Source: an uncultured Bacteroidota bacterium
GTDB taxonomy: Bacteria > Bacteroidota > Bacteroidia > Chitinophagales > Saprospiraceae
Length of the DNA: 56,860 nucleotides
Assembly: GCA_937861115.1 (NCBI GenBank)
Contig: CALMBD010000231.1
Span: 1-56,860 of the forward strand
Reading direction: 5' to 3'
Shown: positions 1 to 56,860 of the stretch, in pieces
Position numbering within the stretch: the stretch's first letter is position 1
Layout: the number at the start of each line of letters is the position of its first letter
The notes under the pieces: model-generated
Seen by the model: only the letters and a program-made list of their open reading frames with translations
The model's database searches: none
What the model was told of the DNA's origin: nothing
Position numbers and translations under genes: made by a program

Positions 1-120
1 AAATTCAAGATATAGTTTTGCGTTGTCGGTCAGATCGTCCCGGATACCGCTTGCCCGGCAGCAGCGGCCGAAAATAATTTTCTGCAACGGCGTAGGGGTT
101 TTGAGTGAAGGCATTGTCAT
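1..120 (-). CDS. possible partial CDS running off the left edge
   Basis: An open frame of exactly 40 codons runs leftward from an ATG at 120 to the window edge, with a second in-frame ATG at 114. The peptide begins MTMPSLKTPTPLQK and continues to a segment reading GIRDDLTDNAKLYLEF. The pattern of a short helix followed by D-D-L-T-x-N-x-x-L resembles the first helix of an acyl-carrier-like domain, but this is only a guess from 40 residues. It would be divergent from the Crp/Fnr gene, with 44 bases between the two starts. It could equally be non-coding. Confidence 0.3.
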   Translation of the reverse strand, partial: MTMPSLKTPTPLQKIIFGRCCRASGIRDDLTDNAKLYLEF

Positions 121-164
121 TATCTCACAAATACGACCGAACTAACACATACTACTACTGCTGC

Positions 165-851
165 ATGGATACGAAAACGATATTACCCGTACTGGAAACC
201 AACCCGATTTTTGCCGTGCTGACTCCGGAAGAACGTATGATGTTGCAGCGCGCTGCCACGATCAACGTTTTCACCCGCCATCAGGTACTGTACAAGCCCG
301 GACAACCGTCAAATAAAGTATTTTTTCTGCTCAAGGGCGTTGTGAAAATAGCGGTACACGCGGAGAAAAAAGATATTATCAAATACGTGGTTCGCGGGGG
401 AAACCTGTTCGGTGAATCATGCCTGACAGGCGATACCCAACGCCGCGATTTTGCGTATGCCATGGACGATCAGGTGGAAGTGCTTGAATTCGATGCACAG
501 ACGCTGCTGACCATTATGCGCTGCAATTTTGCTTTCGCTCAGTCGCTGCTGCATTTTTTGGGCGAACGCCTGCGCTACACCGAGATACAGCTGGAAAATG
601 TGGTGTTGAAAGACTCCAAAAGCCGCATACTCGAATATTTACACCAGATGGGCATCGAACAGGGACGCAGGATCGGGTTCGAAACACTGGTTAAACACAA
701 TATGACGCACCAGGATATCGCCGACCTTACCGGTACCAGCCGGCAAATGGTGACTGCGGTGCTCAATCAACTGAAACGCTCTAACGTGCTGTATTTCAAT
801 CGCAAGAAAATCCTTTTCCGCGATTTGAATGCCCTGCCGATAGCAGTGTGA
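165..851 (+). CDS. Crp/Fnr-family transcriptional regulator
   Basis: This 228-residue protein is a cytoplasmic DNA-binding regulator of the Crp/Fnr type. Residues about 15-125 form the cyclic-nucleotide-binding-like beta barrel, including GxxxGE as GGNLFGES. Residues about 145-220 form the winged helix with recognition segment THQDIADLTGTSRQMVTAVL. I start it at the ATG at 165 because the upstream in-frame ATG at 105 adds a tyrosine- and cysteine-rich stretch unlike family N termini. There is no Fnr-type cysteine cluster, so it is probably not an iron-sulfur oxygen sensor; the ligand is unknown. A strong terminator follows at 915-945, so it appears to be monocistronic. Its targets cannot be inferred from the neighbours. 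Confidence 0.9.
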   Translation: MDTKTILPVLETNPIFAVLTPEERMMLQRAATINVFTRHQVLYKPGQPSNKVFFLLKGVVKIAVHAEKKDIIKYVVRGGNLFGESCLTGDTQRRDFAYAMDDQVEVLEFDAQTLLTIMRCNFAFAQSLLHFLGERLRYTEIQLENVVLKDSKSRILEYLHQMGIEQGRRIGFETLVKHNMTHQDIADLTGTSRQMVTAVLNQLKRSNVLYFNRKKILFRDLNALPIAV

Positions 852-914
852 ATGGCCTAAGGCCGACAACTTTGGTTAACAGTTTTGCTTCATACGATAG
901 AATGGGTTTTGTTC

Positions 915-945
915 AAGCGGTGTGCAATGGCACGCCGCTTTTTTT
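915..945 (+). terminator. rho-independent terminator of the Crp/Fnr gene
   Basis: AAGCGG at 915-920 and GTGC at 922-925 pair with GCAC at 930-933 and CCGCTT at 935-940, with a T-G pair between the two blocks. The loop is AATG. A run of seven T residues ends at 945. Confidence 0.85.
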
Positions 946-1025
946 GTGCCGTACGGGCTGTTTTTATGCAGATTGTGAAAAAGTCCGCACATTGTTTCGT
1001 GGAATACCTCATTTTTGTGAAAATA

Positions 1026-1058
1026 TTGAAGCGAACACTGTTGCGCAAGATATTTTTG
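1026..1058 (+). promoter_or_regulatory. Bacteroidota-type promoter of the PPAD-like gene
   Basis: TTG at 1026-1028 and TATTTTTG at 1051-1058 fit the TTG / TAnnTTTG consensus with a 22-base spacer. The downstream start codon lies 19 bases after the -7 box, so the leader would be short. Confidence 0.6.
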
Positions 1059-1077
1059 GACAAGTAAATACACGATT

Positions 1078-2856
1078 ATGAAACTTCGTTACTCCGTTAT
1101 TGCCCTTCTGTTGGCAGGGAACCTGTTTGCCCAGACAGACCCTGTGTTGCCCCGGTTTATGACTTTTGAAGAGCAGGCGTTGCTCAAGCAGTTGCCGGTT
1201 CCCGGCGAATTTCCTCAGACCGGTCTGGTCGACCCGCCCCCCACACAAGTACGCGCCATGGCTGAATGGGAAGAATTGCAGGCCCTGCTGATCTCCTGGC
1301 GCACCCATCCGGCTATCCTGACCGAAATCGTGCGTGCCGCCAGAGAGGAATGCAGGGTGATCATTTGCTGCGACAACCAGAGCACCGTGATCAGTGCAAC
1401 CAACGCCCTTACGGCAGCCGGGGTGAACCTTGCCTCCAACGTAGAATTCCTGATAGCGCCCAATAACTCGATCTGGATACGCGATTACGGACCCAATTGT
1501 GTGTATGCCAACGGCGTGGACTCGCTTTATTTCGTGGACTGGATATACAACCGGCCGTCGCGACCAAAGGACGATACCATCTCTACCACTATCGCCCCCT
1601 ACCTCAACGTTCCGCTGTATTCCACTACATCCGCTCCGGCTGATCTGGTGAACACCGGCGGCAACTTTATGTCGGACGGCCTGGGCACAGCCTTCGCCTC
1701 CAAACTTATCCTTTCCGAAAATGAAGCCGGCAACCCTTACGGCGTATCTGCAAAAAATGAAGCGCAGATCAACCAGGTGTTGTCTGAATACATGGGCATC
1801 GATCGCTACATCAAGATGAAGGAGCTGCCCTACGACGCCATACACCATATCGATATGCACATGAAACTGCTGGACGAAGAGACCCTGCTGGTGGGCCAGT
1901 ACCCGCCGGGCGTTGCCGACGGTCCGCAGATCGAGGCGAACCTTGCCTTTGTGCTGGATAATTACGAATCTGTTTTCGGCACCCCCTTCAAGGTCATCCG
2001 GGTTCCGATGCCGCCGGAAAACGGACAGTATCCCAATACCAACGGCGACTACCGCACCTATGCCAACGCCGTGTTTGTCAACAAAACCGTCATCGTGCCC
2101 TTTTACGAGGAACAATTTGACACTACGGCACAGCGGATATGGGAATCCGCGTTGCCGGGGTACCATATCGTGGGCATCAATTGCAATGCGATCATTCCCA
2201 GTCTCGGCGCTATCCATTGCATCACCAAGGAGGTCGGTGTGTCGGACCCCCTGCAGATTGTTCACCAGGAATTGCCCTGCATGGACAATGGACAATGGCC
2301 GGGTGGCTACCCGGTATGGGCCAACATTGCACACCGCAGCGGGATCGAATCGGCCAGCATCCATTATGCCACCGATCCTGCGGGGCCCTGGCAGAGTGTC
2401 GATATGCCTGTTTATCTGATGGACGATACTTCCTGGACCCACAAGGGATTTATTCCGCTTCAAGCGGCCAACTCGACCGTGTACTATTATATCGAAGCAA
2501 AAGCGACAAACGGCAAAACCATCAGGCGCCCTATGCCAGCACCGGAAGGCTGGTGGCGTTTTTGTGTCAAGGAAAGTGTGGGTACGCAAAACATAGCCGT
2601 AGCCGAACTGCTCGATATTTATCCCAACCCGGCATCGGCCATTACGGTCATTCCTGTTTCGGCCACGGCGAAAACAACCGGGCGTATCAGCATGTACAAT
2701 GCGCTGGGTCAACTGGCGGCATCCGTGTACCAGGGTGATATCCCGGCGGGGCATTCCAATTATTTCATTGATGCCTCCGGGTTTGTTCCGGGCACCTATT
2801 TCGTACAGTTGCAGACAGGCGAGCAATCGCTCCTGAAAAAACTGGTCATTCGGTAG
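1078..2856 (+). CDS. secreted PPAD/agmatine-deiminase-like enzyme with T9SS sorting domain
   Basis: This 592-residue protein has a signal peptide (residues 1-18, ending LFAQ), a porphyromonas-type peptidyl-arginine/agmatine deiminase domain (about 60-390, PF04371), an Ig-like segment (about 395-497) and a T9SS C-terminal sorting domain (about 510-592, with IYPNPAS). Members of the fold hydrolyse a guanidinium group to a ureido group plus ammonia. The catalytic set is visible: D136 in WIRDYGP, H257 and D259 in HHIDMH, and C381 in GAIHCIT. Order and spacing match Porphyromonas gingivalis PPAD (D130, H236, D238, C351). Two arginines, R159 and R162, lie just after the first acidic residue. The architecture also matches PPAD, which citrullinates C-terminal arginines of proteins. 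Whether this enzyme acts on protein arginine or on free agmatine/peptides cannot be settled here. It has its own promoter and is not in an operon. Confidence 0.88.
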   Translation: MKLRYSVIALLLAGNLFAQTDPVLPRFMTFEEQALLKQLPVPGEFPQTGLVDPPPTQVRAMAEWEELQALLISWRTHPAILTEIVRAAREECRVIICCDNQSTVISATNALTAAGVNLASNVEFLIAPNNSIWIRDYGPNCVYANGVDSLYFVDWIYNRPSRPKDDTISTTIAPYLNVPLYSTTSAPADLVNTGGNFMSDGLGTAFASKLILSENEAGNPYGVSAKNEAQINQVLSEYMGIDRYIKMKELPYDAIHHIDMHMKLLDEETLLVGQYPPGVADGPQIEANLAFVLDNYESVFGTPFKVIRVPMPPENGQYPNTNGDYRTYANAVFVNKTVIVPFYEEQFDTTAQRIWESALPGYHIVGINCNAIIPSLGAIHCITKEVGVSDPLQIVHQELPCMDNGQWPGGYPVWANIAHRSGIESASIHYATDPAGPWQSVDMPVYLMDDTSWTHKGFIPLQAANSTVYYYIEAKATNGKTIRRPMPAPEGWWRFCVKESVGTQNIAVAELLDIYPNPASAITVIPVSATAKTTGRISMYNALGQLAASVYQGDIPAGHSNYFIDASGFVPGTYFVQLQTGEQSLLKKLVIR

Positions 2857-2867
2857 AAGGTTCCCGC

Positions 2868-3395
2868 CTATCGGGCCGGTTTTTTCAGGTCTTCATTCAA
2901 TATCTTGTAATCGATCCTGCCCTTGTTGGCCTTCAGGTGTTCGGCGATGGCGATGGCGCGAAATATCCGGCTTTCCGAATTTTTTACATTGCCCGCGATA
3001 TAAAGCAGGGTGCGGATTTTTCCGGGACTGAGCGCGTGGAACAAGGTGTTGGCCTGCTCGTCCTGTGCCAGCACCTCAGCCAGTTCCTCCGGCATGGGCA
3101 GACCGTATTCGCTGTTGTCTTTGCGCAGACTGACATTCACTTTGGTACCGTGTTTCAGGCCCAGTTTTGTGCAGTTTTTTTTATTGACGGTGATCAGGAA
3201 TGACCCGTCGCCGCGAGGTAGCAGTGCGCACTGGTATTCGATCTTTTCGTTCAGGGTGCATACCATACGGCGGTCTTCACTTCCCGGGATGAGGGCTTCA
3301 GCCACCCATTGCGGCACGCCGATATGGCTGCCCCAGAGTTTGTTGGTGGACTCTTCCAGTACAGCAGTGAATTGGAATGATTCTTCTGTTGCCAT
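2868..3395 (-). CDS. DUF1905 / YdeI-OmpD-associated-like protein
   Basis: This 175-residue cytoplasmic protein has an N-terminal DUF1905-like small beta-barrel (about 5-100) and a C-terminal helical YdeI/OmpD-associated-like part (about 105-165, with LSPGKIRTLLYIAG). Proteins with this pairing are widespread in Bacteroidota and have no firm biochemical role; YdeI homologues have been linked to peptide or stress resistance. It lies 31 bases downstream of the PfkB-type kinase gene and is probably co-transcribed with it. It converges on the PPAD-like gene with only 11 bases between the stops. Confidence 0.75.
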   Translation of the reverse strand: MATEESFQFTAVLEESTNKLWGSHIGVPQWVAEALIPGSEDRRMVCTLNEKIEYQCALLPRGDGSFLITVNKKNCTKLGLKHGTKVNVSLRKDNSEYGLPMPEELAEVLAQDEQANTLFHALSPGKIRTLLYIAGNVKNSESRIFRAIAIAEHLKANKGRIDYKILNEDLKKPAR

Positions 3396-3426
3396 GACGG
3401 CAAAGTTATCCCGGGAAATATAAGGC

Positions 3427-4359
3427 TCAAAGGATATCGACGTAGATATCTGTACGGTCTACCTTGTCGGGCAGCGGCCCGAAATGGCCGAGTTTCAGTT
3501 CCGCCATACGGCGACCTGCCATGGCGCATTCGGGCAGTTTTTTGCCGTCGAGCCGGGCGGTGAGGTACCCCGACCAGAAGGCGTCGCCGGCGCCGGTGGT
3601 ATCTTTCACCTCAACCGGGCGGGCGGGCAGGAAATGGCGCTGGTTGTTGTCGCCCACCCAGCAGCCTTCGGCGCCGAGGGTAAAGCACACCTCGGTAGCA
3701 CCCATTTTCAGGAAATGATCAATCACGGTATCCGGTTTGGGCGATTCGTCTTCATAAAGTCGTCCCCAGTCTACATCGCTAACCTTTACAAGAGTGCCCA
3801 GGCGGCAAAGTTCCGACAGCAGGCGCTGGGCCTCCCGGCGTTCGGGCCATATTTTTTCGGCGTAATTGGCATCGATGCTGAGCTGGCAGCCTGCGCGTTT
3901 CGCTTTTTCGGCGGCCTCCATGATAACATGCTGTGCGGGGTTTTTGCTCAACGCAAAACAGGTCGTGTGCAATATCGAAATATCATCAAAGCGGCTGAAC
4001 GGAAATTGCCGGATCGACAACATGGCGTCGGCGCCGCGGTATGGCTGAAAGTTGGATACCGCCGCAGAGCGGGTCACCAGGATCAGGGTAGTCGGTTCGT
4101 CGACCTGAACAACGTAGGATACATCCACGCCAAGGCGGGATACATAGTTGCGAAGAATAGACCCCATGTCGTCGTTGCCCACGCTGGCGGCCAGCATGGT
4201 GCTGTTGCCCAGTCGGGCCATGTTCATACACAGGTTGGCGGGACTGCCGCCCGGAACGCGCTTGAAAAGCGTGGCTTCATCAAGTGTTTGGACAAATTCG
4301 GCAGTCATAAAATCCACCAGCAGCTCCCCACAGGAAAGAATGTCAACAGGTCTTCGCAT
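3427..4359 (-). CDS. PfkB-family sugar kinase (fructokinase-like)
   Basis: This 310-residue cytoplasmic kinase belongs to the ribokinase/PfkB family, which phosphorylates sugars or nucleosides with ATP. The N-terminal substrate-binding signature GGSPANLCMNMARLG is at about 37-51. The C-terminal signature with the anion hole and catalytic base is DTTGAGDAFWSGYL, where D259 is the base. The length is normal for the family. The sequence most resembles bacterial fructokinases, but the substrate is an inference. A perfect 10-bp palindrome, AACGATCGTT at 4370-4379, lies 10 bases upstream of the start and could be an operator. It appears to lead a two-gene unit with the DUF1905 gene. Confidence 0.88.
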   Translation of the reverse strand: MRRPVDILSCGELLVDFMTAEFVQTLDEATLFKRVPGGSPANLCMNMARLGNSTMLAASVGNDDMGSILRNYVSRLGVDVSYVVQVDEPTTLILVTRSAAVSNFQPYRGADAMLSIRQFPFSRFDDISILHTTCFALSKNPAQHVIMEAAEKAKRAGCQLSIDANYAEKIWPERREAQRLLSELCRLGTLVKVSDVDWGRLYEDESPKPDTVIDHFLKMGATEVCFTLGAEGCWVGDNNQRHFLPARPVEVKDTTGAGDAFWSGYLTARLDGKKLPECAMAGRRMAELKLGHFGPLPDKVDRTDIYVDIL

Positions 4360-4505
4360 TGCTAAGATAAACGATCGTTAAAAACGTCGAAGGGTTGGGG
4401 TTAGGCGCGATACATTGCTGACATACAGGCGCTTATCCTACTATATCCCATTCGATACACAACTATTTCGGCGCAATGATACGGCAAAAAAGTCAACTGC
4501 CTATA

Positions 4506-5225
4506 CTACAACCGAGTTGTTTCAATATACCGCACCAACGAACGTTTGGCTACCGGAAGCAGGGTCTCCTCAACCGGGTAGGCGAGATTGGTCTCAATGG
4601 TGTACACGGCAGGTGTCTGGAGGGTTTTGTTGTGCCGCATCAGATCGGCTTTGATGCTTTCATAGGTATTGGTGAAGTTGCGCTCCCAATTGCTGACATG
4701 CTGCGAGCGCAATGCCCTGAACCTGTCGTTGGAGCGTTCGATAATGCTCAGCCGGTACTGATAGACGTGAATGGACTGAAAATAGCCGTCACAGAGGTAA
4801 AAGTAGCCTTCGTCGGTATCTAACGGCAAAATACCGACAGGGGTAATGGTCATGTTGTTCTCCACATAATCGTACAGGTCGGTACCACCGGATATCGTCG
4901 CCTTCATTTGTTGGGACGCGTAATAGGTGATCTGTTCAATTTCCGCCATCAGTTCGTCGTCGGCAATCATTTCCTCATAGATCAGTTCCAGTTTCTGGAG
5001 TTGTATGCCGGTGAGGCGCCTTGGAAAACGGTTTTGCATCAACCGCTTGTTCTTTTTAAAGTTGACCAGGTTATTGTAGTGAAAGATGATATCCGCCAAT
5101 TCAGGGTACAGTTTTTTTTCGTCAAAACAGCTGTTAACCCTTTGAAGATAGGCCAATACCATGTACTTCTTGGATTCGAAATCGATGTTGCCTTCGATAA
5201 ACCATGTTTCCGATAACGTACTCAT
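4506..5225 (-). CDS. conserved-looking hypothetical protein
   Basis: I do not recognise this 239-residue protein. It has no signal peptide or membrane segment, is rich in charged and aromatic residues and looks largely helical (for example YEEMIADDELMAEIEQITYY at about 83-102), with a more beta-like middle (about 125-155, ITPVGILPLDTDEGYFYLC). It is predicted to be cytoplasmic. It sits between the kinase gene and the divergent groES promoter region and has no operon partner. Codon usage and length support a real gene. Confidence 0.7.
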   Translation of the reverse strand: MSTLSETWFIEGNIDFESKKYMVLAYLQRVNSCFDEKKLYPELADIIFHYNNLVNFKKNKRLMQNRFPRRLTGIQLQKLELIYEEMIADDELMAEIEQITYYASQQMKATISGGTDLYDYVENNMTITPVGILPLDTDEGYFYLCDGYFQSIHVYQYRLSIIERSNDRFRALRSQHVSNWERNFTNTYESIKADLMRHNKTLQTPAVYTIETNLAYPVEETLLPVAKRSLVRYIETTRL

Positions 5226-5420
5226 AGCGCAGAGACTTGATTAATGTGCAAATTGGTGAATAACTGTTGTCAAAGCAAAAATGTCGAAAGCAAATGAATG
5301 CGCCAAATTTTGCCGCCTGAATTTTGTCTGTTTTTATCCCTGAAACGGGGCTGTCAAGCCCGGTCCGGTAAACCGGCGAAACGGCAGGAAAGTCCATTTG
5401 GAATAGCCATTTTGTCGGCA

Positions 5421-5480
5421 TGACAGTGCCAACGTGACAAACATTGTGACAGTTGCCTGCAAAAATGGCAGATATGTTTG
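5421..5480 (+). promoter_or_regulatory. groESL promoter with upstream TGACA repeats
   Basis: TTG at 5453-5455 and TATGTTTG at 5473-5480 are separated by 17 bases, an excellent fit to the Bacteroidota promoter. Three direct TGACA copies (5421-5425, 5435-5439, 5447-5451) sit immediately upstream and abut the -33 element. No CIRCE inverted repeat is present anywhere between 5226 and 5593. The leader would be about 105 bases. The rest of the 368-base gap (5226-5420 and 5481-5593) shows no other gene or element. Confidence 0.7.
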
Positions 5481-5593
5481 CATGGCACGAAGTCTGATAG
5501 AGCGTCTTCGTTCGCAGGCCCTGTCTGGCAACAGGAAATTCTGTTTTGCGACCATAAAATTAGTTTCACCAAAATAAAAATAATTTCTGACGT

Positions 5594-5857
5594 ATGAAAC
5601 CAATCGCAGACCGCGTAATCATCAAGCCGGCGCCGGCTGATGAAAAAACGAAAGGCGGGATCATTATCCCCGACACTGCCAAAGAAAAGCCGCAACGCGG
5701 TGAAGTTATCGCCGTGGGTCCCGGCAAAGACGGCAATCTGATGACCGTTCAAATCGGCGACATCGTACTCTACGGTAAATACTCCGGCCAGGAGATCAAT
5801 TTTGAAGGTCAGGATTACCTGATCATGCGCGAGGAAGATATTCTCGTGATCATTTGA
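5594..5857 (+). CDS. groES: co-chaperonin GroES (Cpn10)
   Basis: This 87-residue protein is the heptameric lid of the GroEL chaperonin and acts in cytoplasmic protein folding. The N-terminal signature [18 protein letters not shown] and the mobile loop region [16 protein letters not shown] are intact. So are the beta-hairpin [10 protein letters not shown] and the C-terminal [14 protein letters not shown]. The length is slightly short of the usual 95-97 but normal for Bacteroidota. It is followed after 154 bases by groEL, in the classical operon order. Confidence 0.97.
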
Positions 5858-5859
5858 TT

Positions 5860-5953
5860 CATTGTTACATTGTTACGTTGTTGTAATCTGGCTGACAAGA
5901 TGAGTCTAGCAATGCAACAATCCAGCAATCCGGCAATGCAACAATCCGGCAAT
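5860..5953 (+). repeat. short direct repeats in the groES-groEL spacer
   Basis: CATTGTTA occurs twice in tandem at 5860-5875. A 21-base unit rich in CAAT follows as two copies, 5909-5929 and 5933-5953, that differ at a single base (A or G at unit position 16). The repeats fill much of the 154-base spacer and contain no open frame. Confidence 0.7.
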
Positions 5954-5993
5954 GTAATCTTCCCTTGTAAAACCTGTCAAATAACCAGTTTAA

Positions 5994-7649
<1,656 letters not shown>

Positions 7650-7690
7650 TTCCGGTTTGCCACCGTACAGAACTTTTAGTAAGAATGATG

Positions 7691-7724
7691 AAAGGCGCTG
7701 CCGCGAGGCGCGCCTTTCTTTTTT
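7691..7724 (+). terminator. rho-independent terminator of groESL
   Basis: AAAGGCGC at 7691-7698 pairs perfectly with GCGCCTTT at 7710-7717, followed by CTTTTTT. It ends the chaperonin operon. Confidence 0.88.
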
Positions 7725-7854
7725 GATGTAATGGACAGCCCGGATTAATATTATATCAAAAATAAATAATTTTTAAACCGCTATATACTAAACAGAACCG
7801 CCTCATTGCTAATTATTTAACGTAAAATCGGCGTACTCTTTTAATAGTACAAGG

Positions 7855-7862
7855 TATATTTG
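7855..7862 (+). promoter_or_regulatory. -7 box of the giant secreted protein gene
   Basis: TATATTTG is a perfect TAnnTTTG match inside a strongly AT-rich stretch (about 7735-7860) after the groEL terminator. The leader to the ATG at 7964 would be about 95 bases. No convincing TTG -33 element is seen at the ideal spacing. Nothing else is visible in the 314-base gap 7650-7963. Confidence 0.5.
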
Positions 7863-7963
7863 CATGCCAAGCCAGCGGTAAACTGCTTCAATGTATCTGT
7901 AATCCCATTGCAGCAGCGCTTTAGGTTTGTTGTTCAATTCTAATCAGTTTCACCGCTTCTCGT

Positions 7964-10900
7964 ATGTTAATCTCCTTACGCACTGCCTTCACGGGCGTGG
8001 GTATGATTCTCGCAGCCTTCCGCGTTTCAGCTTCTGCCCCCGCCTCCTCTTCCTGTCTGCCTCCTTCCTTTGCCTGCACTTCACTCAGTCAGATATCGGG
8101 AAATTATGCCATCTGCTCCGGCGATAATTCCACTGACCTTTCGGTGGAAACCGACAGTGATTCCATCGACCTCGAATTTGTTTTTTTCGACACCCCGCAA
8201 TCCGGTACGAACATGTACAACGGCGGCGCTTTGCTGGGCATGGTGGAATCCGGCCAGTTTGCAGGCGCCGGGCCTTTTGTCGCTACCCTGAACAATGCGG
8301 TTTTTCCGTCGGTCGCCGTTACGGACACATTTTACGTCTACGCCCGCCTGCTGGTCAGCGACCCTGATCTGAATGATCCGACCTGCCGCCCGTATGTCGA
8401 AATACGCATCATTGTTCATCCCCTGCCGCTTGCCAACGCCGGTAATGACGTCGCCATCTGTCCCGGTGGCAGTACGCTGTTGTCTGCCTCGGGCGGCACT
8501 AATTGCCAATGGGCGCCCGCAACCGGGCTCGGAGACCCGAATAATTGCAGCACCACGGCCGCTCCGGCACTTACCACCGGTTATTTTGTTACGGTGACAA
8601 ACGCTTTCGGCTGCACCGCCACAGACGGCGTTATCGTAAGCATTCACGAACCGGTCGGTGTGGTTTGCAACGACAATCTGTACCTCAGTATCGGCCCGAA
8701 CGGCTCTTCCCTGATCACGCCCGATATGATTTTGGAGGGAGTGGACGATGGTCTGGATGTTTACAGCGTGGCTATTTTCACCCTCACAGGACAACCGGTG
8801 AACAATCCGCTTACCTGTACGCAGGTCGGACAAACCCTCAAGGTGAAGGTCACGGATACCTGCAACGGCAGTTTTTGCTGGAGCACCATCCATATCGAAG
8901 ATAAAATCCCGCCGGTTATCCCTTGCACGGACCTGACCGTGACCTGTGCCGTAGAAAACTTTTTACCCGGCTATCTCGCCGACTCGCTTGGCATAGCGGC
9001 CGGCCGGCCGGCTGCGAGCGACAACTGTATCCTCAGTTCGCTGGAGTTTGTCGATACCTGGCAGACCGTGGCTTGTGGCGACAGCGTCAACGGCAAGAAA
9101 GACATCGCCGCTTACCTGATCCGCGAATGGACGGCAAGAGATGCCTACAACAATATGTCGACCTGCCTGCAGTATATCTACCTGCAACGCAGGCATATCG
9201 ACGCGCTTGTTCTGCCGCAGGATACCGTCGTGGTTTGTGATAATCCCCTGACCGGTCCGGCGAATACCGGGGCGCCTTATTTTTCCGACTACGGGCGGCA
9301 TTTTTCGTTATACCCCAACAACACTTCCTGCGATATCAGCATTGCCTATACCGATGAAATCATCCCGGTGTGCGCCGGTACGTACAAAATCCACCGCAGT
9401 TGGACTATTGTTGACTGGTGCTATCCCGGCGGCATATTTACCCCGGGTATCAACCCGATCTATCACTCGCAGATCATAAAGGTTTCCGACGAACAGGGGC
9501 CTGTTTTCGGTTGTCCTGCCGACCTGACCGTCAGTACAGAGCCTTTCAACTGCTGCGCTATTGCCGATTTGCCGGATGTTGTGCTCAGCGACAACTGTTC
9601 CGGACTGAAAAATATCGAAGCCAGGGTGACGGCTTATGACCAATATACCGGTAATCCGATCGGAACTTATATCGTCAATGGAACGCTGGGCGATTTTCCC
9701 GGAAACAATTACTGGGTACCGGATACACTCGGCGTATTGGGCCTGACCACCTGCCTGCCGCAAGGTGCGCACCTGGTCACCTATATTGCCACCGATGGCT
9801 GCGACAACAGCGCTACCTGCGCATTTCAACTCACGGTTGCAGATATCACGCCACCATTGGCCGCCTGCGAAACGCATACGCAGGTAGCCCTCGGCGCCGA
9901 CGGCATGGCGCTCATCGACGCTTCAACGTTCGACGACGGGTCGTACGACAATTGTACCGACGTGCATTTCAAGGTCCGGCGCATGGCGGCCAACGACTGC
10001 CAGCCGAACGACACGTTGTACGACCAGGTCAAATTCTGCTGTTCGGATATTGGCGATACCGTGACCGTGGTGTTCAGGGTGTACGACAGCCCGCCGCCGC
10101 CCGGCGGGATACCCCTCGATTTCGACCTCCAGAATTTCAACGAGTGTATGGTTCAGGTGCTGGTGGAGGACAAGATCAAACCCTCCTGCATCGCACCGGC
10201 CAATGTGACTGTTTCCTGTGAGAGTTTCGACCCCACCCTGGAAACCTATGGCTTTGCCATGTCGACCGACAACTGTTGCCTGGACACGATTACCGAATCG
10301 CTGAATTACAACCTCTTTGATACGGTGTGCAACAGGGGAACGATCATCCGGACGTTCCGTGCCAAAGACTGCGCGGGCCTGGTTAACCCTTGTATCCAGC
10401 GGATATATGTGGAATACAAGCAGGATTACTGGATCAAGTTTCCCGACGACAAGATCGTGCAGGTATGCGATGGTTCGGCAAACTTCGGAGAGCCCATCTT
10501 TTTCGGGGAAAACTGCGAATTGCTGGGTGTCTCGTATGAAGATGTGATTTATACCGTGGTGACGGATGCCTGCTACAAGATCGAACGCACCTGGAACATC
10601 ATCAACTGGTGTACCTACGACCCCAACAAGCCCTGCATATTCGTCCCTAACCCGGACATTGCGCTGGAGCGCCCCTTTATCCTGCCCGGGCCGATCGTCT
10701 CACAGCCCGGTACGCAGGGGCCCTGGTCTTCCACCGTGATCAAGGTACTGCCCACCGACCCGGAGCCCACCGATTACAGCATTTTCTGGAACCCCGACGC
10801 CAACTGCTATCAATACAAGCAGATCATCATCGTGGAAGACACCAAAGACCCTGTTATCGCCGATTGTCCGGCGACAAAACCCGAATTCTGTGACCTGACC

Positions 10901-12955
10901 AACAACGATCCGCAACTCTGGAACGAATCGAACTGGCTCGACCCGGTCACCAACAGCCACGACCTCTGTGAAGGGCCGGTCGACCTGACCATCACGGCAA
11001 CCGATTTGTGTACCGGCGCCGATTTGCATTTCCGCTACCTGTTGCTGCTCGATCTCGACAACGACGGCGTCACGGAAACCGTGATCAACAGCAATGACCC
11101 GCAGCCGGGGGGTATCGTGCTGTTCAATAATGCCAATACGCCGAACTTTTCCGGAGGTACACCCCGGCTGTTTGACGCGCGCGCCGTGCCTGCCGACCAG
11201 AAATGGCGGTTCAGTTTGCAAACGACCCAAACCGGCATGAATGTAAACGCGGTCGTGCGCTGGAATACCCTGGCCAATCCCGCACAATTTGCGGCACCGG
11301 AACTGCCATACGGCACGCACCGGATCAAATGGATCGTGGAGGACGGCTGCGGCAATGAAGCGTTTTGTGAATATCCGTTTACGGTCAAGGACTGCAAAGC
11401 GCCGACGGTGGTGTGTTTTAACGGCCTGAGCGTCAATATTATGCCGACGCAGATGGTGCAACTTTGGGCGACCGACTTCCTGCAATACGCACAGGACAAC
11501 TGTACGCCGCCTACGGCAACCATCAACGGCCCGAACCTGCTGAAGTTTGGTGTGCGCAAGGCAGGCGCCGGTACGGGATTCCCCGTCGACGCCGCAGGAA
11601 ACCCGGTTACCAATGTGGTGTTTTCCTGTGCCGAACTGGGGATGCAAACCGTTGAACTGTGGGCGCAGGACCTGGCCGGCAATGCCGACTATTGTCAGAC
11701 TTTCGTGGAGGTGGGCGACAATAATAATAACTGTGTTCCCGGTGGCATGGTGAATGTCGCAGGCACGCTCAAAACGGAACTGCAGGATGGCGTGGAAGAC
11801 GCAGTGGTGCACGTGCAATCCGGCGCCTTCAGCGGATTTGATCTGACCGATGATCAGGGACAGTTCCTGCTCCCCAACGCCGTACCCCTGGCTGCCGACT
11901 ATACCCTGACCCCGGTCAAGGAAGACAACTCGCTGAACGGCGTGTCTACCTTCGACCTCGTCCTTATCTCCAAGCACATCCTCGGCCTGCAGCCGCTGAC
12001 CGATCCCTACAAGATGATCGCGGCAGACGCCAACAAATCGAATTCCATTACGACATTCGATATCGTGGAATTGCGCAAACTCATACTCGGGATATACCCC
12101 GAATTGCCGAACAACAGTTCGTGGCGGTTTGTAGACAAAAATTACGTGTTTCCGCAGCCCCTGAATCCCTTCGGAGCCACCTTCCCGGAGACCATTTCCA
12201 ACAATAGCCTACTGGGCCAACCAAACGATTTTGTCGCAGTGAAGGTGGGCGACGTGAACGATACGGCAATCCCCAATGGCCTGATGAACGCAACGGACAG
12301 GGCTGCAGGCACCCTGCTGTTTGATGTACAGGACAGGGCAGTGCAGGCCGGCGAGAATGTTGAGGTGACCTTCACCGCTGCCACACCTGTTTTGGGCTTT
12401 CAGTTTACCCTGAATCTCGACGGGCTTGAAGTGACGGATATCGTGGAAAGCAGTCAGGTCAACCGCAGCAACTTCGGCGTGTTCAATGATGCCCTGACCG
12501 TATCTATCGATGGCGCACAGGCATTTACGGTGCGTTTCCACGCGACCCGGACGGGAAATCTTAGCGATATGATGCGTGTTTCCGGCCGGGTGACCAAGGC
12601 TGAAGCGTACGCCGCCAACGGAAGCGATTTCAAGACTTACGCCACAGCCTTGCGTTTTGAAAGCCCTGGTGGACAAGTGGTTGCAGGTGCGGGATTTGAA
12701 TTATATCAAAACCAGCCCAATCCGTTTACCACGCGCACCATGATAGGGTTTTACCTGCCGGAAGCGTCGGGCGTGGTGCTGACCGTTTACGACGCCACAG
12801 GCAATGCGCTGTGGTCGGCGAGCGGCAGGTATGAGAAGGGGTACCATACGGAAATGCTCAACAGCGCATGGCTGAATGCGAGCGGCGATGTTCTGTTTTA
12901 CAGCGTGGAGAGCGTTTTCGGAAAGGTGACAAAGAGGATGAGCCGCGCGAGGTAG
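7964..12955 (+). CDS. giant secreted HYR-like/dockerin/cohesin-like protein with T9SS sorting domain
   Basis: This 1663-residue protein is predicted to be exported and anchored by the type IX system. The N terminus is signal-like. Residues about 40-1250 hold Ig/HYR-like repeats, each opening with a pattern such as EDKIPPVIPC or VADITPPLAAC and carrying DNC motifs (at least five). Residues about 1262-1322 look like a carboxypeptidase-regulatory or CnaB-like domain. Residues about 1323-1380 form a dockerin type I-like duplicated calcium loop (second loop DANKSNSITTFD). Residues about 1449-1565 resemble a cohesin-like beta-sandwich, and about 1575-1663 are the T9SS tail (YQNQPNPF). It is probably a surface adhesin or matrix protein; no catalytic domain is seen. 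The start at 7964 is the best of two (the next ATG is at 8006). Confidence 0.82.
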   Translation: MLISLRTAFTGVGMILAAFRVSASAPASSSCLPPSFACTSLSQISGNYAICSGDNSTDLSVETDSDSIDLEFVFFDTPQSGTNMYNGGALLGMVESGQFAGAGPFVATLNNAVFPSVAVTDTFYVYARLLVSDPDLNDPTCRPYVEIRIIVHPLPLANAGNDVAICPGGSTLLSASGGTNCQWAPATGLGDPNNCSTTAAPALTTGYFVTVTNAFGCTATDGVIVSIHEPVGVVCNDNLYLSIGPNGSSLITPDMILEGVDDGLDVYSVAIFTLTGQPVNNPLTCTQVGQTLKVKVTDTCNGSFCWSTIHIEDKIPPVIPCTDLTVTCAVENFLPGYLADSLGIAAGRPAASDNCILSSLEFVDTWQTVACGDSVNGKKDIAAYLIREWTARDAYNNMSTCLQYIYLQRRHIDALVLPQDTVVVCDNPLTGPANTGAPYFSDYGRHFSLYPNNTSCDISIAYTDEIIPVCAGTYKIHRSWTIVDWCYPGGIFTPGINPIYHSQIIKVSDEQGPVFGCPADLTVSTEPFNCCAIADLPDVVLSDNCSGLKNIEARVTAYDQYTGNPIGTYIVNGTLGDFPGNNYWVPDTLGVLGLTTCLPQGAHLVTYIATDGCDNSATCAFQLTVADITPPLAACETHTQVALGADGMALIDASTFDDGSYDNCTDVHFKVRRMAANDCQPNDTLYDQVKFCCSDIGDTVTVVFRVYDSPPPPGGIPLDFDLQNFNECMVQVLVEDKIKPSCIAPANVTVSCESFDPTLETYGFAMSTDNCCLDTITESLNYNLFDTVCNRGTIIRTFRAKDCAGLVNPCIQRIYVEYKQDYWIKFPDDKIVQVCDGSANFGEPIFFGENCELLGVSYEDVIYTVVTDACYKIERTWNIINWCTYDPNKPCIFVPNPDIALERPFILPGPIVSQPGTQGPWSSTVIKVLPTDPEPTDYSIFWNPDANCYQYKQIIIVEDTKDPVIADCPATKPEFCDLTNNDPQLWNESNWLDPVTNSHDLCEGPVDLTITATDLCTGADLHFRYLLLLDLDNDGVTETVINSNDPQPGGIVLFNNANTPNFSGGTPRLFDARAVPADQKWRFSLQTTQTGMNVNAVVRWNTLANPAQFAAPELPYGTHRIKWIVEDGCGNEAFCEYPFTVKDCKAPTVVCFNGLSVNIMPTQMVQLWATDFLQYAQDNCTPPTATINGPNLLKFGVRKAGAGTGFPVDAAGNPVTNVVFSCAELGMQTVELWAQDLAGNADYCQTFVEVGDNNNNCVPGGMVNVAGTLKTELQDGVEDAVVHVQSGAFSGFDLTDDQGQFLLPNAVPLAADYTLTPVKEDNSLNGVSTFDLVLISKHILGLQPLTDPYKMIAADANKSNSITTFDIVELRKLILGIYPELPNNSSWRFVDKNYVFPQPLNPFGATFPETISNNSLLGQPNDFVAVKVGDVNDTAIPNGLMNATDRAAGTLLFDVQDRAVQAGENVEVTFTAATPVLGFQFTLNLDGLEVTDIVESSQVNRSNFGVFNDALTVSIDGAQAFTVRFHATRTGNLSDMMRVSGRVTKAEAYAANGSDFKTYATALRFESPGGQVVAGAGFELYQNQPNPFTTRTMIGFYLPEASGVVLTVYDATGNALWSASGRYEKGYHTEMLNSAWLNASGDVLFYSVESVFGKVTKRMSRAR

Positions 12956-13059
12956 GTGTCGGGATATGGATGATGGGCAAAATCAGTGGCATTAAAATAC
13001 AGGTTAAAGCCAGATATGGTAACTGTTCTTGCTTTATCTTTATTTCCTGTAATTTGACC

Positions 13060-13090
13060 GGGGTACTGTCTTCGAAGAAGACAGCACCCC
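13060..13090 (+). terminator. perfect-stem hairpin between two secreted-protein genes
   Basis: GGGGT at 13060-13064 and CTGTCTT at 13066-13072 pair with AAGACAG at 13078-13084 and ACCCC at 13086-13090, with one A/C mismatch between blocks and loop CGAAG. It is followed by TTTCCATTATTTT. It probably terminates the giant gene. Because it ends only 16 bases before the next ATG, it may also act as a 5' structure of the following mRNA. Confidence 0.6.
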
Positions 13091-13106
13091 TTTCCATTAT
13101 TTTGCC

Positions 13107-14855
13107 ATGAACCGCTTTTATATATTATTTGCGCCTCTTTTTTCCCTTTCGGGCGTATTGCTGACCGCCCAAACACCCCTCGCCGCTCCCAAACACGATT
13201 ACATCTGGTTGATGGGCTACTCGAGTTACAGCGGTAACGAGTGGTACGGCGGCACAAGAATCGATTTCAATACCATCCCGCCCACGATTACCCGGGAAGA
13301 CCGGTATATGGATTTCGGTATAACAAATGCGGTTGTTTGTAATGAGTCGGGTGAATTACTTTTTTATTCAAACGGGATATACCTGTCTTCTTACGCCAAT
13401 GACACCATGGATAATGGGCTAAAATTAAACCCCGATAACTCCGCCCCCCAGAATCGTTTATATCAGGGAATATTGGCCTTACCCTTGCCGGGGAATGACG
13501 ACTTGTTTTATTTGATCCATGAAATGCGCACCTTCGCGCCGACGCCCTATTCATACGACCAGATATACTACTGCTTGTACACCATCGTCGACATGTCTCA
13601 AAACGGCGGCCTGGGCAAGGTGATTGAGAAAAACCGGGTGCTGGTCAAGGATACCTTGTGCTACGGCAAACTCACAGCTACGCGCCACGCCAACGGCCGC
13701 GACTGGTGGATATTAGTTCCGAAATTCGATCAACCCGTCTTTTTTCGCTACCTGCTCACCCCCTCCGGTATCGATACCTTTCCACCCCAGACTCTGGGAG
13801 AGGACTTTATCTCAAATGGCGGCCAGGCGGTTTTTTCGCCGGATGGTTCCAAGTATGTTAGAATGAACTGCCCGGGGATAATTGGCTCCTATCTTGACGT
13901 CTATGATTTTGACCGCTGTACAGGACTTTTAAGTAATTACAGTAGAGTGTTTCAACTGGGAGTTGCAAGCACAGGCGTTGCGATTTCTCCCAATTCCAGA
14001 TATTTGTACCTGACCAATACGACAAGCGTATTTCAGTATGATCTGGAAGCCTCCGCCCTGGAATCCAGCGAGACCCTTGTTGCTGAATATGACGGATTCC
14101 AATCTCCGTTGCCCACAAACTTTTTTAAGGCGCAATTAGCCCCCGACGGCAAAATCTACATATGCAGCAACTCGTCGACGGACAAACTGCACGTGATCGA
14201 GGAGCCAGATCTGCCGGGAGATTCGTGTCGGGTGCGGCAACACGCGATCAACCTGCCCACGCTCAACCTCGGCACGGTGCCCAATCACCCCAACTACCGG
14301 CTCGGCCCGCTCGACGGCACGGCGTGCGATACGCTGGGGCTGGACAATGTGCCGGTGGCGCATTTTGTTTATGAGGCAGACAGTCTTGTGCTCAATACGT
14401 TCAGATTCAGGGATTTGTCGTACTACGAGCCGGCAACCTGGGTATGGGATTTTGGCGATGGCACAGGGAGTACGCAGCGGCACCCAGTACATACATACCC
14501 GGCACCTGGCGCCTGGCAGGTGTGTCTGAGCGTGAGCAACGCCAAGGGGTCGGATACGCACTGCAGGATGGTAGAGATTACGGTGCCGGTGCGGGAGCCG
14601 GCAAATATACCAAAAGCGCAGGTGATGCCGTCGCCATTCCACGACCGTTTGCAGGTAACGTTGTGGCCAGAAGCAAAGTCCGGGCTGCATTTCCGCCTGT
14701 ACGACCCGGCAGGCAGGCAGGTAGCGGAGCGGACGCTTTCCGGGGAGAATGACGAAGTGGCCACAGCCGGGTTACCACCGGGGATGTATTTCTGGACGGT
14801 TTCGGACGGGGATGTGGTGCTGGACAGCGGCAGGTGTGTCAAGGTGGAAAGGTGA
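13107..14855 (+). CDS. secreted PKD-domain protein with T9SS sorting domain
   Basis: This 582-residue protein has a signal peptide (residues 1-21, ending LLTAQ). A large N-terminal region (about 30-400) has repeated beta-strand blocks reminiscent of a beta-propeller (for example GVAISPNSRYLYLTN). A PKD domain follows (about 415-490, with WVWDFGDGTGS), then a T9SS C-terminal domain (about 505-582). The architecture is common among Bacteroidota surface proteins described only as PKD-domain proteins. No catalytic motif is recognised. It follows the giant secreted protein in the same direction, but a hairpin separates them, so co-transcription is uncertain. Confidence 0.8.
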   Translation: MNRFYILFAPLFSLSGVLLTAQTPLAAPKHDYIWLMGYSSYSGNEWYGGTRIDFNTIPPTITREDRYMDFGITNAVVCNESGELLFYSNGIYLSSYANDTMDNGLKLNPDNSAPQNRLYQGILALPLPGNDDLFYLIHEMRTFAPTPYSYDQIYYCLYTIVDMSQNGGLGKVIEKNRVLVKDTLCYGKLTATRHANGRDWWILVPKFDQPVFFRYLLTPSGIDTFPPQTLGEDFISNGGQAVFSPDGSKYVRMNCPGIIGSYLDVYDFDRCTGLLSNYSRVFQLGVASTGVAISPNSRYLYLTNTTSVFQYDLEASALESSETLVAEYDGFQSPLPTNFFKAQLAPDGKIYICSNSSTDKLHVIEEPDLPGDSCRVRQHAINLPTLNLGTVPNHPNYRLGPLDGTACDTLGLDNVPVAHFVYEADSLVLNTFRFRDLSYYEPATWVWDFGDGTGSTQRHPVHTYPAPGAWQVCLSVSNAKGSDTHCRMVEITVPVREPANIPKAQVMPSPFHDRLQVTLWPEAKSGLHFRLYDPAGRQVAERTLSGENDEVATAGLPPGMYFWTVSDGDVVLDSGRCVKVER

Positions 14856-14898
14856 GTGAGACAGCCTCTGACGCCCTCATCCTGTCAACACACCTACC

Positions 14899-15423
14899 TC
14901 ACTCCTTCACAAAATTCATCGACACGGAATTCATGCAATAGCGCAGTCCCGTGGGCTTGGGTCCGTCGTCGAAGACGTGGCCGAGGTGTCCTCCGCAACG
15001 GGCGCATTCCACTTCCACGCGTGTCATGCCGTAGCTGCGGTCTTCGATCTCGGTGACGTATTCCGGTTTGAGTGGTTGGTAGAACGAGGGCCAGCCGGTG
15101 CCGGATTCAAACTTGGTTTCTGAACTGAACAGGGGCAGTCCGCAGCCCGCACAGATGTAGGTACCTTTTTCGTGGTTGTTCCACAGGTCGCCCGAAAAAG
15201 CGCGCTCTGTACCTTCGTTGCGCAGCACGGTATATTCCAGGTCGGTAAGTTGCGCCTTCCATTCCGCGTCGGTTTTGGTGATTTTGACCAGTTTGCCGTT
15301 GTCGTATTGTGGCGGAACGATGGTGTCGGCGGTAACTGAGGCTGGGGTGTTGTGTTGTTCGGGTGTCGGTTTTTGCGTGGCATTACAGGCCAGCAGTACC
15401 AGCAAAACAGAAAGGTATTTCAT
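14899..15423 (-). CDS. msrB: peptide-methionine (R)-S-oxide reductase, lipoprotein form
   Basis: This 174-residue enzyme reduces the R-epimer of methionine sulfoxide in proteins. It carries the zinc-binding cysteine pairs C91/C94 (CAGCG) and C140/C143 ([12 protein letters not shown]) and the catalytic C163 in the motif GLRYCMNS. The N terminus is a lipoprotein signal ([14 protein letters not shown]13 lipidated), so it should act in the periplasm or on a membrane, repairing envelope proteins. It is the last gene of a leftward unit with lipB, an unknown gene and a membrane-protein gene. It converges on the PKD gene. Confidence 0.95.
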
Positions 15424-15459
15424 GGTATTGGAAACATTAAAACGTGAACGAAAGCGACC

Positions 15460-15903
15460 CTACCGCCGGCGCCTCGGCTGGTTCCACTCTTCCCGTTCGG
15501 CAAACTGCACGATTTTTTTCATGAAATTAACCATGGACAGGAAAACGAGAAAACCGAAGGTCACCACGATATAAATCCATCGATAGGTGCCGGCATCCCG
15601 CAGTGCAATCCCGGAAAACATCCAGGCGATAAGTCCCGTACAAAACGCCAAACCGATATAACTGTACATCGAACGCCCCCAATACTTCATGAAACTGTCG
15701 GCGCGCAGACTCATCAGGCTGTTCAGCATGGCGAACAGCAGCATGAATGCCGTAGCGATCGACCAGGCAAAAAGCGGGTCGACAGGGTATATACCGGTCA
15801 CCGTAAGCAGCCAGCCTCCAAACATCAGCACCACGGCGCCTGCCAGTATCAATACGGCCTGTGCGACGGGATTTTCCAGTTTTGTATAAAAAGAGTCGGT
15901 CAT
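15460..15903 (-). CDS. small four-helix membrane protein, function unknown
   Basis: This 147-residue protein has four hydrophobic segments at about 15-37, 44-66, 80-100 and 108-128, and a strongly basic C terminus ending in RRRR. I do not recognise a family. It starts one base after the stop of the upstream unknown gene and lies 36 bases before msrB, so it is almost certainly translated from the lipB operon message. The inner membrane is its likely location. Confidence 0.7.
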   Translation of the reverse strand: MTDSFYTKLENPVAQAVLILAGAVVLMFGGWLLTVTGIYPVDPLFAWSIATAFMLLFAMLNSLMSLRADSFMKYWGRSMYSYIGLAFCTGLIAWMFSGIALRDAGTYRWIYIVVTFGFLVFLSMVNFMKKIVQFAEREEWNQPRRRR

Positions 15904-15904
15904 G

Positions 15905-16315
15905 TTATCTGATCATAACGCCTTTCCGGTTGAGAAAAGGAATTTCGGTGAAATGCATGGCGTCGAGGCTGCCGGGTACAAAAACGTATTTTTTATCGTA
16001 GAGGTAATCGTTGTAGGAAAAACTGACCCAGTACTCGCTGGCCAGCACCAGCACGTCTTTTTGAACGGGCTCCACCTTCACCACTTCCAGGGGGCCGATC
16101 TTCTCCCAGAAATACCGCAGCGTCGTCGTCTGGCGCTGCTCGCCGTCGATCAGGCCGTAGCCGCGCGAATTGATGAGTACCGAATGGATCGGCTCGTCTT
16201 TAAGGTTGAGCAAATAGGCATCCCAAAACTCCTCATGGTCTTCTTCGTGCTCCAGGCGGGGTACGATCGCGATGGCGAGGTCTTCGACTTTCAGGATGGG
16301 AATGTCTTTTTTCAT
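15905..16315 (-). CDS. conserved-looking hypothetical protein of the lipB operon
   Basis: This 136-residue cytoplasmic protein begins MKKDIPILKVEDLAIAIVP and has an alternating beta-strand pattern. It contains an acidic/histidine patch (LEHEEDHEEFWDAY, about 21-34) and a central LINSRGYG. No membrane segment or signal peptide is present. I do not recognise a characterised family. It lies three bases after the lipB stop and one base before the membrane-protein gene, so it belongs to the lipB unit; a role linked to lipoate metabolism is possible but only suggested by position. Confidence 0.7.
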   Translation of the reverse strand: MKKDIPILKVEDLAIAIVPRLEHEEDHEEFWDAYLLNLKDEPIHSVLINSRGYGLIDGEQRQTTTLRYFWEKIGPLEVVKVEPVQKDVLVLASEYWVSFSYNDYLYDKKYVFVPGSLDAMHFTEIPFLNRKGVMIR

Positions 16316-16318
16316 GAT

Positions 16319-17062
16319 CTATTGATTTGACAAGGTGCCGCTCCATTCCGGCGCAGGATCGACGACCTCACATTCGAATACTTCGGCAAAATGTCGTTTT
16401 ATTTTTGTTTTTACCTCGTTCATATCGACGGACCTGCCTAGTTCTACCTCCATCGAGGTGACCGTTTTGTCTGCGTCGCTTATCCCACAAGGTACGATGT
16501 AGCGGAAGTATTCGAGCGGCGTATTTACATTAAGCGCCCAGCCGTGCAGGGTCACCCAGCGGCTCAGGTGAACGCCGATGGCGCAGACCTTTCGCTGTTG
16601 CCCGCCGTCGGCGCCGCCAATCCATACACCGGTGTAGTCTTTTATCCGGTAAGTGTCGAGCCCGTATTCGGCCAGGGTACGGATGATGACCTCCTCCACA
16701 TTGCGGACATAGCGGTGTACATCGTTGAAAAAACACTCGAGATCGAGGATGGGGTAGCCGACAATTTGTCCGGGGCCGTGAAAAGTGATGTCGCCGCCGC
16801 GGTTGATCGGGAAATACTGAATGCCCCGCGCCTGAAGTTCTGCCTCCGAAAGCAGGAGATTATCGGTTGATCCGCTTTTGCCCAGGGTATAAACGGGTGG
16901 GTGCTCCACGAGAATCAGGCTGTGTTCCTGCGGGTAGGTTCCGGGCGGCAGATCCCTGTTGTTCAACTTGTTATCTACCAGACTCCGGTGCAGGGCTGTC
17001 TGGAAATCCCAGGCAGACTGGTACTCCATCAGACCCAAATCCAGGAACCGGACCGTTTGCAT
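16319..17062 (-). CDS. lipB: lipoyl(octanoyl) transferase LipB
   Basis: This 247-residue cytoplasmic enzyme transfers octanoyl from acyl carrier protein to lipoyl domains, the first step of lipoate assembly. Signatures are present: RGGDITFHGPGQIVGYPILD (about 88-107), the catalytic lysine K158 in RKVCAIGVH, and the catalytic cysteine C192 in IVPCGI. The family motif LHGWALNVN is at 172-180. It opens a four-gene leftward operon. Its promoter has TAATTTTG only 10 bases from the start codon, so the leader must be very short or absent. Confidence 0.95.
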   Translation of the reverse strand: MQTVRFLDLGLMEYQSAWDFQTALHRSLVDNKLNNRDLPPGTYPQEHSLILVEHPPVYTLGKSGSTDNLLLSEAELQARGIQYFPINRGGDITFHGPGQIVGYPILDLECFFNDVHRYVRNVEEVIIRTLAEYGLDTYRIKDYTGVWIGGADGGQQRKVCAIGVHLSRWVTLHGWALNVNTPLEYFRYIVPCGISDADKTVTSMEVELGRSVDMNEVKTKIKRHFAEVFECEVVDPAPEWSGTLSNQ

Positions 17063-17072
17063 AAGCGGTAAA

Positions 17073-17101
17073 CAAAATTAAGCGGGGCATGTTCCCGGCA
17101 A
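17073..17101 (-). promoter_or_regulatory. lipB operon promoter
   Basis: On the minus strand, TTG (17101-17099) and TAATTTTG (17080-17073) are separated by 18 bases, matching the Bacteroidota consensus. The lipB ATG begins 10 bases after the -7 box. Confidence 0.65.
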
Positions 17102-17169
17102 AGGTCGGAAAAGAAAATTCGGAATCTGCTGACGAAAATCATCCAATGTCCATACAGGGGGTAAAATGA

Positions 17170-18810
<1,641 letters not shown>

Positions 18811-18825
18811 GCTTGTTACAGCGTA

Positions 18826-18856
18826 GTGTCGGGGTGAATCGTAGTCACCCCGACAC
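18826..18856. terminator. bidirectional hairpin between convergent genes
   Basis: GTGTCGGGGTGA at 18826-18837 pairs perfectly over 12 bp with TCACCCCGACAC at 18845-18856, with a 7-base loop. It sits between the stops of pyrG and the leftward permease gene. There is no long T run on either side, so its strength as an intrinsic terminator is uncertain. Confidence 0.6.
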
Positions 18857-18875
18857 TCATCCCAAACGGGCAGGT

Positions 18876-20105
18876 TTATTCCCGCCGAAGTGCTTCGACG
18901 GGATCGAGGCGCGCCGCTTTTACAGCCGGGTAGGTGCCGAACAGGATACCGATCAGCACAGCAACCGTACATATTATAAAAAAGGTATTCCAGGTCAGTA
19001 CAGCGCTGAACGGTACGTCGGCAAAAAGGCGGATAACCGGTATGGCTGCCATGGCAAAACCTGCACCGAACACCAGTCCGATCATACTGCCAAACGCAGA
19101 TACAGTGATGGACTCGGCGAGGAACAAGCGGCGAATATCGGCCTTTTTGGCGCCTACCGCCTTGCGCAGCCCGATTTCTGCCGTGCGTTCGTTGACGGAG
19201 ATCAGCAGCACATTCATTACGCCGACGCCGCCTACAACAACGGAAATACCGATAATCAGCCCCATGATGATGCGAAAAATGAGAAAGCCCTTGGCGGTCT
19301 CTCCGACCCAGAAATCCTGGCTCATCACCTGAAAATCAACATGGTTTTCGCCGAATTCAGTTTTCAGCCAGGCGTTTACCTGCTCCTTGATTTTCGGGAC
19401 ATCTTCCGTTTGGGCGGCCTCCAGCAACAGGCGTGGCGGACCGCGGTGCAGATCATCCATCGTAAACAGCGAGATCGGGATATAGGCCGTCGGCGGGGCG
19501 TTGTCTCTTTTGCCTTTGGCCACGCCCACGATGCGCAGGGTATGGCCGAATACCGCAAAGGTTTTGCCCGGCACCTGGCTCAGGTCGTCTGACCCGGCAA
19601 TTAGTTTGGCCAGTTGGGTATTAATTACTGTTTCCGGCTCGCGCCCGGTAAAGGCAGTGGGCGAGAACAATTTTCCGTTCGTGAGAATAGTATCGCCCCA
19701 GGGCGTTTCTGCGACGCCCTTAATCATGGCGCCAATAGTCGAGTCGTTTTCCGTGAGGCGAATTTCACGGTTAAAACTGTTGTCCATGTTGGCGCGTTTC
19801 ACCCCGGCCGTATTTGCGCGGAGCCGCGTGTACCGCTCATAATCGATTACCTGGAAGGAATCCTTCCTGACCGACAGGTTGTTGATGACTTTGTCGGTTT
19901 GAGTTTCTACCACAATGGCGTTGAAACTGGTATTGTTCGAAATTTGCTCGCGGGCGAATTTCTCCAGGCCGTCGATGAGGGAAAAGGTGGCGACTAAAGC
20001 GGCGACGCCGATCACGATGCCGAGCACCGAAAAGAAAGTGTGAAAGAGGTTGGCGCGGATGTTCTGGAAAGCCAGGCCAAAGGACTGTAGGGTGTTTCGC
20101 AGCAT
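18876..20105 (-). CDS. MacB/FtsX-type ABC transporter permease
   Basis: This 409-residue inner-membrane protein has the MacB layout: one N-terminal membrane helix (about 23-45), a large periplasmic MacB-PCD-like domain (about 50-270), and three C-terminal helices in an FtsX domain (about 285-400). The family motif NERTAEIGLRKAVGAKKADI is visible. Such permeases pair with a MacB-like ATPase to move lipoproteins, peptides or drugs, or to transmit mechanical force. No ATPase gene is adjacent, so the partner must be encoded elsewhere. It appears to be monocistronic. The 254-base gap to the next gene (20106-20359) shows no further feature. Confidence 0.9.
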   Translation of the reverse strand: MLRNTLQSFGLAFQNIRANLFHTFFSVLGIVIGVAALVATFSLIDGLEKFAREQISNNTSFNAIVVETQTDKVINNLSVRKDSFQVIDYERYTRLRANTAGVKRANMDNSFNREIRLTENDSTIGAMIKGVAETPWGDTILTNGKLFSPTAFTGREPETVINTQLAKLIAGSDDLSQVPGKTFAVFGHTLRIVGVAKGKRDNAPPTAYIPISLFTMDDLHRGPPRLLLEAAQTEDVPKIKEQVNAWLKTEFGENHVDFQVMSQDFWVGETAKGFLIFRIIMGLIIGISVVVGGVGVMNVLLISVNERTAEIGLRKAVGAKKADIRRLFLAESITVSAFGSMIGLVFGAGFAMAAIPVIRLFADVPFSAVLTWNTFFIICTVAVLIGILFGTYPAVKAARLDPVEALRRE

Positions 20106-20359
20106 AATTTTTCGATTGTTCTGCGAATAAAGGCTGGATTTTCACTTTGCAAGATTGTTTTCGATGAAATGGGGTCATATATTGATAGGGGAGGGGGTGC
20201 TCCCGACAATGCAGTTCCCTTGTCCTGTTGAAAACACCCGTCCGCTCTAAATGCGGGTAAAGCCGCAATAACCCTCCGTAGATCGGACAGTTGTTTACAA
20301 ACATGACAAACTCACGTTGATTTTTGTAAAAAACGGTTGGGCCAGTGGCGAAACACCGC

Positions 20360-22264
20360 TTACTTCATTAACTCAATCACCTGCACCGACATGGCAGGCA
20401 CAGCAATTTGGCGAATGTCTGTAATGACCCTATCGTCCAAAATGTTTTTCCCCTTGGTAAACGCGCCAAGGTTCTCGTCAAAACGCCCGGTCTGCAAGGT
20501 CTGGTCCTTATCGCTCTGACTCATAACGACCATGATCGTTTTGCTGTCGTCGTGCCGGAAGTACACATAGACGCCGTCTTTGGGCAGGTATTGGGTATGC
20601 TTCCCCGTTTGGAGGGCGGTGCAGGTCTTTCGATAACGCGCCAGTTTTTTGGTGAAATCGAATGCCTCGTTTTCCTGGGCCGTTCTGCCGGCGGCCGTGA
20701 ATTTATTTTCACTGTCGCCCGGCCATCCCCCGGGAAAATCGCGACGCACCTCTGCATCCGACGGGTTTTTGAAGTTTTTCATCAGGATCTCCGTGCCGTA
20801 GTACAGTTGCGGAACGCCCCGTGCAGTCAGCAGGAAGGCGATGCCCTGTTTGTATTTTCGCATATCCTCGCCTACCATCGAAAAGAACCGGTTTTGGTCG
20901 TGGTTGTCCAGGAAGGTCATGTTCAGGCTGGGGTCTTCGTACACGATGTCCTGCGCCAGCATGGTGCACAACCTGTTGACCCCGGTTCCCCAGTCGCATT
21001 TTTCATTCAGGGCGGCATTGATGGCGTTGTAAAAAACGAAGTCGTTGGGTGAGGGGCAGGTGCTCTTGAAGGGGAGATAGAGGTTGTTGCGCACAAAAAA
21101 GGCCTGACTGACGGCGGTGTTTACGGCGTTTTCGGCGGTGATGAACATACGGGGGTATTCTTCCAGCAGGGCATTGTTGCATCGGTTCATGAACTCCAGG
21201 TCGTTGTACTGGTACGTATCGACCCGCCAGCCGTCGATACCGAAGAATTCAACGGTCCAGAGCGCATGCTGGATGAGATAGTTGGCCACAAAGGGATTGT
21301 GTTGGTTCAGGTCGGGCAAAAAAGGCACAAACCAGCCGTTTTGCTGTACGTTGAAATCACTCTTGTTGCCGTGGTCCAGATCAAACACCGACTCGTCGCG
21401 GTACGAGGTATTGGTGTAGGTATCCCACTGGTGCAGCCAGTTTTTCATGGGCAGGTCGCGCAGAATCCAGTGGTTGATGCCCACGTGGTTGTACACGGCA
21501 TCCTGAATGATCTTCAGTCCCCTGGCATGGGCAGCGTCGATCAGGCTCTTGTACGCAGCGTTGCCGCCCAGCCGCCGGTCGACGGCATAGTGATCCGTAA
21601 AACCGTATCCGTGGTATGCCGAACGCATCGCGCCGCCTTCGTCGGTCTGCGGCTGGTCGTTTTCGACGACCGGGTTGAGCCATAGCGCCGTCGCGCCCAG
21701 GTCGGTGAAATAATCCAGGTGATTCTGTATGCCCAACAGGTCGCCGCCATGTCGCAAAAACGGGTTATTCCGGTCGGATGCAGGGTCGGCCATATCGGCA
21801 AACTTGTCGTTGGAAGGGTCGCCATTGGAGAAACGATCGGGCAGAACCAGGTAAATAAGATCACCGGCATTGACCTCCTGCGGGTGTTTGTCCCGCACTT
21901 TTAATTCGTAGGGACGGGTCGCTTTGACCGTTTCGTTGACGATCGTCTTTTTCTTTTTTACGGAAACCGACTTGCTCAGTTCGATCTCGAAGGTGCCGGC
22001 TTTGGTCTCCGGCGCTATATACAGGTCGACAAACAGGTAGTTGGCGTTTTCGACCTCGTACACCTGCCGGACGCTGATGCCGGGATAGGATATTTTCAAG
22101 GAGGCCCCTTTGAGGTCTTTGCCGTAGATCAGCAACTGCAGTTCCGGGTTTTTCATGCCCACATACCAGTTGGTCGGGTCGATGCGCTGAATGGAAGGCG
22201 CCTGGGCGAATCCTTCAACGAAGAGAAAGCAGAGTGCGAGCAGGAAGGTTGATGTTTTTCTCAC
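20360..22264 (-). CDS. secreted GH13 alpha-glucan hydrolase (SusA/neopullulanase-like)
   Basis: This 634-residue glycoside hydrolase has a signal peptide (residues 1-20, ending EGFAQ). An N-terminal beta-sandwich of the cyclomaltodextrinase-N type follows (about 22-110), then a GH13 catalytic barrel (about 135-540) and a C-terminal beta domain (about 550-634). The catalytic residues are visible: nucleophile D349 in DGWRVDTYQ, acid/base E378 in ITAENAV, and the stabilising aspartate D456 in LDNHDQNR. It should cleave alpha-1,4 glucans or cyclodextrins in the periplasm, like SusA of Bacteroides. No SusC/SusD pair is adjacent, so it stands apart from the PUL. It carries its own -7 box upstream. 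Confidence 0.93.
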   Translation of the reverse strand: MRKTSTFLLALCFLFVEGFAQAPSIQRIDPTNWYVGMKNPELQLLIYGKDLKGASLKISYPGISVRQVYEVENANYLFVDLYIAPETKAGTFEIELSKSVSVKKKKTIVNETVKATRPYELKVRDKHPQEVNAGDLIYLVLPDRFSNGDPSNDKFADMADPASDRNNPFLRHGGDLLGIQNHLDYFTDLGATALWLNPVVENDQPQTDEGGAMRSAYHGYGFTDHYAVDRRLGGNAAYKSLIDAAHARGLKIIQDAVYNHVGINHWILRDLPMKNWLHQWDTYTNTSYRDESVFDLDHGNKSDFNVQQNGWFVPFLPDLNQHNPFVANYLIQHALWTVEFFGIDGWRVDTYQYNDLEFMNRCNNALLEEYPRMFITAENAVNTAVSQAFFVRNNLYLPFKSTCPSPNDFVFYNAINAALNEKCDWGTGVNRLCTMLAQDIVYEDPSLNMTFLDNHDQNRFFSMVGEDMRKYKQGIAFLLTARGVPQLYYGTEILMKNFKNPSDAEVRRDFPGGWPGDSENKFTAAGRTAQENEAFDFTKKLARYRKTCTALQTGKHTQYLPKDGVYVYFRHDDSKTIMVVMSQSDKDQTLQTGRFDENLGAFTKGKNILDDRVITDIRQIAVPAMSVQVIELMK

Positions 22265-22313
22265 GTTTATATTTTTTCCATTTACGATTTGTGCCGGTTC
22301 GGCGGTGTGCGGA

Positions 22314-22321
22314 CAAATGTA
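22314..22321 (-). promoter_or_regulatory. -7 box of the GH13 gene
   Basis: On the minus strand this reads TACATTTG, a perfect TAnnTTTG match about 50 bases before the start codon. No clear -33 TTG is seen at the expected distance. Confidence 0.45.
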
Positions 22322-22484
22322 ACAAAGCCGTGGGATTGGATTAGAGTTCGACAGGCTTTTGGGCGGGGAATTTTATGATTGGGCAATGGTGTGAAGCACA
22401 AAATATCGCTGGAATCAAGACGTCCCAGATGGAAGGCGGCAGCACAGAAAACAAATAAAACAACCCGGGGTGAAATCCGACCGC

Positions 22485-22492
22485 TACTTTTG
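22485..22492 (+). promoter_or_regulatory. -7 box of the metZ promoter
   Basis: TACTTTTG is a perfect TAnnTTTG match 28 bases before the ATG at 22521. It lies downstream of the longer open frame's ATG at 22470, which excludes that start. Confidence 0.6.
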
Positions 22493-22520
22493 CCCCTCTA
22501 AACATTTTAATATCAGATAC

Positions 22521-23717
22521 ATGCCCGATAACAGATTTCCATCCGACACATTTGGTCCCGAAACGCAGGCCATTCGCCTGCAACGAAACCGTACAGGCGA
22601 GAAGGAACATTCCACGCCCCTGTTCCTGACCTCGAGTTTTGTCTACGATTCGGCAGAGGACATGGCGGCTGCATTTTCCGGCGACAATCCGGATGTAAAT
22701 ATTTACAGCCGGTTTTCAAATCCGACAGTCGACGAGTTTACAGGAAAGGTCGCTGCCCTTGAAGGCGCTGAAGCGGGGGTGGCCACAAGCACCGGAATGG
22801 CCGCTGTCTTTTCCACCTTCATGTCTTTTCTCAGTCAGGGCGATCACATCCTGTCGGCCTCGGCGGTTTTTGGCTCCACGCACACCATTCTCACGAAATA
22901 CCTGCCGAAATGGGGCATCGAACATAGCTATTTCGATATGAACAAGCCGGAAAGTATGGAGCCTCTGATCCGGCCCAACACAAAAATGTTGTACCTGGAA
23001 ACGCCCTCCAATCCCGGGCTCGACATCATCGACCTCGACCTTGTGGGCGCCTTGTGCCGGAAACATGATATGTTGTTTGTCGTCGACAATTGCTTTGCCA
23101 CACCGGCGGTACAGCAACCCACTCGCTATGGCGCCGATCTGGTGATCCACTCCGCCACCAAATTCATGGATGGCCAGGGGCGGGTGCTGGGCGGTGTGGT
23201 GGTCGGCCGTGAAGACCTGATCCACCAGCTCTATCTCATGGTCCGGAATACCGGCCCTTCGCTCAGTCCGTTCAATGCCTGGGTACTAAGCAAAAGTCTG
23301 GAGACCCTGCACCTGCGCATGGACAAGCACGCAGAGAACGCGTTGCAACTGGCCCGTGTTCTGGAGCAAAACAGACATGTACTAAACGTAAAATATCCGT
23401 TCCTGGAGAGCCACCCGCAGTACGCGGTTGCCAAACGGCAGATGCGCAACGGCGGAGGCATCGTCAGTTTTGAGGTGGCAGGCGGTCTGGACCGGGGCCG
23501 GCGTTTTCTCAATGCCCTGAACCTGGTCTCCATGACCAATAATCTAGGTGATAGCCGCAGCATTGCGTCGCACCCGGCATCTACCACGCACTCCAAACTG
23601 AGCGAGGCAGAACGCGCGGCCGTCGGTATTACTGCCGGACTGGTACGGATATCCGTTGGGCTGGAGACGGTGGCAGATATTATCCGGGATGTGGAGCAGG
23701 CACTGGAGCGCTCATAG
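22521..23717 (+). CDS. metZ: O-succinylhomoserine sulfhydrylase-like Cys/Met PLP enzyme
   Basis: This 398-residue cytoplasmic PLP enzyme belongs to the cystathionine gamma-synthase family. The PLP lysine is K214 in the motif HSATKFMDGQGRVLGG, whose GQGR form is typical of MetZ rather than MetB. The N-terminal active-site part has YSRFSNPTV, and the C-terminal signature RISVGLETVADI is intact. MetZ makes homocysteine directly from O-succinylhomoserine and sulfide in methionine synthesis. I start it at 22521 because the promoter box overlaps the longer frame. Substrate choice (succinyl versus acetyl ester) is an inference. Confidence 0.9.
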   Translation: MPDNRFPSDTFGPETQAIRLQRNRTGEKEHSTPLFLTSSFVYDSAEDMAAAFSGDNPDVNIYSRFSNPTVDEFTGKVAALEGAEAGVATSTGMAAVFSTFMSFLSQGDHILSASAVFGSTHTILTKYLPKWGIEHSYFDMNKPESMEPLIRPNTKMLYLETPSNPGLDIIDLDLVGALCRKHDMLFVVDNCFATPAVQQPTRYGADLVIHSATKFMDGQGRVLGGVVVGREDLIHQLYLMVRNTGPSLSPFNAWVLSKSLETLHLRMDKHAENALQLARVLEQNRHVLNVKYPFLESHPQYAVAKRQMRNGGGIVSFEVAGGLDRGRRFLNALNLVSMTNNLGDSRSIASHPASTTHSKLSEAERAAVGITAGLVRISVGLETVADIIRDVEQALERS

Positions 23718-23835
23718 GGCATTGACCGGGGCGGTATGCGCGAAAAAGTACTTATCCCGAGTCCTCTTTAACAACTTATGGAACAATCCTTGTATCTATG
23801 TACCCTGATTTCTTCATTCATTAACTTTAATTGCT

Positions 23836-24243
23836 ATGCAAAAACCGCTTATCCTTGCGCTGTTGGTATCCCTGATGGCATTCGGTTGCTCCAAGTCCGA
23901 CGATAACCTGAAAACAACCGGCTGGATCGTTACCTACTACCAGATTGGCGCCGATCAGAAGGACGATACCGCACTCTTCGACAATTACTCGTTCGAATTG
24001 AACGATAACAACGAGTGGATCATCCATTTCCCCGACGGCAGTTCGGCAACCGGAAAATGGGCAGTTGATGCCAATACTTCGATCGCCACCTTTGCAATTC
24101 AAAACCCTGTTGCTATGGCAAATAATATTGTCGGCGACTGGACGATCCTCGAACAATCCGACGTTACCTTGAAACTGACCGGACGCCTCAGCACTGATCC
24201 GCTGGTCAGCAGCCAGTCGCTGCTGTATTTCGAGAAACAATAA
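23836..24243 (+). CDS. small lipoprotein, lipocalin-like
   Basis: This 135-residue protein has a lipoprotein signal (lipobox AFGC, C18) and then a mature part of about 118 residues that looks all-beta (for example WIVTYYQIGAD, NEWIIHFPDG, VTLKLTGRL). This resembles the small lipocalin-like lipoproteins common in Bacteroidota. Its function is unknown; a periplasmic or outer-membrane location is likely. It is monocistronic and converges on the sigma factor gene across a shared terminator. Confidence 0.75.
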   Translation: MQKPLILALLVSLMAFGCSKSDDNLKTTGWIVTYYQIGADQKDDTALFDNYSFELNDNNEWIIHFPDGSSATGKWAVDANTSIATFAIQNPVAMANNIVGDWTILEQSDVTLKLTGRLSTDPLVSSQSLLYFEKQ

Positions 24244-24267
24244 AGTCAGCCTTAAACGGCAAAAGAA

Positions 24268-24312
24268 AAAGCCCGTTTCTTCCTGTTACCGGAAAAAACG
24301 GGCTTTGCTTTT
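24268..24312. terminator. bidirectional rho-independent terminator
   Basis: AAAGCCCGTTT at 24268-24278 pairs perfectly with AAACGGGCTTT at 24296-24306, and an inner TCC/GGA extends the stem. GCTTTT follows on the plus strand. On the minus strand the arm is followed by TTCTTTT, so it serves both the lipoprotein gene and the convergent sigma factor gene. Confidence 0.88.
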
Positions 24313-24325
24313 GGGGGCAGGCGGT

Positions 24326-25195
24326 TTATGCGCCGAGGTATGTTTTCAGCAATTTGCTGCGGCTGGTTGCACGCAGTTTATTGATGGCTTTGTCCTTGAT
24401 CTGGCGCACGCGCTCGCGGGTCAGACCGAACTTGTCGCCGATGTCTTCCAGCGACATGGGGTGCTCGACGCCGATACCGAAGTACAGTTTGATCACATCG
24501 CACTGGCGATCGGTCAGGGTGCCGAGCGAGCGTTCGATCTCGCGGCGCAGCGAGTCGGCATAGTCGAGGTGTGTGTCGGTGCCGGGCATGGAGTTGTTTT
24601 CCAGTACATCGAGCAGGGAGTTGTCTTCGCCCTCCACAAAAGGAGCGTCCATGGAGACGTGGCGAGCGGCAACACCGAGGGTGGTTTCCACCTCGTCGGT
24701 CGTGATCTCGAGCAGTTCGGCGAGCTCTTCAGGACTGGGTTCGCGTTCGAAGGTCTGTTCGAGTTCGGAGAAAGCCTTGTTGATCTTGTTGAGCGAGCCG
24801 ACTTTGTTCAGCGGCAGGCGCACAATACGGCTTTGCTCGGCCAGTGCCTGGAGGATGCTTTGGCGAATCCACCAAACGGCATAGGAAATAAATTTAAAGC
24901 CGCGCGTTTCGTCGAAACGCTGGGCCGCCTTGATCAGGCCGAGGTTGCCTTCATTGATGAGGTCGGAGAGGCTAAGTCCCTGGTTTTGATATTGTTTCGC
25001 CACAGATACTACGAAGCGAAGGTTGGCTTTTGTCAGTTTTTCAAGGGCGATCTGGTCGCCTTGCTTGATCCGTTTGGCTAAATCAACTTCTTCTTCCGGG
25101 GTGAGGAGGTCCACCTTACCAATTTCCTGTAGATACTTCTCGAGCGACTGGCTCTCCCGGTTGGTAATGGACTTCGTAATTTTTAGTTGCCTCAT
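24326..25195 (-). CDS. rpoD: primary RNA polymerase sigma factor (RpoD/SigA type)
   Basis: This 289-residue sigma-70 protein has region 1.2 ([20 protein letters not shown]), region 2 with the core-binding and melting segment ([15 protein letters not shown], about 99-113), region 3, and region 4.2 with the helix-turn-helix [20 protein letters not shown]. Region 1.1 and the non-conserved insert are absent, as in all Bacteroidota primary sigma factors, which recognise TTG / TAnnTTTG. Its own promoter carries this consensus, so expression is probably self-sustaining. The many matching boxes in the window are likely its targets. Confidence 0.95.
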
Positions 25196-25226
25196 TGTGT
25201 GCTGCTATGTTGAATTTTTTCGGCTG

Positions 25227-25258
25227 CAAAGGTACAATTTTCCGCTTGCCGATATCAA
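25227..25258 (-). promoter_or_regulatory. rpoD promoter
   Basis: On the minus strand, TTG (25258-25256) and TACCTTTG (25234-25227) are separated by 21 bases. The start codon lies about 31 bases downstream. The rest of the gap to the protease gene (25259-25449) is AT-rich with no gene. Confidence 0.65.
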
Positions 25259-25449
25259 GTTTTTTATGGTTAGACGCAGAATATTGTGGGAAGTTTCAAA
25301 AATTTCAGGTAAGTGCCTGATTAAACGGCATAAATTAAATTTTGTTTCGGTGGGTTATGCCTCCCTGCCGGGGAAATAAAATTTTTTGAATAGCATTAAC
25401 AAGGTTCTCAATAAATGGCCGGGTTTGTATCCGATCGGGCCTCGTCTCT

Positions 25450-27924
25450 TCACCAGCCGTCTTCTCCGCACCCGATTGGCTGCCCGGGCGGCAGTGCAGG
25501 CACCGGTTCCGGTTTGAAAGCTTCAGGTTTCTCCCGGAACAACCTGATCTGCCGCAGCAGGTACAGGTCGTTGGCCTTGTCGGTGTTGTCGGTTGCCGCA
25601 GCGAGCCGGCGTTCGAGTTCTTTTTCGAGGATATCGATTTCAAACAACACAATACCCTTTACCGTGCCCGTAGGCTTGTCGGATGCGGCAAGTGCCAGCA
25701 GTTTGTTCAGGAAAAGTTGCTGCACGATCCGGCGCAGTTCGGCTTCCATAGGGAGGGAAGCAGGGGCGGCAAAGGTTGATGCCCGCAGCCGGTCGAGCAT
25801 ACTGACGGGTGTGAAGGCACGTAATACACCCCGCGCCTGTTGTTCCGACATGCGGTTGAGCCGCTCTGGGAGCAGGAGCATATCGAGCGTATGTCCCGCG
25901 CTGCCTGCCGCAGCGGCCAGGGGATCAAAAAAGCCTCCCGTATTGCTGTCGAACATTTCCCGGTCGCGTTCAAAACCAATCGGTTGGGGCGGGATCAGGC
26001 GAATAACGGATTCCGGGAGCGACAGGAAGTCCGGCTGAAGGGTTTGCAGCAGGGCTTCGAAGGCTTTTTGCTGTTCGGCCTCTTCGACCGGTTCGTTGGC
26101 GGGCTGGCCATCGCCGCGCACTGTGTAAGCATACCGTACGCCGCCGATGCTTTTCGACACTGCTTCTGTCTGGTAGCGGTGGGCGAGATAGAGCGGCACC
26201 AGTACCCGTTCCAGGTCGGCCATAACGCGGCCTTTCGGAATGCTGCGCTCGCCAAAATGCTGCAACGCGGCGCTGCGTACGGCTGCCAGCCTGTTGAGTT
26301 CGGCTGAGGCGTTGGGACCGTTGTCCCACAGATGGGCCTGCGGGTGGGCGCCGGAGGCAGGCCTTGCGCCTTCATCGGAGAGGTGCAGCAGGCCGAGGCG
26401 GTTGTTTTCTTCCAGTATTTTGTTCAGTTCCGCCGCCTCATCGGCGCGGGCCGGGAAGTCCTGGTACCCGTACAGGATGGTGCGTTTGTCCCAGGCGCCG
26501 ATCTTGTCGTCGTAGGCCTGTGAGAAGTCGAGTTCGCCGTTTTGTTTCATCCGGATATATGGATGGGGATAGTCCATCACGGAGGCGCGGTCGTTGGCGC
26601 TGGCGGCAAAATTGTGCGCCAGGCCGAGGGTGTGCCCCACCTCGTGCGCCGATAACTGGCGGAGCCGCGCCAGCGCCATGGCCTCTGCCTCGGGGTCGGT
26701 GGTCTGGCCGCCGTCGAAAGGCGACAGCAGGCCTTGTGCGATCAGGTAGTCCTGCCGGACGCGCAGCGAACCGAGCGATACCTGGCCTTTGATGATCTCG
26801 CCGGTACGCGGATCAATGACGCCGCTGCCATAGCTCCAGCCCCGGGTGGAACGGTGCACCCACTGAATGAGGTTATACCGTACATCCATAGGGTCGGCAT
26901 CGGCGGGAAGATCCCTGACAATGAACGCATTGCGATACCCGGCGGCTTCAAAGGCCTGGTTCCACCAGCGCGCGCCGTCGAACAGGGCGGAACGGACGGG
27001 CTCGGGCACGCCGGGGTCCATGTAGTACACGATCGGCTCGACAGGGTCGCTGATGGCAGCGGCGGGGTCTTTTTTTTCCAGGCGGTGCCGGACGATGTAG
27101 CGTTGGGCAATCGGTTCGCCGATGGGCACGGAATAATCGTACCACGCCGTTTCGAAAAAACCGCTGCGCGGGTCGAATATGCGGGGTTTGTAATGGCCAT
27201 CCGGCAGTTTGACAAACGAATGGTGTTGGCGGACGGTCACGGCGGACGGGGTAGGGGTTACCGACCGGATGAAGGCGCCTTCCGGTTTTCCGGTAAAGGT
27301 CAACATGGTCTCCCACTCCGAGTTATCGGGGAAATTCTTGGTGCGTTCGGTGTAAATGGCGGAGCGGCTCGGATCGAGCGTATAGGCGCCTTGTTTTGTC
27401 AGCGCAAGCGTGCCGCTCACGTTGTGGGCATCCTGCAGGAGAAACGGCGTCGCGTCGACCAGAAAGCGGTCTTTTGCGCTGAGGGTTATGGGGAAGCCCC
27501 ACAAGACCGATTGGGCGAAGGCCTCTTCAACCGAGCGGCGTTCAGCGGCATTGGCACTGCCGGCGCGATAGCCGAGATTGGGCTGAACCAGCAGGATTTT
27601 ATTGCCGCTGCGCACAAACTTTACCACCCTGGTGCTGCCGATCTGGCCCCGGTCGAGGCCGATATCGTTGGAGCCCACGCCTGCCGGCAGGGAATTGACG
27701 TAGAGGAATTCCGAGTCCAGGCGGCCAATTTCGAGCCATATTTTGCCCGATTTTTCATCCCACCAGAACGGGAAATAACCGGGGAAGGCCGTCATGTTCC
27801 GGGTCCTGATCGCGATGGAATCCACACCGGATAATCCGCCGGTACCGGAGGAAACAGGTGCGGTGGTTTTGGGGGAACAGGCTATTGCAAGCAGCAGGAG
27901 AGCAACAAAAAGGGATAGGCGCAT
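25450..27924 (-). CDS. zinc-dependent metalloprotease, lipoprotein (DUF5117-type)
   Basis: This 824-residue protein carries a lipoprotein signal (MRLSLFVALLLLAIAC, C16), so it should be anchored in the cell envelope. The zinc site is HEVGHTLGLAH, with H427, E428, H431 and H437, the extended metzincin-type motif HExxHxxGxxH. The N-terminal third resembles the DUF5117/DUF5118 regions found in large Bacteroidota metalloproteases of this architecture. The substrate is unknown; nutrient or envelope proteolysis is plausible. It appears to be monocistronic. Confidence 0.87.
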   Translation of the reverse strand: MRLSLFVALLLLAIACSPKTTAPVSSGTGGLSGVDSIAIRTRNMTAFPGYFPFWWDEKSGKIWLEIGRLDSEFLYVNSLPAGVGSNDIGLDRGQIGSTRVVKFVRSGNKILLVQPNLGYRAGSANAAERRSVEEAFAQSVLWGFPITLSAKDRFLVDATPFLLQDAHNVSGTLALTKQGAYTLDPSRSAIYTERTKNFPDNSEWETMLTFTGKPEGAFIRSVTPTPSAVTVRQHHSFVKLPDGHYKPRIFDPRSGFFETAWYDYSVPIGEPIAQRYIVRHRLEKKDPAAAISDPVEPIVYYMDPGVPEPVRSALFDGARWWNQAFEAAGYRNAFIVRDLPADADPMDVRYNLIQWVHRSTRGWSYGSGVIDPRTGEIIKGQVSLGSLRVRQDYLIAQGLLSPFDGGQTTDPEAEAMALARLRQLSAHEVGHTLGLAHNFAASANDRASVMDYPHPYIRMKQNGELDFSQAYDDKIGAWDKRTILYGYQDFPARADEAAELNKILEENNRLGLLHLSDEGARPASGAHPQAHLWDNGPNASAELNRLAAVRSAALQHFGERSIPKGRVMADLERVLVPLYLAHRYQTEAVSKSIGGVRYAYTVRGDGQPANEPVEEAEQQKAFEALLQTLQPDFLSLPESVIRLIPPQPIGFERDREMFDSNTGGFFDPLAAAAGSAGHTLDMLLLPERLNRMSEQQARGVLRAFTPVSMLDRLRASTFAAPASLPMEAELRRIVQQLFLNKLLALAASDKPTGTVKGIVLFEIDILEKELERRLAAATDNTDKANDLYLLRQIRLFREKPEAFKPEPVPALPPGQPIGCGEDGW

Positions 27925-28008
27925 GGATCAGACTTTTGGGGGTCGAAAATAATGCATTTCAGTCATTATGGCCACGGTATTGCGGCTGCCGGCAACCACA
28001 GCCTCTGA

Positions 28009-28590
28009 TTATTGCCCGCTCTTTCCTTTGGCTTCGGCGATCAGGTCCGGGAAAAAAAGATTGAAGTCTGCGGAAAAAAGATCGAGGTTTTCAAAAAAAC
28101 AGGTGGAGAGTTCCGGCACATCGAGGCGACCGCCGAGGCGCCGGTTGAACTGGCCAAGTACCCACTCCAGCCCGGTCCGGCTAAAGTAACCGTGCAAAAA
28201 ACGCCCTTTCAGCATATGTGGCAGGCGTTCCTGTAATACTTCGGGCATTTCCTCAGCCCTTTTTTCCAGCCTTTGATAGGTTTTTTCCGCAAACACCTCG
28301 AATGTCTCCGGCGCATAGATTTTCCAGTTCAGGGCCAGCAGGTGGTCGTACAACACATCCGTTACCGGCGAGGCATAACGCCCGGCAAAAGACCGGATGC
28401 GCTCCTTGCTCTGCGCGGTTGCCGGATGGTTGTCGGTGAAACTGTCGATGGCCCGGTGCAGTAAAATGCCCCGCTGTACCCCTTCCGGATATGCCTTCCA
28501 GGTGCTGCCTTTTACATCGTCGCCGATAAAATTGCCCAGCAACAGGTCTTCATCATCAAAGGAAAGGAAACAATGGGCGAGGTGGTTCAT
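28009..28590 (-). CDS. ACP phosphodiesterase (AcpH)-like protein
   Basis: This 193-residue cytoplasmic protein begins MNHLAHCFLSFDDEDLLLGN and contains HRAIDSFTDNHP, the metal-binding motif of the AcpH/DUF479 family (HD-like, with D49 as a likely ligand). The family member from E. coli removes the phosphopantetheine arm from acyl carrier protein. The length matches the family. Activity on ACP is an inference from the family; homologues in Bacteroidota are mostly untested. It is divergent from ychF. Confidence 0.82.
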   Translation of the reverse strand: MNHLAHCFLSFDDEDLLLGNFIGDDVKGSTWKAYPEGVQRGILLHRAIDSFTDNHPATAQSKERIRSFAGRYASPVTDVLYDHLLALNWKIYAPETFEVFAEKTYQRLEKRAEEMPEVLQERLPHMLKGRFLHGYFSRTGLEWVLGQFNRRLGGRLDVPELSTCFFENLDLFSADFNLFFPDLIAEAKGKSGQ

Positions 28591-28701
28591 GTTTGATTGT
28601 TGTCGTCATGCGTCGTTCGTAGACAGGATAACAGAAGGGAAGATACAAGGTTACTTTTTTACAGGATTAAAACGCCGCCAAAATTTCACCGGTGGTTTTT
28701 C

Positions 28702-28709
28702 TACCTTTG
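28702..28709 (+). promoter_or_regulatory. -7 box of the ychF promoter
   Basis: TACCTTTG is a perfect match. The leader to the ychF ATG would be about 115 bases, unusually long here, and includes GC-rich sequence that may fold. Confidence 0.5.
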
Positions 28710-28830
28710 CGCCCGTTTTTTCGGGACACCGTCCGCCGCCAGCCGGCAACTTGCCAAGTTGACGGCAATAACGAAATGACGATAATGACCAATCAACCAC
28801 AACTGCGAATTAACGAAACCCACAATATTA

Positions 28831-29937
28831 ATGGCTCTTCAATGCGGTATCGTTGGCCTGCCCAACGTCGGAAAATCCACTCTTTTTAATGCCCTGACCA
28901 GCGGGAAGGCCCTGGCTGCCAACTATCCTTTTGCCACCAAAGATCCGAATGTCGGCGTCATCACGGTGCCCGATGCACGACTGGACAAGTTGTCGGAACT
29001 GGTCAACCCGCAACGCATCGTGCCCACGACGGTGGAGATTGTCGACATCGCCGGATTGATCAAGGGGGCGAGCCAGGGTGAAGGACTGGGCAACCAGTTC
29101 CTGGCCAACATCCGGGAAGTAGATGCCATCGTGCATGTGGTGCGTTGTTTCGACGACGACAACGTGGTGCACGTGGACGGCTCCGTGAATCCTGTGCGCG
29201 ACAAGGAGATCATCGACCTCGAACTGGGCCTTAAGGACCTTGAAACGGTGGAAAAAAGGCTGGAAAAGGTGATCCGGGCCGCCAAGGCGGGCAGCAAGGA
29301 CGACCTGAAAGCGCTCGATATTCTGAACCGGGTAAAAGCGCACCTGGAAAGCGGCCGCCCATCCCGCGAACTGCTCGCCGATCTGGACGATGACGGCAAG
29401 ACACTCGTGATGCGCGACCTCTCGCTGCTGACGTCCAAGCCCACGCTCTACGTCTGCAATGTAGACGAGGGCTCCATGGAGTCGGGCAATGCCCATACGA
29501 AGGCTTTTGCAGCATCGGTAGCGGGCGAAAACGCAGAGGTTATCGCGATTTGCGCCGGCATTGAGGCACAGATCGCCGATATGGAAACCCAGGAAGAGCG
29601 CGCGGAGTTTCTCGAGATGATGGGGCTCAGCGAACCGGGTAAAAACAGGCTCATCCGCGCCTGCTACACCCTGCTCAACCTCATCACCTATTTCACCGCC
29701 GGCGAAAAAGAGGTGCGTGCCTGGACGGTTCGGCGCGGCGCCAAAGCGCCCGAGGCCGCCGGGGTCATCCACTCCGATTTTGAAAAGGGGTTCATCCGGG
29801 CAGAGGTGATCAAATACAATGACTTTATCCATTTCGGCTCCGAAGCCAAAGTAAAAGAGGCCGGAAAAATGGCCGTCGAAGGCAAGGAATACGTCGTGAC
29901 AGACGGCGATATCATGCACTTCCGGTTTAATGTGTAG
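28831..29937 (+). CDS. ychF: redox-regulated ATPase/GTPase YchF
   Basis: This 368-residue cytoplasmic P-loop protein belongs to the Obg/YchF family. It has G1 (GLPNVGKST, about 9-17), G3 (DIAGLIKGAS), a coiled-coil insertion (about 130-195), the altered G4 motif NVDE (nucleotide preference for ATP in studied homologues), and a C-terminal TGS domain (about 280-365, with FTAGEKEVRAWT). YchF binds ribosomes and affects stress responses. The length is typical (about 363). Confidence 0.96.
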   Translation: MALQCGIVGLPNVGKSTLFNALTSGKALAANYPFATKDPNVGVITVPDARLDKLSELVNPQRIVPTTVEIVDIAGLIKGASQGEGLGNQFLANIREVDAIVHVVRCFDDDNVVHVDGSVNPVRDKEIIDLELGLKDLETVEKRLEKVIRAAKAGSKDDLKALDILNRVKAHLESGRPSRELLADLDDDGKTLVMRDLSLLTSKPTLYVCNVDEGSMESGNAHTKAFAASVAGENAEVIAICAGIEAQIADMETQEERAEFLEMMGLSEPGKNRLIRACYTLLNLITYFTAGEKEVRAWTVRRGAKAPEAAGVIHSDFEKGFIRAEVIKYNDFIHFGSEAKVKEAGKMAVEGKEYVVTDGDIMHFRFNV

Positions 29938-29944
29938 TTTTTGA

Positions 29945-29986
29945 GGTTACGGGTTACGGGTTACGGGTTTCGGGTTACGGGTTTCG
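29945..29986 (+). repeat. heptamer tandem repeat
   Basis: Six head-to-tail 7-base units reading GGTTACG or GGTTTCG (pattern A-A-A-T-A-T at the fifth base). They begin 8 bases after the ychF stop. There is no open frame of note. Confidence 0.9.
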
Positions 29987-29996
29987 GGTCGGCAGC

Positions 29997-30070
29997 ACGT
30001 GAATACCCGTCTGACGCGCAGCGTCTGCACGGGACGTGAATACCCGTCTGACGCGCAGCGTCTGCACGGG
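29997..30070 (+). repeat. perfect 37-bp tandem duplication of a REP-like palindrome
   Basis: Two identical 37-base units abut exactly (29997-30033 and 30034-30070). Each contains CCCGT...ACGGG flanking GACGC-GCA-GCGTC, an interrupted hairpin like a bacterial REP element. Short GTAACG-type repeats continue to about 30100. Confidence 0.9.
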
Positions 30071-30211
30071 AAAGGTACTTCGTAACGAACTACGATCGCA
30101 CAATTGGTGGTTCGGGTTTTAAAGTTTCGGGGCTGGAGTATTACCTCCTATGCTGTTGTGAATTGCCGACAGGATTATATCAACCCGGAAGTCCATTCTA
30201 ATTTTCAGAAA

Positions 30212-30823
30212 ATGGCTATTTCTACTATCATATTCGACCTCGGAGGCGTACTCATCGACTGGAACCCCGAGTATGTGTATCAGCACGTTATCCCGGACCC
30301 GGAGCGCCGCCGCTATTTCTTTGAAAACATTTGCACCCACGACTGGAATGTGGAGCAGGACGCCGGCCGGCCGCTGGCCGAGGCGACCGAGTTATTGGTC
30401 GGTCAGCACCCGGAATGGGAATCCGAGATACGGGACTACTACGGCCGATGGGAAGAAATGCTTGGCGGACCCATCCACGACACCGTATCGGTATTGCAGG
30501 AGTTGCGCGACCGCAAGGCGCAACGCCTGCTGGCACTGACCAACTGGAGTGGCGAAACATTCCCCGTTGCCTTGTCCAGATACGACTTCCTGCACTGGTT
30601 CGAAGGCATTGTTGTTTCGGGAGACGAAAAAACACGCAAGCCTTTTGCCGATATTTACCAGACGCTTTTGCGGCGGTATGAAGTGGACGCGTCGGAGGCT
30701 GTTTTTATCGACGACAGCCTTAAAAATATTGAAGGCGCGGCTGCGGTAGGGATCGGCGGAATTCATTTTCAGAACGCGGATCAATTGCGCAAAAACCTCC
30801 TCGATCTGGGTCTGCTCGGCTAA
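30212..30823 (+). CDS. HAD-family hydrolase (subfamily IA, phosphatase-like)
   Basis: This 203-residue cytoplasmic protein has the HAD motif I FDLGGVLID, with nucleophile D9 and a leucine in place of the usual second aspartate-preceding residue. Motif II is LTNWS, motif III is the lysine in EKTRKPF, and motif IV is FIDDS. The helical cap (about 15-85) is of class C1. It is closest to the YihX/epoxide-hydrolase-N-terminal-like phosphatases, which act on sugar phosphates such as glucose-1-phosphate; the substrate here is unknown. I start it at 30212, since the longer frame from 30104 runs into the repeat patch. Confidence 0.88.
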   Translation: MAISTIIFDLGGVLIDWNPEYVYQHVIPDPERRRYFFENICTHDWNVEQDAGRPLAEATELLVGQHPEWESEIRDYYGRWEEMLGGPIHDTVSVLQELRDRKAQRLLALTNWSGETFPVALSRYDFLHWFEGIVVSGDEKTRKPFADIYQTLLRRYEVDASEAVFIDDSLKNIEGAAAVGIGGIHFQNADQLRKNLLDLGLLG

Positions 30824-30946
30824 TGAGCCGCCACCGTTTGTCAGCCGCGGCCGGCATCCCATCGAAAAAAGTTTTGTCTCGCCAATAATTCCGGGTGTTT
30901 TGAAGTTAAACGGTGCTGAACAACGCCTTTATCTTATTTTGCTGCT

Positions 30947-32080
30947 ATGAAAACACTGCAAAACTTTTTCCTCTTTTGTTCGGGAGTGGATTTTTCCGTC
31001 CTGGAGAAATGTCCGACCGACCGGAATAAATACATGGGCATCGGCGCCACGGTCTTTTTTACCGGTGTGCTCGCTTTTTTTTCCTCGGGCTATGCCTTGT
31101 TTACGGTTTTTGAATCCTTCTGGGCCGCCACTGCCTTTGGCCTGGTGTGGGGCCTGATGATCTTCAACCTCGACCGGTACATCGTCATGAGCATGAAGAG
31201 TTACGGGAAATGGTGGCGCGACTGGCTCGTTGCGGTGCCGCGGATGGCCCTGGCGGTGTTGCTGGCGCTGGTTATTTCCAAGCCGCTGGAAATGAAGATC
31301 TTTGAAAAAGAAATACAGGCTGAACTGGTGACCATGGAGCAGGAGGTGTACAAGCAGCAGGAGGATCGTGTGAAAACGCGTTTTCAGGCACAAATCGATG
31401 AGCAACGCGCCCAAATAGCGGCCCTGAAAGCCGAAATTGCCGAAAAAACGGCATCTCGCGACCGGTTGACGCTGCAGGCGGTACAGGAGGCCGACGGCAC
31501 AGGCGGCTCGGGCCAAAAGAACCTGGGACCGATTTACAAGGCTAAAAAAGCCGAAGCCGATAAAGCACAAACGGAACTCGAGGCCTTGCTGGCCTCTGCA
31601 CTGCCGGCCATACAGGGAAAGGAAGCGGCTATTCAGACGCTGGAAACAAACGTGCAGGCCGAAATTACAGGACTCCAGCGCTCGCGGTACGACGGTATGG
31701 CGGCCCGCATGGAAGCCCTGGGCCGGCTGACGGCCAACAGTGAAGCCATTCTTTGGGCCAGCCTGTTCATTACGCTGTTGTTCATCGCTATCGAGACCGC
31801 CCCGATCATGGTAAAACTGATCTCTTACCGCAGTCCGTACGACTACCTGCTGCACGAACACGAGCACGTATTCGAGATGGCCAACCTGGAAAAAACAACC
31901 TTGTTGACAAACACCGTCCGGAACAAGTTGAAATTCGAGACAGAAACCGGCGCACACCTCGTCATGGCGAGTATCGCCACAGAAAAGGCCCTGATCGACC
32001 ACAAACTGAAAGAAAAACTGGAAACGCTCAAGAGTCGCCCGTACGACTGGAAAGTGGGCAATATGGCCGGAGAGTTATAG
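30947..32080 (+). CDS. DUF4407 membrane protein
   Basis: This 377-residue protein has three N-terminal hydrophobic segments (about 33-55, 60-78, 98-118), a long charged coiled-coil region (about 125-255, with EKEIQAELVTMEQ and AEIAEKTASRD) and another hydrophobic segment (about 265-290). This is the DUF4407 layout, seen widely in Bacteroidota and Actinobacteria. Its function is unknown. It converges on the SdiA-regulated-like gene, with 8 bases between the stops. Confidence 0.82.
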   Translation: MKTLQNFFLFCSGVDFSVLEKCPTDRNKYMGIGATVFFTGVLAFFSSGYALFTVFESFWAATAFGLVWGLMIFNLDRYIVMSMKSYGKWWRDWLVAVPRMALAVLLALVISKPLEMKIFEKEIQAELVTMEQEVYKQQEDRVKTRFQAQIDEQRAQIAALKAEIAEKTASRDRLTLQAVQEADGTGGSGQKNLGPIYKAKKAEADKAQTELEALLASALPAIQGKEAAIQTLETNVQAEITGLQRSRYDGMAARMEALGRLTANSEAILWASLFITLLFIAIETAPIMVKLISYRSPYDYLLHEHEHVFEMANLEKTTLLTNTVRNKLKFETETGAHLVMASIATEKALIDHKLKEKLETLKSRPYDWKVGNMAGEL

Positions 32081-32088
32081 CACAGGAT

Positions 32089-33021
32089 TCAACGATTTTG
32101 GGGCGAAAACCGGAATATTTTTCCATCACCCTTCTTCCCGCCCTCCGAACTGATGTACATCCGGCCCTGACGGTCGAAACAAATGCCTTCGGGTTGCCTG
32201 AATACACCGGAAGGCAACCACTCTGCCTGTATTATTTTACCATCCGGCTGGAGCACGGCTATTGCCTTGCCCATCGACGCAATAATATAAAGGTTGCCGT
32301 CGATCGGGCAGAAAGCCAGACCGGACGGACCGAAAGCATCGGTTTTTTGGTCGGTGGAGAAAAAATCGTTCAGTTTTTGGGAAAAACCTGATACCGGTTT
32401 TTTTAACCGGCCTATTTCAGCGAGATGGAGGGTAATAACCGGCGTTTCACTCAGCCGTTTGCCGGAGAGATCGAACGCATAAATAACCCTTTCCCCTTTT
32501 ATGGCCGGGTTTTTACCGTCTTTCCCCTTACAGGCCAGCAACAGGCGATTGTTGGCAGCGTCAAAAGCGAGCCCTTCCACATCATTGCTTTTTTTCAGGC
32601 CGGTCGGGTATGTTTCCACTTTCCCGGAATCGGGCATGATCCGCGACAAGACGCCGTTGCTTTTTACCGCGTAGATGTCGCCACCGGCTGTTTCCACGCC
32701 TTCATAATCGCCGGCCTCTCCAAAATGAAAGGTCGAATGGATAACCCCTGTTTCGGGATCAATATAATAGATGAGGCCCTCTTCATCATTGACTGCCAAC
32801 AAATGGCGCCCATCGGGTGACATGCTCAGCCCGGAAATCTCCTTCAGGCGTTGCGGCAAGACAAACACCGTGTCGGGTTTGTCAAGGCGATAGGGCAGGG
32901 TAGTGGCCGGCGCGTTTACAGGGGGCGTATTGTCCGTGCAGCCCGACAGGTAAACCAGGAGCAGGACGGCTGGCAGCACATTTGAATGCGGCAAAAAACG
33001 GAACCGGAATGGCGCCGACAT
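32089..33021 (-). CDS. SdiA-regulated-domain lipoprotein
   Basis: This 310-residue protein has a lipoprotein signal (lipobox LSGC, C28) and a beta-propeller-like SdiA-regulated domain (about 50-305). Motifs include EISGLSMSPDG, GDYEGVE and DVEGLAFD, typical of six-bladed propellers of this family. The role is unknown; such proteins are cell-envelope lipoproteins with a possible calcium or ligand site. Its ATG lies two bases after the accD stop, so it is translated from the accD message. A link to fatty acid synthesis is not otherwise indicated. Confidence 0.82.
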   Translation of the reverse strand: MSAPFRFRFLPHSNVLPAVLLLVYLSGCTDNTPPVNAPATTLPYRLDKPDTVFVLPQRLKEISGLSMSPDGRHLLAVNDEEGLIYYIDPETGVIHSTFHFGEAGDYEGVETAGGDIYAVKSNGVLSRIMPDSGKVETYPTGLKKSNDVEGLAFDAANNRLLLACKGKDGKNPAIKGERVIYAFDLSGKRLSETPVITLHLAEIGRLKKPVSGFSQKLNDFFSTDQKTDAFGPSGLAFCPIDGNLYIIASMGKAIAVLQPDGKIIQAEWLPSGVFRQPEGICFDRQGRMYISSEGGKKGDGKIFRFSPQNR

Positions 33022-33023
33022 GT

Positions 33024-33878
33024 CTAGTTTTTGTCCTGGTGAAAAAAGGACAACAGATCGCCCATCGTTTCTTTCAAATCCTTGCGGTTGACCACCAGGT
33101 CGACAAATCCGTTTTCCAGCAAAAATTCGGCGGTCTGAAATCCTTCCGGAAGGTCGCGTTTGATGGTTTCCCGGATCACACGTGGTCCGGCAAAGCCGAT
33201 GAGTGCACCCGTCTCGGCGATATTGACGTCGCCCAGCATAGCGAACGAGGCCGTGACGCCACCCGTCGTCGGGTCGGTCATGAGCGAGAAATAAGGCAGA
33301 CCGGCCCTGGCTAAGAGGGTAAGTTTGGCGCTTGTTTTGGCCATTTGCATCAGCGAAAACGCACTTTCCATCATGCGTGCGCCGCCGGATTTGGAGATGA
33401 TCAGCAGCCCGGTCTTTGTCTCCAGTGCCCGGTCTATGGCGAGCGATATCTTTTCTCCGACGACAGAGCCCATGGAGCCGCCGATGAATTTGAAATCCAT
33501 TGCGGCGATAACCAGCGGGTATCCATTCACCTTGCCTTCGCCGACCGCGATGGCGTCGCGAAGGGAAGTTTTTTTCATAGTCTCTTCCAGCCGCCTGTCG
33601 TAAGGCTTCAGGTCGGTAAACTTCAGGAAGTCGATGGAGATCAGGTTGTCGAACAGCGTGGTGTATTCGTGGCCGTCGAACAGCAGGTCGAAGTACTCCT
33701 CCGAGCCAATGGCCGTGTGGTAGTCACACTTGGGACATTTATAGAAATTCTCACGGAGTTCCCGTGTCGTACTGGCCTGCTTGCAGTTCTTGCATTGAAA
33801 CCAGATGCCTTCCGGCACATCTTTTTTCGACTTGGTGGCGGTGGATATACCTTCCCGCAGTCGTTTGTACCAACTCAT
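33024..33878 (-). CDS. accD: acetyl-CoA carboxylase carboxyltransferase subunit beta
   Basis: This 284-residue cytoplasmic protein is the beta half of the carboxyltransferase that makes malonyl-CoA, the first step of fatty acid synthesis. The N-terminal zinc ribbon CKNC...CPKC (about 29-51) and the crotonase-fold carboxyltransferase core with SKSGGARMMES and TDPTTGGVTASFAMLGD are intact. The length is normal. The partner gene accA is not in the window. It is first in a two-gene unit and has a good promoter. Confidence 0.96.
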   Translation of the reverse strand: MSWYKRLREGISTATKSKKDVPEGIWFQCKNCKQASTTRELRENFYKCPKCDYHTAIGSEEYFDLLFDGHEYTTLFDNLISIDFLKFTDLKPYDRRLEETMKKTSLRDAIAVGEGKVNGYPLVIAAMDFKFIGGSMGSVVGEKISLAIDRALETKTGLLIISKSGGARMMESAFSLMQMAKTSAKLTLLARAGLPYFSLMTDPTTGGVTASFAMLGDVNIAETGALIGFAGPRVIRETIKRDLPEGFQTAEFLLENGFVDLVVNRKDLKETMGDLLSFFHQDKN

Positions 33879-33919
33879 AGGCTGCTTTTGATTGATTCAG
33901 GTCGCATTGATCGGGAGTG

Positions 33920-33947
33920 CAAAGATAGCGCGCCTGCTGAAATTCAA
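33920..33947 (-). promoter_or_regulatory. accD promoter
   Basis: On the minus strand, TTG (33947-33945) and TATCTTTG (33927-33920) are separated by 17 bases, an excellent consensus match. The accD ATG follows about 41 bases downstream. Confidence 0.7.
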
Positions 33948-33993
33948 TCCCAAAAAGTATTTTGAACGCAAATAGATTGCAATATGACGTGTT

Positions 33994-34001
33994 TACCTTT
34001 G
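33994..34001 (+). promoter_or_regulatory. -7 box of the ccmB promoter
   Basis: TACCTTTG is a perfect match ending five bases before the ATG at 34007. Transcription would start at about that ATG, so the mRNA is leaderless or translation begins at the ATG at 34019. Confidence 0.5.
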
Positions 34002-34006
34002 CCGGC

Positions 34007-34663
34007 ATGGATGTAAAAATGTTCCTTACCCTGCTCCGCAAAGAGTTTGTGCTCGAATTCCGCCAGCGTTATGCGATCAGCGGCATCGTGCTGTATGTAT
34101 TCAGTATGATATTTGTGGTGTACGTGGCCAGTATCCGGGTGTTGCCGCCGGTGTGGAATATCCTGTTTTGGCTGATCGTGCTTTTTGCCTCGATCAATGC
34201 CGTTGTCAAAAGTTTCGTTCAGGAAAGCGGCGCGCGGCAGTTGTATTATTACCAGATCGCAGACCCGTCGATGTTGCTGCTGGCAAAAATCGTTTACAAT
34301 ACCCTGTTGTTGTTTGTGTTAAGCGGACTGGCCTATGGCGCCTATAGCGTTGTGGCGGGCAATCCGGTGAAGGATGGAGGTCTTTTCTGGCTGGTGCTGG
34401 TGCTGGGCAGTCTGGGCTTTTCCATCGCCTTTACCTTTATCGCCTCCATAGCAGCCCGGGCAAACAACAGCGCCACCCTGATGGCTATCCTGAGTTTTCC
34501 GGTGGTGCTGCCCATCCTGCTGACGCTCATCCGGCTCTCGCAAATTGCCCTGCGCCTGCTTCAGGATACCTCCTATCAAAAAGATATTATCAACCTGCTG
34601 GCGATCGATGCCATCCTGGTTGCCCTGACCTTTGTCCTGTTTCCCTTCGTTTGGAAGGATTAA
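34007..34663 (+). CDS. ccmB: heme exporter protein CcmB
   Basis: This 218-residue inner-membrane protein has six hydrophobic segments and an early family motif KEFVLEFRQRYAISG. CcmB is the permease of the CcmABC complex that supports cytochrome c maturation by releasing heme-loaded CcmE. The other ccm genes are not here. The frame extends upstream to 33962, but the promoter box at 33994-34001 excludes that start; 34007 or 34019 is used. The FMO gene follows after 12 bases, so the two are probably co-transcribed although their roles do not obviously match. Confidence 0.88.
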   Translation: MDVKMFLTLLRKEFVLEFRQRYAISGIVLYVFSMIFVVYVASIRVLPPVWNILFWLIVLFASINAVVKSFVQESGARQLYYYQIADPSMLLLAKIVYNTLLLFVLSGLAYGAYSVVAGNPVKDGGLFWLVLVLGSLGFSIAFTFIASIAARANNSATLMAILSFPVVLPILLTLIRLSQIALRLLQDTSYQKDIINLLAIDAILVALTFVLFPFVWKD

Positions 34664-34675
34664 GCCCGTCCTGCC

Positions 34676-35854
34676 ATGAAAAAACATTATCAAACCGAGA
34701 CCCTCATTGTCGGCGCCGGTCCTGCCGGTCTGGCCGTTGCGGGCAGACTTTCAAAAATGGGTCTGCCCTTCCTGGTACTGGAAAAAGGCGACCGGATCGG
34801 CGCTTCCTGGCACGATCACTACGAACGCCTGCACCTGCACACGGTAAAGGAACACTCCGACCTGCCGCACGACAGCATGCCGGAGCATTACCCGGTGTAT
34901 GTTCCCCGGCTCGATTTGATCGCCTACTGGGAGGATTATGTTCGCAAAATGAATATTTCGCCGCTTTTCGGGCAAAATGTTTCAAAAATCAGGCGCGAGA
35001 ACGGCGGCTGGATCACCGAAACGGACAGCGGCGTTTTTCAATCCGCACAAGTCGTGGTCGCCACAGGCTACAACAGGGTGCCCAACTTTCCCAAATGGCC
35101 GGGACAGGAAAGTTTCCGGGGGACGTTCATCCACAGCAAGGACTACCGCAGTGCCCGGCCGTTTGCCGGACAAAAAGTACTCATCATCGGTATCGGCAAT
35201 ACCGGCGCCGAGCTGGCGCTCGATCTGCACGAACACGGCGCGACACCTTATATATCGGTGCGCAGTCCGGTCAACTTTATCCGCCGCGATATAGGCGGCA
35301 GGCCCGCACAACGGACGGCCATCATACTCGGCAAACTGCCCAATGCCGCTTACGATTTCATCGCCCGGCTGGTGCAACGGCTGACGGTGGGAGATATGAG
35401 CGCATACGGTCTGCCAAAATCGCCCTACGCCCCTTCGGAACAATTGCGCCGCTTCGGCAAGGTGCCCGTTATCGACATCGGCACCATCGACCTCATCAAG
35501 CAGGGTCATGTGAAGATCATGCCTGATATTCAGCGCTTTAATGAAGACTCGGTACGTTTTGCAGATGGCCGGACCGAAACCTTCGACGCCGTGATCGCCT
35601 GTACGGGCTACCGCGCGCGGGTCGAGGATTTTGTGGAAAACGGCGACCGTTTGCTCAGCGACTGGGGGTACCCCCGCAGCCTGTGGTTCGACGACCCGGC
35701 ATTCGAGGGCCTGTACTTCTGCGGATTTTCCATTCCCCTGAGCGGGATATTGCGGAACATCAAGATGGATTCGGAGGCGATTGCGGAGCGGATTGGCCGC
35801 AGGGCGGGAATCCCTACAAATGCAACAACCGTGTCGAATACGCCACAGGGTTGA
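34676..35854 (+). CDS. flavin-containing monooxygenase-like oxidoreductase
   Basis: This 392-residue protein has an FAD-binding GxGxxG (VGAGPAGLAVAG, about 12-23) and the FMO identifying motif FRGTFIHSKDYR (about 144-155). A second Rossmann motif follows for NADPH (IIGIGNTGAELALDL), with the late ACTGYR. It should hydroxylate a nucleophilic heteroatom or carbon using NADPH and oxygen. The substrate is unknown. Its 3' end overlaps the convergent AraC gene by 41 bases, which is unusual in this otherwise loosely packed region. Confidence 0.85.
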   Translation: MKKHYQTETLIVGAGPAGLAVAGRLSKMGLPFLVLEKGDRIGASWHDHYERLHLHTVKEHSDLPHDSMPEHYPVYVPRLDLIAYWEDYVRKMNISPLFGQNVSKIRRENGGWITETDSGVFQSAQVVVATGYNRVPNFPKWPGQESFRGTFIHSKDYRSARPFAGQKVLIIGIGNTGAELALDLHEHGATPYISVRSPVNFIRRDIGGRPAQRTAIILGKLPNAAYDFIARLVQRLTVGDMSAYGLPKSPYAPSEQLRRFGKVPVIDIGTIDLIKQGHVKIMPDIQRFNEDSVRFADGRTETFDAVIACTGYRARVEDFVENGDRLLSDWGYPRSLWFDDPAFEGLYFCGFSIPLSGILRNIKMDSEAIAERIGRRAGIPTNATTVSNTPQG

Positions 35855-36791
35855 TCACTTCCTTCGCCCGCGCTTTTCCCGGTAAAAACTGCCAGGGTGT
35901 CACCTGACGGGTCCAGTCGAAATCGTGTTTTTCAAGATAGCGCTTGCGGTATTCCAGGGGCGTGCAGGAGCGGTATTTTTTGAACAGCCGGTTGAAGTTG
36001 GCCACATTGTTGAACCCCGACCGGAAACTGATGCGATTGATGGTGTCATCGGTGTCGAGCAGCAACTGGCAGGCATGGCCGATCCGTACGTCGATCAGAA
36101 ACTGCGTGAAACTCCGGAAGGCGTACTTGTGGAAGAAATGGCTGAACGCTGAATCGCTCATGTTGACCTGCGCCGCCACGGCGCCGATTTTCAGGTTCGG
36201 GTCGGTAAAATGCTTCAGGATATAGCCGTAGGCTACTTGTATGCGGTTGTTTTCCGGGCGAGCCGACTGAGGCAGGAACCCTTCGCTGGCCAGGAATTCA
36301 GATTCCGTGGTTTCCGAAAGCAGATCGAGCAATTGTAAAAACGCAATGATATTGGTAAAGCCCTTGTCTTCCGTCAGGCCCACCATGATGCGCATGGCCT
36401 CCTCGAATGACTTTCCGTAAAATTTGATGCCCCTGCTGGAGTCTTTCAGCAGTTTCCGGATTTTCATCAACCGTTCCTTTTGAAAAAACTGACCGCTGAA
36501 CAGGTCCATGGCAAACTGTATCGTGATCACGCGGTAAGGCCGTCCGCTTTTCTGAAGTTGCTCGTCGCCATCCCATTTGTGATAGAGATAGGGCCCGATC
36601 AGCACCAGGTCGTAATCGGTGTAGCGTTCGGTGGAATCGCCCACGATGCGCGTGCCCGATATGCCGGCCACGAGGTTGAGTTCGTATTCCGGATGATTGT
36701 GAATCGGATAATCGAAGCCGTTGCTGACGGAATCCAGCACAACGAAAACGTCACGCGCCTTCAGTGGGGTGATTTCACGGTAAATATTCAT
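35814..36791 (-). CDS. AraC-family regulator of the PUL
   Basis: This 325-residue cytoplasmic regulator has an N-terminal cupin-like sensing domain (about 15-110, with HNHPEYELNLV) and a C-terminal double helix-turn-helix (about 195-292, NLKIGAVAAQVNMSDSAFSH then TINRISFRSGFNNVANFNR). It lies divergently next to susC, a common place for a PUL activator, so it probably senses an imported sugar. This differs from the membrane HTCS or ECF/anti-sigma systems of many PULs. The C-terminal tail of about 30 residues after the HTH overlaps the FMO gene. Two inverted repeats in the intergenic region are candidate operators. Confidence 0.9.
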   Translation of the reverse strand: MNIYREITPLKARDVFVVLDSVSNGFDYPIHNHPEYELNLVAGISGTRIVGDSTERYTDYDLVLIGPYLYHKWDGDEQLQKSGRPYRVITIQFAMDLFSGQFFQKERLMKIRKLLKDSSRGIKFYGKSFEEAMRIMVGLTEDKGFTNIIAFLQLLDLLSETTESEFLASEGFLPQSARPENNRIQVAYGYILKHFTDPNLKIGAVAAQVNMSDSAFSHFFHKYAFRSFTQFLIDVRIGHACQLLLDTDDTINRISFRSGFNNVANFNRLFKKYRSCTPLEYRKRYLEKHDFDWTRQVTPWQFLPGKARAKEVINPVAYSTRLLHL

Positions 36792-36811
36792 TTCAGAATT
36801 TCATTTTGTGA

Positions 36812-36839
36812 ACCGGCAGCCGGGCCAATTTTTGCCGGT
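36812..36839. promoter_or_regulatory. inverted repeat near the araC start, candidate operator
   Basis: ACCGGCA at 36812-36818 and TGCCGGT at 36833-36839 form a perfect 7-bp inverted repeat with a 14-base spacer, so the half-sites are two helical turns apart. It lies 21 bases upstream of the AraC start codon. Confidence 0.5.
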
Positions 36840-36872
36840 AAATTTTTCATGGCAGGACAAAAAAACGACAAG

Positions 36873-36891
36873 TTTATGAATCGCTCATAAA
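36873..36891. promoter_or_regulatory. inverted repeat upstream of susC, candidate operator
   Basis: TTTATGA at 36873-36879 and TCATAAA at 36885-36891 form a perfect 7-bp inverted repeat with a 5-base spacer, about 50 bases upstream of the likely susC -7 box (GATATTTG, 36941-36948, one mismatch to TAnnTTTG). Confidence 0.5.
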
Positions 36892-36953
36892 AGTATTAAC
36901 CTTTTGCATAATTGTATCAATCCGGGGGCCAGGCAATTGCGATATTTGTCAAA

Positions 36954-39900
36954 ATGAATCACAAACGGATGGCTATGAGTCCAGTTTTTACCAGTCAATT
37001 TTTAAAAAATCGCCCGGGTATTGCGCCCGTCTTTTTTCGGGGCGTCGCGTTGCTGTTATTGTTGGCGGCGGCACAATATGCAGATGCCCAGGGCTTTATA
37101 GTGTCCGGGACGGTTGTTTCCGCAGAGGATAATCAGCCGCTGATCGGCGTGAGTGTTCGGGAAAAAAGTGCGCGCAACGGCACCACAACCGATGCCGGCG
37201 GCGCTTTCCGCCTCGAAGTGGCCTCATCGGATGCCGTCCTGCAGTTCAGTTATATCGGCTACGGCACGCTGGAGGTGCCCGTAGCGGGCCAGACTGCGCT
37301 TGCCGTCGTACTCGACGCCAACGCCAACATGCTGCAGGACGTGGTCGTGACGGGGTACAAAAAGGAAATCCGGAGCGACATCTCCTCTTCCATCGCCTCG
37401 ATCAAATCACGCGATATTGAAAAACTCGTTGTATCGGGACTCGACCAGGCCTTGCAGGGCCAGGCAGCGGGCGTGATGGTCACGCAGGTTACAGGCTCGC
37501 CGGGCGACGACATCGCGGTGCGCATCCGGGGAGCGGGAACGCTGGGCAACAACAACCCGCTGTTCGTCATCGACGGCGTGCCGACGACCGGCAACATCAA
37601 TATGTTCTCTCCCGGCGATATCGAGTCCATCGAGGTGCTGAAGGACGGCGCTGCGGCGGCGATCTACGGCGCCCGGGCCGCCAACGGCGTGGTGTTGATC
37701 ACCACCAAACGCGGCAAATCGGGCAAGCCGGTTTTTTCTTTCAACGCATACAGCGGCATACAACAGGCGGTCAACCTGCCGGAGTTGCTCAACGCGGCGG
37801 AATACCTCGAGGTCCGCAACGAGGCGATCGTCAATGCCAACGCGCTGCGCAACCCCGCCAACCAGTTGCCCACCTACGACCCTGCCATACTGGATACGCT
37901 GCCCGACAACAACTGGCTCGACAAGGTATTCGGCCTCGCGCCCATCCAACACTATTCCCTGTCTGCCATGGGCGGCAGCGAAAACAGCAGTTTCTATATT
38001 TCGGGTGAATACCAGACGCAGGACGGCGTGTTCAAGGGACAGGCGTTCGACAAATACCAGGTGCGGTTCAACGGCGAAATCGGCAACAAACGCTTCAGGG
38101 TGGGCAATAACCTCTCCTTTTCCCATACTTACCGCAAGGTGATCGGCGCTTCGGGCGACGGCTACGGCCAGGGCAATGAACTGAGCGGTATCCGCTACGC
38201 GCTCATTGCCGCGCCTGTTTTTCCGGAAAAATACGCAGACGGCACCTATGTCAAGGTCAGCTCGGAACTCGGCGACCCGACGCTGTTCGGCGACGGCAAT
38301 GCCAACCCGGTCGTATTTGTCAACAACACCGACTGGACGATCCGCCGCTACCGCGTATTCGGGAACGTATTTGCAGAGTACACGGTGCTGGAAGGACTGC
38401 GGCTGCGCAGCACGCTCGGCGGCGATTTCCAGTTCGAGCGCGAAAAACTCTTCAAGGAACGGCTGTCTGCCGCTATTTACGATCCCACTTCGCTCAACGA
38501 GGGCCGGGTGTTCAACCAAACGCTGGTCTGGAACAATACGGCCGATTTCCAGCGCACTTTCGGCAACCACCGCGTGTCGGCGCTGCTCGGCATGGAGGCC
38601 ATCCAGAATCATACCGATTACCTCGGCGCTTCGGCAAACAATTTCCGCAGCACCGACCAGTTATTCCGCTATATCGACGCCAGCAATCCTGAGGCGCTCG
38701 AGAACCTCGGCGCTTCCGGTATCGCCACGGAATGGGCGCTGCTGTCGTATTTCGCACAGGCCGGGTATTCGTTCAAGGGACGTTACGTGTTGAGCGCGGC
38801 CGTACGCCGCGACGGTTCTTCCCGTTTCGGGCCCAACAACCGCTGGGGTGTTTTTCCCTCTGTTTCCGCTGCCTGGAACGTGTCGAACGAGCGCTTTTTT
38901 GAACCCGTGAAATTTATTTCCACCCTGAAAATCCGCGCCAGTTGGGGACAACTCGGCAATCAGGAGATCGGCATCTATCCCTTCAGTTCGCTGGTGAGTA
39001 CGGGCGACCGCGTGTATATCTTCGGCGACAAGATCGTAACCGGCTCTACCATCCTTGAAACGGGCAACAGCAATATCCGCTGGGAAACGAGCACCCAGAC
39101 CAACCTCGGGCTCGACGTGAGCTTCTGGCAGGATCGCCTGTCGCTGTCGGCCGACCTGTTCCGCAAAAAGACCGACGACATCCTTGTGCGCGTACCCGCA
39201 CCGCAGGCCGGCGGCGCCCAGCGGCCGCCGTTCGTCAATGCCGCTTCCGTGGAGAACAAGGGCGTGGAACTGGGCCTGATCTACAAGAACAGGATAGAAA
39301 AATTCAACTACTACGTCGGCGCCAATATTTCAGCCGTGCGCAACAAAGTGCTGTCTATCGCCGACAGCGAGCCCATTCTGGGCGGTTTCGGCTTGTCAGA
39401 CGGACCGTTAACCAAAACGGAACCGGGTTACCAGGTCGGGTCTTTCTTCCTGTATGAAATGGACGGTATTTTCCAGACGCAGGACGAGATCGACGCCAGC
39501 CCGTTCCAGACACAGTACACCCGTCCCGGCGACGTGAAATTTGCCGACCTCAACGGCGACAACAAGATTGACGACAAGGATCGCAAGCACATCGGCAACC
39601 CCTTTCCGGACTTTACCTATGGTGTGAATATGGGGTTCAACTGGAATAATTTCGACTTTTCCGCGCTGGTGCAGGGGGTGCAGGGCAACGACGTGTATTT
39701 TCTGTACGGCAATTTCGCCTATGAAACGCAATTGCGCGGCTTCAATTCCTACAAGGATGCGCTCAACCGCTGGACGCCCTCGAACACGAACACCAATATT
39801 CCAAAACTGAGCGTGGACGACCGCAACGGCAACCGCCGCGCATCCACCCGCTTTTTGGAAGACGGTTCCTACTTGCGCATCCGCAACATTACGCTGGGCT

Positions 39901-40130
39901 ACAATTTTGCACCACTGCTCAGGTGGGGGGATATTTCCGGGTTCCGCCTGTATGTGACGGCTCAAAATGCGTTCACGTTTACCAAATACCCCGGCCTCGA
40001 CCCTGAAATTCAGGCCAATTCCAATGACACCCGCGGGCTGGGGCTCTCGTCCGATCTTGCCGTGGGCATCGACTGGGGTACCGTTCCTGCGCCGCGTACA
40101 TTCATCGCGGGACTTAAACTGGATTTTTAA
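36954..40130 (+). CDS. SusC-like TonB-dependent outer-membrane transporter
   Basis: This 1058-residue protein imports glycan oligosaccharides across the outer membrane together with SusD. It has a signal peptide (cleavage about residue 46, after QYADAQ), a CarboxypepD-reg-like N-terminal domain (about 50-125) and a TonB plug (about 135-250, with VVTGYKKE and IYGARAANGVVLITTKRG). The large beta-barrel ends in an aromatic C terminus (GLKLDF). I start it at 36954, downstream of the probable -7 box; the next ATG is at 36969. The SusD gene follows after 59 bases. Confidence 0.93.
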   Translation: MNHKRMAMSPVFTSQFLKNRPGIAPVFFRGVALLLLLAAAQYADAQGFIVSGTVVSAEDNQPLIGVSVREKSARNGTTTDAGGAFRLEVASSDAVLQFSYIGYGTLEVPVAGQTALAVVLDANANMLQDVVVTGYKKEIRSDISSSIASIKSRDIEKLVVSGLDQALQGQAAGVMVTQVTGSPGDDIAVRIRGAGTLGNNNPLFVIDGVPTTGNINMFSPGDIESIEVLKDGAAAAIYGARAANGVVLITTKRGKSGKPVFSFNAYSGIQQAVNLPELLNAAEYLEVRNEAIVNANALRNPANQLPTYDPAILDTLPDNNWLDKVFGLAPIQHYSLSAMGGSENSSFYISGEYQTQDGVFKGQAFDKYQVRFNGEIGNKRFRVGNNLSFSHTYRKVIGASGDGYGQGNELSGIRYALIAAPVFPEKYADGTYVKVSSELGDPTLFGDGNANPVVFVNNTDWTIRRYRVFGNVFAEYTVLEGLRLRSTLGGDFQFEREKLFKERLSAAIYDPTSLNEGRVFNQTLVWNNTADFQRTFGNHRVSALLGMEAIQNHTDYLGASANNFRSTDQLFRYIDASNPEALENLGASGIATEWALLSYFAQAGYSFKGRYVLSAAVRRDGSSRFGPNNRWGVFPSVSAAWNVSNERFFEPVKFISTLKIRASWGQLGNQEIGIYPFSSLVSTGDRVYIFGDKIVTGSTILETGNSNIRWETSTQTNLGLDVSFWQDRLSLSADLFRKKTDDILVRVPAPQAGGAQRPPFVNAASVENKGVELGLIYKNRIEKFNYYVGANISAVRNKVLSIADSEPILGGFGLSDGPLTKTEPGYQVGSFFLYEMDGIFQTQDEIDASPFQTQYTRPGDVKFADLNGDNKIDDKDRKHIGNPFPDFTYGVNMGFNWNNFDFSALVQGVQGNDVYFLYGNFAYETQLRGFNSYKDALNRWTPSNTNTNIPKLSVDDRNGNRRASTRFLEDGSYLRIRNITLGYNFAPLLRWGDISGFRLYVTAQNAFTFTKYPGLDPEIQANSNDTRGLGLSSDLAVGIDWGTVPAPRTFIAGLKLDF

Positions 40131-40189
40131 AGGTGTAATACTGAACTCTTTTTCCGTCAGTCCCGTCCATTTATAAATATCGATTCGCC

Positions 40190-41620
40190 ATGAAATTTTT
40201 CAAACATATACTGTTTTTACCGGCTGTCCTGCTCGCTTCCTGCACCGGTATCCTCGACAAGGAACCGATCGCAACGCTCGATGCCGGTTCGTATTTCCAG
40301 ACAGAAGACGACGCCATTCAGGCGATAAATGCCGCTTACGGGCCTTTGCTGCTCAATAATGACAACAAGAATTTCTACTGGGGTTTTGCAGAACTGACTT
40401 CGGATGAGGCCATCACCGGTGGGGACGGCTCGCGTCCGGGCCTGACAGAACTGGACGCTTTTACCTACACGCCGCGGACGGAGGAGTTCAACGATTTCTG
40501 GAAACTGCAGTACACCGGCATCACGCAATGCAACCTCGTGCTCGATCACATTGCCGATATCGACATGAACGAGTCTACCCGAAATCGCGTGACCGGCGAG
40601 GCGCTGTTCCTGCGCAGTTATTACTATTTTTTGCTGACACAGGTGTTCGGCGATGTGCCCCTGTTCACCAGCGTGGCGCCGCCCGACCAGTTGAAGGTGC
40701 CCCGTACCTTGAAAGCGACCGTTTATGCGCAGATCGAGTCGGACTGCGAGCGCGCAGCCGGGTTGCTGCCTGCCCAGTATGGCGCCGACGAGGTGGGCAG
40801 GGCGACCAGGGGCGCTGCATATGCCCTGGCGGCCAAAGCATATTTATACGAAAAAAACTGGGCCAAGGTGCTCGAATACACGGCCAAAGTGAAGGGGCTG
40901 GGTATTTATGCGCTGATGACCGACTACGAGGATAATTTTAGAAAAAACACCCAGAACAACGCGGAATCTGTGTGGGAGATCCAGCATGCCAACCTGGAAC
41001 TCGGCGTCGGGAACTTCCTCAACCAGTGGTGGGCATCCAAAAAATTCGAGGGCTACGGCTTCGCCGAGGTCACGCCCGAATTCGTGAACGCCTTCGAGCC
41101 GGATGACCCGCGCCGCAAGTTCACGGTGGCCATGAACAACGAGGACTATTTCGGGGTGGTGTACAAGCCTTCTTTTTCCGCGACGGGCTTCGGCGTCAAA
41201 AAATACCTGCAACCCAAGGCCGAGGTGACCCAAAAGGCCGACGGCGACATCAACTACACTGCCATCCGCTACGCGGAGGTCCTGCTCTGGGAGGCCGAAG
41301 CACTTACTGAACTGAACAGGGTGGCCGAGGCACAGGCTCCGCTGGAGCAGGTACGCGCCCGCGCCCGTGCGCAGGCTGCCGATCCCGCCACCGCGCTGCC
41401 CCCGGTGATTACCACTGATCAACAGGTCATGCGCGACGCCGTGCGCCACGAGCGCCGCGTTGAACTTGGCTTTGAATTGCACCGCTTTTTCGACCTCGTA
41501 CGCTGGGGCGTTGCCGCTCAGGTATTGCCGGGTTTCCAGGCGGGCAAACACGAAGTGTTCCCGCTGCCGCAAACCGAGATCGACCTGAATTCCGCGCTGA
41601 TCCAGAATCCGGAGTATTGA
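40190..41620 (+). CDS. SusD/RagB-like outer-membrane lipoprotein
   Basis: This 476-residue lipoprotein (lipobox LASC, C18) is the glycan-binding lid of the SusC pore. The N-terminal SusD-like TPR region (about 20-210, with ALFLRSYYYFLLTQVFGDVP) and the C-terminal RagB/SusD domain (about 260-476, with RYAEVLLWEAEAL and RHERRVELGFELHRFFDLVRWG) are complete. Ligand specificity cannot be read from sequence. It is paired with the SusC gene upstream. Confidence 0.94.
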   Translation: MKFFKHILFLPAVLLASCTGILDKEPIATLDAGSYFQTEDDAIQAINAAYGPLLLNNDNKNFYWGFAELTSDEAITGGDGSRPGLTELDAFTYTPRTEEFNDFWKLQYTGITQCNLVLDHIADIDMNESTRNRVTGEALFLRSYYYFLLTQVFGDVPLFTSVAPPDQLKVPRTLKATVYAQIESDCERAAGLLPAQYGADEVGRATRGAAYALAAKAYLYEKNWAKVLEYTAKVKGLGIYALMTDYEDNFRKNTQNNAESVWEIQHANLELGVGNFLNQWWASKKFEGYGFAEVTPEFVNAFEPDDPRRKFTVAMNNEDYFGVVYKPSFSATGFGVKKYLQPKAEVTQKADGDINYTAIRYAEVLLWEAEALTELNRVAEAQAPLEQVRARARAQAADPATALPPVITTDQQVMRDAVRHERRVELGFELHRFFDLVRWGVAAQVLPGFQAGKHEVFPLPQTEIDLNSALIQNPEY

Positions 41621-41747
41621 ACGGTTCTGAAATTTGTAGTGGCCATGTGAAGTCAAGCATGACGCTGTCCGGATCGGATGGCGCACTAAAGAGTATTTGA
41701 AATGCTGTACGGGTGATTCCCCGTTTTGCAAAATACCATTCCGGAAA

Positions 41748-41803
41748 GTACTATCAATTTACATAATAGTACCATCCTTGCCTTTCTTACTGTATTATGT
41801 TTG
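41748..41803 (+). promoter_or_regulatory. candidate internal PUL promoter with operator-like inverted repeat
   Basis: GTACTAT at 41748-41754 and ATAGTAC at 41766-41772 form a perfect 7-bp inverted repeat with an 11-base spacer. TATGTTTG at 41796-41803 is a perfect -7 box, 33 bases before the ATG at 41837, with TTG at 41778-41780 (a 15-base spacer, slightly short). The gap 41621-41836 holds no gene. Confidence 0.5.
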
Positions 41804-41836
41804 CTTTCCTGCCGGCATTTCAGGCAGGGTGATATC

Positions 41837-44800
41837 ATGCACAAATCTGCTTTTTTCCCTTTCATCCTGTTTTTGTTTTTTACCCGCTTGTTGTGTGCCC
41901 AAACGGGACAGATCGCGGTACCCCGCATTGAACTCATGCCCAACCTGCCCGGACCGTACAACGTACGCGACTGGCGGCAGGTGGCGTTGCGCTACGATTC
42001 TTTTGTTTACAATTTGCAGAAAACAGGTCAATACCTGCCCCTGGTTTCGCTCGGCGCTTCCGGGGTGAATTATCCACAGAACCCCATATTTCGCCTGCAC
42101 ACTTATGTCGGCACCAATTCACCGCTCGGCAACGAGGCCATCAATGTACTGCCCTCGCTCGTGGGCGCTACGCTGGTCGGGGCGGACAAAAGCGACCAGT
42201 ACGGCCAGAACTGGCTGCTGATGAGCCGGGACTTCTTCAACAAGGCCAACGGGGAGAATATTTACCTGAATAATGCCGGTGCGAGCAGCGGCGGCGACTG
42301 GTGGTACGACTTGATGCCCAATGTGTTTTTTTACCAGTTGTACGACCTCTACCCGAATATGGACGGCGAGGCGGACCAGCAGTTTATGACCATCGCCGAC
42401 CGGTTCCTTGAGGCGGCGCGCGCTATGGGCGGTAGCGATGCGCCCTGGGAGCCCGCGTATATGAATTACCGGGCCTGGAAATTCAAGACCATGGAACCGA
42501 ATGCCAACGGTGTAAAGGAACCCGAGGCGGCAGGCGCTTTTGCCTGGATATTGTACAATGCTTACCGGCAGACCGGTAATCCCGACTACCTCAAAGGTGC
42601 CGAGTGGTCGATCGAGTTTCTGGACAACTGGACCTCCAACCCTTCCTACGAACTGCAATTGCCCTACGGCACGTACACGGCGGCCAAAATGAACGCTGAA
42701 CTCGGCACGGCCTACGACGTGGAAAAAATGCTCAACTGGTCGTTCGACCGCGGCGATTTGCGCGGCTGGGGCACCATTGTCGGCACCTGGGGCGGTTTCG
42801 ATGTGTCGGGACTGGTTGGAGAAGCCAACGATACGGGCAACGACTATGCCTTCCAGTTGAACGGTGTGCAACAGGCGGCGGCGCTGGCGCCGATGGTGCG
42901 TTACGACAAGCGCTTTGCGCGGGCCATCGGGAAATGGATGCTCAACCTGGCGAATGCCACGCGGCTCTATTACCCCGGCTTTTTACCTTCCGGTTTGCAG
43001 GATGCCTCCGCATGGTCGTCGTCCAACGACCCGCAGCAGGTGATCGGCTATGAAGCGCTGCGCGAAAAGTGGCAAAACCAGTCTCCCTTTTCTACCGGCG
43101 ATGCCGTTCAGGGGGGATGGGCGGCTACGAACCTCGCACTTTACGGCAGTTCCTCGATCGGCTACCTGGGCTGCATGGTGGAAAAAACCAACGTGGACAA
43201 AATCCTGAAACTCGACCTGCTCAAGACCGATTTTTTCGGCGGCGACGCGTATCCGACCTTCCTGCTGTTCAATCCGCACAGCACTGTCAAGGTGGTGCAG
43301 CTGGATGCGGGTACAGGGCCGGTCGATGTGTACGATGCCCTTACGGAGACATTTTTGCTGCAGGGCGTTTCCGGTGTAGTCGACCTGCCCATTCCGGCCA
43401 ATCAGGCGATTTTGGTATCGCTTGCCCCGGCCGGCGGCACCATTGCCTACGACAAAAACCGGATGCTGATTAACGGCGTTGTGGTCGATTTCGATCAACA
43501 TGCACAGCCCTATACCCGCGCGCCGCGGATCAAAGCGCTTGCCGCTTCAATGAATCCGCTGGAAATCGGCGACTCGACGAGCGTTTTTGCCACCGTAGAC
43601 GATACCGATTCCGGACAGATCACCTACACGTGGAGCGTGAGTGCCGGAACCATATCCGGCACGGGCGATATGGTCCATTTTATCGCGCCGGCAACGCCCG
43701 TCAATGCGGAAATACAACTCATCGTTGCCGACCCCGAAGGCAACAGCGACACGGCTACACTCCTGCTGTCGGTCGTCCCGGAGATTAACGACGCGCCGCA
43801 AATCATTGACATACAGAAAAGTGTGGGGTATGTTGCCCCCAACGGAGTAATGCAACTTAATTGCCTGGCGAGCGATGCCAACAACGATCCGTTGACCTAC
43901 GAATGGTCGGGCTCCGGAGGAGGCTTCAGCGGCAGCGGCAGCACCGTGGACTGGACGGCGCCTGCTCTGGAAGGGGTCTACCAACTTGCCGTAAAAGTAA
44001 CCGACGACGAGGGGCTGTCCGAACAGATGACCATATCCGTTCTGGTAAAAGACTTCAGTACCACAGCGGGAAGCCTGATCGCACATTACCCCTTCAGCGG
44101 CAATGCCGACGACGTGAGCGGCAACGCCCTGCACGGCCAGCCGAATGGCGCCATCCTGGTACCCGGATTGGGCGCTGCACCCCAGAGTGCCTACTATTTT
44201 AATGGCGGTAGTCAGCACATTGCTGTAGCCAACAATGCGCTGCTCAATTTTCAGGATGCGATCACGGTCAGTTGTTGGTTCAAAGCCAATGCACTGCCCG
44301 AAAAGGAGACGTTTTTGCTCTCCCACGGCAGTTGGCAGAACCGCTGGAAATTATCCGTCACCCCGGAAAAACACCTGCGATGGACCGTAAATTCCCTGAA
44401 CGGCATAGCCGACCTCGACGCGGAGGCCATCCTGCAAACCGACAGTTTTTACCACGTTACGGCTACCTACGACGGCAGCCTGCTCGCGCTGTACCTCAAC
44501 GGCGCCCTGCACAGTTACAAGACTTTATCCGGGAAAATACGCACCACCACACTGCCTTTCCTCATGGGGCAAATGCTGCCCGACAACGCAGATTACAATT
44601 TCAAGGGAGTGCTGGATGAAGTAAGCATATACAATTACGCCCTCGATCCCGGCGCAGTTGAGGTACTGTACCAGCAGGGGTTGACACCGGCCGTCGAGCC
44701 GGCATTGCCGGAAAAAGCGGCCTTCACGCTGCTGCCCAATCCCGCCCGCGACCGGGTTGCGCTCCGTTTTCCGGAGGATAGCGGGGAGGAGATGGTAATC

Positions 44801-44956
44801 CGGATCAGGGACCTTACGGGGCGTCTGCTGCTGGAACGAAGGGGCAGGGTAGGAGCGTCCCTTGAAATTGACCTGGGAGGCTGGGCGCCGGGATATTACG
44901 TGGTTTCGGTTCGATCAGACCGCGCCGTGGCGGTAAAGGGTTTTATGAAGACTTGA
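41837..44956 (+). CDS. secreted PUL protein with unrecognised helical domain, Ig-like, LamG and T9SS domains
   Basis: This 1039-residue protein has a signal peptide (residues 1-21, ending LLCAQ). An unrecognised domain follows (about 30-560) whose repeated helical blocks such as GAFAWILYNAYRQTGNPDYL suggest an alpha/alpha toroid followed by a small beta domain (FLLFNPHS, GPVDVYDALTE). Two Ig/cadherin-like domains (about 564-740), one LamG/concanavalin-like domain (about 747-946, with SWQNRWKLSV) and a T9SS tail (about 962-1039, LLPNPARD) complete it. The unrecognised domain is shared with the lipoprotein at 51713-53449, including WGGFDVSGL and NANATR/NATNAAR-like segments. Its place after SusD and its sorting tail suggest a cell-surface glycan depolymerase. 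I start at 41837, because the longer frame runs through the promoter. No known CAZy family is recognised. Confidence 0.8.
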   Translation: MHKSAFFPFILFLFFTRLLCAQTGQIAVPRIELMPNLPGPYNVRDWRQVALRYDSFVYNLQKTGQYLPLVSLGASGVNYPQNPIFRLHTYVGTNSPLGNEAINVLPSLVGATLVGADKSDQYGQNWLLMSRDFFNKANGENIYLNNAGASSGGDWWYDLMPNVFFYQLYDLYPNMDGEADQQFMTIADRFLEAARAMGGSDAPWEPAYMNYRAWKFKTMEPNANGVKEPEAAGAFAWILYNAYRQTGNPDYLKGAEWSIEFLDNWTSNPSYELQLPYGTYTAAKMNAELGTAYDVEKMLNWSFDRGDLRGWGTIVGTWGGFDVSGLVGEANDTGNDYAFQLNGVQQAAALAPMVRYDKRFARAIGKWMLNLANATRLYYPGFLPSGLQDASAWSSSNDPQQVIGYEALREKWQNQSPFSTGDAVQGGWAATNLALYGSSSIGYLGCMVEKTNVDKILKLDLLKTDFFGGDAYPTFLLFNPHSTVKVVQLDAGTGPVDVYDALTETFLLQGVSGVVDLPIPANQAILVSLAPAGGTIAYDKNRMLINGVVVDFDQHAQPYTRAPRIKALAASMNPLEIGDSTSVFATVDDTDSGQITYTWSVSAGTISGTGDMVHFIAPATPVNAEIQLIVADPEGNSDTATLLLSVVPEINDAPQIIDIQKSVGYVAPNGVMQLNCLASDANNDPLTYEWSGSGGGFSGSGSTVDWTAPALEGVYQLAVKVTDDEGLSEQMTISVLVKDFSTTAGSLIAHYPFSGNADDVSGNALHGQPNGAILVPGLGAAPQSAYYFNGGSQHIAVANNALLNFQDAITVSCWFKANALPEKETFLLSHGSWQNRWKLSVTPEKHLRWTVNSLNGIADLDAEAILQTDSFYHVTATYDGSLLALYLNGALHSYKTLSGKIRTTTLPFLMGQMLPDNADYNFKGVLDEVSIYNYALDPGAVEVLYQQGLTPAVEPALPEKAAFTLLPNPARDRVALRFPEDSGEEMVIRIRDLTGRLLLERRGRVGASLEIDLGGWAPGYYVVSVRSDRAVAVKGFMKT

Positions 44957-45088
44957 TGAAAGGCATTTCGAGCCTCATCATCGCAAGCCGTAAACCCTTT
45001 TTACCTCCCTCTGACCAATAAAGAAACAACCACCTGGGGACGACATATTCGACAACCAGTCATTTTTCAACATAAATCAACCTGACAC

Positions 45089-48000
45089 ATGAAACATTAC
45101 ATACAGCCATTCCTGCTACTTGCCTTTTGGCTTTTGGCAGCCGCGGGCCTGAATGCCCAGACTCCGGTAGCGAGTTATGCTTTCTCCGGAAACGCGAAGG
45201 ACCAATCGTCCTTTGCCAACAACGCAACAGTCAACGGCGCTACGCTGACACAGGACCGCTTCGGCTGGTCGAACAGTGCAATCGCCTTCGATGGAATACA
45301 GGGAGCGGTGCGGGCCAACAATGCCGCACAACTCAATTCGGCGAATACCACGATCAGTTTCTGGGTCAAGCCGAACGAATTTCCAGGACAGGGGGAGGCA
45401 TATCTGCTCTCCTTCGGCGGCTGGCAGGAGCGCTGGAAAATTTCGCTGCCTTCACACGGCAAGCCGGTTTTTACCACACACGCCAACGGCGCCTGCTGTA
45501 GCGACATGGATTCCGGCACACCGCTGACCCTCGATGCCTGGACGCACGTGGTCATGGTGCATAACGGCGCCAAGGACCTTATCTATTTCAACGGCGTGAA
45601 AGTCAACGAAAAGGACGTGACCGGCGCACTGGATGCGACGATCCACCCGCTGGGTATCGGTTTTGACCCGATTGACAAGGCCAATTTCTTCAACGGCGCC
45701 CTCGACGAGGTGCAGATATTTGACGTGGCCCTCAACGACGCGCAGATCGCCGCATTGTATGCCACCCAAAGCACAGCCCCCGTGGTAGCGCAGGGCAAAG
45801 TGGCCTCCTATGCCTTCAAAGGCAACGGCGCCGATGATTCCAGTTTTGGCAACCATGCCGATATCAGCAGTGCGTCTCCGGCGACCGACCGCTTCGGCTA
45901 CGGCAAAAGCGCCCTGTCGTTCAACGGTACTTCCAGCGAGGTCAGTGCTTCAAACGCCGCACAACTCAACTCGGGTACCACAACGGTCAGTTTCTGGGTA
46001 AAGGTCAACGCATTGCCCGCCAACGGTGAAGCCTTCCTGCTGTCGTACGGCGGCTGGCAGGAACGCTGGAAAATTTCCCTGCCTGCCCACGGGAAGCCGG
46101 TATGGACCACCAACCACACCAACGGCATCTCGGATATGGACTCCGGCGACGGCAACGAACTGCCCGTAGGCGTCTGGAAGCACGTGGTGATGGTACACGA
46201 CGGCGCAAAAGACAAAATTTTCATCGACGGTGCCCTGAAAGCCCAAAAGGACGTCGCAGGCACGCTGAATCCGACCACGAAGCCGCTGGGTATCGGTTAC
46301 AACCCGATCGACGGCGGCAACTGGTTCGATGGTGCGCTCGATGAGGTTCAGATATTCAACTACGCACTTTCCGACGGGGACGTCGGCAATCTGTACACGG
46401 CCCAGGCCACCTTCCCCGGTACACCGGCCGATTTGGTGGCGTCGTACGAGTTGAACGGCAATGGCAGCGACAACACACAATTCGGCAACGACGCCGTTCT
46501 CGGCGGCGCCTCCACTGCGGTGGCCAACCGGCACGGCTGGGGCTCCAACGCGCTGAACGGCTATGCCACAGCCGCCAATTCGGTAGCCCTGCAGTCGGAT
46601 TACACAACGATCAGTTTCTGGGTAAATCCCAACACTTTCCCCGGAACCGGCGAGGCATTCGTGCTGTCGAACGGCGGCTGGCAGGAGCGCTGGAAAATCT
46701 CACTGCCCTCTCACGGCAAACCCGTATTCACCACACATTCCAACGGCGTCTGTTGCAGCGACATGGATGCCGGTACACCGCTTGCGCTCAATACCTGGAC
46801 GCACGTAGTCATGGTGCACGACGGCACGAACGACATCATCTATTTCAATGGTGTCAAAATGAACGAAAAAGCCGCAACCGGCGCGCTGGACAAGACAAAA
46901 TACCCGCTCGGCATCGGCTACGATCCCATTGACAACGGCAGTTTCTTTGACGGCAGTCTCGACGACATAGAGATTTACAACCGAGCCTTGTCGGCAGTCG
47001 AAGTGGCGGCGCTGTACAACAGTCAGAATATGACGCCGGTCGTCGGCGGGCCGCTTGTTGCATACTATCCCTTCTCCGGCGACGGCACCGACGTGACAGC
47101 CTACAACAACAATGCGACAGGTGTGCAAATCGGCCCCGACCGCTTCGGCAAGGCCAACAAGGCTGCGGCTGTCGACGGCATCAGTACGGAAATAAAAGCG
47201 GCCAACTCACCGCAGCTCAATTCGGCAAAAACCACCGTCAGTTTCTGGGTGAAAGTCAATGCCCTGCCCGCCAACGGCGAATACTACCTGCTCTCCTTCG
47301 GTGGCTGGCAGGAGCGCTGGAAGATTTCCCTGCCGCAGCACGGCAAACCGGTGTGGACAACCAATAACACCAGCGGTATCTCAGATATGGACTCCGGCGA
47401 CGGCAACGAACTGCCTGTGGGTGTCTGGAAACACGTGGCCATGGTGCACGACGGCACCTTCGACAAGATTTTCATCGATGGTGTGAAGGTGGCCGAAAAA
47501 AGCGTGACGGGCGACCTCAACAATACGACAAAGCCCCTCGGTATCGGTTACAATGCCGTCGACGGTGGCAACTGGCTCGACGGGTTGATCGACGAAGTGC
47601 AAATTTTCAATACCGCACTCATCGATTCGGACGTCACCTTGCTGTACACCTCCTCCAGCCAACCGCCAACCAGTACGGATACCGAAGCGCCCTGTGCGCC
47701 GCTCAACCTGGCCGGCGATGTCAAATTCACCAATGTGCAACTCACGTGGCTACCTGCTACCGACAACGTGGGCGTGATTGCCTACAATGTGTACCAGGAT
47801 GGTAAACTTATGGCTTCGACGCCCAACACCGGCTTTTATGTGACGGGTCTGACCCCGCTGACCGACTATGTGTTCGGTGTGACGGCGATAGATGCCGAAG
47901 GCAACGAATCGCTGATGACCACGCTCAAGGTGACCTCCGGTCCGGACGAAACACCCGACACCACACCGCCCACGGCGCCCGGCAACCTGACGGGTACGGC

Positions 48001-49183
48001 AGCGGCCAACTCGATACTCATATCCTGGGATCCGTCGACCGACGACACACAGGTGGCCGGTTATGTGATCCTGGTCGACGGCGTCGTATTCGACACCGTG
48101 TCGGCTTCCACGCTTTCCGCGTTTGTCGGTGGTCTCGACCCGCTGACCCTGTACACTTTTGAGGTATATGCATTCGACCTGGCCGGCAACAATTCGGCAA
48201 TTTCGGAGATCACACTGAGCACCTCGGAACCTATCGATACGGGCGAACCGGGCCTTGTGGCATACTATCCCTTCGACGGCAATGCCAACGATGCCACCCC
48301 CTACCAGAACCACGGCGTGATCGGCGGCAACCCGGTGTTTGAGGTGCCGAACCACCCCAACGGCGGCGGGCAGAATATCAAATTTGACGGCATGCAGGAC
48401 TCCGTACTGGTGCCCAATGCTGTACAATTGATTTCTGATTATACGACTATCGCTTTCTGGATTCGTGTCGACGACCAGAACCTGCAGGATGCAGAAGCCT
48501 ATGTTATCGACTTTGGCCACTGGAACCAGCGCTGTAAAATTTCGCTGCCGCAGCACCTGAAAATCGTGTGGACAACCAACAGCAACAATGCGCAATTCAT
48601 GAACTTTATTTCGGATATGGATAGCGGCGACGGCAACGAGATGGTCAAAACCTTCTGGTGGTACGTCACCATGGTGCACGATGGCACGAACGATATCATC
48701 TACGTCAACGGCCAGCAGGCGAATATCAAGCCTGTGCTGGGCAAACTCAACACGACTGCCCGTCCGCTGTGTTTTGGAAATAACCCCATCGAGGGTGGCC
48801 AGTACTTTAATGGTGCGCTCGATAACGTGAAAATCTACAACAAGGCTCTGACGAGCGGAGAGATCGGACAACTGTACAACACCGGCACGACAGGTATCAA
48901 CGACCTGTTCGGTAACGACCTGCGCGGCATCGTACTGGGCATTTCGCCCAATCCGGCGATCGATATTCTGACGGTGCAACACGCTTTTCCCCAGAATCAG
49001 TCGCTTCAGGTCCGTGTATTTGACGTTCAGGGGCGGCAGGTCAGCGACCTGCGTTTCGGGAAAAATGAAATTCCGGCAGGTCAGTTTTCGCTCGACGTAA
49101 GCCAGTACAACCGGGGTATGTACACGCTCAATTTTGTGTTTGGCGGTAAAAATCTCGGCTCGATGCAGTTCAGCAAGCAGTAA
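45089..49183 (+). CDS. secreted five-LamG, two-FN3 protein with T9SS sorting domain
   Basis: This 1364-residue protein has a signal peptide (residues 1-24, ending GLNAQ) and four LamG/concanavalin-like repeats (27-226, 238-438, 449-645, 656-854). Two fibronectin type III domains (about 864-950, 958-1046), a fifth LamG (1056-1265) and a T9SS tail (about 1283-1364, ISPNPAIDIL) follow. Every repeat carries a GGWQERWKISL-like core, altered in the fifth to GHWNQRCKISL. Repeats 1 and 3 share CCSDMD and IIYFNGVK, while 2, 4 and 5 share ISDMDSGDGNE, so the pattern is A-B-A-B-B'. No catalytic motif is seen. It is probably a multivalent surface glycan-binding protein that holds substrate near SusC/SusD. 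Confidence 0.85.
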   Translation: MKHYIQPFLLLAFWLLAAAGLNAQTPVASYAFSGNAKDQSSFANNATVNGATLTQDRFGWSNSAIAFDGIQGAVRANNAAQLNSANTTISFWVKPNEFPGQGEAYLLSFGGWQERWKISLPSHGKPVFTTHANGACCSDMDSGTPLTLDAWTHVVMVHNGAKDLIYFNGVKVNEKDVTGALDATIHPLGIGFDPIDKANFFNGALDEVQIFDVALNDAQIAALYATQSTAPVVAQGKVASYAFKGNGADDSSFGNHADISSASPATDRFGYGKSALSFNGTSSEVSASNAAQLNSGTTTVSFWVKVNALPANGEAFLLSYGGWQERWKISLPAHGKPVWTTNHTNGISDMDSGDGNELPVGVWKHVVMVHDGAKDKIFIDGALKAQKDVAGTLNPTTKPLGIGYNPIDGGNWFDGALDEVQIFNYALSDGDVGNLYTAQATFPGTPADLVASYELNGNGSDNTQFGNDAVLGGASTAVANRHGWGSNALNGYATAANSVALQSDYTTISFWVNPNTFPGTGEAFVLSNGGWQERWKISLPSHGKPVFTTHSNGVCCSDMDAGTPLALNTWTHVVMVHDGTNDIIYFNGVKMNEKAATGALDKTKYPLGIGYDPIDNGSFFDGSLDDIEIYNRALSAVEVAALYNSQNMTPVVGGPLVAYYPFSGDGTDVTAYNNNATGVQIGPDRFGKANKAAAVDGISTEIKAANSPQLNSAKTTVSFWVKVNALPANGEYYLLSFGGWQERWKISLPQHGKPVWTTNNTSGISDMDSGDGNELPVGVWKHVAMVHDGTFDKIFIDGVKVAEKSVTGDLNNTTKPLGIGYNAVDGGNWLDGLIDEVQIFNTALIDSDVTLLYTSSSQPPTSTDTEAPCAPLNLAGDVKFTNVQLTWLPATDNVGVIAYNVYQDGKLMASTPNTGFYVTGLTPLTDYVFGVTAIDAEGNESLMTTLKVTSGPDETPDTTPPTAPGNLTGTAAANSILISWDPSTDDTQVAGYVILVDGVVFDTVSASTLSAFVGGLDPLTLYTFEVYAFDLAGNNSAISEITLSTSEPIDTGEPGLVAYYPFDGNANDATPYQNHGVIGGNPVFEVPNHPNGGGQNIKFDGMQDSVLVPNAVQLISDYTTIAFWIRVDDQNLQDAEAYVIDFGHWNQRCKISLPQHLKIVWTTNSNNAQFMNFISDMDSGDGNEMVKTFWWYVTMVHDGTNDIIYVNGQQANIKPVLGKLNTTARPLCFGNNPIEGGQYFNGALDNVKIYNKALTSGEIGQLYNTGTTGINDLFGNDLRGIVLGISPNPAIDILTVQHAFPQNQSLQVRVFDVQGRQVSDLRFGKNEIPAGQFSLDVSQYNRGMYTLNFVFGGKNLGSMQFSKQ

Positions 49184-49221
49184 TCTCCCGCAGATTTTGT
49201 CGAAAAAGATAACACGGGGTA

Positions 49222-49271
49222 TTCACACGGGCAGCCTCCCGTTCAGGAAGGCTGTTCCGTGTGAACTTTTG
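49222..49271 (+). terminator. strong hairpin within the PUL
   Basis: TTCACACGG at 49222-49230 and CAGCCT at 49232-49237 pair with AGGCTG at 49249-49254 and CCGTGTGAA at 49257-49265. CTTTTG follows. It could be a partial terminator or processing site that sets lower expression of the downstream cytoplasmic genes. Confidence 0.65.
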
Positions 49272-49357
49272 TGTATCCGGACCGGCAGGTTCATAGGAAA
49301 TGATCACCTGGATGTCATCATGGCTGCATCAACTAAGCGAATCATAGTAAAAAGGGT

Positions 49358-50407
49358 ATGGCAAATCGATTTTCTGAAAATCCAATTATTACGACCAAAG
49401 ATATCAAACCCAGCCAGCCCGGGCTGGTGGTGGAATGCGTACTGAATCCGGGCGTTTTTCGCTTTGAGGGCAAAACCTGGCTGCTGTTGCGCGTTGCGGA
49501 GCGTCCGGCCCAGAAACCGGGCATGGTATCTTTCCCGGTGTTGCGCGAAGGCGGGCATATGGAAATACTTGAATTCGCAAAGGATGACCCCGATCTGGAC
49601 CTTTCCGACGCGCGAATGGTCAGTTACAAAAAACAAACCTACCTGTCGACGATCTCACACCTGCGCCTGATGTGCAGCGACGACGGCGTGCATTTTTACG
49701 AACCCGACCATATCCCGACCAAACTGTACGGCCAGGGCAATCTGGAAACCTACGGCATTGAAGACGGCCGCGTGAGCCTGATCGATGGGGAGTATATCCT
49801 GACCTATACGCAGGTTTCGGAAAGCGGCGTGGGCGTGGGCATGATGCGCACACGCGACTGGCGCCATTTTACCCGGGAAGGCATGATCATTTCACCACAC
49901 AACAAGGATTGCGCCCTCTTCGAGGAAAAAATCGGCGGCAAATACGTCTGTCTGCACCGACCCTCGGGCATTGCACTGGGCGGTAATTTTATCTGGATCG
50001 CCACCTCGCCCGACCTCCTGCACTGGGGCGGACACCACTGCATACTGCGTACACGGGAAGGGTCCTGGGACTCTGCCCGCGTGGGCGCCGGCGCCGCTCC
50101 GATCAAAACGAAGGAGGGCTGGCTGGAAATTTACCACGGCGCAGATGAACACCACCGCTACAGCCTCGGTGCGGTATTGCTCGACCTGGATGACCCGACC
50201 AGGGTGCTCGCGCGCTCGCGCGAACCGATCATGGAACCCTCGGCAGCCTACGAATTGACCGGATTTTTCGGCAACGTGGTTTTTACCAACGGCCACCTCG
50301 TGGACGGCGATAAAATCACCCTGTATTACGGCGCCTCCGATGAGGTCATTTGTGGCGCCACCATGTCCATCGAAAGCATCTTATCCGACATCTTAACTAC
50401 TACCTGA
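49358..50407 (+). CDS. GH130-family beta-mannoside phosphorylase/hydrolase
   Basis: This 349-residue protein has no signal peptide, so it is cytoplasmic. It is a five-bladed propeller of family GH130. The proposed catalytic acid is D136 in GIEDGRV; the usual proline after this aspartate is glycine here. Other family signatures are NPGVFRF, LLLRVAER (R45), CLHRP (H200), SPDLLHWGG, RVGAGAAPI and EIYHGAD (H260). The arginine and histidine set is of the type that binds phosphate in phosphorylases, so phosphorolysis of a beta-mannoside is likely; linkage (1,2 or 1,4) is not determined. The MFS gene starts four bases after its stop, indicating tight coupling of import and cleavage. Confidence 0.88.
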   Translation: MANRFSENPIITTKDIKPSQPGLVVECVLNPGVFRFEGKTWLLLRVAERPAQKPGMVSFPVLREGGHMEILEFAKDDPDLDLSDARMVSYKKQTYLSTISHLRLMCSDDGVHFYEPDHIPTKLYGQGNLETYGIEDGRVSLIDGEYILTYTQVSESGVGVGMMRTRDWRHFTREGMIISPHNKDCALFEEKIGGKYVCLHRPSGIALGGNFIWIATSPDLLHWGGHHCILRTREGSWDSARVGAGAAPIKTKEGWLEIYHGADEHHRYSLGAVLLDLDDPTRVLARSREPIMEPSAAYELTGFFGNVVFTNGHLVDGDKITLYYGASDEVICGATMSIESILSDILTTT

Positions 50408-50410
50408 ACC

Positions 50411-51652
50411 ATGTTTCAAAAACTGGCGAAAGAAATCAACTTTTTCAACGCGAATCCCCTCGGGATGCGGATTTTGCTGTTGACCAACCTCATCTATGCC
50501 CTGGTAATGCCCATTGTGGAGCTGTTCATCGGCGCCTATATCATGCGCAATTCGTCGGACATCAGCCTGGTGGTCATTTTCCAGTTGGCCGTGTACACGG
50601 GTATTCCGTTGACGTTCATGTTCAACGGTTTCCTGCTGAACCACGTGCCGATCGCCCGGCTGTATTCGCTGGGCATGTTGCTGAGCGGGGTGTCGATGTA
50701 TGCGATGATGTCGCTGGACAACCTGGACACACTGGGCGTCTTTTTCGCGGGACTGATCATGGGCCTGTCGTACGGGTTTTTCTGGGCCAATCGCGATTTT
50801 CTGGCGCTCAACACCACGAACGACGGCAACCGGAACTACTACTACGGGATCGAAACCTTTTTTTACACGATCACCGGTATTGTCGTTCCACTGGCCGCCG
50901 GGGCGTTTATCGCGTCCACTGAATTGAACGGCTGGTTTGGCGGCAACGTCAACGTGGCCTATTACGGACTCACGACGGGTGTTTTTGCGCTGTCTGTTTT
51001 TGCTTCCATCCTGGTGCATCGCGGAAAGTTCCAGAACCCGATAAGGGCTCCGTTCCTGTTTTTGAAATTTGACCAGCTCTGGAACAAAATGCTCGCCCTT
51101 TCCGCGCTGAAAGGCGTTGCCCAGGGCTATATCGTTACTGCGCCGACCATGCTGATCATGAGCCTGGTAGGCAAGGAGGGTGCGCTGGGGCTCATACAGG
51201 GTATCGCGGCTTTCCTGTCGGCGATCCTGCTCTACGTGCTGGGTCGCACTTCGGCGCCCAGACACCGCCTGCTGATCTACGGTATCGGTTGTGCGTTGTT
51301 TGTATTGGGCGCCTTGTTCAATGCCGGCATGTATTCCGCATTGGGCGTTATACTGTTCGTGCTGTGCCTGCTGTTTGCCCGCCCCTTGCTCGACATCGCG
51401 TATTTTCCCGTACAGTTGAAGGTGATCGACGTGGTGGCGGAAAAGGAAAAGCGCAATGCGTTTGCCTATATCTTCAACCACGAACTGGGCCTGTACCTGG
51501 GCCGCCTGTTCGGCTGCGGGCTGTTCATCGTGCTGGCTCGGTATGTGAGCGAATACGCCGCCCTGCGCTATGCGCTGCTGGTGATCGCCGCGGTGCATTT
51601 TATGGGCTGGTTCATGATGCGCAACATCGTCAAAGACCTGGATAAACACTGA
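50411..51652 (+). CDS. MFS sugar transporter
   Basis: This 413-residue inner-membrane protein has about twelve hydrophobic segments in two halves, separated by a charged loop (about 205-220, HRGKFQNPIRAPF). It has no signal peptide. Its start is three bases after the GH130 stop. MFS porters of this kind in Bacteroidota PULs import di- and oligosaccharides for a cytoplasmic GH130 enzyme. Substrate assignment is from this context only. Confidence 0.87.
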   Translation: MFQKLAKEINFFNANPLGMRILLLTNLIYALVMPIVELFIGAYIMRNSSDISLVVIFQLAVYTGIPLTFMFNGFLLNHVPIARLYSLGMLLSGVSMYAMMSLDNLDTLGVFFAGLIMGLSYGFFWANRDFLALNTTNDGNRNYYYGIETFFYTITGIVVPLAAGAFIASTELNGWFGGNVNVAYYGLTTGVFALSVFASILVHRGKFQNPIRAPFLFLKFDQLWNKMLALSALKGVAQGYIVTAPTMLIMSLVGKEGALGLIQGIAAFLSAILLYVLGRTSAPRHRLLIYGIGCALFVLGALFNAGMYSALGVILFVLCLLFARPLLDIAYFPVQLKVIDVVAEKEKRNAFAYIFNHELGLYLGRLFGCGLFIVLARYVSEYAALRYALLVIAAVHFMGWFMMRNIVKDLDKH

Positions 51653-51712
51653 ACGACCCGATGATTCAATAATCTTGTCACAGTTCCCGGTGTCACAATT
51701 CCCGATTCAATT

Positions 51713-53449
51713 ATGATACGACCATACGTCCTGCTTATACCCGTCCTGCTGCTGTGCGCCTGTTCCCGCAGGATGTCTTTTACTCCATCGGCAATTCCCG
51801 TAGCACAGCGGCCAATACCCCGCGTGGAAAAAATGCCCAACCACCCGAAACCCTACGATTTCAAGGACTGGAGACAGGCGACGCTCGATTTCGACCGCCT
51901 GGCATTCGACCCGGAGCAAAAGGGCGATCTCTGGCCGCTGATCTGGTTCGACAAGGCAGGCCGCAATTTTCCCGACAGTACCTTCGGACTGTACACCGCC
52001 ATGGGCGACGTTCGTATGGGGCCTCGCATCAACAACGGCGAAAACCACGAGGCCCTCGGCGCCCTCGGAGCGGTGCTGGGTGCCACGCTGGCGGGCATCG
52101 ACAAAAGCAGGCAGGATAACCGGAATTATGTGCGCATGCTGCGCAACTACTTCAACCGCGACAACGGCTGGAATGTCGTCATGAACTTCACCAACAAGGG
52201 CGCGCATATCGGCGGCGGATACGGCAACGATTTCTGGTACGAAGTACACAACAACGTGCTGTTTTACAGCGTCGCCGACCTGTACCCGGACGAGCGGGAC
52301 TTCAGCAGCATCCAGCGCAGCATAGCGGAGCAGTTTTACCGCTCCGACTCGGTTATGGGCAACAGCTACAGTTATTCTTATTTCGATTTCAAAAACATGA
52401 AGGGGGAGCGAAGCCATATACCCACCCAGGAGGATGTGGCCGGCGGTTATGCTTTCATCCTGTATGCCGCCTGGGTGAAGTTCGGCGATGAAAAGTACCT
52501 GCGCGCCGCCAGAAATGCCCTGACGGTGCTGTACAACCAGAAGGAAAACCGCTTTTACGAGGCCATGATGCCTGTTGCCGCCTACGTCGCGGCGCGTATG
52601 AATGTGGAGACCGGCACCGACTTCGATATTCAGCGCTTTCTCGACTGGACTTTCGACGGTACGGCGGTCGGACGGGAGGGCTGGGGAGTGCTGGCCGACA
52701 ACTGGGGCGGTTACGATGTCAGCGGACTGGCGGGCAGCACGGTGCACAACGGCGGCTACGGGTTCCTGATGAATACCTTCGACCTCATGATGCCCATGTC
52801 GGCACTGGTGCGCTACGACCAGCGCTACGCCCGCGCGGTGGGCAAATGGGCGCTCAACGCCACCAACGCCGCGCGCTTCTGTTACCCCGGCAACATGCCT
52901 GATTCACTGCAGGCTATCCCGCAGTACAAAAGTGTTACCAAAAACGTGATTGCCTACGAAGGGATCATCAAGGAATCCGTGTACCCGGAATTCAAGGGCA
53001 TCACTCCTTTTGCGCAGGGTGACGGCCCGTTGTGGGTACAGGGCAACCCGCCGCAGAGCATGTTTTCAGTGTATGGCAGCGGGCACGTCGGTTTTTTCGG
53101 CGGCACCGTCCGGCAGACAAACGTGCCGGAAATACTTCGGATCGATTGCAATGTTACCGATTTTTACAAAAAAAACGCAGCATACCCGACATACCTGTTT
53201 TTCAACCCTTATGACGCAGAGAAAACGGTGGAAACCGACCTTGGCGCCAAAAATACAGACGTATATGATGCCGTGTCCCGCACCTTCCTGGGGCGCAATG
53301 TCAGCGGCCGCTTCCGCTTTTCCCTGCCCGCCGATGCGGCGCGGGTGCTCGTACTCATTCCCGCCGGGAAACCATACACCATAGAAAACGGAACGCTGAA
53401 GGCAGGTGGAACAGTAGTGGATTACCGCTACATGGCAAAAACAAGGTAA
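51713..53449 (+). CDS. lipoprotein of the unrecognised PUL domain family
   Basis: This 578-residue protein has a lipoprotein signal (C17 in LLLCAC) and is otherwise a single domain (about 35-575) clearly paralogous to the N-terminal domain of the protein at 41837-44956. Shared blocks are KPYDFKDWRQATLDFDR (here) with PYNVRDWRQVALRYDS, DKSRQDNRNYVRMLRNYF with DKSDQYGQNWLLMSRDFF, WGGYDVSGLAGS with WGGFDVSGLVGE, VRYDQRYARAVGKWALN with VRYDKRFARAIGKWMLN, and YLFFNPYD with FLLFNPHS. Helical repeats such as AGGYAFILYAAWVKFGDEKY suggest an alpha/alpha toroid. It is likely periplasmic or surface-anchored and ends the PUL. Catalytic activity is an inference. Confidence 0.8.
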   Translation: MIRPYVLLIPVLLLCACSRRMSFTPSAIPVAQRPIPRVEKMPNHPKPYDFKDWRQATLDFDRLAFDPEQKGDLWPLIWFDKAGRNFPDSTFGLYTAMGDVRMGPRINNGENHEALGALGAVLGATLAGIDKSRQDNRNYVRMLRNYFNRDNGWNVVMNFTNKGAHIGGGYGNDFWYEVHNNVLFYSVADLYPDERDFSSIQRSIAEQFYRSDSVMGNSYSYSYFDFKNMKGERSHIPTQEDVAGGYAFILYAAWVKFGDEKYLRAARNALTVLYNQKENRFYEAMMPVAAYVAARMNVETGTDFDIQRFLDWTFDGTAVGREGWGVLADNWGGYDVSGLAGSTVHNGGYGFLMNTFDLMMPMSALVRYDQRYARAVGKWALNATNAARFCYPGNMPDSLQAIPQYKSVTKNVIAYEGIIKESVYPEFKGITPFAQGDGPLWVQGNPPQSMFSVYGSGHVGFFGGTVRQTNVPEILRIDCNVTDFYKKNAAYPTYLFFNPYDAEKTVETDLGAKNTDVYDAVSRTFLGRNVSGRFRFSLPADAARVLVLIPAGKPYTIENGTLKAGGTVVDYRYMAKTR

Positions 53450-53473
53450 ATACCTGCCACTGCATATGCGTTA

Positions 53474-53632
53474 GAGCGTGTTCGGGAATTTATTCTGAGG
53501 CGAAAGTGAGCAGATTTTATTTTAGATAAGGCAAATTTTGCAGCCGTATGCGGGCAATCCGGCGAAAAATTTAACGCAGTATAAAATAAAATTTGCCACT
53601 TGGAGGCCAGAAATAAATTCCCGAACACGCTC
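53474..53632. mobile_element. MITE-like palindromic element with TTA target duplication
   Basis: The 159-base element begins and ends with a perfect 21-base terminal inverted repeat (53474-53494 and 53612-53632, starting GAGCGTGTTCGGGAA). Both sides are flanked by TTA (53471-53473 and 53633-53635). The interior continues as a long imperfect palindrome (for example GGCAAATTTTGCAG on one arm, with AAATTTGCC on the other), and there is no open frame. Ends starting GAG with a TNA duplication recall IS5/IS1031-group transposons, but no transposase is present, so family assignment is an inference. Confidence 0.8.
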
Positions 53633-53635
53633 TTA

Positions 53636-53859
53636 GTCGCCCTGCCTGAGCGCATATGAATTGTTAAGGCGACCACTGCGCCTTCTGAGCCGGCACAGCG
53701 ACAGGATATGCCTGTTGGCCCCCTCTATCTGTTCCCGCAGGTTCAGGTAAAAATAATGTTTGCATTTGTTGCGAATTAGATTATCTTTACTTATCTGCTA
53801 CGCAGTAGTCAGCACCCTCTGCAATACCATGATGGATTCGGGGGGTTGACAAAACCTAT
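53636..53859. other. intergenic region with no supported gene
   Basis: Between the MITE-like element and the HMA-like/AraC gene I see no promoter box, terminator or convincing gene. CGCATATG at 53651-53658 mirrors CATATGCG at 53463-53470 outside the element, probably by chance. A stop-free minus frame of 54 codons (53633-53797) lacks a start codon. Confidence 0.5.
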
Positions 53860-54420
53860 ATGAAGTTATATATCAAGTATATGGTCAGTTTGCGGTGCAA
53901 AATGATGGTCAAAGAGGAGTTGATAAAATTGGGTCTTCATTATGTACTGATCGACCTCGGAGTTTTAGAAATTCTGGAGGATGTTACTGCGGAGCAGCGG
54001 GAACAACTCCGGGTAAATCTGCTTCGGTCGGGATTGGAATTGCTGGACGACAAAAAGGCTATCCTTATTGACAAGATAAAAAGTGTGATCATCGAGATGA
54101 TCCACTATGCGGATGAATTGCCCGACGTAAACTACTCAGAATATATCAGCCAAAAACTGGACTACGATTACACTTATCTGGCCAATGTATTTTCGGAGGT
54201 CAAGGGCATCACCATACAACAATTTATTATCACCCATAAAATTGAAAAGGTAAAGGAGTTGCTCCTGTATGACGAACTGAACCTTACCGAAATATCGTAT
54301 AAACTGCACTACAGCAGCGTAGCGCATTTGTCCAACCAGTTCAAAAAAGTTACGGGTCTTTCCCCTACTTTTTACAAACGGTTGAAGCAAAAGCGCAAGG
54401 CAAATCTGGAGAATATCTGA
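53860..54420 (+). CDS. HMA-like/AraC-type fusion regulator
   Basis: This 186-residue protein has an N-terminal segment (about 1-65) with the ferredoxin-like strand-helix pattern of a heavy-metal-associated domain (MKLYIKYMVSLRCKMMVKEE). A C-terminal AraC helix-turn-helix follows (about 85-180, with LNLTEISYKLHYSSVAHLSN). In similar Bacteroidota proteins the N-terminal loop carries a CxxC; here it is SxxC (S10, C13), so metal binding is likely altered or lost. I keep the first ATG because the segment it adds completes the first strand. It probably regulates the adjacent stress-type genes. Confidence 0.82.
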   Translation: MKLYIKYMVSLRCKMMVKEELIKLGLHYVLIDLGVLEILEDVTAEQREQLRVNLLRSGLELLDDKKAILIDKIKSVIIEMIHYADELPDVNYSEYISQKLDYDYTYLANVFSEVKGITIQQFIITHKIEKVKELLLYDELNLTEISYKLHYSSVAHLSNQFKKVTGLSPTFYKRLKQKRKANLENI

Positions 54421-54443
54421 CCTTGCAGAAGGCCTGAACGAAT

Positions 54444-55007
54444 TCATTCAGGACGCTGGTTTATGGCAATATCAATGGAGGTATTTGTCGGGCGGGTGGC
54501 GTGTATATAACGAACGACCACCTGGTCCAGTAGATCCGGATCATCGACGTGCAGGTTTTCACCCAAAATAAAGGTATAGGTACCTGATTTTGTAAATACG
54601 GGCTGGTTGGAGCGCACTCCATACGTATAAGGATCAGCCTTGAGCAAGGCTGTGTTTATTTTCAGGTTGTTCAGGTCAATAAAGCGTGCGCTTTCCACCA
54701 ATGGCGTTAATTCCCCGGCGACGGATTCGCCAGGTAAAACGAGATAAAAAAAACTGCCGTTTGGATCGATGATGCCAAGGTACGGCGCATTGGGTGGGGT
54801 AAAATGCAGTTCAATTGTTTCGCCATTATAAAAGGTGGCGTCGTCGGCCCACATATTGGGGGGCTTTGGTTCAGCGGAAACACAGGGTGTGGTATCTGAA
54901 ACACTATACCCGGGTATTTCGGGCAGCGCTGCCAGTCGATGCGTATTCCAGGCGCCTGCCACAAAAAGTGTGCATGCTGAGACGCAGATGCCGAGGAATG
55001 CATTCAT
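54444..55007 (-). CDS. hypothetical exported protein
   Basis: This 187-residue protein has a hydrophobic N terminus (MNAFLGICVSACTLFVAGAW) suitable as a signal peptide or anchor. The beta-rich mature part includes IELHFTPPNAPYLGIIDPNG and TYTFILGENLHVDDPDLLDQ. I do not recognise a family. The start is chosen at 55007 (MNAFLG) rather than at 55040, because the extra residues are polar and would spoil the signal peptide. It converges closely on the regulator gene, with 23 bases between the stops. Confidence 0.65.
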   Translation of the reverse strand: MNAFLGICVSACTLFVAGAWNTHRLAALPEIPGYSVSDTTPCVSAEPKPPNMWADDATFYNGETIELHFTPPNAPYLGIIDPNGSFFYLVLPGESVAGELTPLVESARFIDLNNLKINTALLKADPYTYGVRSNQPVFTKSGTYTFILGENLHVDDPDLLDQVVVRYIHATRPTNTSIDIAINQRPE

Positions 55008-55241
55008 TTCAGTGAATTTATGATGTGATCTAATAACCACGGCTCTTGCTTGCTTTTAATATGGCATCTTCGGGACATTAGCGCCGTCGCAAGCAGTATA
55101 GATCAGAAAAAAATCTGTCAATTTTTGAAACACGAAAGTCTTCCATTCCTCGCGATTCATCGTCTGCCTACGCCGGCGCGTTAATATCCCAAATCGGTTT
55201 ATTCAGGACAGCCTTGTTCTCATAGTACAGTTATAGTTTGT

Positions 55242-55421
55242 TCAGGGCTTTTTGCTCCCACCGGTCTTGGTGTCGGATTTTGGAATAAAAGCGTCGAGCG
55301 AAGTCTGTTTGACATCCCCGGTTTTACTTTCGGATTTATAGGCCGACAGGATTTTTCCTTTGCCGGATGATTTATCGGCGGGCGCCTTTTTGTGGTTTTT
55401 GGTTCCTTTATCTTTGCTCAT
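55242..55421 (-). CDS. 59-residue highly charged small protein
   Basis: This small gene starts with ATG at 55421 and ends with TGA at 55242. The peptide begins MSKDKGTKNHKKAPADKSSG, is rich in lysine, serine and threonine, and ends GGSKKP. It looks disordered and cytoplasmic. I recall similar short lysine-rich proteins near stress genes in Bacteroidota, without known function. It lies 11 bases downstream of the SPFH gene stop and is probably co-transcribed with it. Its mixed codon usage and position support a real gene. Confidence 0.7.
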   Translation of the reverse strand: MSKDKGTKNHKKAPADKSSGKGKILSAYKSESKTGDVKQTSLDAFIPKSDTKTGGSKKP

Positions 55422-55432
55422 GGTGTTGAATT

Positions 55433-56299
55433 TTAATTTTTTAATTTTTTTCTGTCCAATGGAATGATACCGGCCATTTCGCCGATAACATTGACTAGGT
55501 CGGACCCTGTAGGAATCACAATTTTTGCGTTTTGTCCAAGGGAGACTTCAAGCGCCTCCAGTTTTCTAAGCAACTGGGCGTTGCCGACGAAGTATTTATC
55601 GGCGGCTTCGTTTACCAGTTTGATGGCTTCGGCTTCTCCCTCGGCATGTAGTATTTTGGATTGTTTGTAACCTTCGGCCTCTTTGATCTTTGCGCGTTTG
55701 ATGCCATCGGCAACCGTCTCCGCAGCAGTAGCGGAATCTATGGCTGCTATTTTTTCATTTTCGGCCTTTACGACCTTGTTCATAGTTTCCTGCACGTCTT
55801 TTGGCGGGTCGATTTCCTTCAATTCCGTGCGTACGATCGCGATGCCCCAGTTTTGGGTTTCCAGGTGCAGTGTCTTGTAGAGTTCGGCATTGATCTTGCC
55901 GCGTTCGCTGTTCGCTGATTTCAGGGTGAGCGTGCCGATAATATTCCGCAGGGTGGTACGCGCCAGGTTGACAATCTGTAACTTGTAGTTGTTCACGTTG
56001 TAGATCGACCCCTTAACGCTTTCTTCATCGGACTTCACCTTAAAATATACCTGTGCATCGACTCTTGCATTGAGGTTATCGTTGGTAATGATCTCCTGTG
56101 GCTCGGCATCCACCATTTGTTCGGTTACGTTGACGAGGTATATCCTGTCGATGACGGGGATGATCCAGTGGAACCCCGGATTGGCAAAGTAATAGTACTT
56201 GCCAAGCCGCTCTACCAGGCCTCTTTGCGTGGGACGTATGATCTTTATCCCTATGAGAAAAATCAGTACGATCGGTATAATCAGATATGTGTAGATCAT
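55433..56299 (-). CDS. SPFH/band-7 (stomatin-like, paraslipin) protein
   Basis: This 288-residue protein has an N-terminal membrane hairpin (about 2-20), an SPFH domain (about 22-190, with RPTQRGLVERLGKYYYFANP and TLRNIIGTLTL), and a coiled-coil with AEGEAEAIKLVNEAADKY (about 218-240). Stomatin-like proteins oligomerise at membranes and help organise membrane protein quality control. It resembles E. coli QmcA. No NfeD partner is adjacent. It lies in a leftward cluster with small stress-type proteins. Confidence 0.92.
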   Translation of the reverse strand: MIYTYLIIPIVLIFLIGIKIIRPTQRGLVERLGKYYYFANPGFHWIIPVIDRIYLVNVTEQMVDAEPQEIITNDNLNARVDAQVYFKVKSDEESVKGSIYNVNNYKLQIVNLARTTLRNIIGTLTLKSANSERGKINAELYKTLHLETQNWGIAIVRTELKEIDPPKDVQETMNKVVKAENEKIAAIDSATAAETVADGIKRAKIKEAEGYKQSKILHAEGEAEAIKLVNEAADKYFVGNAQLLRKLEALEVSLGQNAKIVIPTGSDLVNVIGEMAGIIPLDRKKLKN

Positions 56300-56336
56300 T
56301 GTCGGTTGTTACCTGTAAATGCTTATTATCTATTAC

Positions 56337-56660
56337 TTAAAGCAGTAGAATCAATAACAGAATAATGATAATAATTGCGCCGACAGAAAGGTAAACGCCG
56401 CCGCCGCTGACTGCTTTAAGTTCACGTTTTATAGAGCGGACTTCCTTGCGCAATTTTCTCTTTTCAGAGGAGCGCAAATTTGACTTGTCCATCGTGTTGA
56501 TTTCATCCAGTCTGGCGATCAGGGTATTAGCGTATGCCGATTCAGGGGGCCTGATAGCGTCCATAGAAATCGGTGTCGATTCTGTCGATGCTTTCATAGA
56601 CATTGGGATAAAAGACGACAACATAAATGCCGCCATAATGCACCATAATATTTTCTTCAT
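56337..56660 (-). CDS. small exported tail-anchored protein, function unknown
   Basis: This 107-residue protein has an N-terminal signal-like segment (MKKILWCIMAAFMLSSF), a charged middle part (about 50-85, with RKLRKEVRSIKRELK) and a C-terminal hydrophobic helix of isoleucines and leucines (about 88-107, GAIIIIILLLILLL). I recall this layout in small Bacteroidota proteins from stress-gene clusters, with no assigned function. It lies 37 bases upstream of the SPFH gene in the same direction. Confidence 0.7.
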   Translation of the reverse strand: MKKILWCIMAAFMLSSFIPMSMKASTESTPISMDAIRPPESAYANTLIARLDEINTMDKSNLRSSEKRKLRKEVRSIKRELKAVSGGGVYLSVGAIIIIILLLILLL

Positions 56661-56703
56661 TTCAGTATTTTATTAATTTGTGACGGCAGGTTGAGGAGTG
56701 GAG

Positions 56704-56736
56704 ATTCCAACAGGCCCCATGCCGGCCTGTTGGAAT
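56704..56736 (-). terminator. perfect 13-bp hairpin between leftward small genes
   Basis: ATTCCAACAGGCC at 56704-56716 pairs perfectly with GGCCTGTTGGAAT at 56724-56736, with a 7-base loop. It lies just after the stop of the edge gene. No T run follows on the minus strand, so it may be an attenuator or mRNA-stabilising structure rather than a strong terminator. Confidence 0.55.
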
Positions 56737-56747
56737 TGCAGGGGTAA

Positions 56748-56860
56748 TTAAATACGTATGCTGCTCAAAGAATCCATTATCCCAAACACACGGAGCAACC
56801 AAAGCACTACGATGACCACAGCCACTATGTTGAGGATGTTTTTGATCTTGCGATCCATCG
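56748..56860 (-). CDS. Thivi_2564-family membrane protein, 5' end outside window
   Basis: The last 36 codons of a leftward gene read MDRKIKNILNIVAVVIVVLW and then LLRVFGIMDSLSSIRI before the TAA at 56748-56750. I recall this as the C-terminal half of Thivi_2564-family small membrane proteins, in which the preceding residue is proline. The two edge bases (CG) are consistent with a CCG proline codon, so the true start probably lies beyond 56860. One hydrophobic helix is visible. Its function is unknown; homologues sit near stress genes. Confidence 0.72.
   Translation of the reverse strand, partial: MDRKIKNILNIVAVVIVVLWLLRVFGIMDSLSSIRI

What the first reader, a model, noticed from the sequence alone, without database searches (positions are those of the whole stretch)
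41837..53449. Duplicated unrecognised domain in a GH130 PUL: candidate new glycan-degrading family
The protein at 41837-44956 (residues about 30-560) and the lipoprotein at 51713-53449 share one domain along its whole length, with blocks such as WGG(F/Y)DVSGL and VRYD(K/Q)R(F/Y)ARA(I/V)GKW. One copy is sent to the surface by T9SS with Ig and LamG domains, the other is a lipoprotein. The locus has SusC/D, GH130 and an MFS porter, but no recognisable endo-glycanase, esterase or lyase. The simplest reading is that this domain is the missing depolymerase, in an endo/exo pair. Helical repeats point to an alpha/alpha toroid, but I name no known family.
Basis: partly seen in the sequence, partly recalled or inferred. 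Interest (0 to 1): 0.85.

Follow-up and report, generated by a model that had tools for sequence, protein, structure and literature searches.

The report
Unclassified toroid enzyme in mannan-utilisation loci
Two proteins in this bacterial sugar-harvesting gene cluster share a large domain that matches no enzyme family searched here, is predicted to fold as a helical barrel with a set of conserved acidic residues, and usually sits beside a gene for breaking down beta-linked mannose, so it is probably the missing enzyme that cuts the polymer.

Summary
The T9SS-exported protein (41837-44956) and the lipoprotein (51713-53449) share one ~540-residue domain (36% identity, E 3e-114), here called TOR, that Pfam and NCBIfam do not recognise. 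AlphaFold2 models TOR2 confidently (pLDDT 93.8) as a helical barrel plus beta-sandwich. Nearest solved folds are GH146/GH127 (E 1.7e-6, TM under 0.4), but profiles do not join TOR to GH127, GH144 or GH88. Ten positions are acidic in at least 95% of 107 relatives; each of six pocket-side loops has one. TOR is widespread in Bacteroidota (at least 545 stretches). A GH130 gene lies nearby in 16 of 18 evenly drawn and 76 of 80 scanned loci. The window's GH130 is closest to beta-1,2-mannoside enzymes. Fourteen places with a 60-64% identical GH130 lack TOR, and also lack the MFS porter. Best reading: an unclassified glycan-hydrolase family, most likely cutting beta-1,2-linked mannan, with a surface and a cell-side form. 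Catalysis and linkage are inferred. The two copies are an old split, not a recent duplication.

The parts
41837..44956 (+). TOR1: T9SS-exported protein, 1039 aa (TOR domain, Ig/PKD-type domains, LamG, C-terminal sorting tail)
41900..43528 (+). TOR domain of TOR1
   Evidence: profile match; BLASTP
43547..44062 (+). Ig/PKD-type domains of TOR1 (Big_9, PKD)
   Evidence: Big_9 best stretch residues 651-735, two stretches; outer limits approximate, from the NCBIfam stretch 575-742
44201..44653 (+). LamG (Laminin_G_3) domain of TOR1
   Evidence: residues 789-939
44735..44953 (+). T9SS sorting tail of TOR1
   Evidence: Por_Secre_tail, TIGR04183
51713..53449 (+). TOR2: probable lipoprotein, 578 aa, almost wholly the TOR domain
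   Evidence: model
49358..50407 (+). GH130, closest to Uhgb_MS and Lin0857 (beta-1,2-mannoside enzymes); no signal peptide seen by eye
   Evidence: NCBIfam equivalog models match below their cut-offs
50411..51652 (+). MFS porter
36912..40130 (+). SusC-like TonB-dependent receptor
   Evidence: read from the translation; BLAST relatives in other loci; not scanned with Pfam
40190..41620 (+). SusD-like lipoprotein
45089..49183 (+). T9SS surface protein with five LamG and two fn3 stretches, probably a glycan-binding protein of the same locus
   Evidence: kept in L026, L027, L047
35814..36791 (-). AraC-type regulator, divergent from SusC
   Evidence: kept upstream of SusC in L026 and L027

Best explanation
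TOR is an unclassified exported family of (alpha/alpha)-barrel glycan hydrolases. TOR1 is carried to the cell surface by T9SS and held to substrate by its LamG domain; it cuts a polymer rich in beta-mannosyl, most likely beta-1,2-mannosyl, bonds. SusC/D import the pieces. TOR2, on the cell side of the envelope, trims them to short oligosaccharides. The MFS porter takes these into the cytoplasm, where GH130 phosphorolyses them to mannose-1-phosphate and mannose. Shown: the shared domain, the predicted fold of TOR2, conserved acidic positions, gene linkage, export signals in sequence. Inferred: catalysis, linkage, endo or exo action, location of TOR2, direction of flow, phosphorolysis by this GH130.
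For: Fold: pLDDT 93.8, pTM 0.94; by my assignment of helices the loops before inner helices are long and those after them short. Ten positions are at least 95% D/E over 107 sequences (Neff 36): nine at 1.00 and one at 0.97, after rounding. Each of the six outer-to-inner loops has at least one; four sit within three residues before an inner helix and none before an outer one (this last test was chosen after seeing the data). Linkage: GH130 within 16 of 18 evenly drawn loci, where about 0.26 are expected by chance on a round figure of 3 GH130 per 4.2 Mb; 19 of 19 TOR genomes have a GH130 against 127 of 371 others, Fisher p 4e-9. GH130-MFS-TOR2 with SusC/D recurs, also on two plasmids whose record names TOR2 'hypothetical protein'. 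Substrate: the window GH130 matches Uhgb_MS (E 1.9e-149) and Lin0857 (E 5.9e-90) best. Passages of PMC8950772 say that Lin0857 is a beta-1,2-mannobiose phosphorylase and that Uhgb_MS makes beta-1,2-mannobiose. In nine evenly drawn loci with TOR1-type layout and no SusC/D relative, a GH2 gene is present in 8 (BLAST E to 1e-25; 7 under a stricter rule); the two scanned with Pfam look like beta-mannosidases, one clearly, one with mannosidase domains below cut-off. One GH130 from each of two of these loci also matches beta-1,2 enzymes best. In 14 places with a GH130 60-64% identical to the window's but no TOR, no BLAST relative of the window MFS was found, while in the 9 places with TOR, 7 have the MFS relative and one of the other two, L026, an ABC sugar transporter.
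Against: No activity data. Invariant residues as a whole are not enriched in the pocket-side loops (18 of 50, p 0.66) and the acidic enrichment over those loops is modest (7 of 10, p 0.038). Foldseek TM-scores are low and the list also holds a phage tail protein at rank 5. The window GH130 falls below the cut-offs of the NCBIfam equivalog models and Uhgb_MS is listed as mixed-linkage, so beta-1,2 is not certain. A GH13 relative is in 32 to 34 of 100 loci, 31 within 4 kb of TOR, so the polymer may not be pure mannan. Fourteen loci hold a second unclassified exported family that could share the job. L102 has TOR2 beside GH130 without the MFS, and L092 has TOR2 with neither GH130 nor MFS. Loci are related, and L028 and L096 are the same locus, so p-values overstate independence.
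Confidence: 0.55

Rival explanations
1. TOR is a glycan hydrolase of the same locus but cuts another bond: a beta-1,3/1,4-mannoside, an alpha-mannoside, or a backbone or side-chain bond of a mixed polymer, leaving mannosides for GH130.
For: Uhgb_MS is listed as mixed-linkage. GH13 relatives occur in 32 to 34 of 100 loci and GH94-like relatives in 7 of 9 T9SS-only loci at E to 1e-25, 4 under a stricter rule. The divergent TOR of L043 pairs with a GH130 that BLAST does not link to the window's.
Against: The GH130s tested beside TOR in three loci all match beta-1,2 enzymes best. Among the eight proteins scanned between 35814 and 54420 none is GH13 or GH94-like.
Confidence: 0.25
2. TOR is a lyase or C5-epimerase acting on uronic acids in a mannose-containing polymer.
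For: 4 of 20 members match C5-epim_C, best E 4e-4. A GH130 Man-GlcA phosphorylase is named in PMC8950772 (passage).
Against: The only basic residue conserved at 95% or more is K112. No gene for unsaturated uronate use was among the eight proteins scanned. The GH130s tested are closest to enzymes of neutral mannosides.
Confidence: 0.07
3. TOR is a non-catalytic glycan-binding barrel.
For: Invariant residues as a whole are not concentrated in the pocket-side loops; the LamG parts are binding modules.
Against: Ten positions stay acidic over 36 effective sequences, more than I would expect of binding alone; no other depolymerase was recognised in the scanned part of the window locus.
Confidence: 0.07
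4. TOR is a sugar 2-epimerase of the AGE type, as cellobiose 2-epimerase partners GH130 in beta-1,4-mannan use.
For: Same barrel type (recalled); the R. albus pairing is stated in PMC4264767 (passage).
Against: Those epimerases are cytoplasmic (recalled); TOR1 carries a T9SS tail and TOR2 an N-terminal signal-like stretch. AGE was not compared by profile here.
Confidence: 0.04

Closest known systems
GH127/GH146 beta-L-arabinofuranosidases
   Same: Most of the best Foldseek matches (ranks 1-4 and most of 6-22)
   Different: TM by query 0.25-0.37; profile probability 5.6%; no conserved cysteine in TOR, whereas GH127 uses a cysteine nucleophile with zinc (recalled; PDB titles speak of covalent complexes and cysteine-directed inhibitors)
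GH144 endo-beta-1,2-glucanases (PF10091)
   Same: Functional analogue: a barrel enzyme feeding a beta-1,2-specific phosphorylase (recalled)
   Different: Profile probability 0.7% (this profile had no positive control)
GH88/GH105 unsaturated uronyl hydrolases (PF07470)
   Same: Barrel; weak Foldseek matches to uronyl hydrolases
   Different: Profile probability 19%, against 14% for a SusD control that rests on 25 columns at the signal peptide
Yeast-mannan loci of Bacteroides with GH130 (PMC4599007, abstract and passages)
   Same: A polysaccharide utilisation locus with a GH130 acting on beta-1,2-mannosides
   Different: There BT3780 is a hydrolase acting on beta-1,2 caps of alpha-mannan; the scanned proteins here hold no alpha-mannan enzyme
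YPO2471/7TEM family
   Same: Exported, no Pfam or NCBIfam match, in 14 of 100 TOR loci
   Different: Profile probability against TOR 4.9%: a different family

Membership tests
GH127/GH146 | Detectable sequence-profile homology | tested here: not met
   hhalign probability 5.6% (GH127-GH88 positive control 87%); no PF07944 hit
GH127/GH146 | Conserved catalytic cysteine(s) | tested here: not met
   No Cys column above 30% weighted except one at the lipobox (43%); that cysteines are catalytic in GH127 is recalled
GH144 | PF10091 homology | tested here: not met
   probability 0.7%; no Pfam hit
GH88/GH105 | PF07470 homology | tested here: not met
   probability 19% against 14% for a SusD control; no Pfam hit
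D-glucuronyl C5-epimerase C-terminal domain (PF06662) | Pfam match over the curated cut-off | tested here: inconclusive
   4 of 20 members match, best E 4e-4, scores against the cut-off not shown; the window copies do not match; too few loci for a profile
(alpha/alpha)-barrel (as a fold) | Barrel of paired helices with pocket-side loops | tested here: met
   model of TOR2 pLDDT 93.8 with helix order assigned by me; most top Foldseek matches are barrel hydrolases, at low TM
Active glycoside hydrolase | Hydrolysis of a glycosidic bond by two carboxylates | not testable with these tools
   candidates E94, D154, D222, E264, D316, E397, D418
GH130 of the beta-1,2 group (window 49358-50407) | Closest to enzymes known on beta-1,2-mannosides | tested here: met
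   Uhgb_MS and Lin0857 ahead of the beta-1,4 enzymes in the PDB; NCBIfam equivalog cut-offs not reached
SUS-type PUL | Adjacent SusC/SusD pair with catabolic genes | tested here: met

The most novel reading that the evidence does not exclude
TOR is the first family of endo-acting beta-1,2-mannanases and reveals a widespread Bacteroidota route for eating beta-1,2-mannan, a polymer known chiefly from trypanosomatids and as yeast cell-wall caps; its natural source for these bacteria is then unknown and open to search.
Probability: 0.35. Interest if true: 0.8.

Novelty: new variant of a known kind. Interest (0 to 1): 0.62.

Why it matters
Bacterial phosphorylases and mannosidases for beta-1,2-mannosides are known, but I met no enzyme that first cuts a beta-1,2-mannan in the listings and passages I saw. 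That is weak evidence of absence: the search cannot take a comma, so '1,2-mannan' itself could not be asked, and CAZy, preprints and most subscription papers are not held. A family with at least 545 matching stretches in one genome collection, a confident model and a defined partner gene makes the step directly testable, and would name a protein that two plasmid records call hypothetical.

Tried and rejected
Recent duplication: rejected, the two forms are an old split. Membership in GH127, GH144 or GH88: not supported by profile comparison. TOR tied to GH130 alone: rejected; of 23 places with a GH130 at least 60% identical to the window's, TOR is beside 9, and the other 14 (L208-L221) have none. 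In Flavobacterium-type L212 and L220 the GH130 (82-83% identical to that of L073) stands on the same right flank that borders the whole locus in L073; in L215 it does so with the right flank of L089 and both flanks of L102. Surface exposure of TOR2: not supported; acidic residues at +2 to +6 average 0.4 in 45 of 87 TOR2 proteins with a lipobox call and 1.65 in 66 of 82 SusD proteins. The lipobox pattern is mine, makes some false calls and does not match the window's own TOR2. Weak relatives in G261 and G021 (E 2e-4 and 4e-4): the G261 one has no Pfam match; not pursued. C5-epimerase profile: only two marginal loci came back. A fold search of viral models gave one unnamed hit at E 7e-5, not followed.

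Misses in the GH130 count: L032 and L038 of 18; L053, L085, L092 and L113 of 80. L038, L053, L085 and L113 are on short contigs, L032 was fetched as 18 kb from the contig's start, and L092 is a full 21.6 kb without GH130. By plain BLAST the evenly drawn count is 15 of 18, with L043 missed. The two sets overlap: L028 and L096 are the same locus. ORF calling by length hid TOR1 of L035 behind an antisense frame; the six-frame count has it. The family profiles for one search took the longest frame at each match automatically and were not checked one by one.
Full report
Observation. The first has Ig-type, LamG and T9SS sorting parts. Neither has a Pfam or NCBIfam match in the domain; nor do 20 aligned members in NCBIfam. 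In Pfam, 4 of the 20 touch C5-epim_C (best E 4e-4), one LANC_like and a few others once each. A profile search of PDB sequences gives only LanC-like proteins at E above 1.

Distribution. Of 395 genomes drawn from the phylum, 21 match: 19 as full domains and two (G021, G261) only weakly. Their titles are of Bacteroidota (Saprospiraceae, Flavobacterium, Pedobacter, Chitinophagaceae, Bacteroidales and others) except L113, a MAG titled Algicola that falls among flavobacteria in the tree. That collection covers all phyla, but with 80 of at least 545 seen I cannot say whether TOR occurs outside Bacteroidota. Two plasmids of Persicobacteraceae carry it; phage records do not.

Fold and pocket. AlphaFold2 on TOR2 with 44 sequences: mean pLDDT 93.8, pTM 0.94. 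I assign twelve barrel helices from the DSSP line, with loops of 49, 27, 26, 10, 37 and 62 residues before the inner helices and of 12, 6, 2, 5 and 1 after them, then a beta domain. Foldseek's best PDB matches are mostly GH146 and GH127 (from E 1.7e-6), with a phage SSV19 tail protein at rank 5, and further down GH9, GH94, GH116, rhamnosidases and uronyl hydrolases, all at TM by query under 0.4. Profile-profile comparison gave 5.6% (GH127), 0.7% (GH144) and 19% (GH88), with a GH127-GH88 positive control at 87% and a SusD control at 14%. Over 107 sequences ten positions are at least 95% D/E: 42, 94, 154, 158, 222, 264, 316, 397, 418, 464 in model numbering; nine round to 1.00 and 154 is 0.97; at 158 and 222 D and E exchange. 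At least one lies in each of the six pocket-side loops, four just before an inner helix (a test chosen after seeing them). Against this, invariant residues as a whole are not concentrated in those loops (p 0.66), and the acidic test over whole loops gives only p 0.038. No cysteine is conserved in the domain, which sets TOR apart from the GH127 mechanism as I recall it.

Linkage. Of the 18 evenly drawn loci, 16 hold a GH130 within the fetched 11.6-20 kb; of the 80 scanned loci, 76. All 19 TOR genomes have a GH130, against 127 of 371 others. By BLAST, the scanned loci hold relatives of the window's SusC in 70, SusD in 71 and MFS in 77 of 80; the evenly drawn ones in 8, 8 and 6 of 18. Nine of those 18 have another layout, TOR1 without SusC/D relatives; a GH2 relative is present in 8 of the 9 and an ABC-transporter ATPase in 6. 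The two GH2 proteins scanned look like beta-mannosidases, one clearly (L042) and one with the mannosidase domains below cut-off (L036). In L026, a genome of the window's family, an ABC transporter stands where the window has the MFS. So transporters change while TOR and GH130 stay.

Substrate. The window's GH130 is closest to Uhgb_MS and Lin0857. One GH130 from L036 and one from L030, of the other layout, also match beta-1,2 enzymes best. From PMC8950772 I read passages: Lin0857 is a beta-1,2-mannobiose phosphorylase; Uhgb_MS is a mixed-linkage mannoside synthase that makes beta-1,2-mannobiose. From PMC4264767, passages: beta-1,2-mannan occurs in trypanosomatids, and the Teth514 enzymes may salvage such polysaccharides. 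From PMC4599007, start of the abstract and passages: non-phosphorylase GH130s are beta-mannosidases, and beta-1,2-mannose caps side chains of C. albicans mannan. A GH13 relative within 4 kb of TOR in 31 loci warns that the polymer may also hold alpha-glucosyl groups.

Natural presence-absence test. Of 23 places with a GH130 at least 60% identical to the window's, 9 have TOR beside them and 14 do not. In the 14, no BLAST relative of the window MFS and no TOR was found, and SusC or SusD relatives appear in three, at 26-32% identity (L215, L217, L218). Of the nine, seven have the MFS relative, L026 an ABC transporter, and L027 proteins of the same sizes that were not scanned; eight have SusC/D. 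The Fisher value (1e-6) treats this as 9 of 9 against 0 of 14 for having any sugar transporter, ABC or unscanned included, and ignores kinship. At matched chromosomal flanks the GH130 stays while the rest is present or absent. TOR thus mostly goes with uptake of an outside polymer, as expected of a depolymerase, rather than with GH130's own work; L102 is an exception, with GH130 and TOR2 but no MFS.

Where the two forms act. TOR1 has a T9SS tail. TOR2 proteins with a lipobox call have few acidic residues after the cysteine, unlike SusD from the same loci, which points to the cell side of the outer membrane; this is inference. Eight scanned loci carry both forms, as does the window and probably plasmid pPP5, whose second protein has the LamG and sorting tail but was not aligned with TOR.

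Verdict. A real, widespread, unclassified exported family with a confident barrel model, tied to beta-mannoside use. Beta-1,2-mannan hydrolysis is the best single reading, at about even odds once linkage is included. The novelty claim rests on Pfam, NCBIfam, the PDB and the ten paper searches. In those, terms such as '1 2-mannan' cannot meet the printed comma; 'anywhere' searches for '2-mannan' and '2-mannanase' are the nearest substitute.

Noticed in passing
L058:6249-7571 and L036:4103-5380; 14 of 100 loci: A second exported family without Pfam or NCBIfam match, like PDB 7TEM 'Putative exported protein YPO2471' (E 2e-87), sits in both kinds of TOR locus; profile probability to GH127 is 82% (SusD control 29%). 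The window's genome has a distant copy at C242:3795-4535, about 1.6 kb from another GH130.
   Followed up: partly
L212, L220 against L073; L215 against L089 and L102: The same chromosomal flank borders either a lone GH130 or a whole locus built round it; L102 looks intermediate, with GH130 and TOR2 but no MFS.
   Followed up: partly
L069:11807-13435, L136:22415-24046 and relatives, 32 to 34 of 100 loci: A GH13 alpha-glucosidase-type gene rides with many TOR loci, 31 within 4 kb, hinting at alpha-glucosyl groups in the polymer.
   Followed up: partly
L100:11814-14285, L058:11665-14133 and relatives, 8 to 9 loci: An 820-residue protein without Pfam or NCBIfam match (L100 copy scanned) occurs in TOR loci of Flavobacteriaceae, Sphingobacteriaceae and Labilibaculum.
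   Followed up: no
L043:700-10779 (G379): The most divergent TOR (36%) still lies with a different GH130, SusC/D, a ROK sugar kinase and an MFS porter.
   Followed up: partly
window 45089-49183: Five LamG and two fn3 stretches in one T9SS protein, kept beside TOR1 in L026, L027 and L047; hits to a toxin receptor-binding Pfam model there look like fold overlap with LamG.
   Followed up: no
window 20360-22264, - strand: By eye this reads as a GH13 alpha-amylase-type protein, about 14 kb outside the locus; not scanned.
   Followed up: no
L113: A MAG contig titled Algicola, Pseudomonadota by NCBI name, whose TOR2 falls among flavobacteria in the tree: wrong name, mixed bin or transfer.
   Followed up: no
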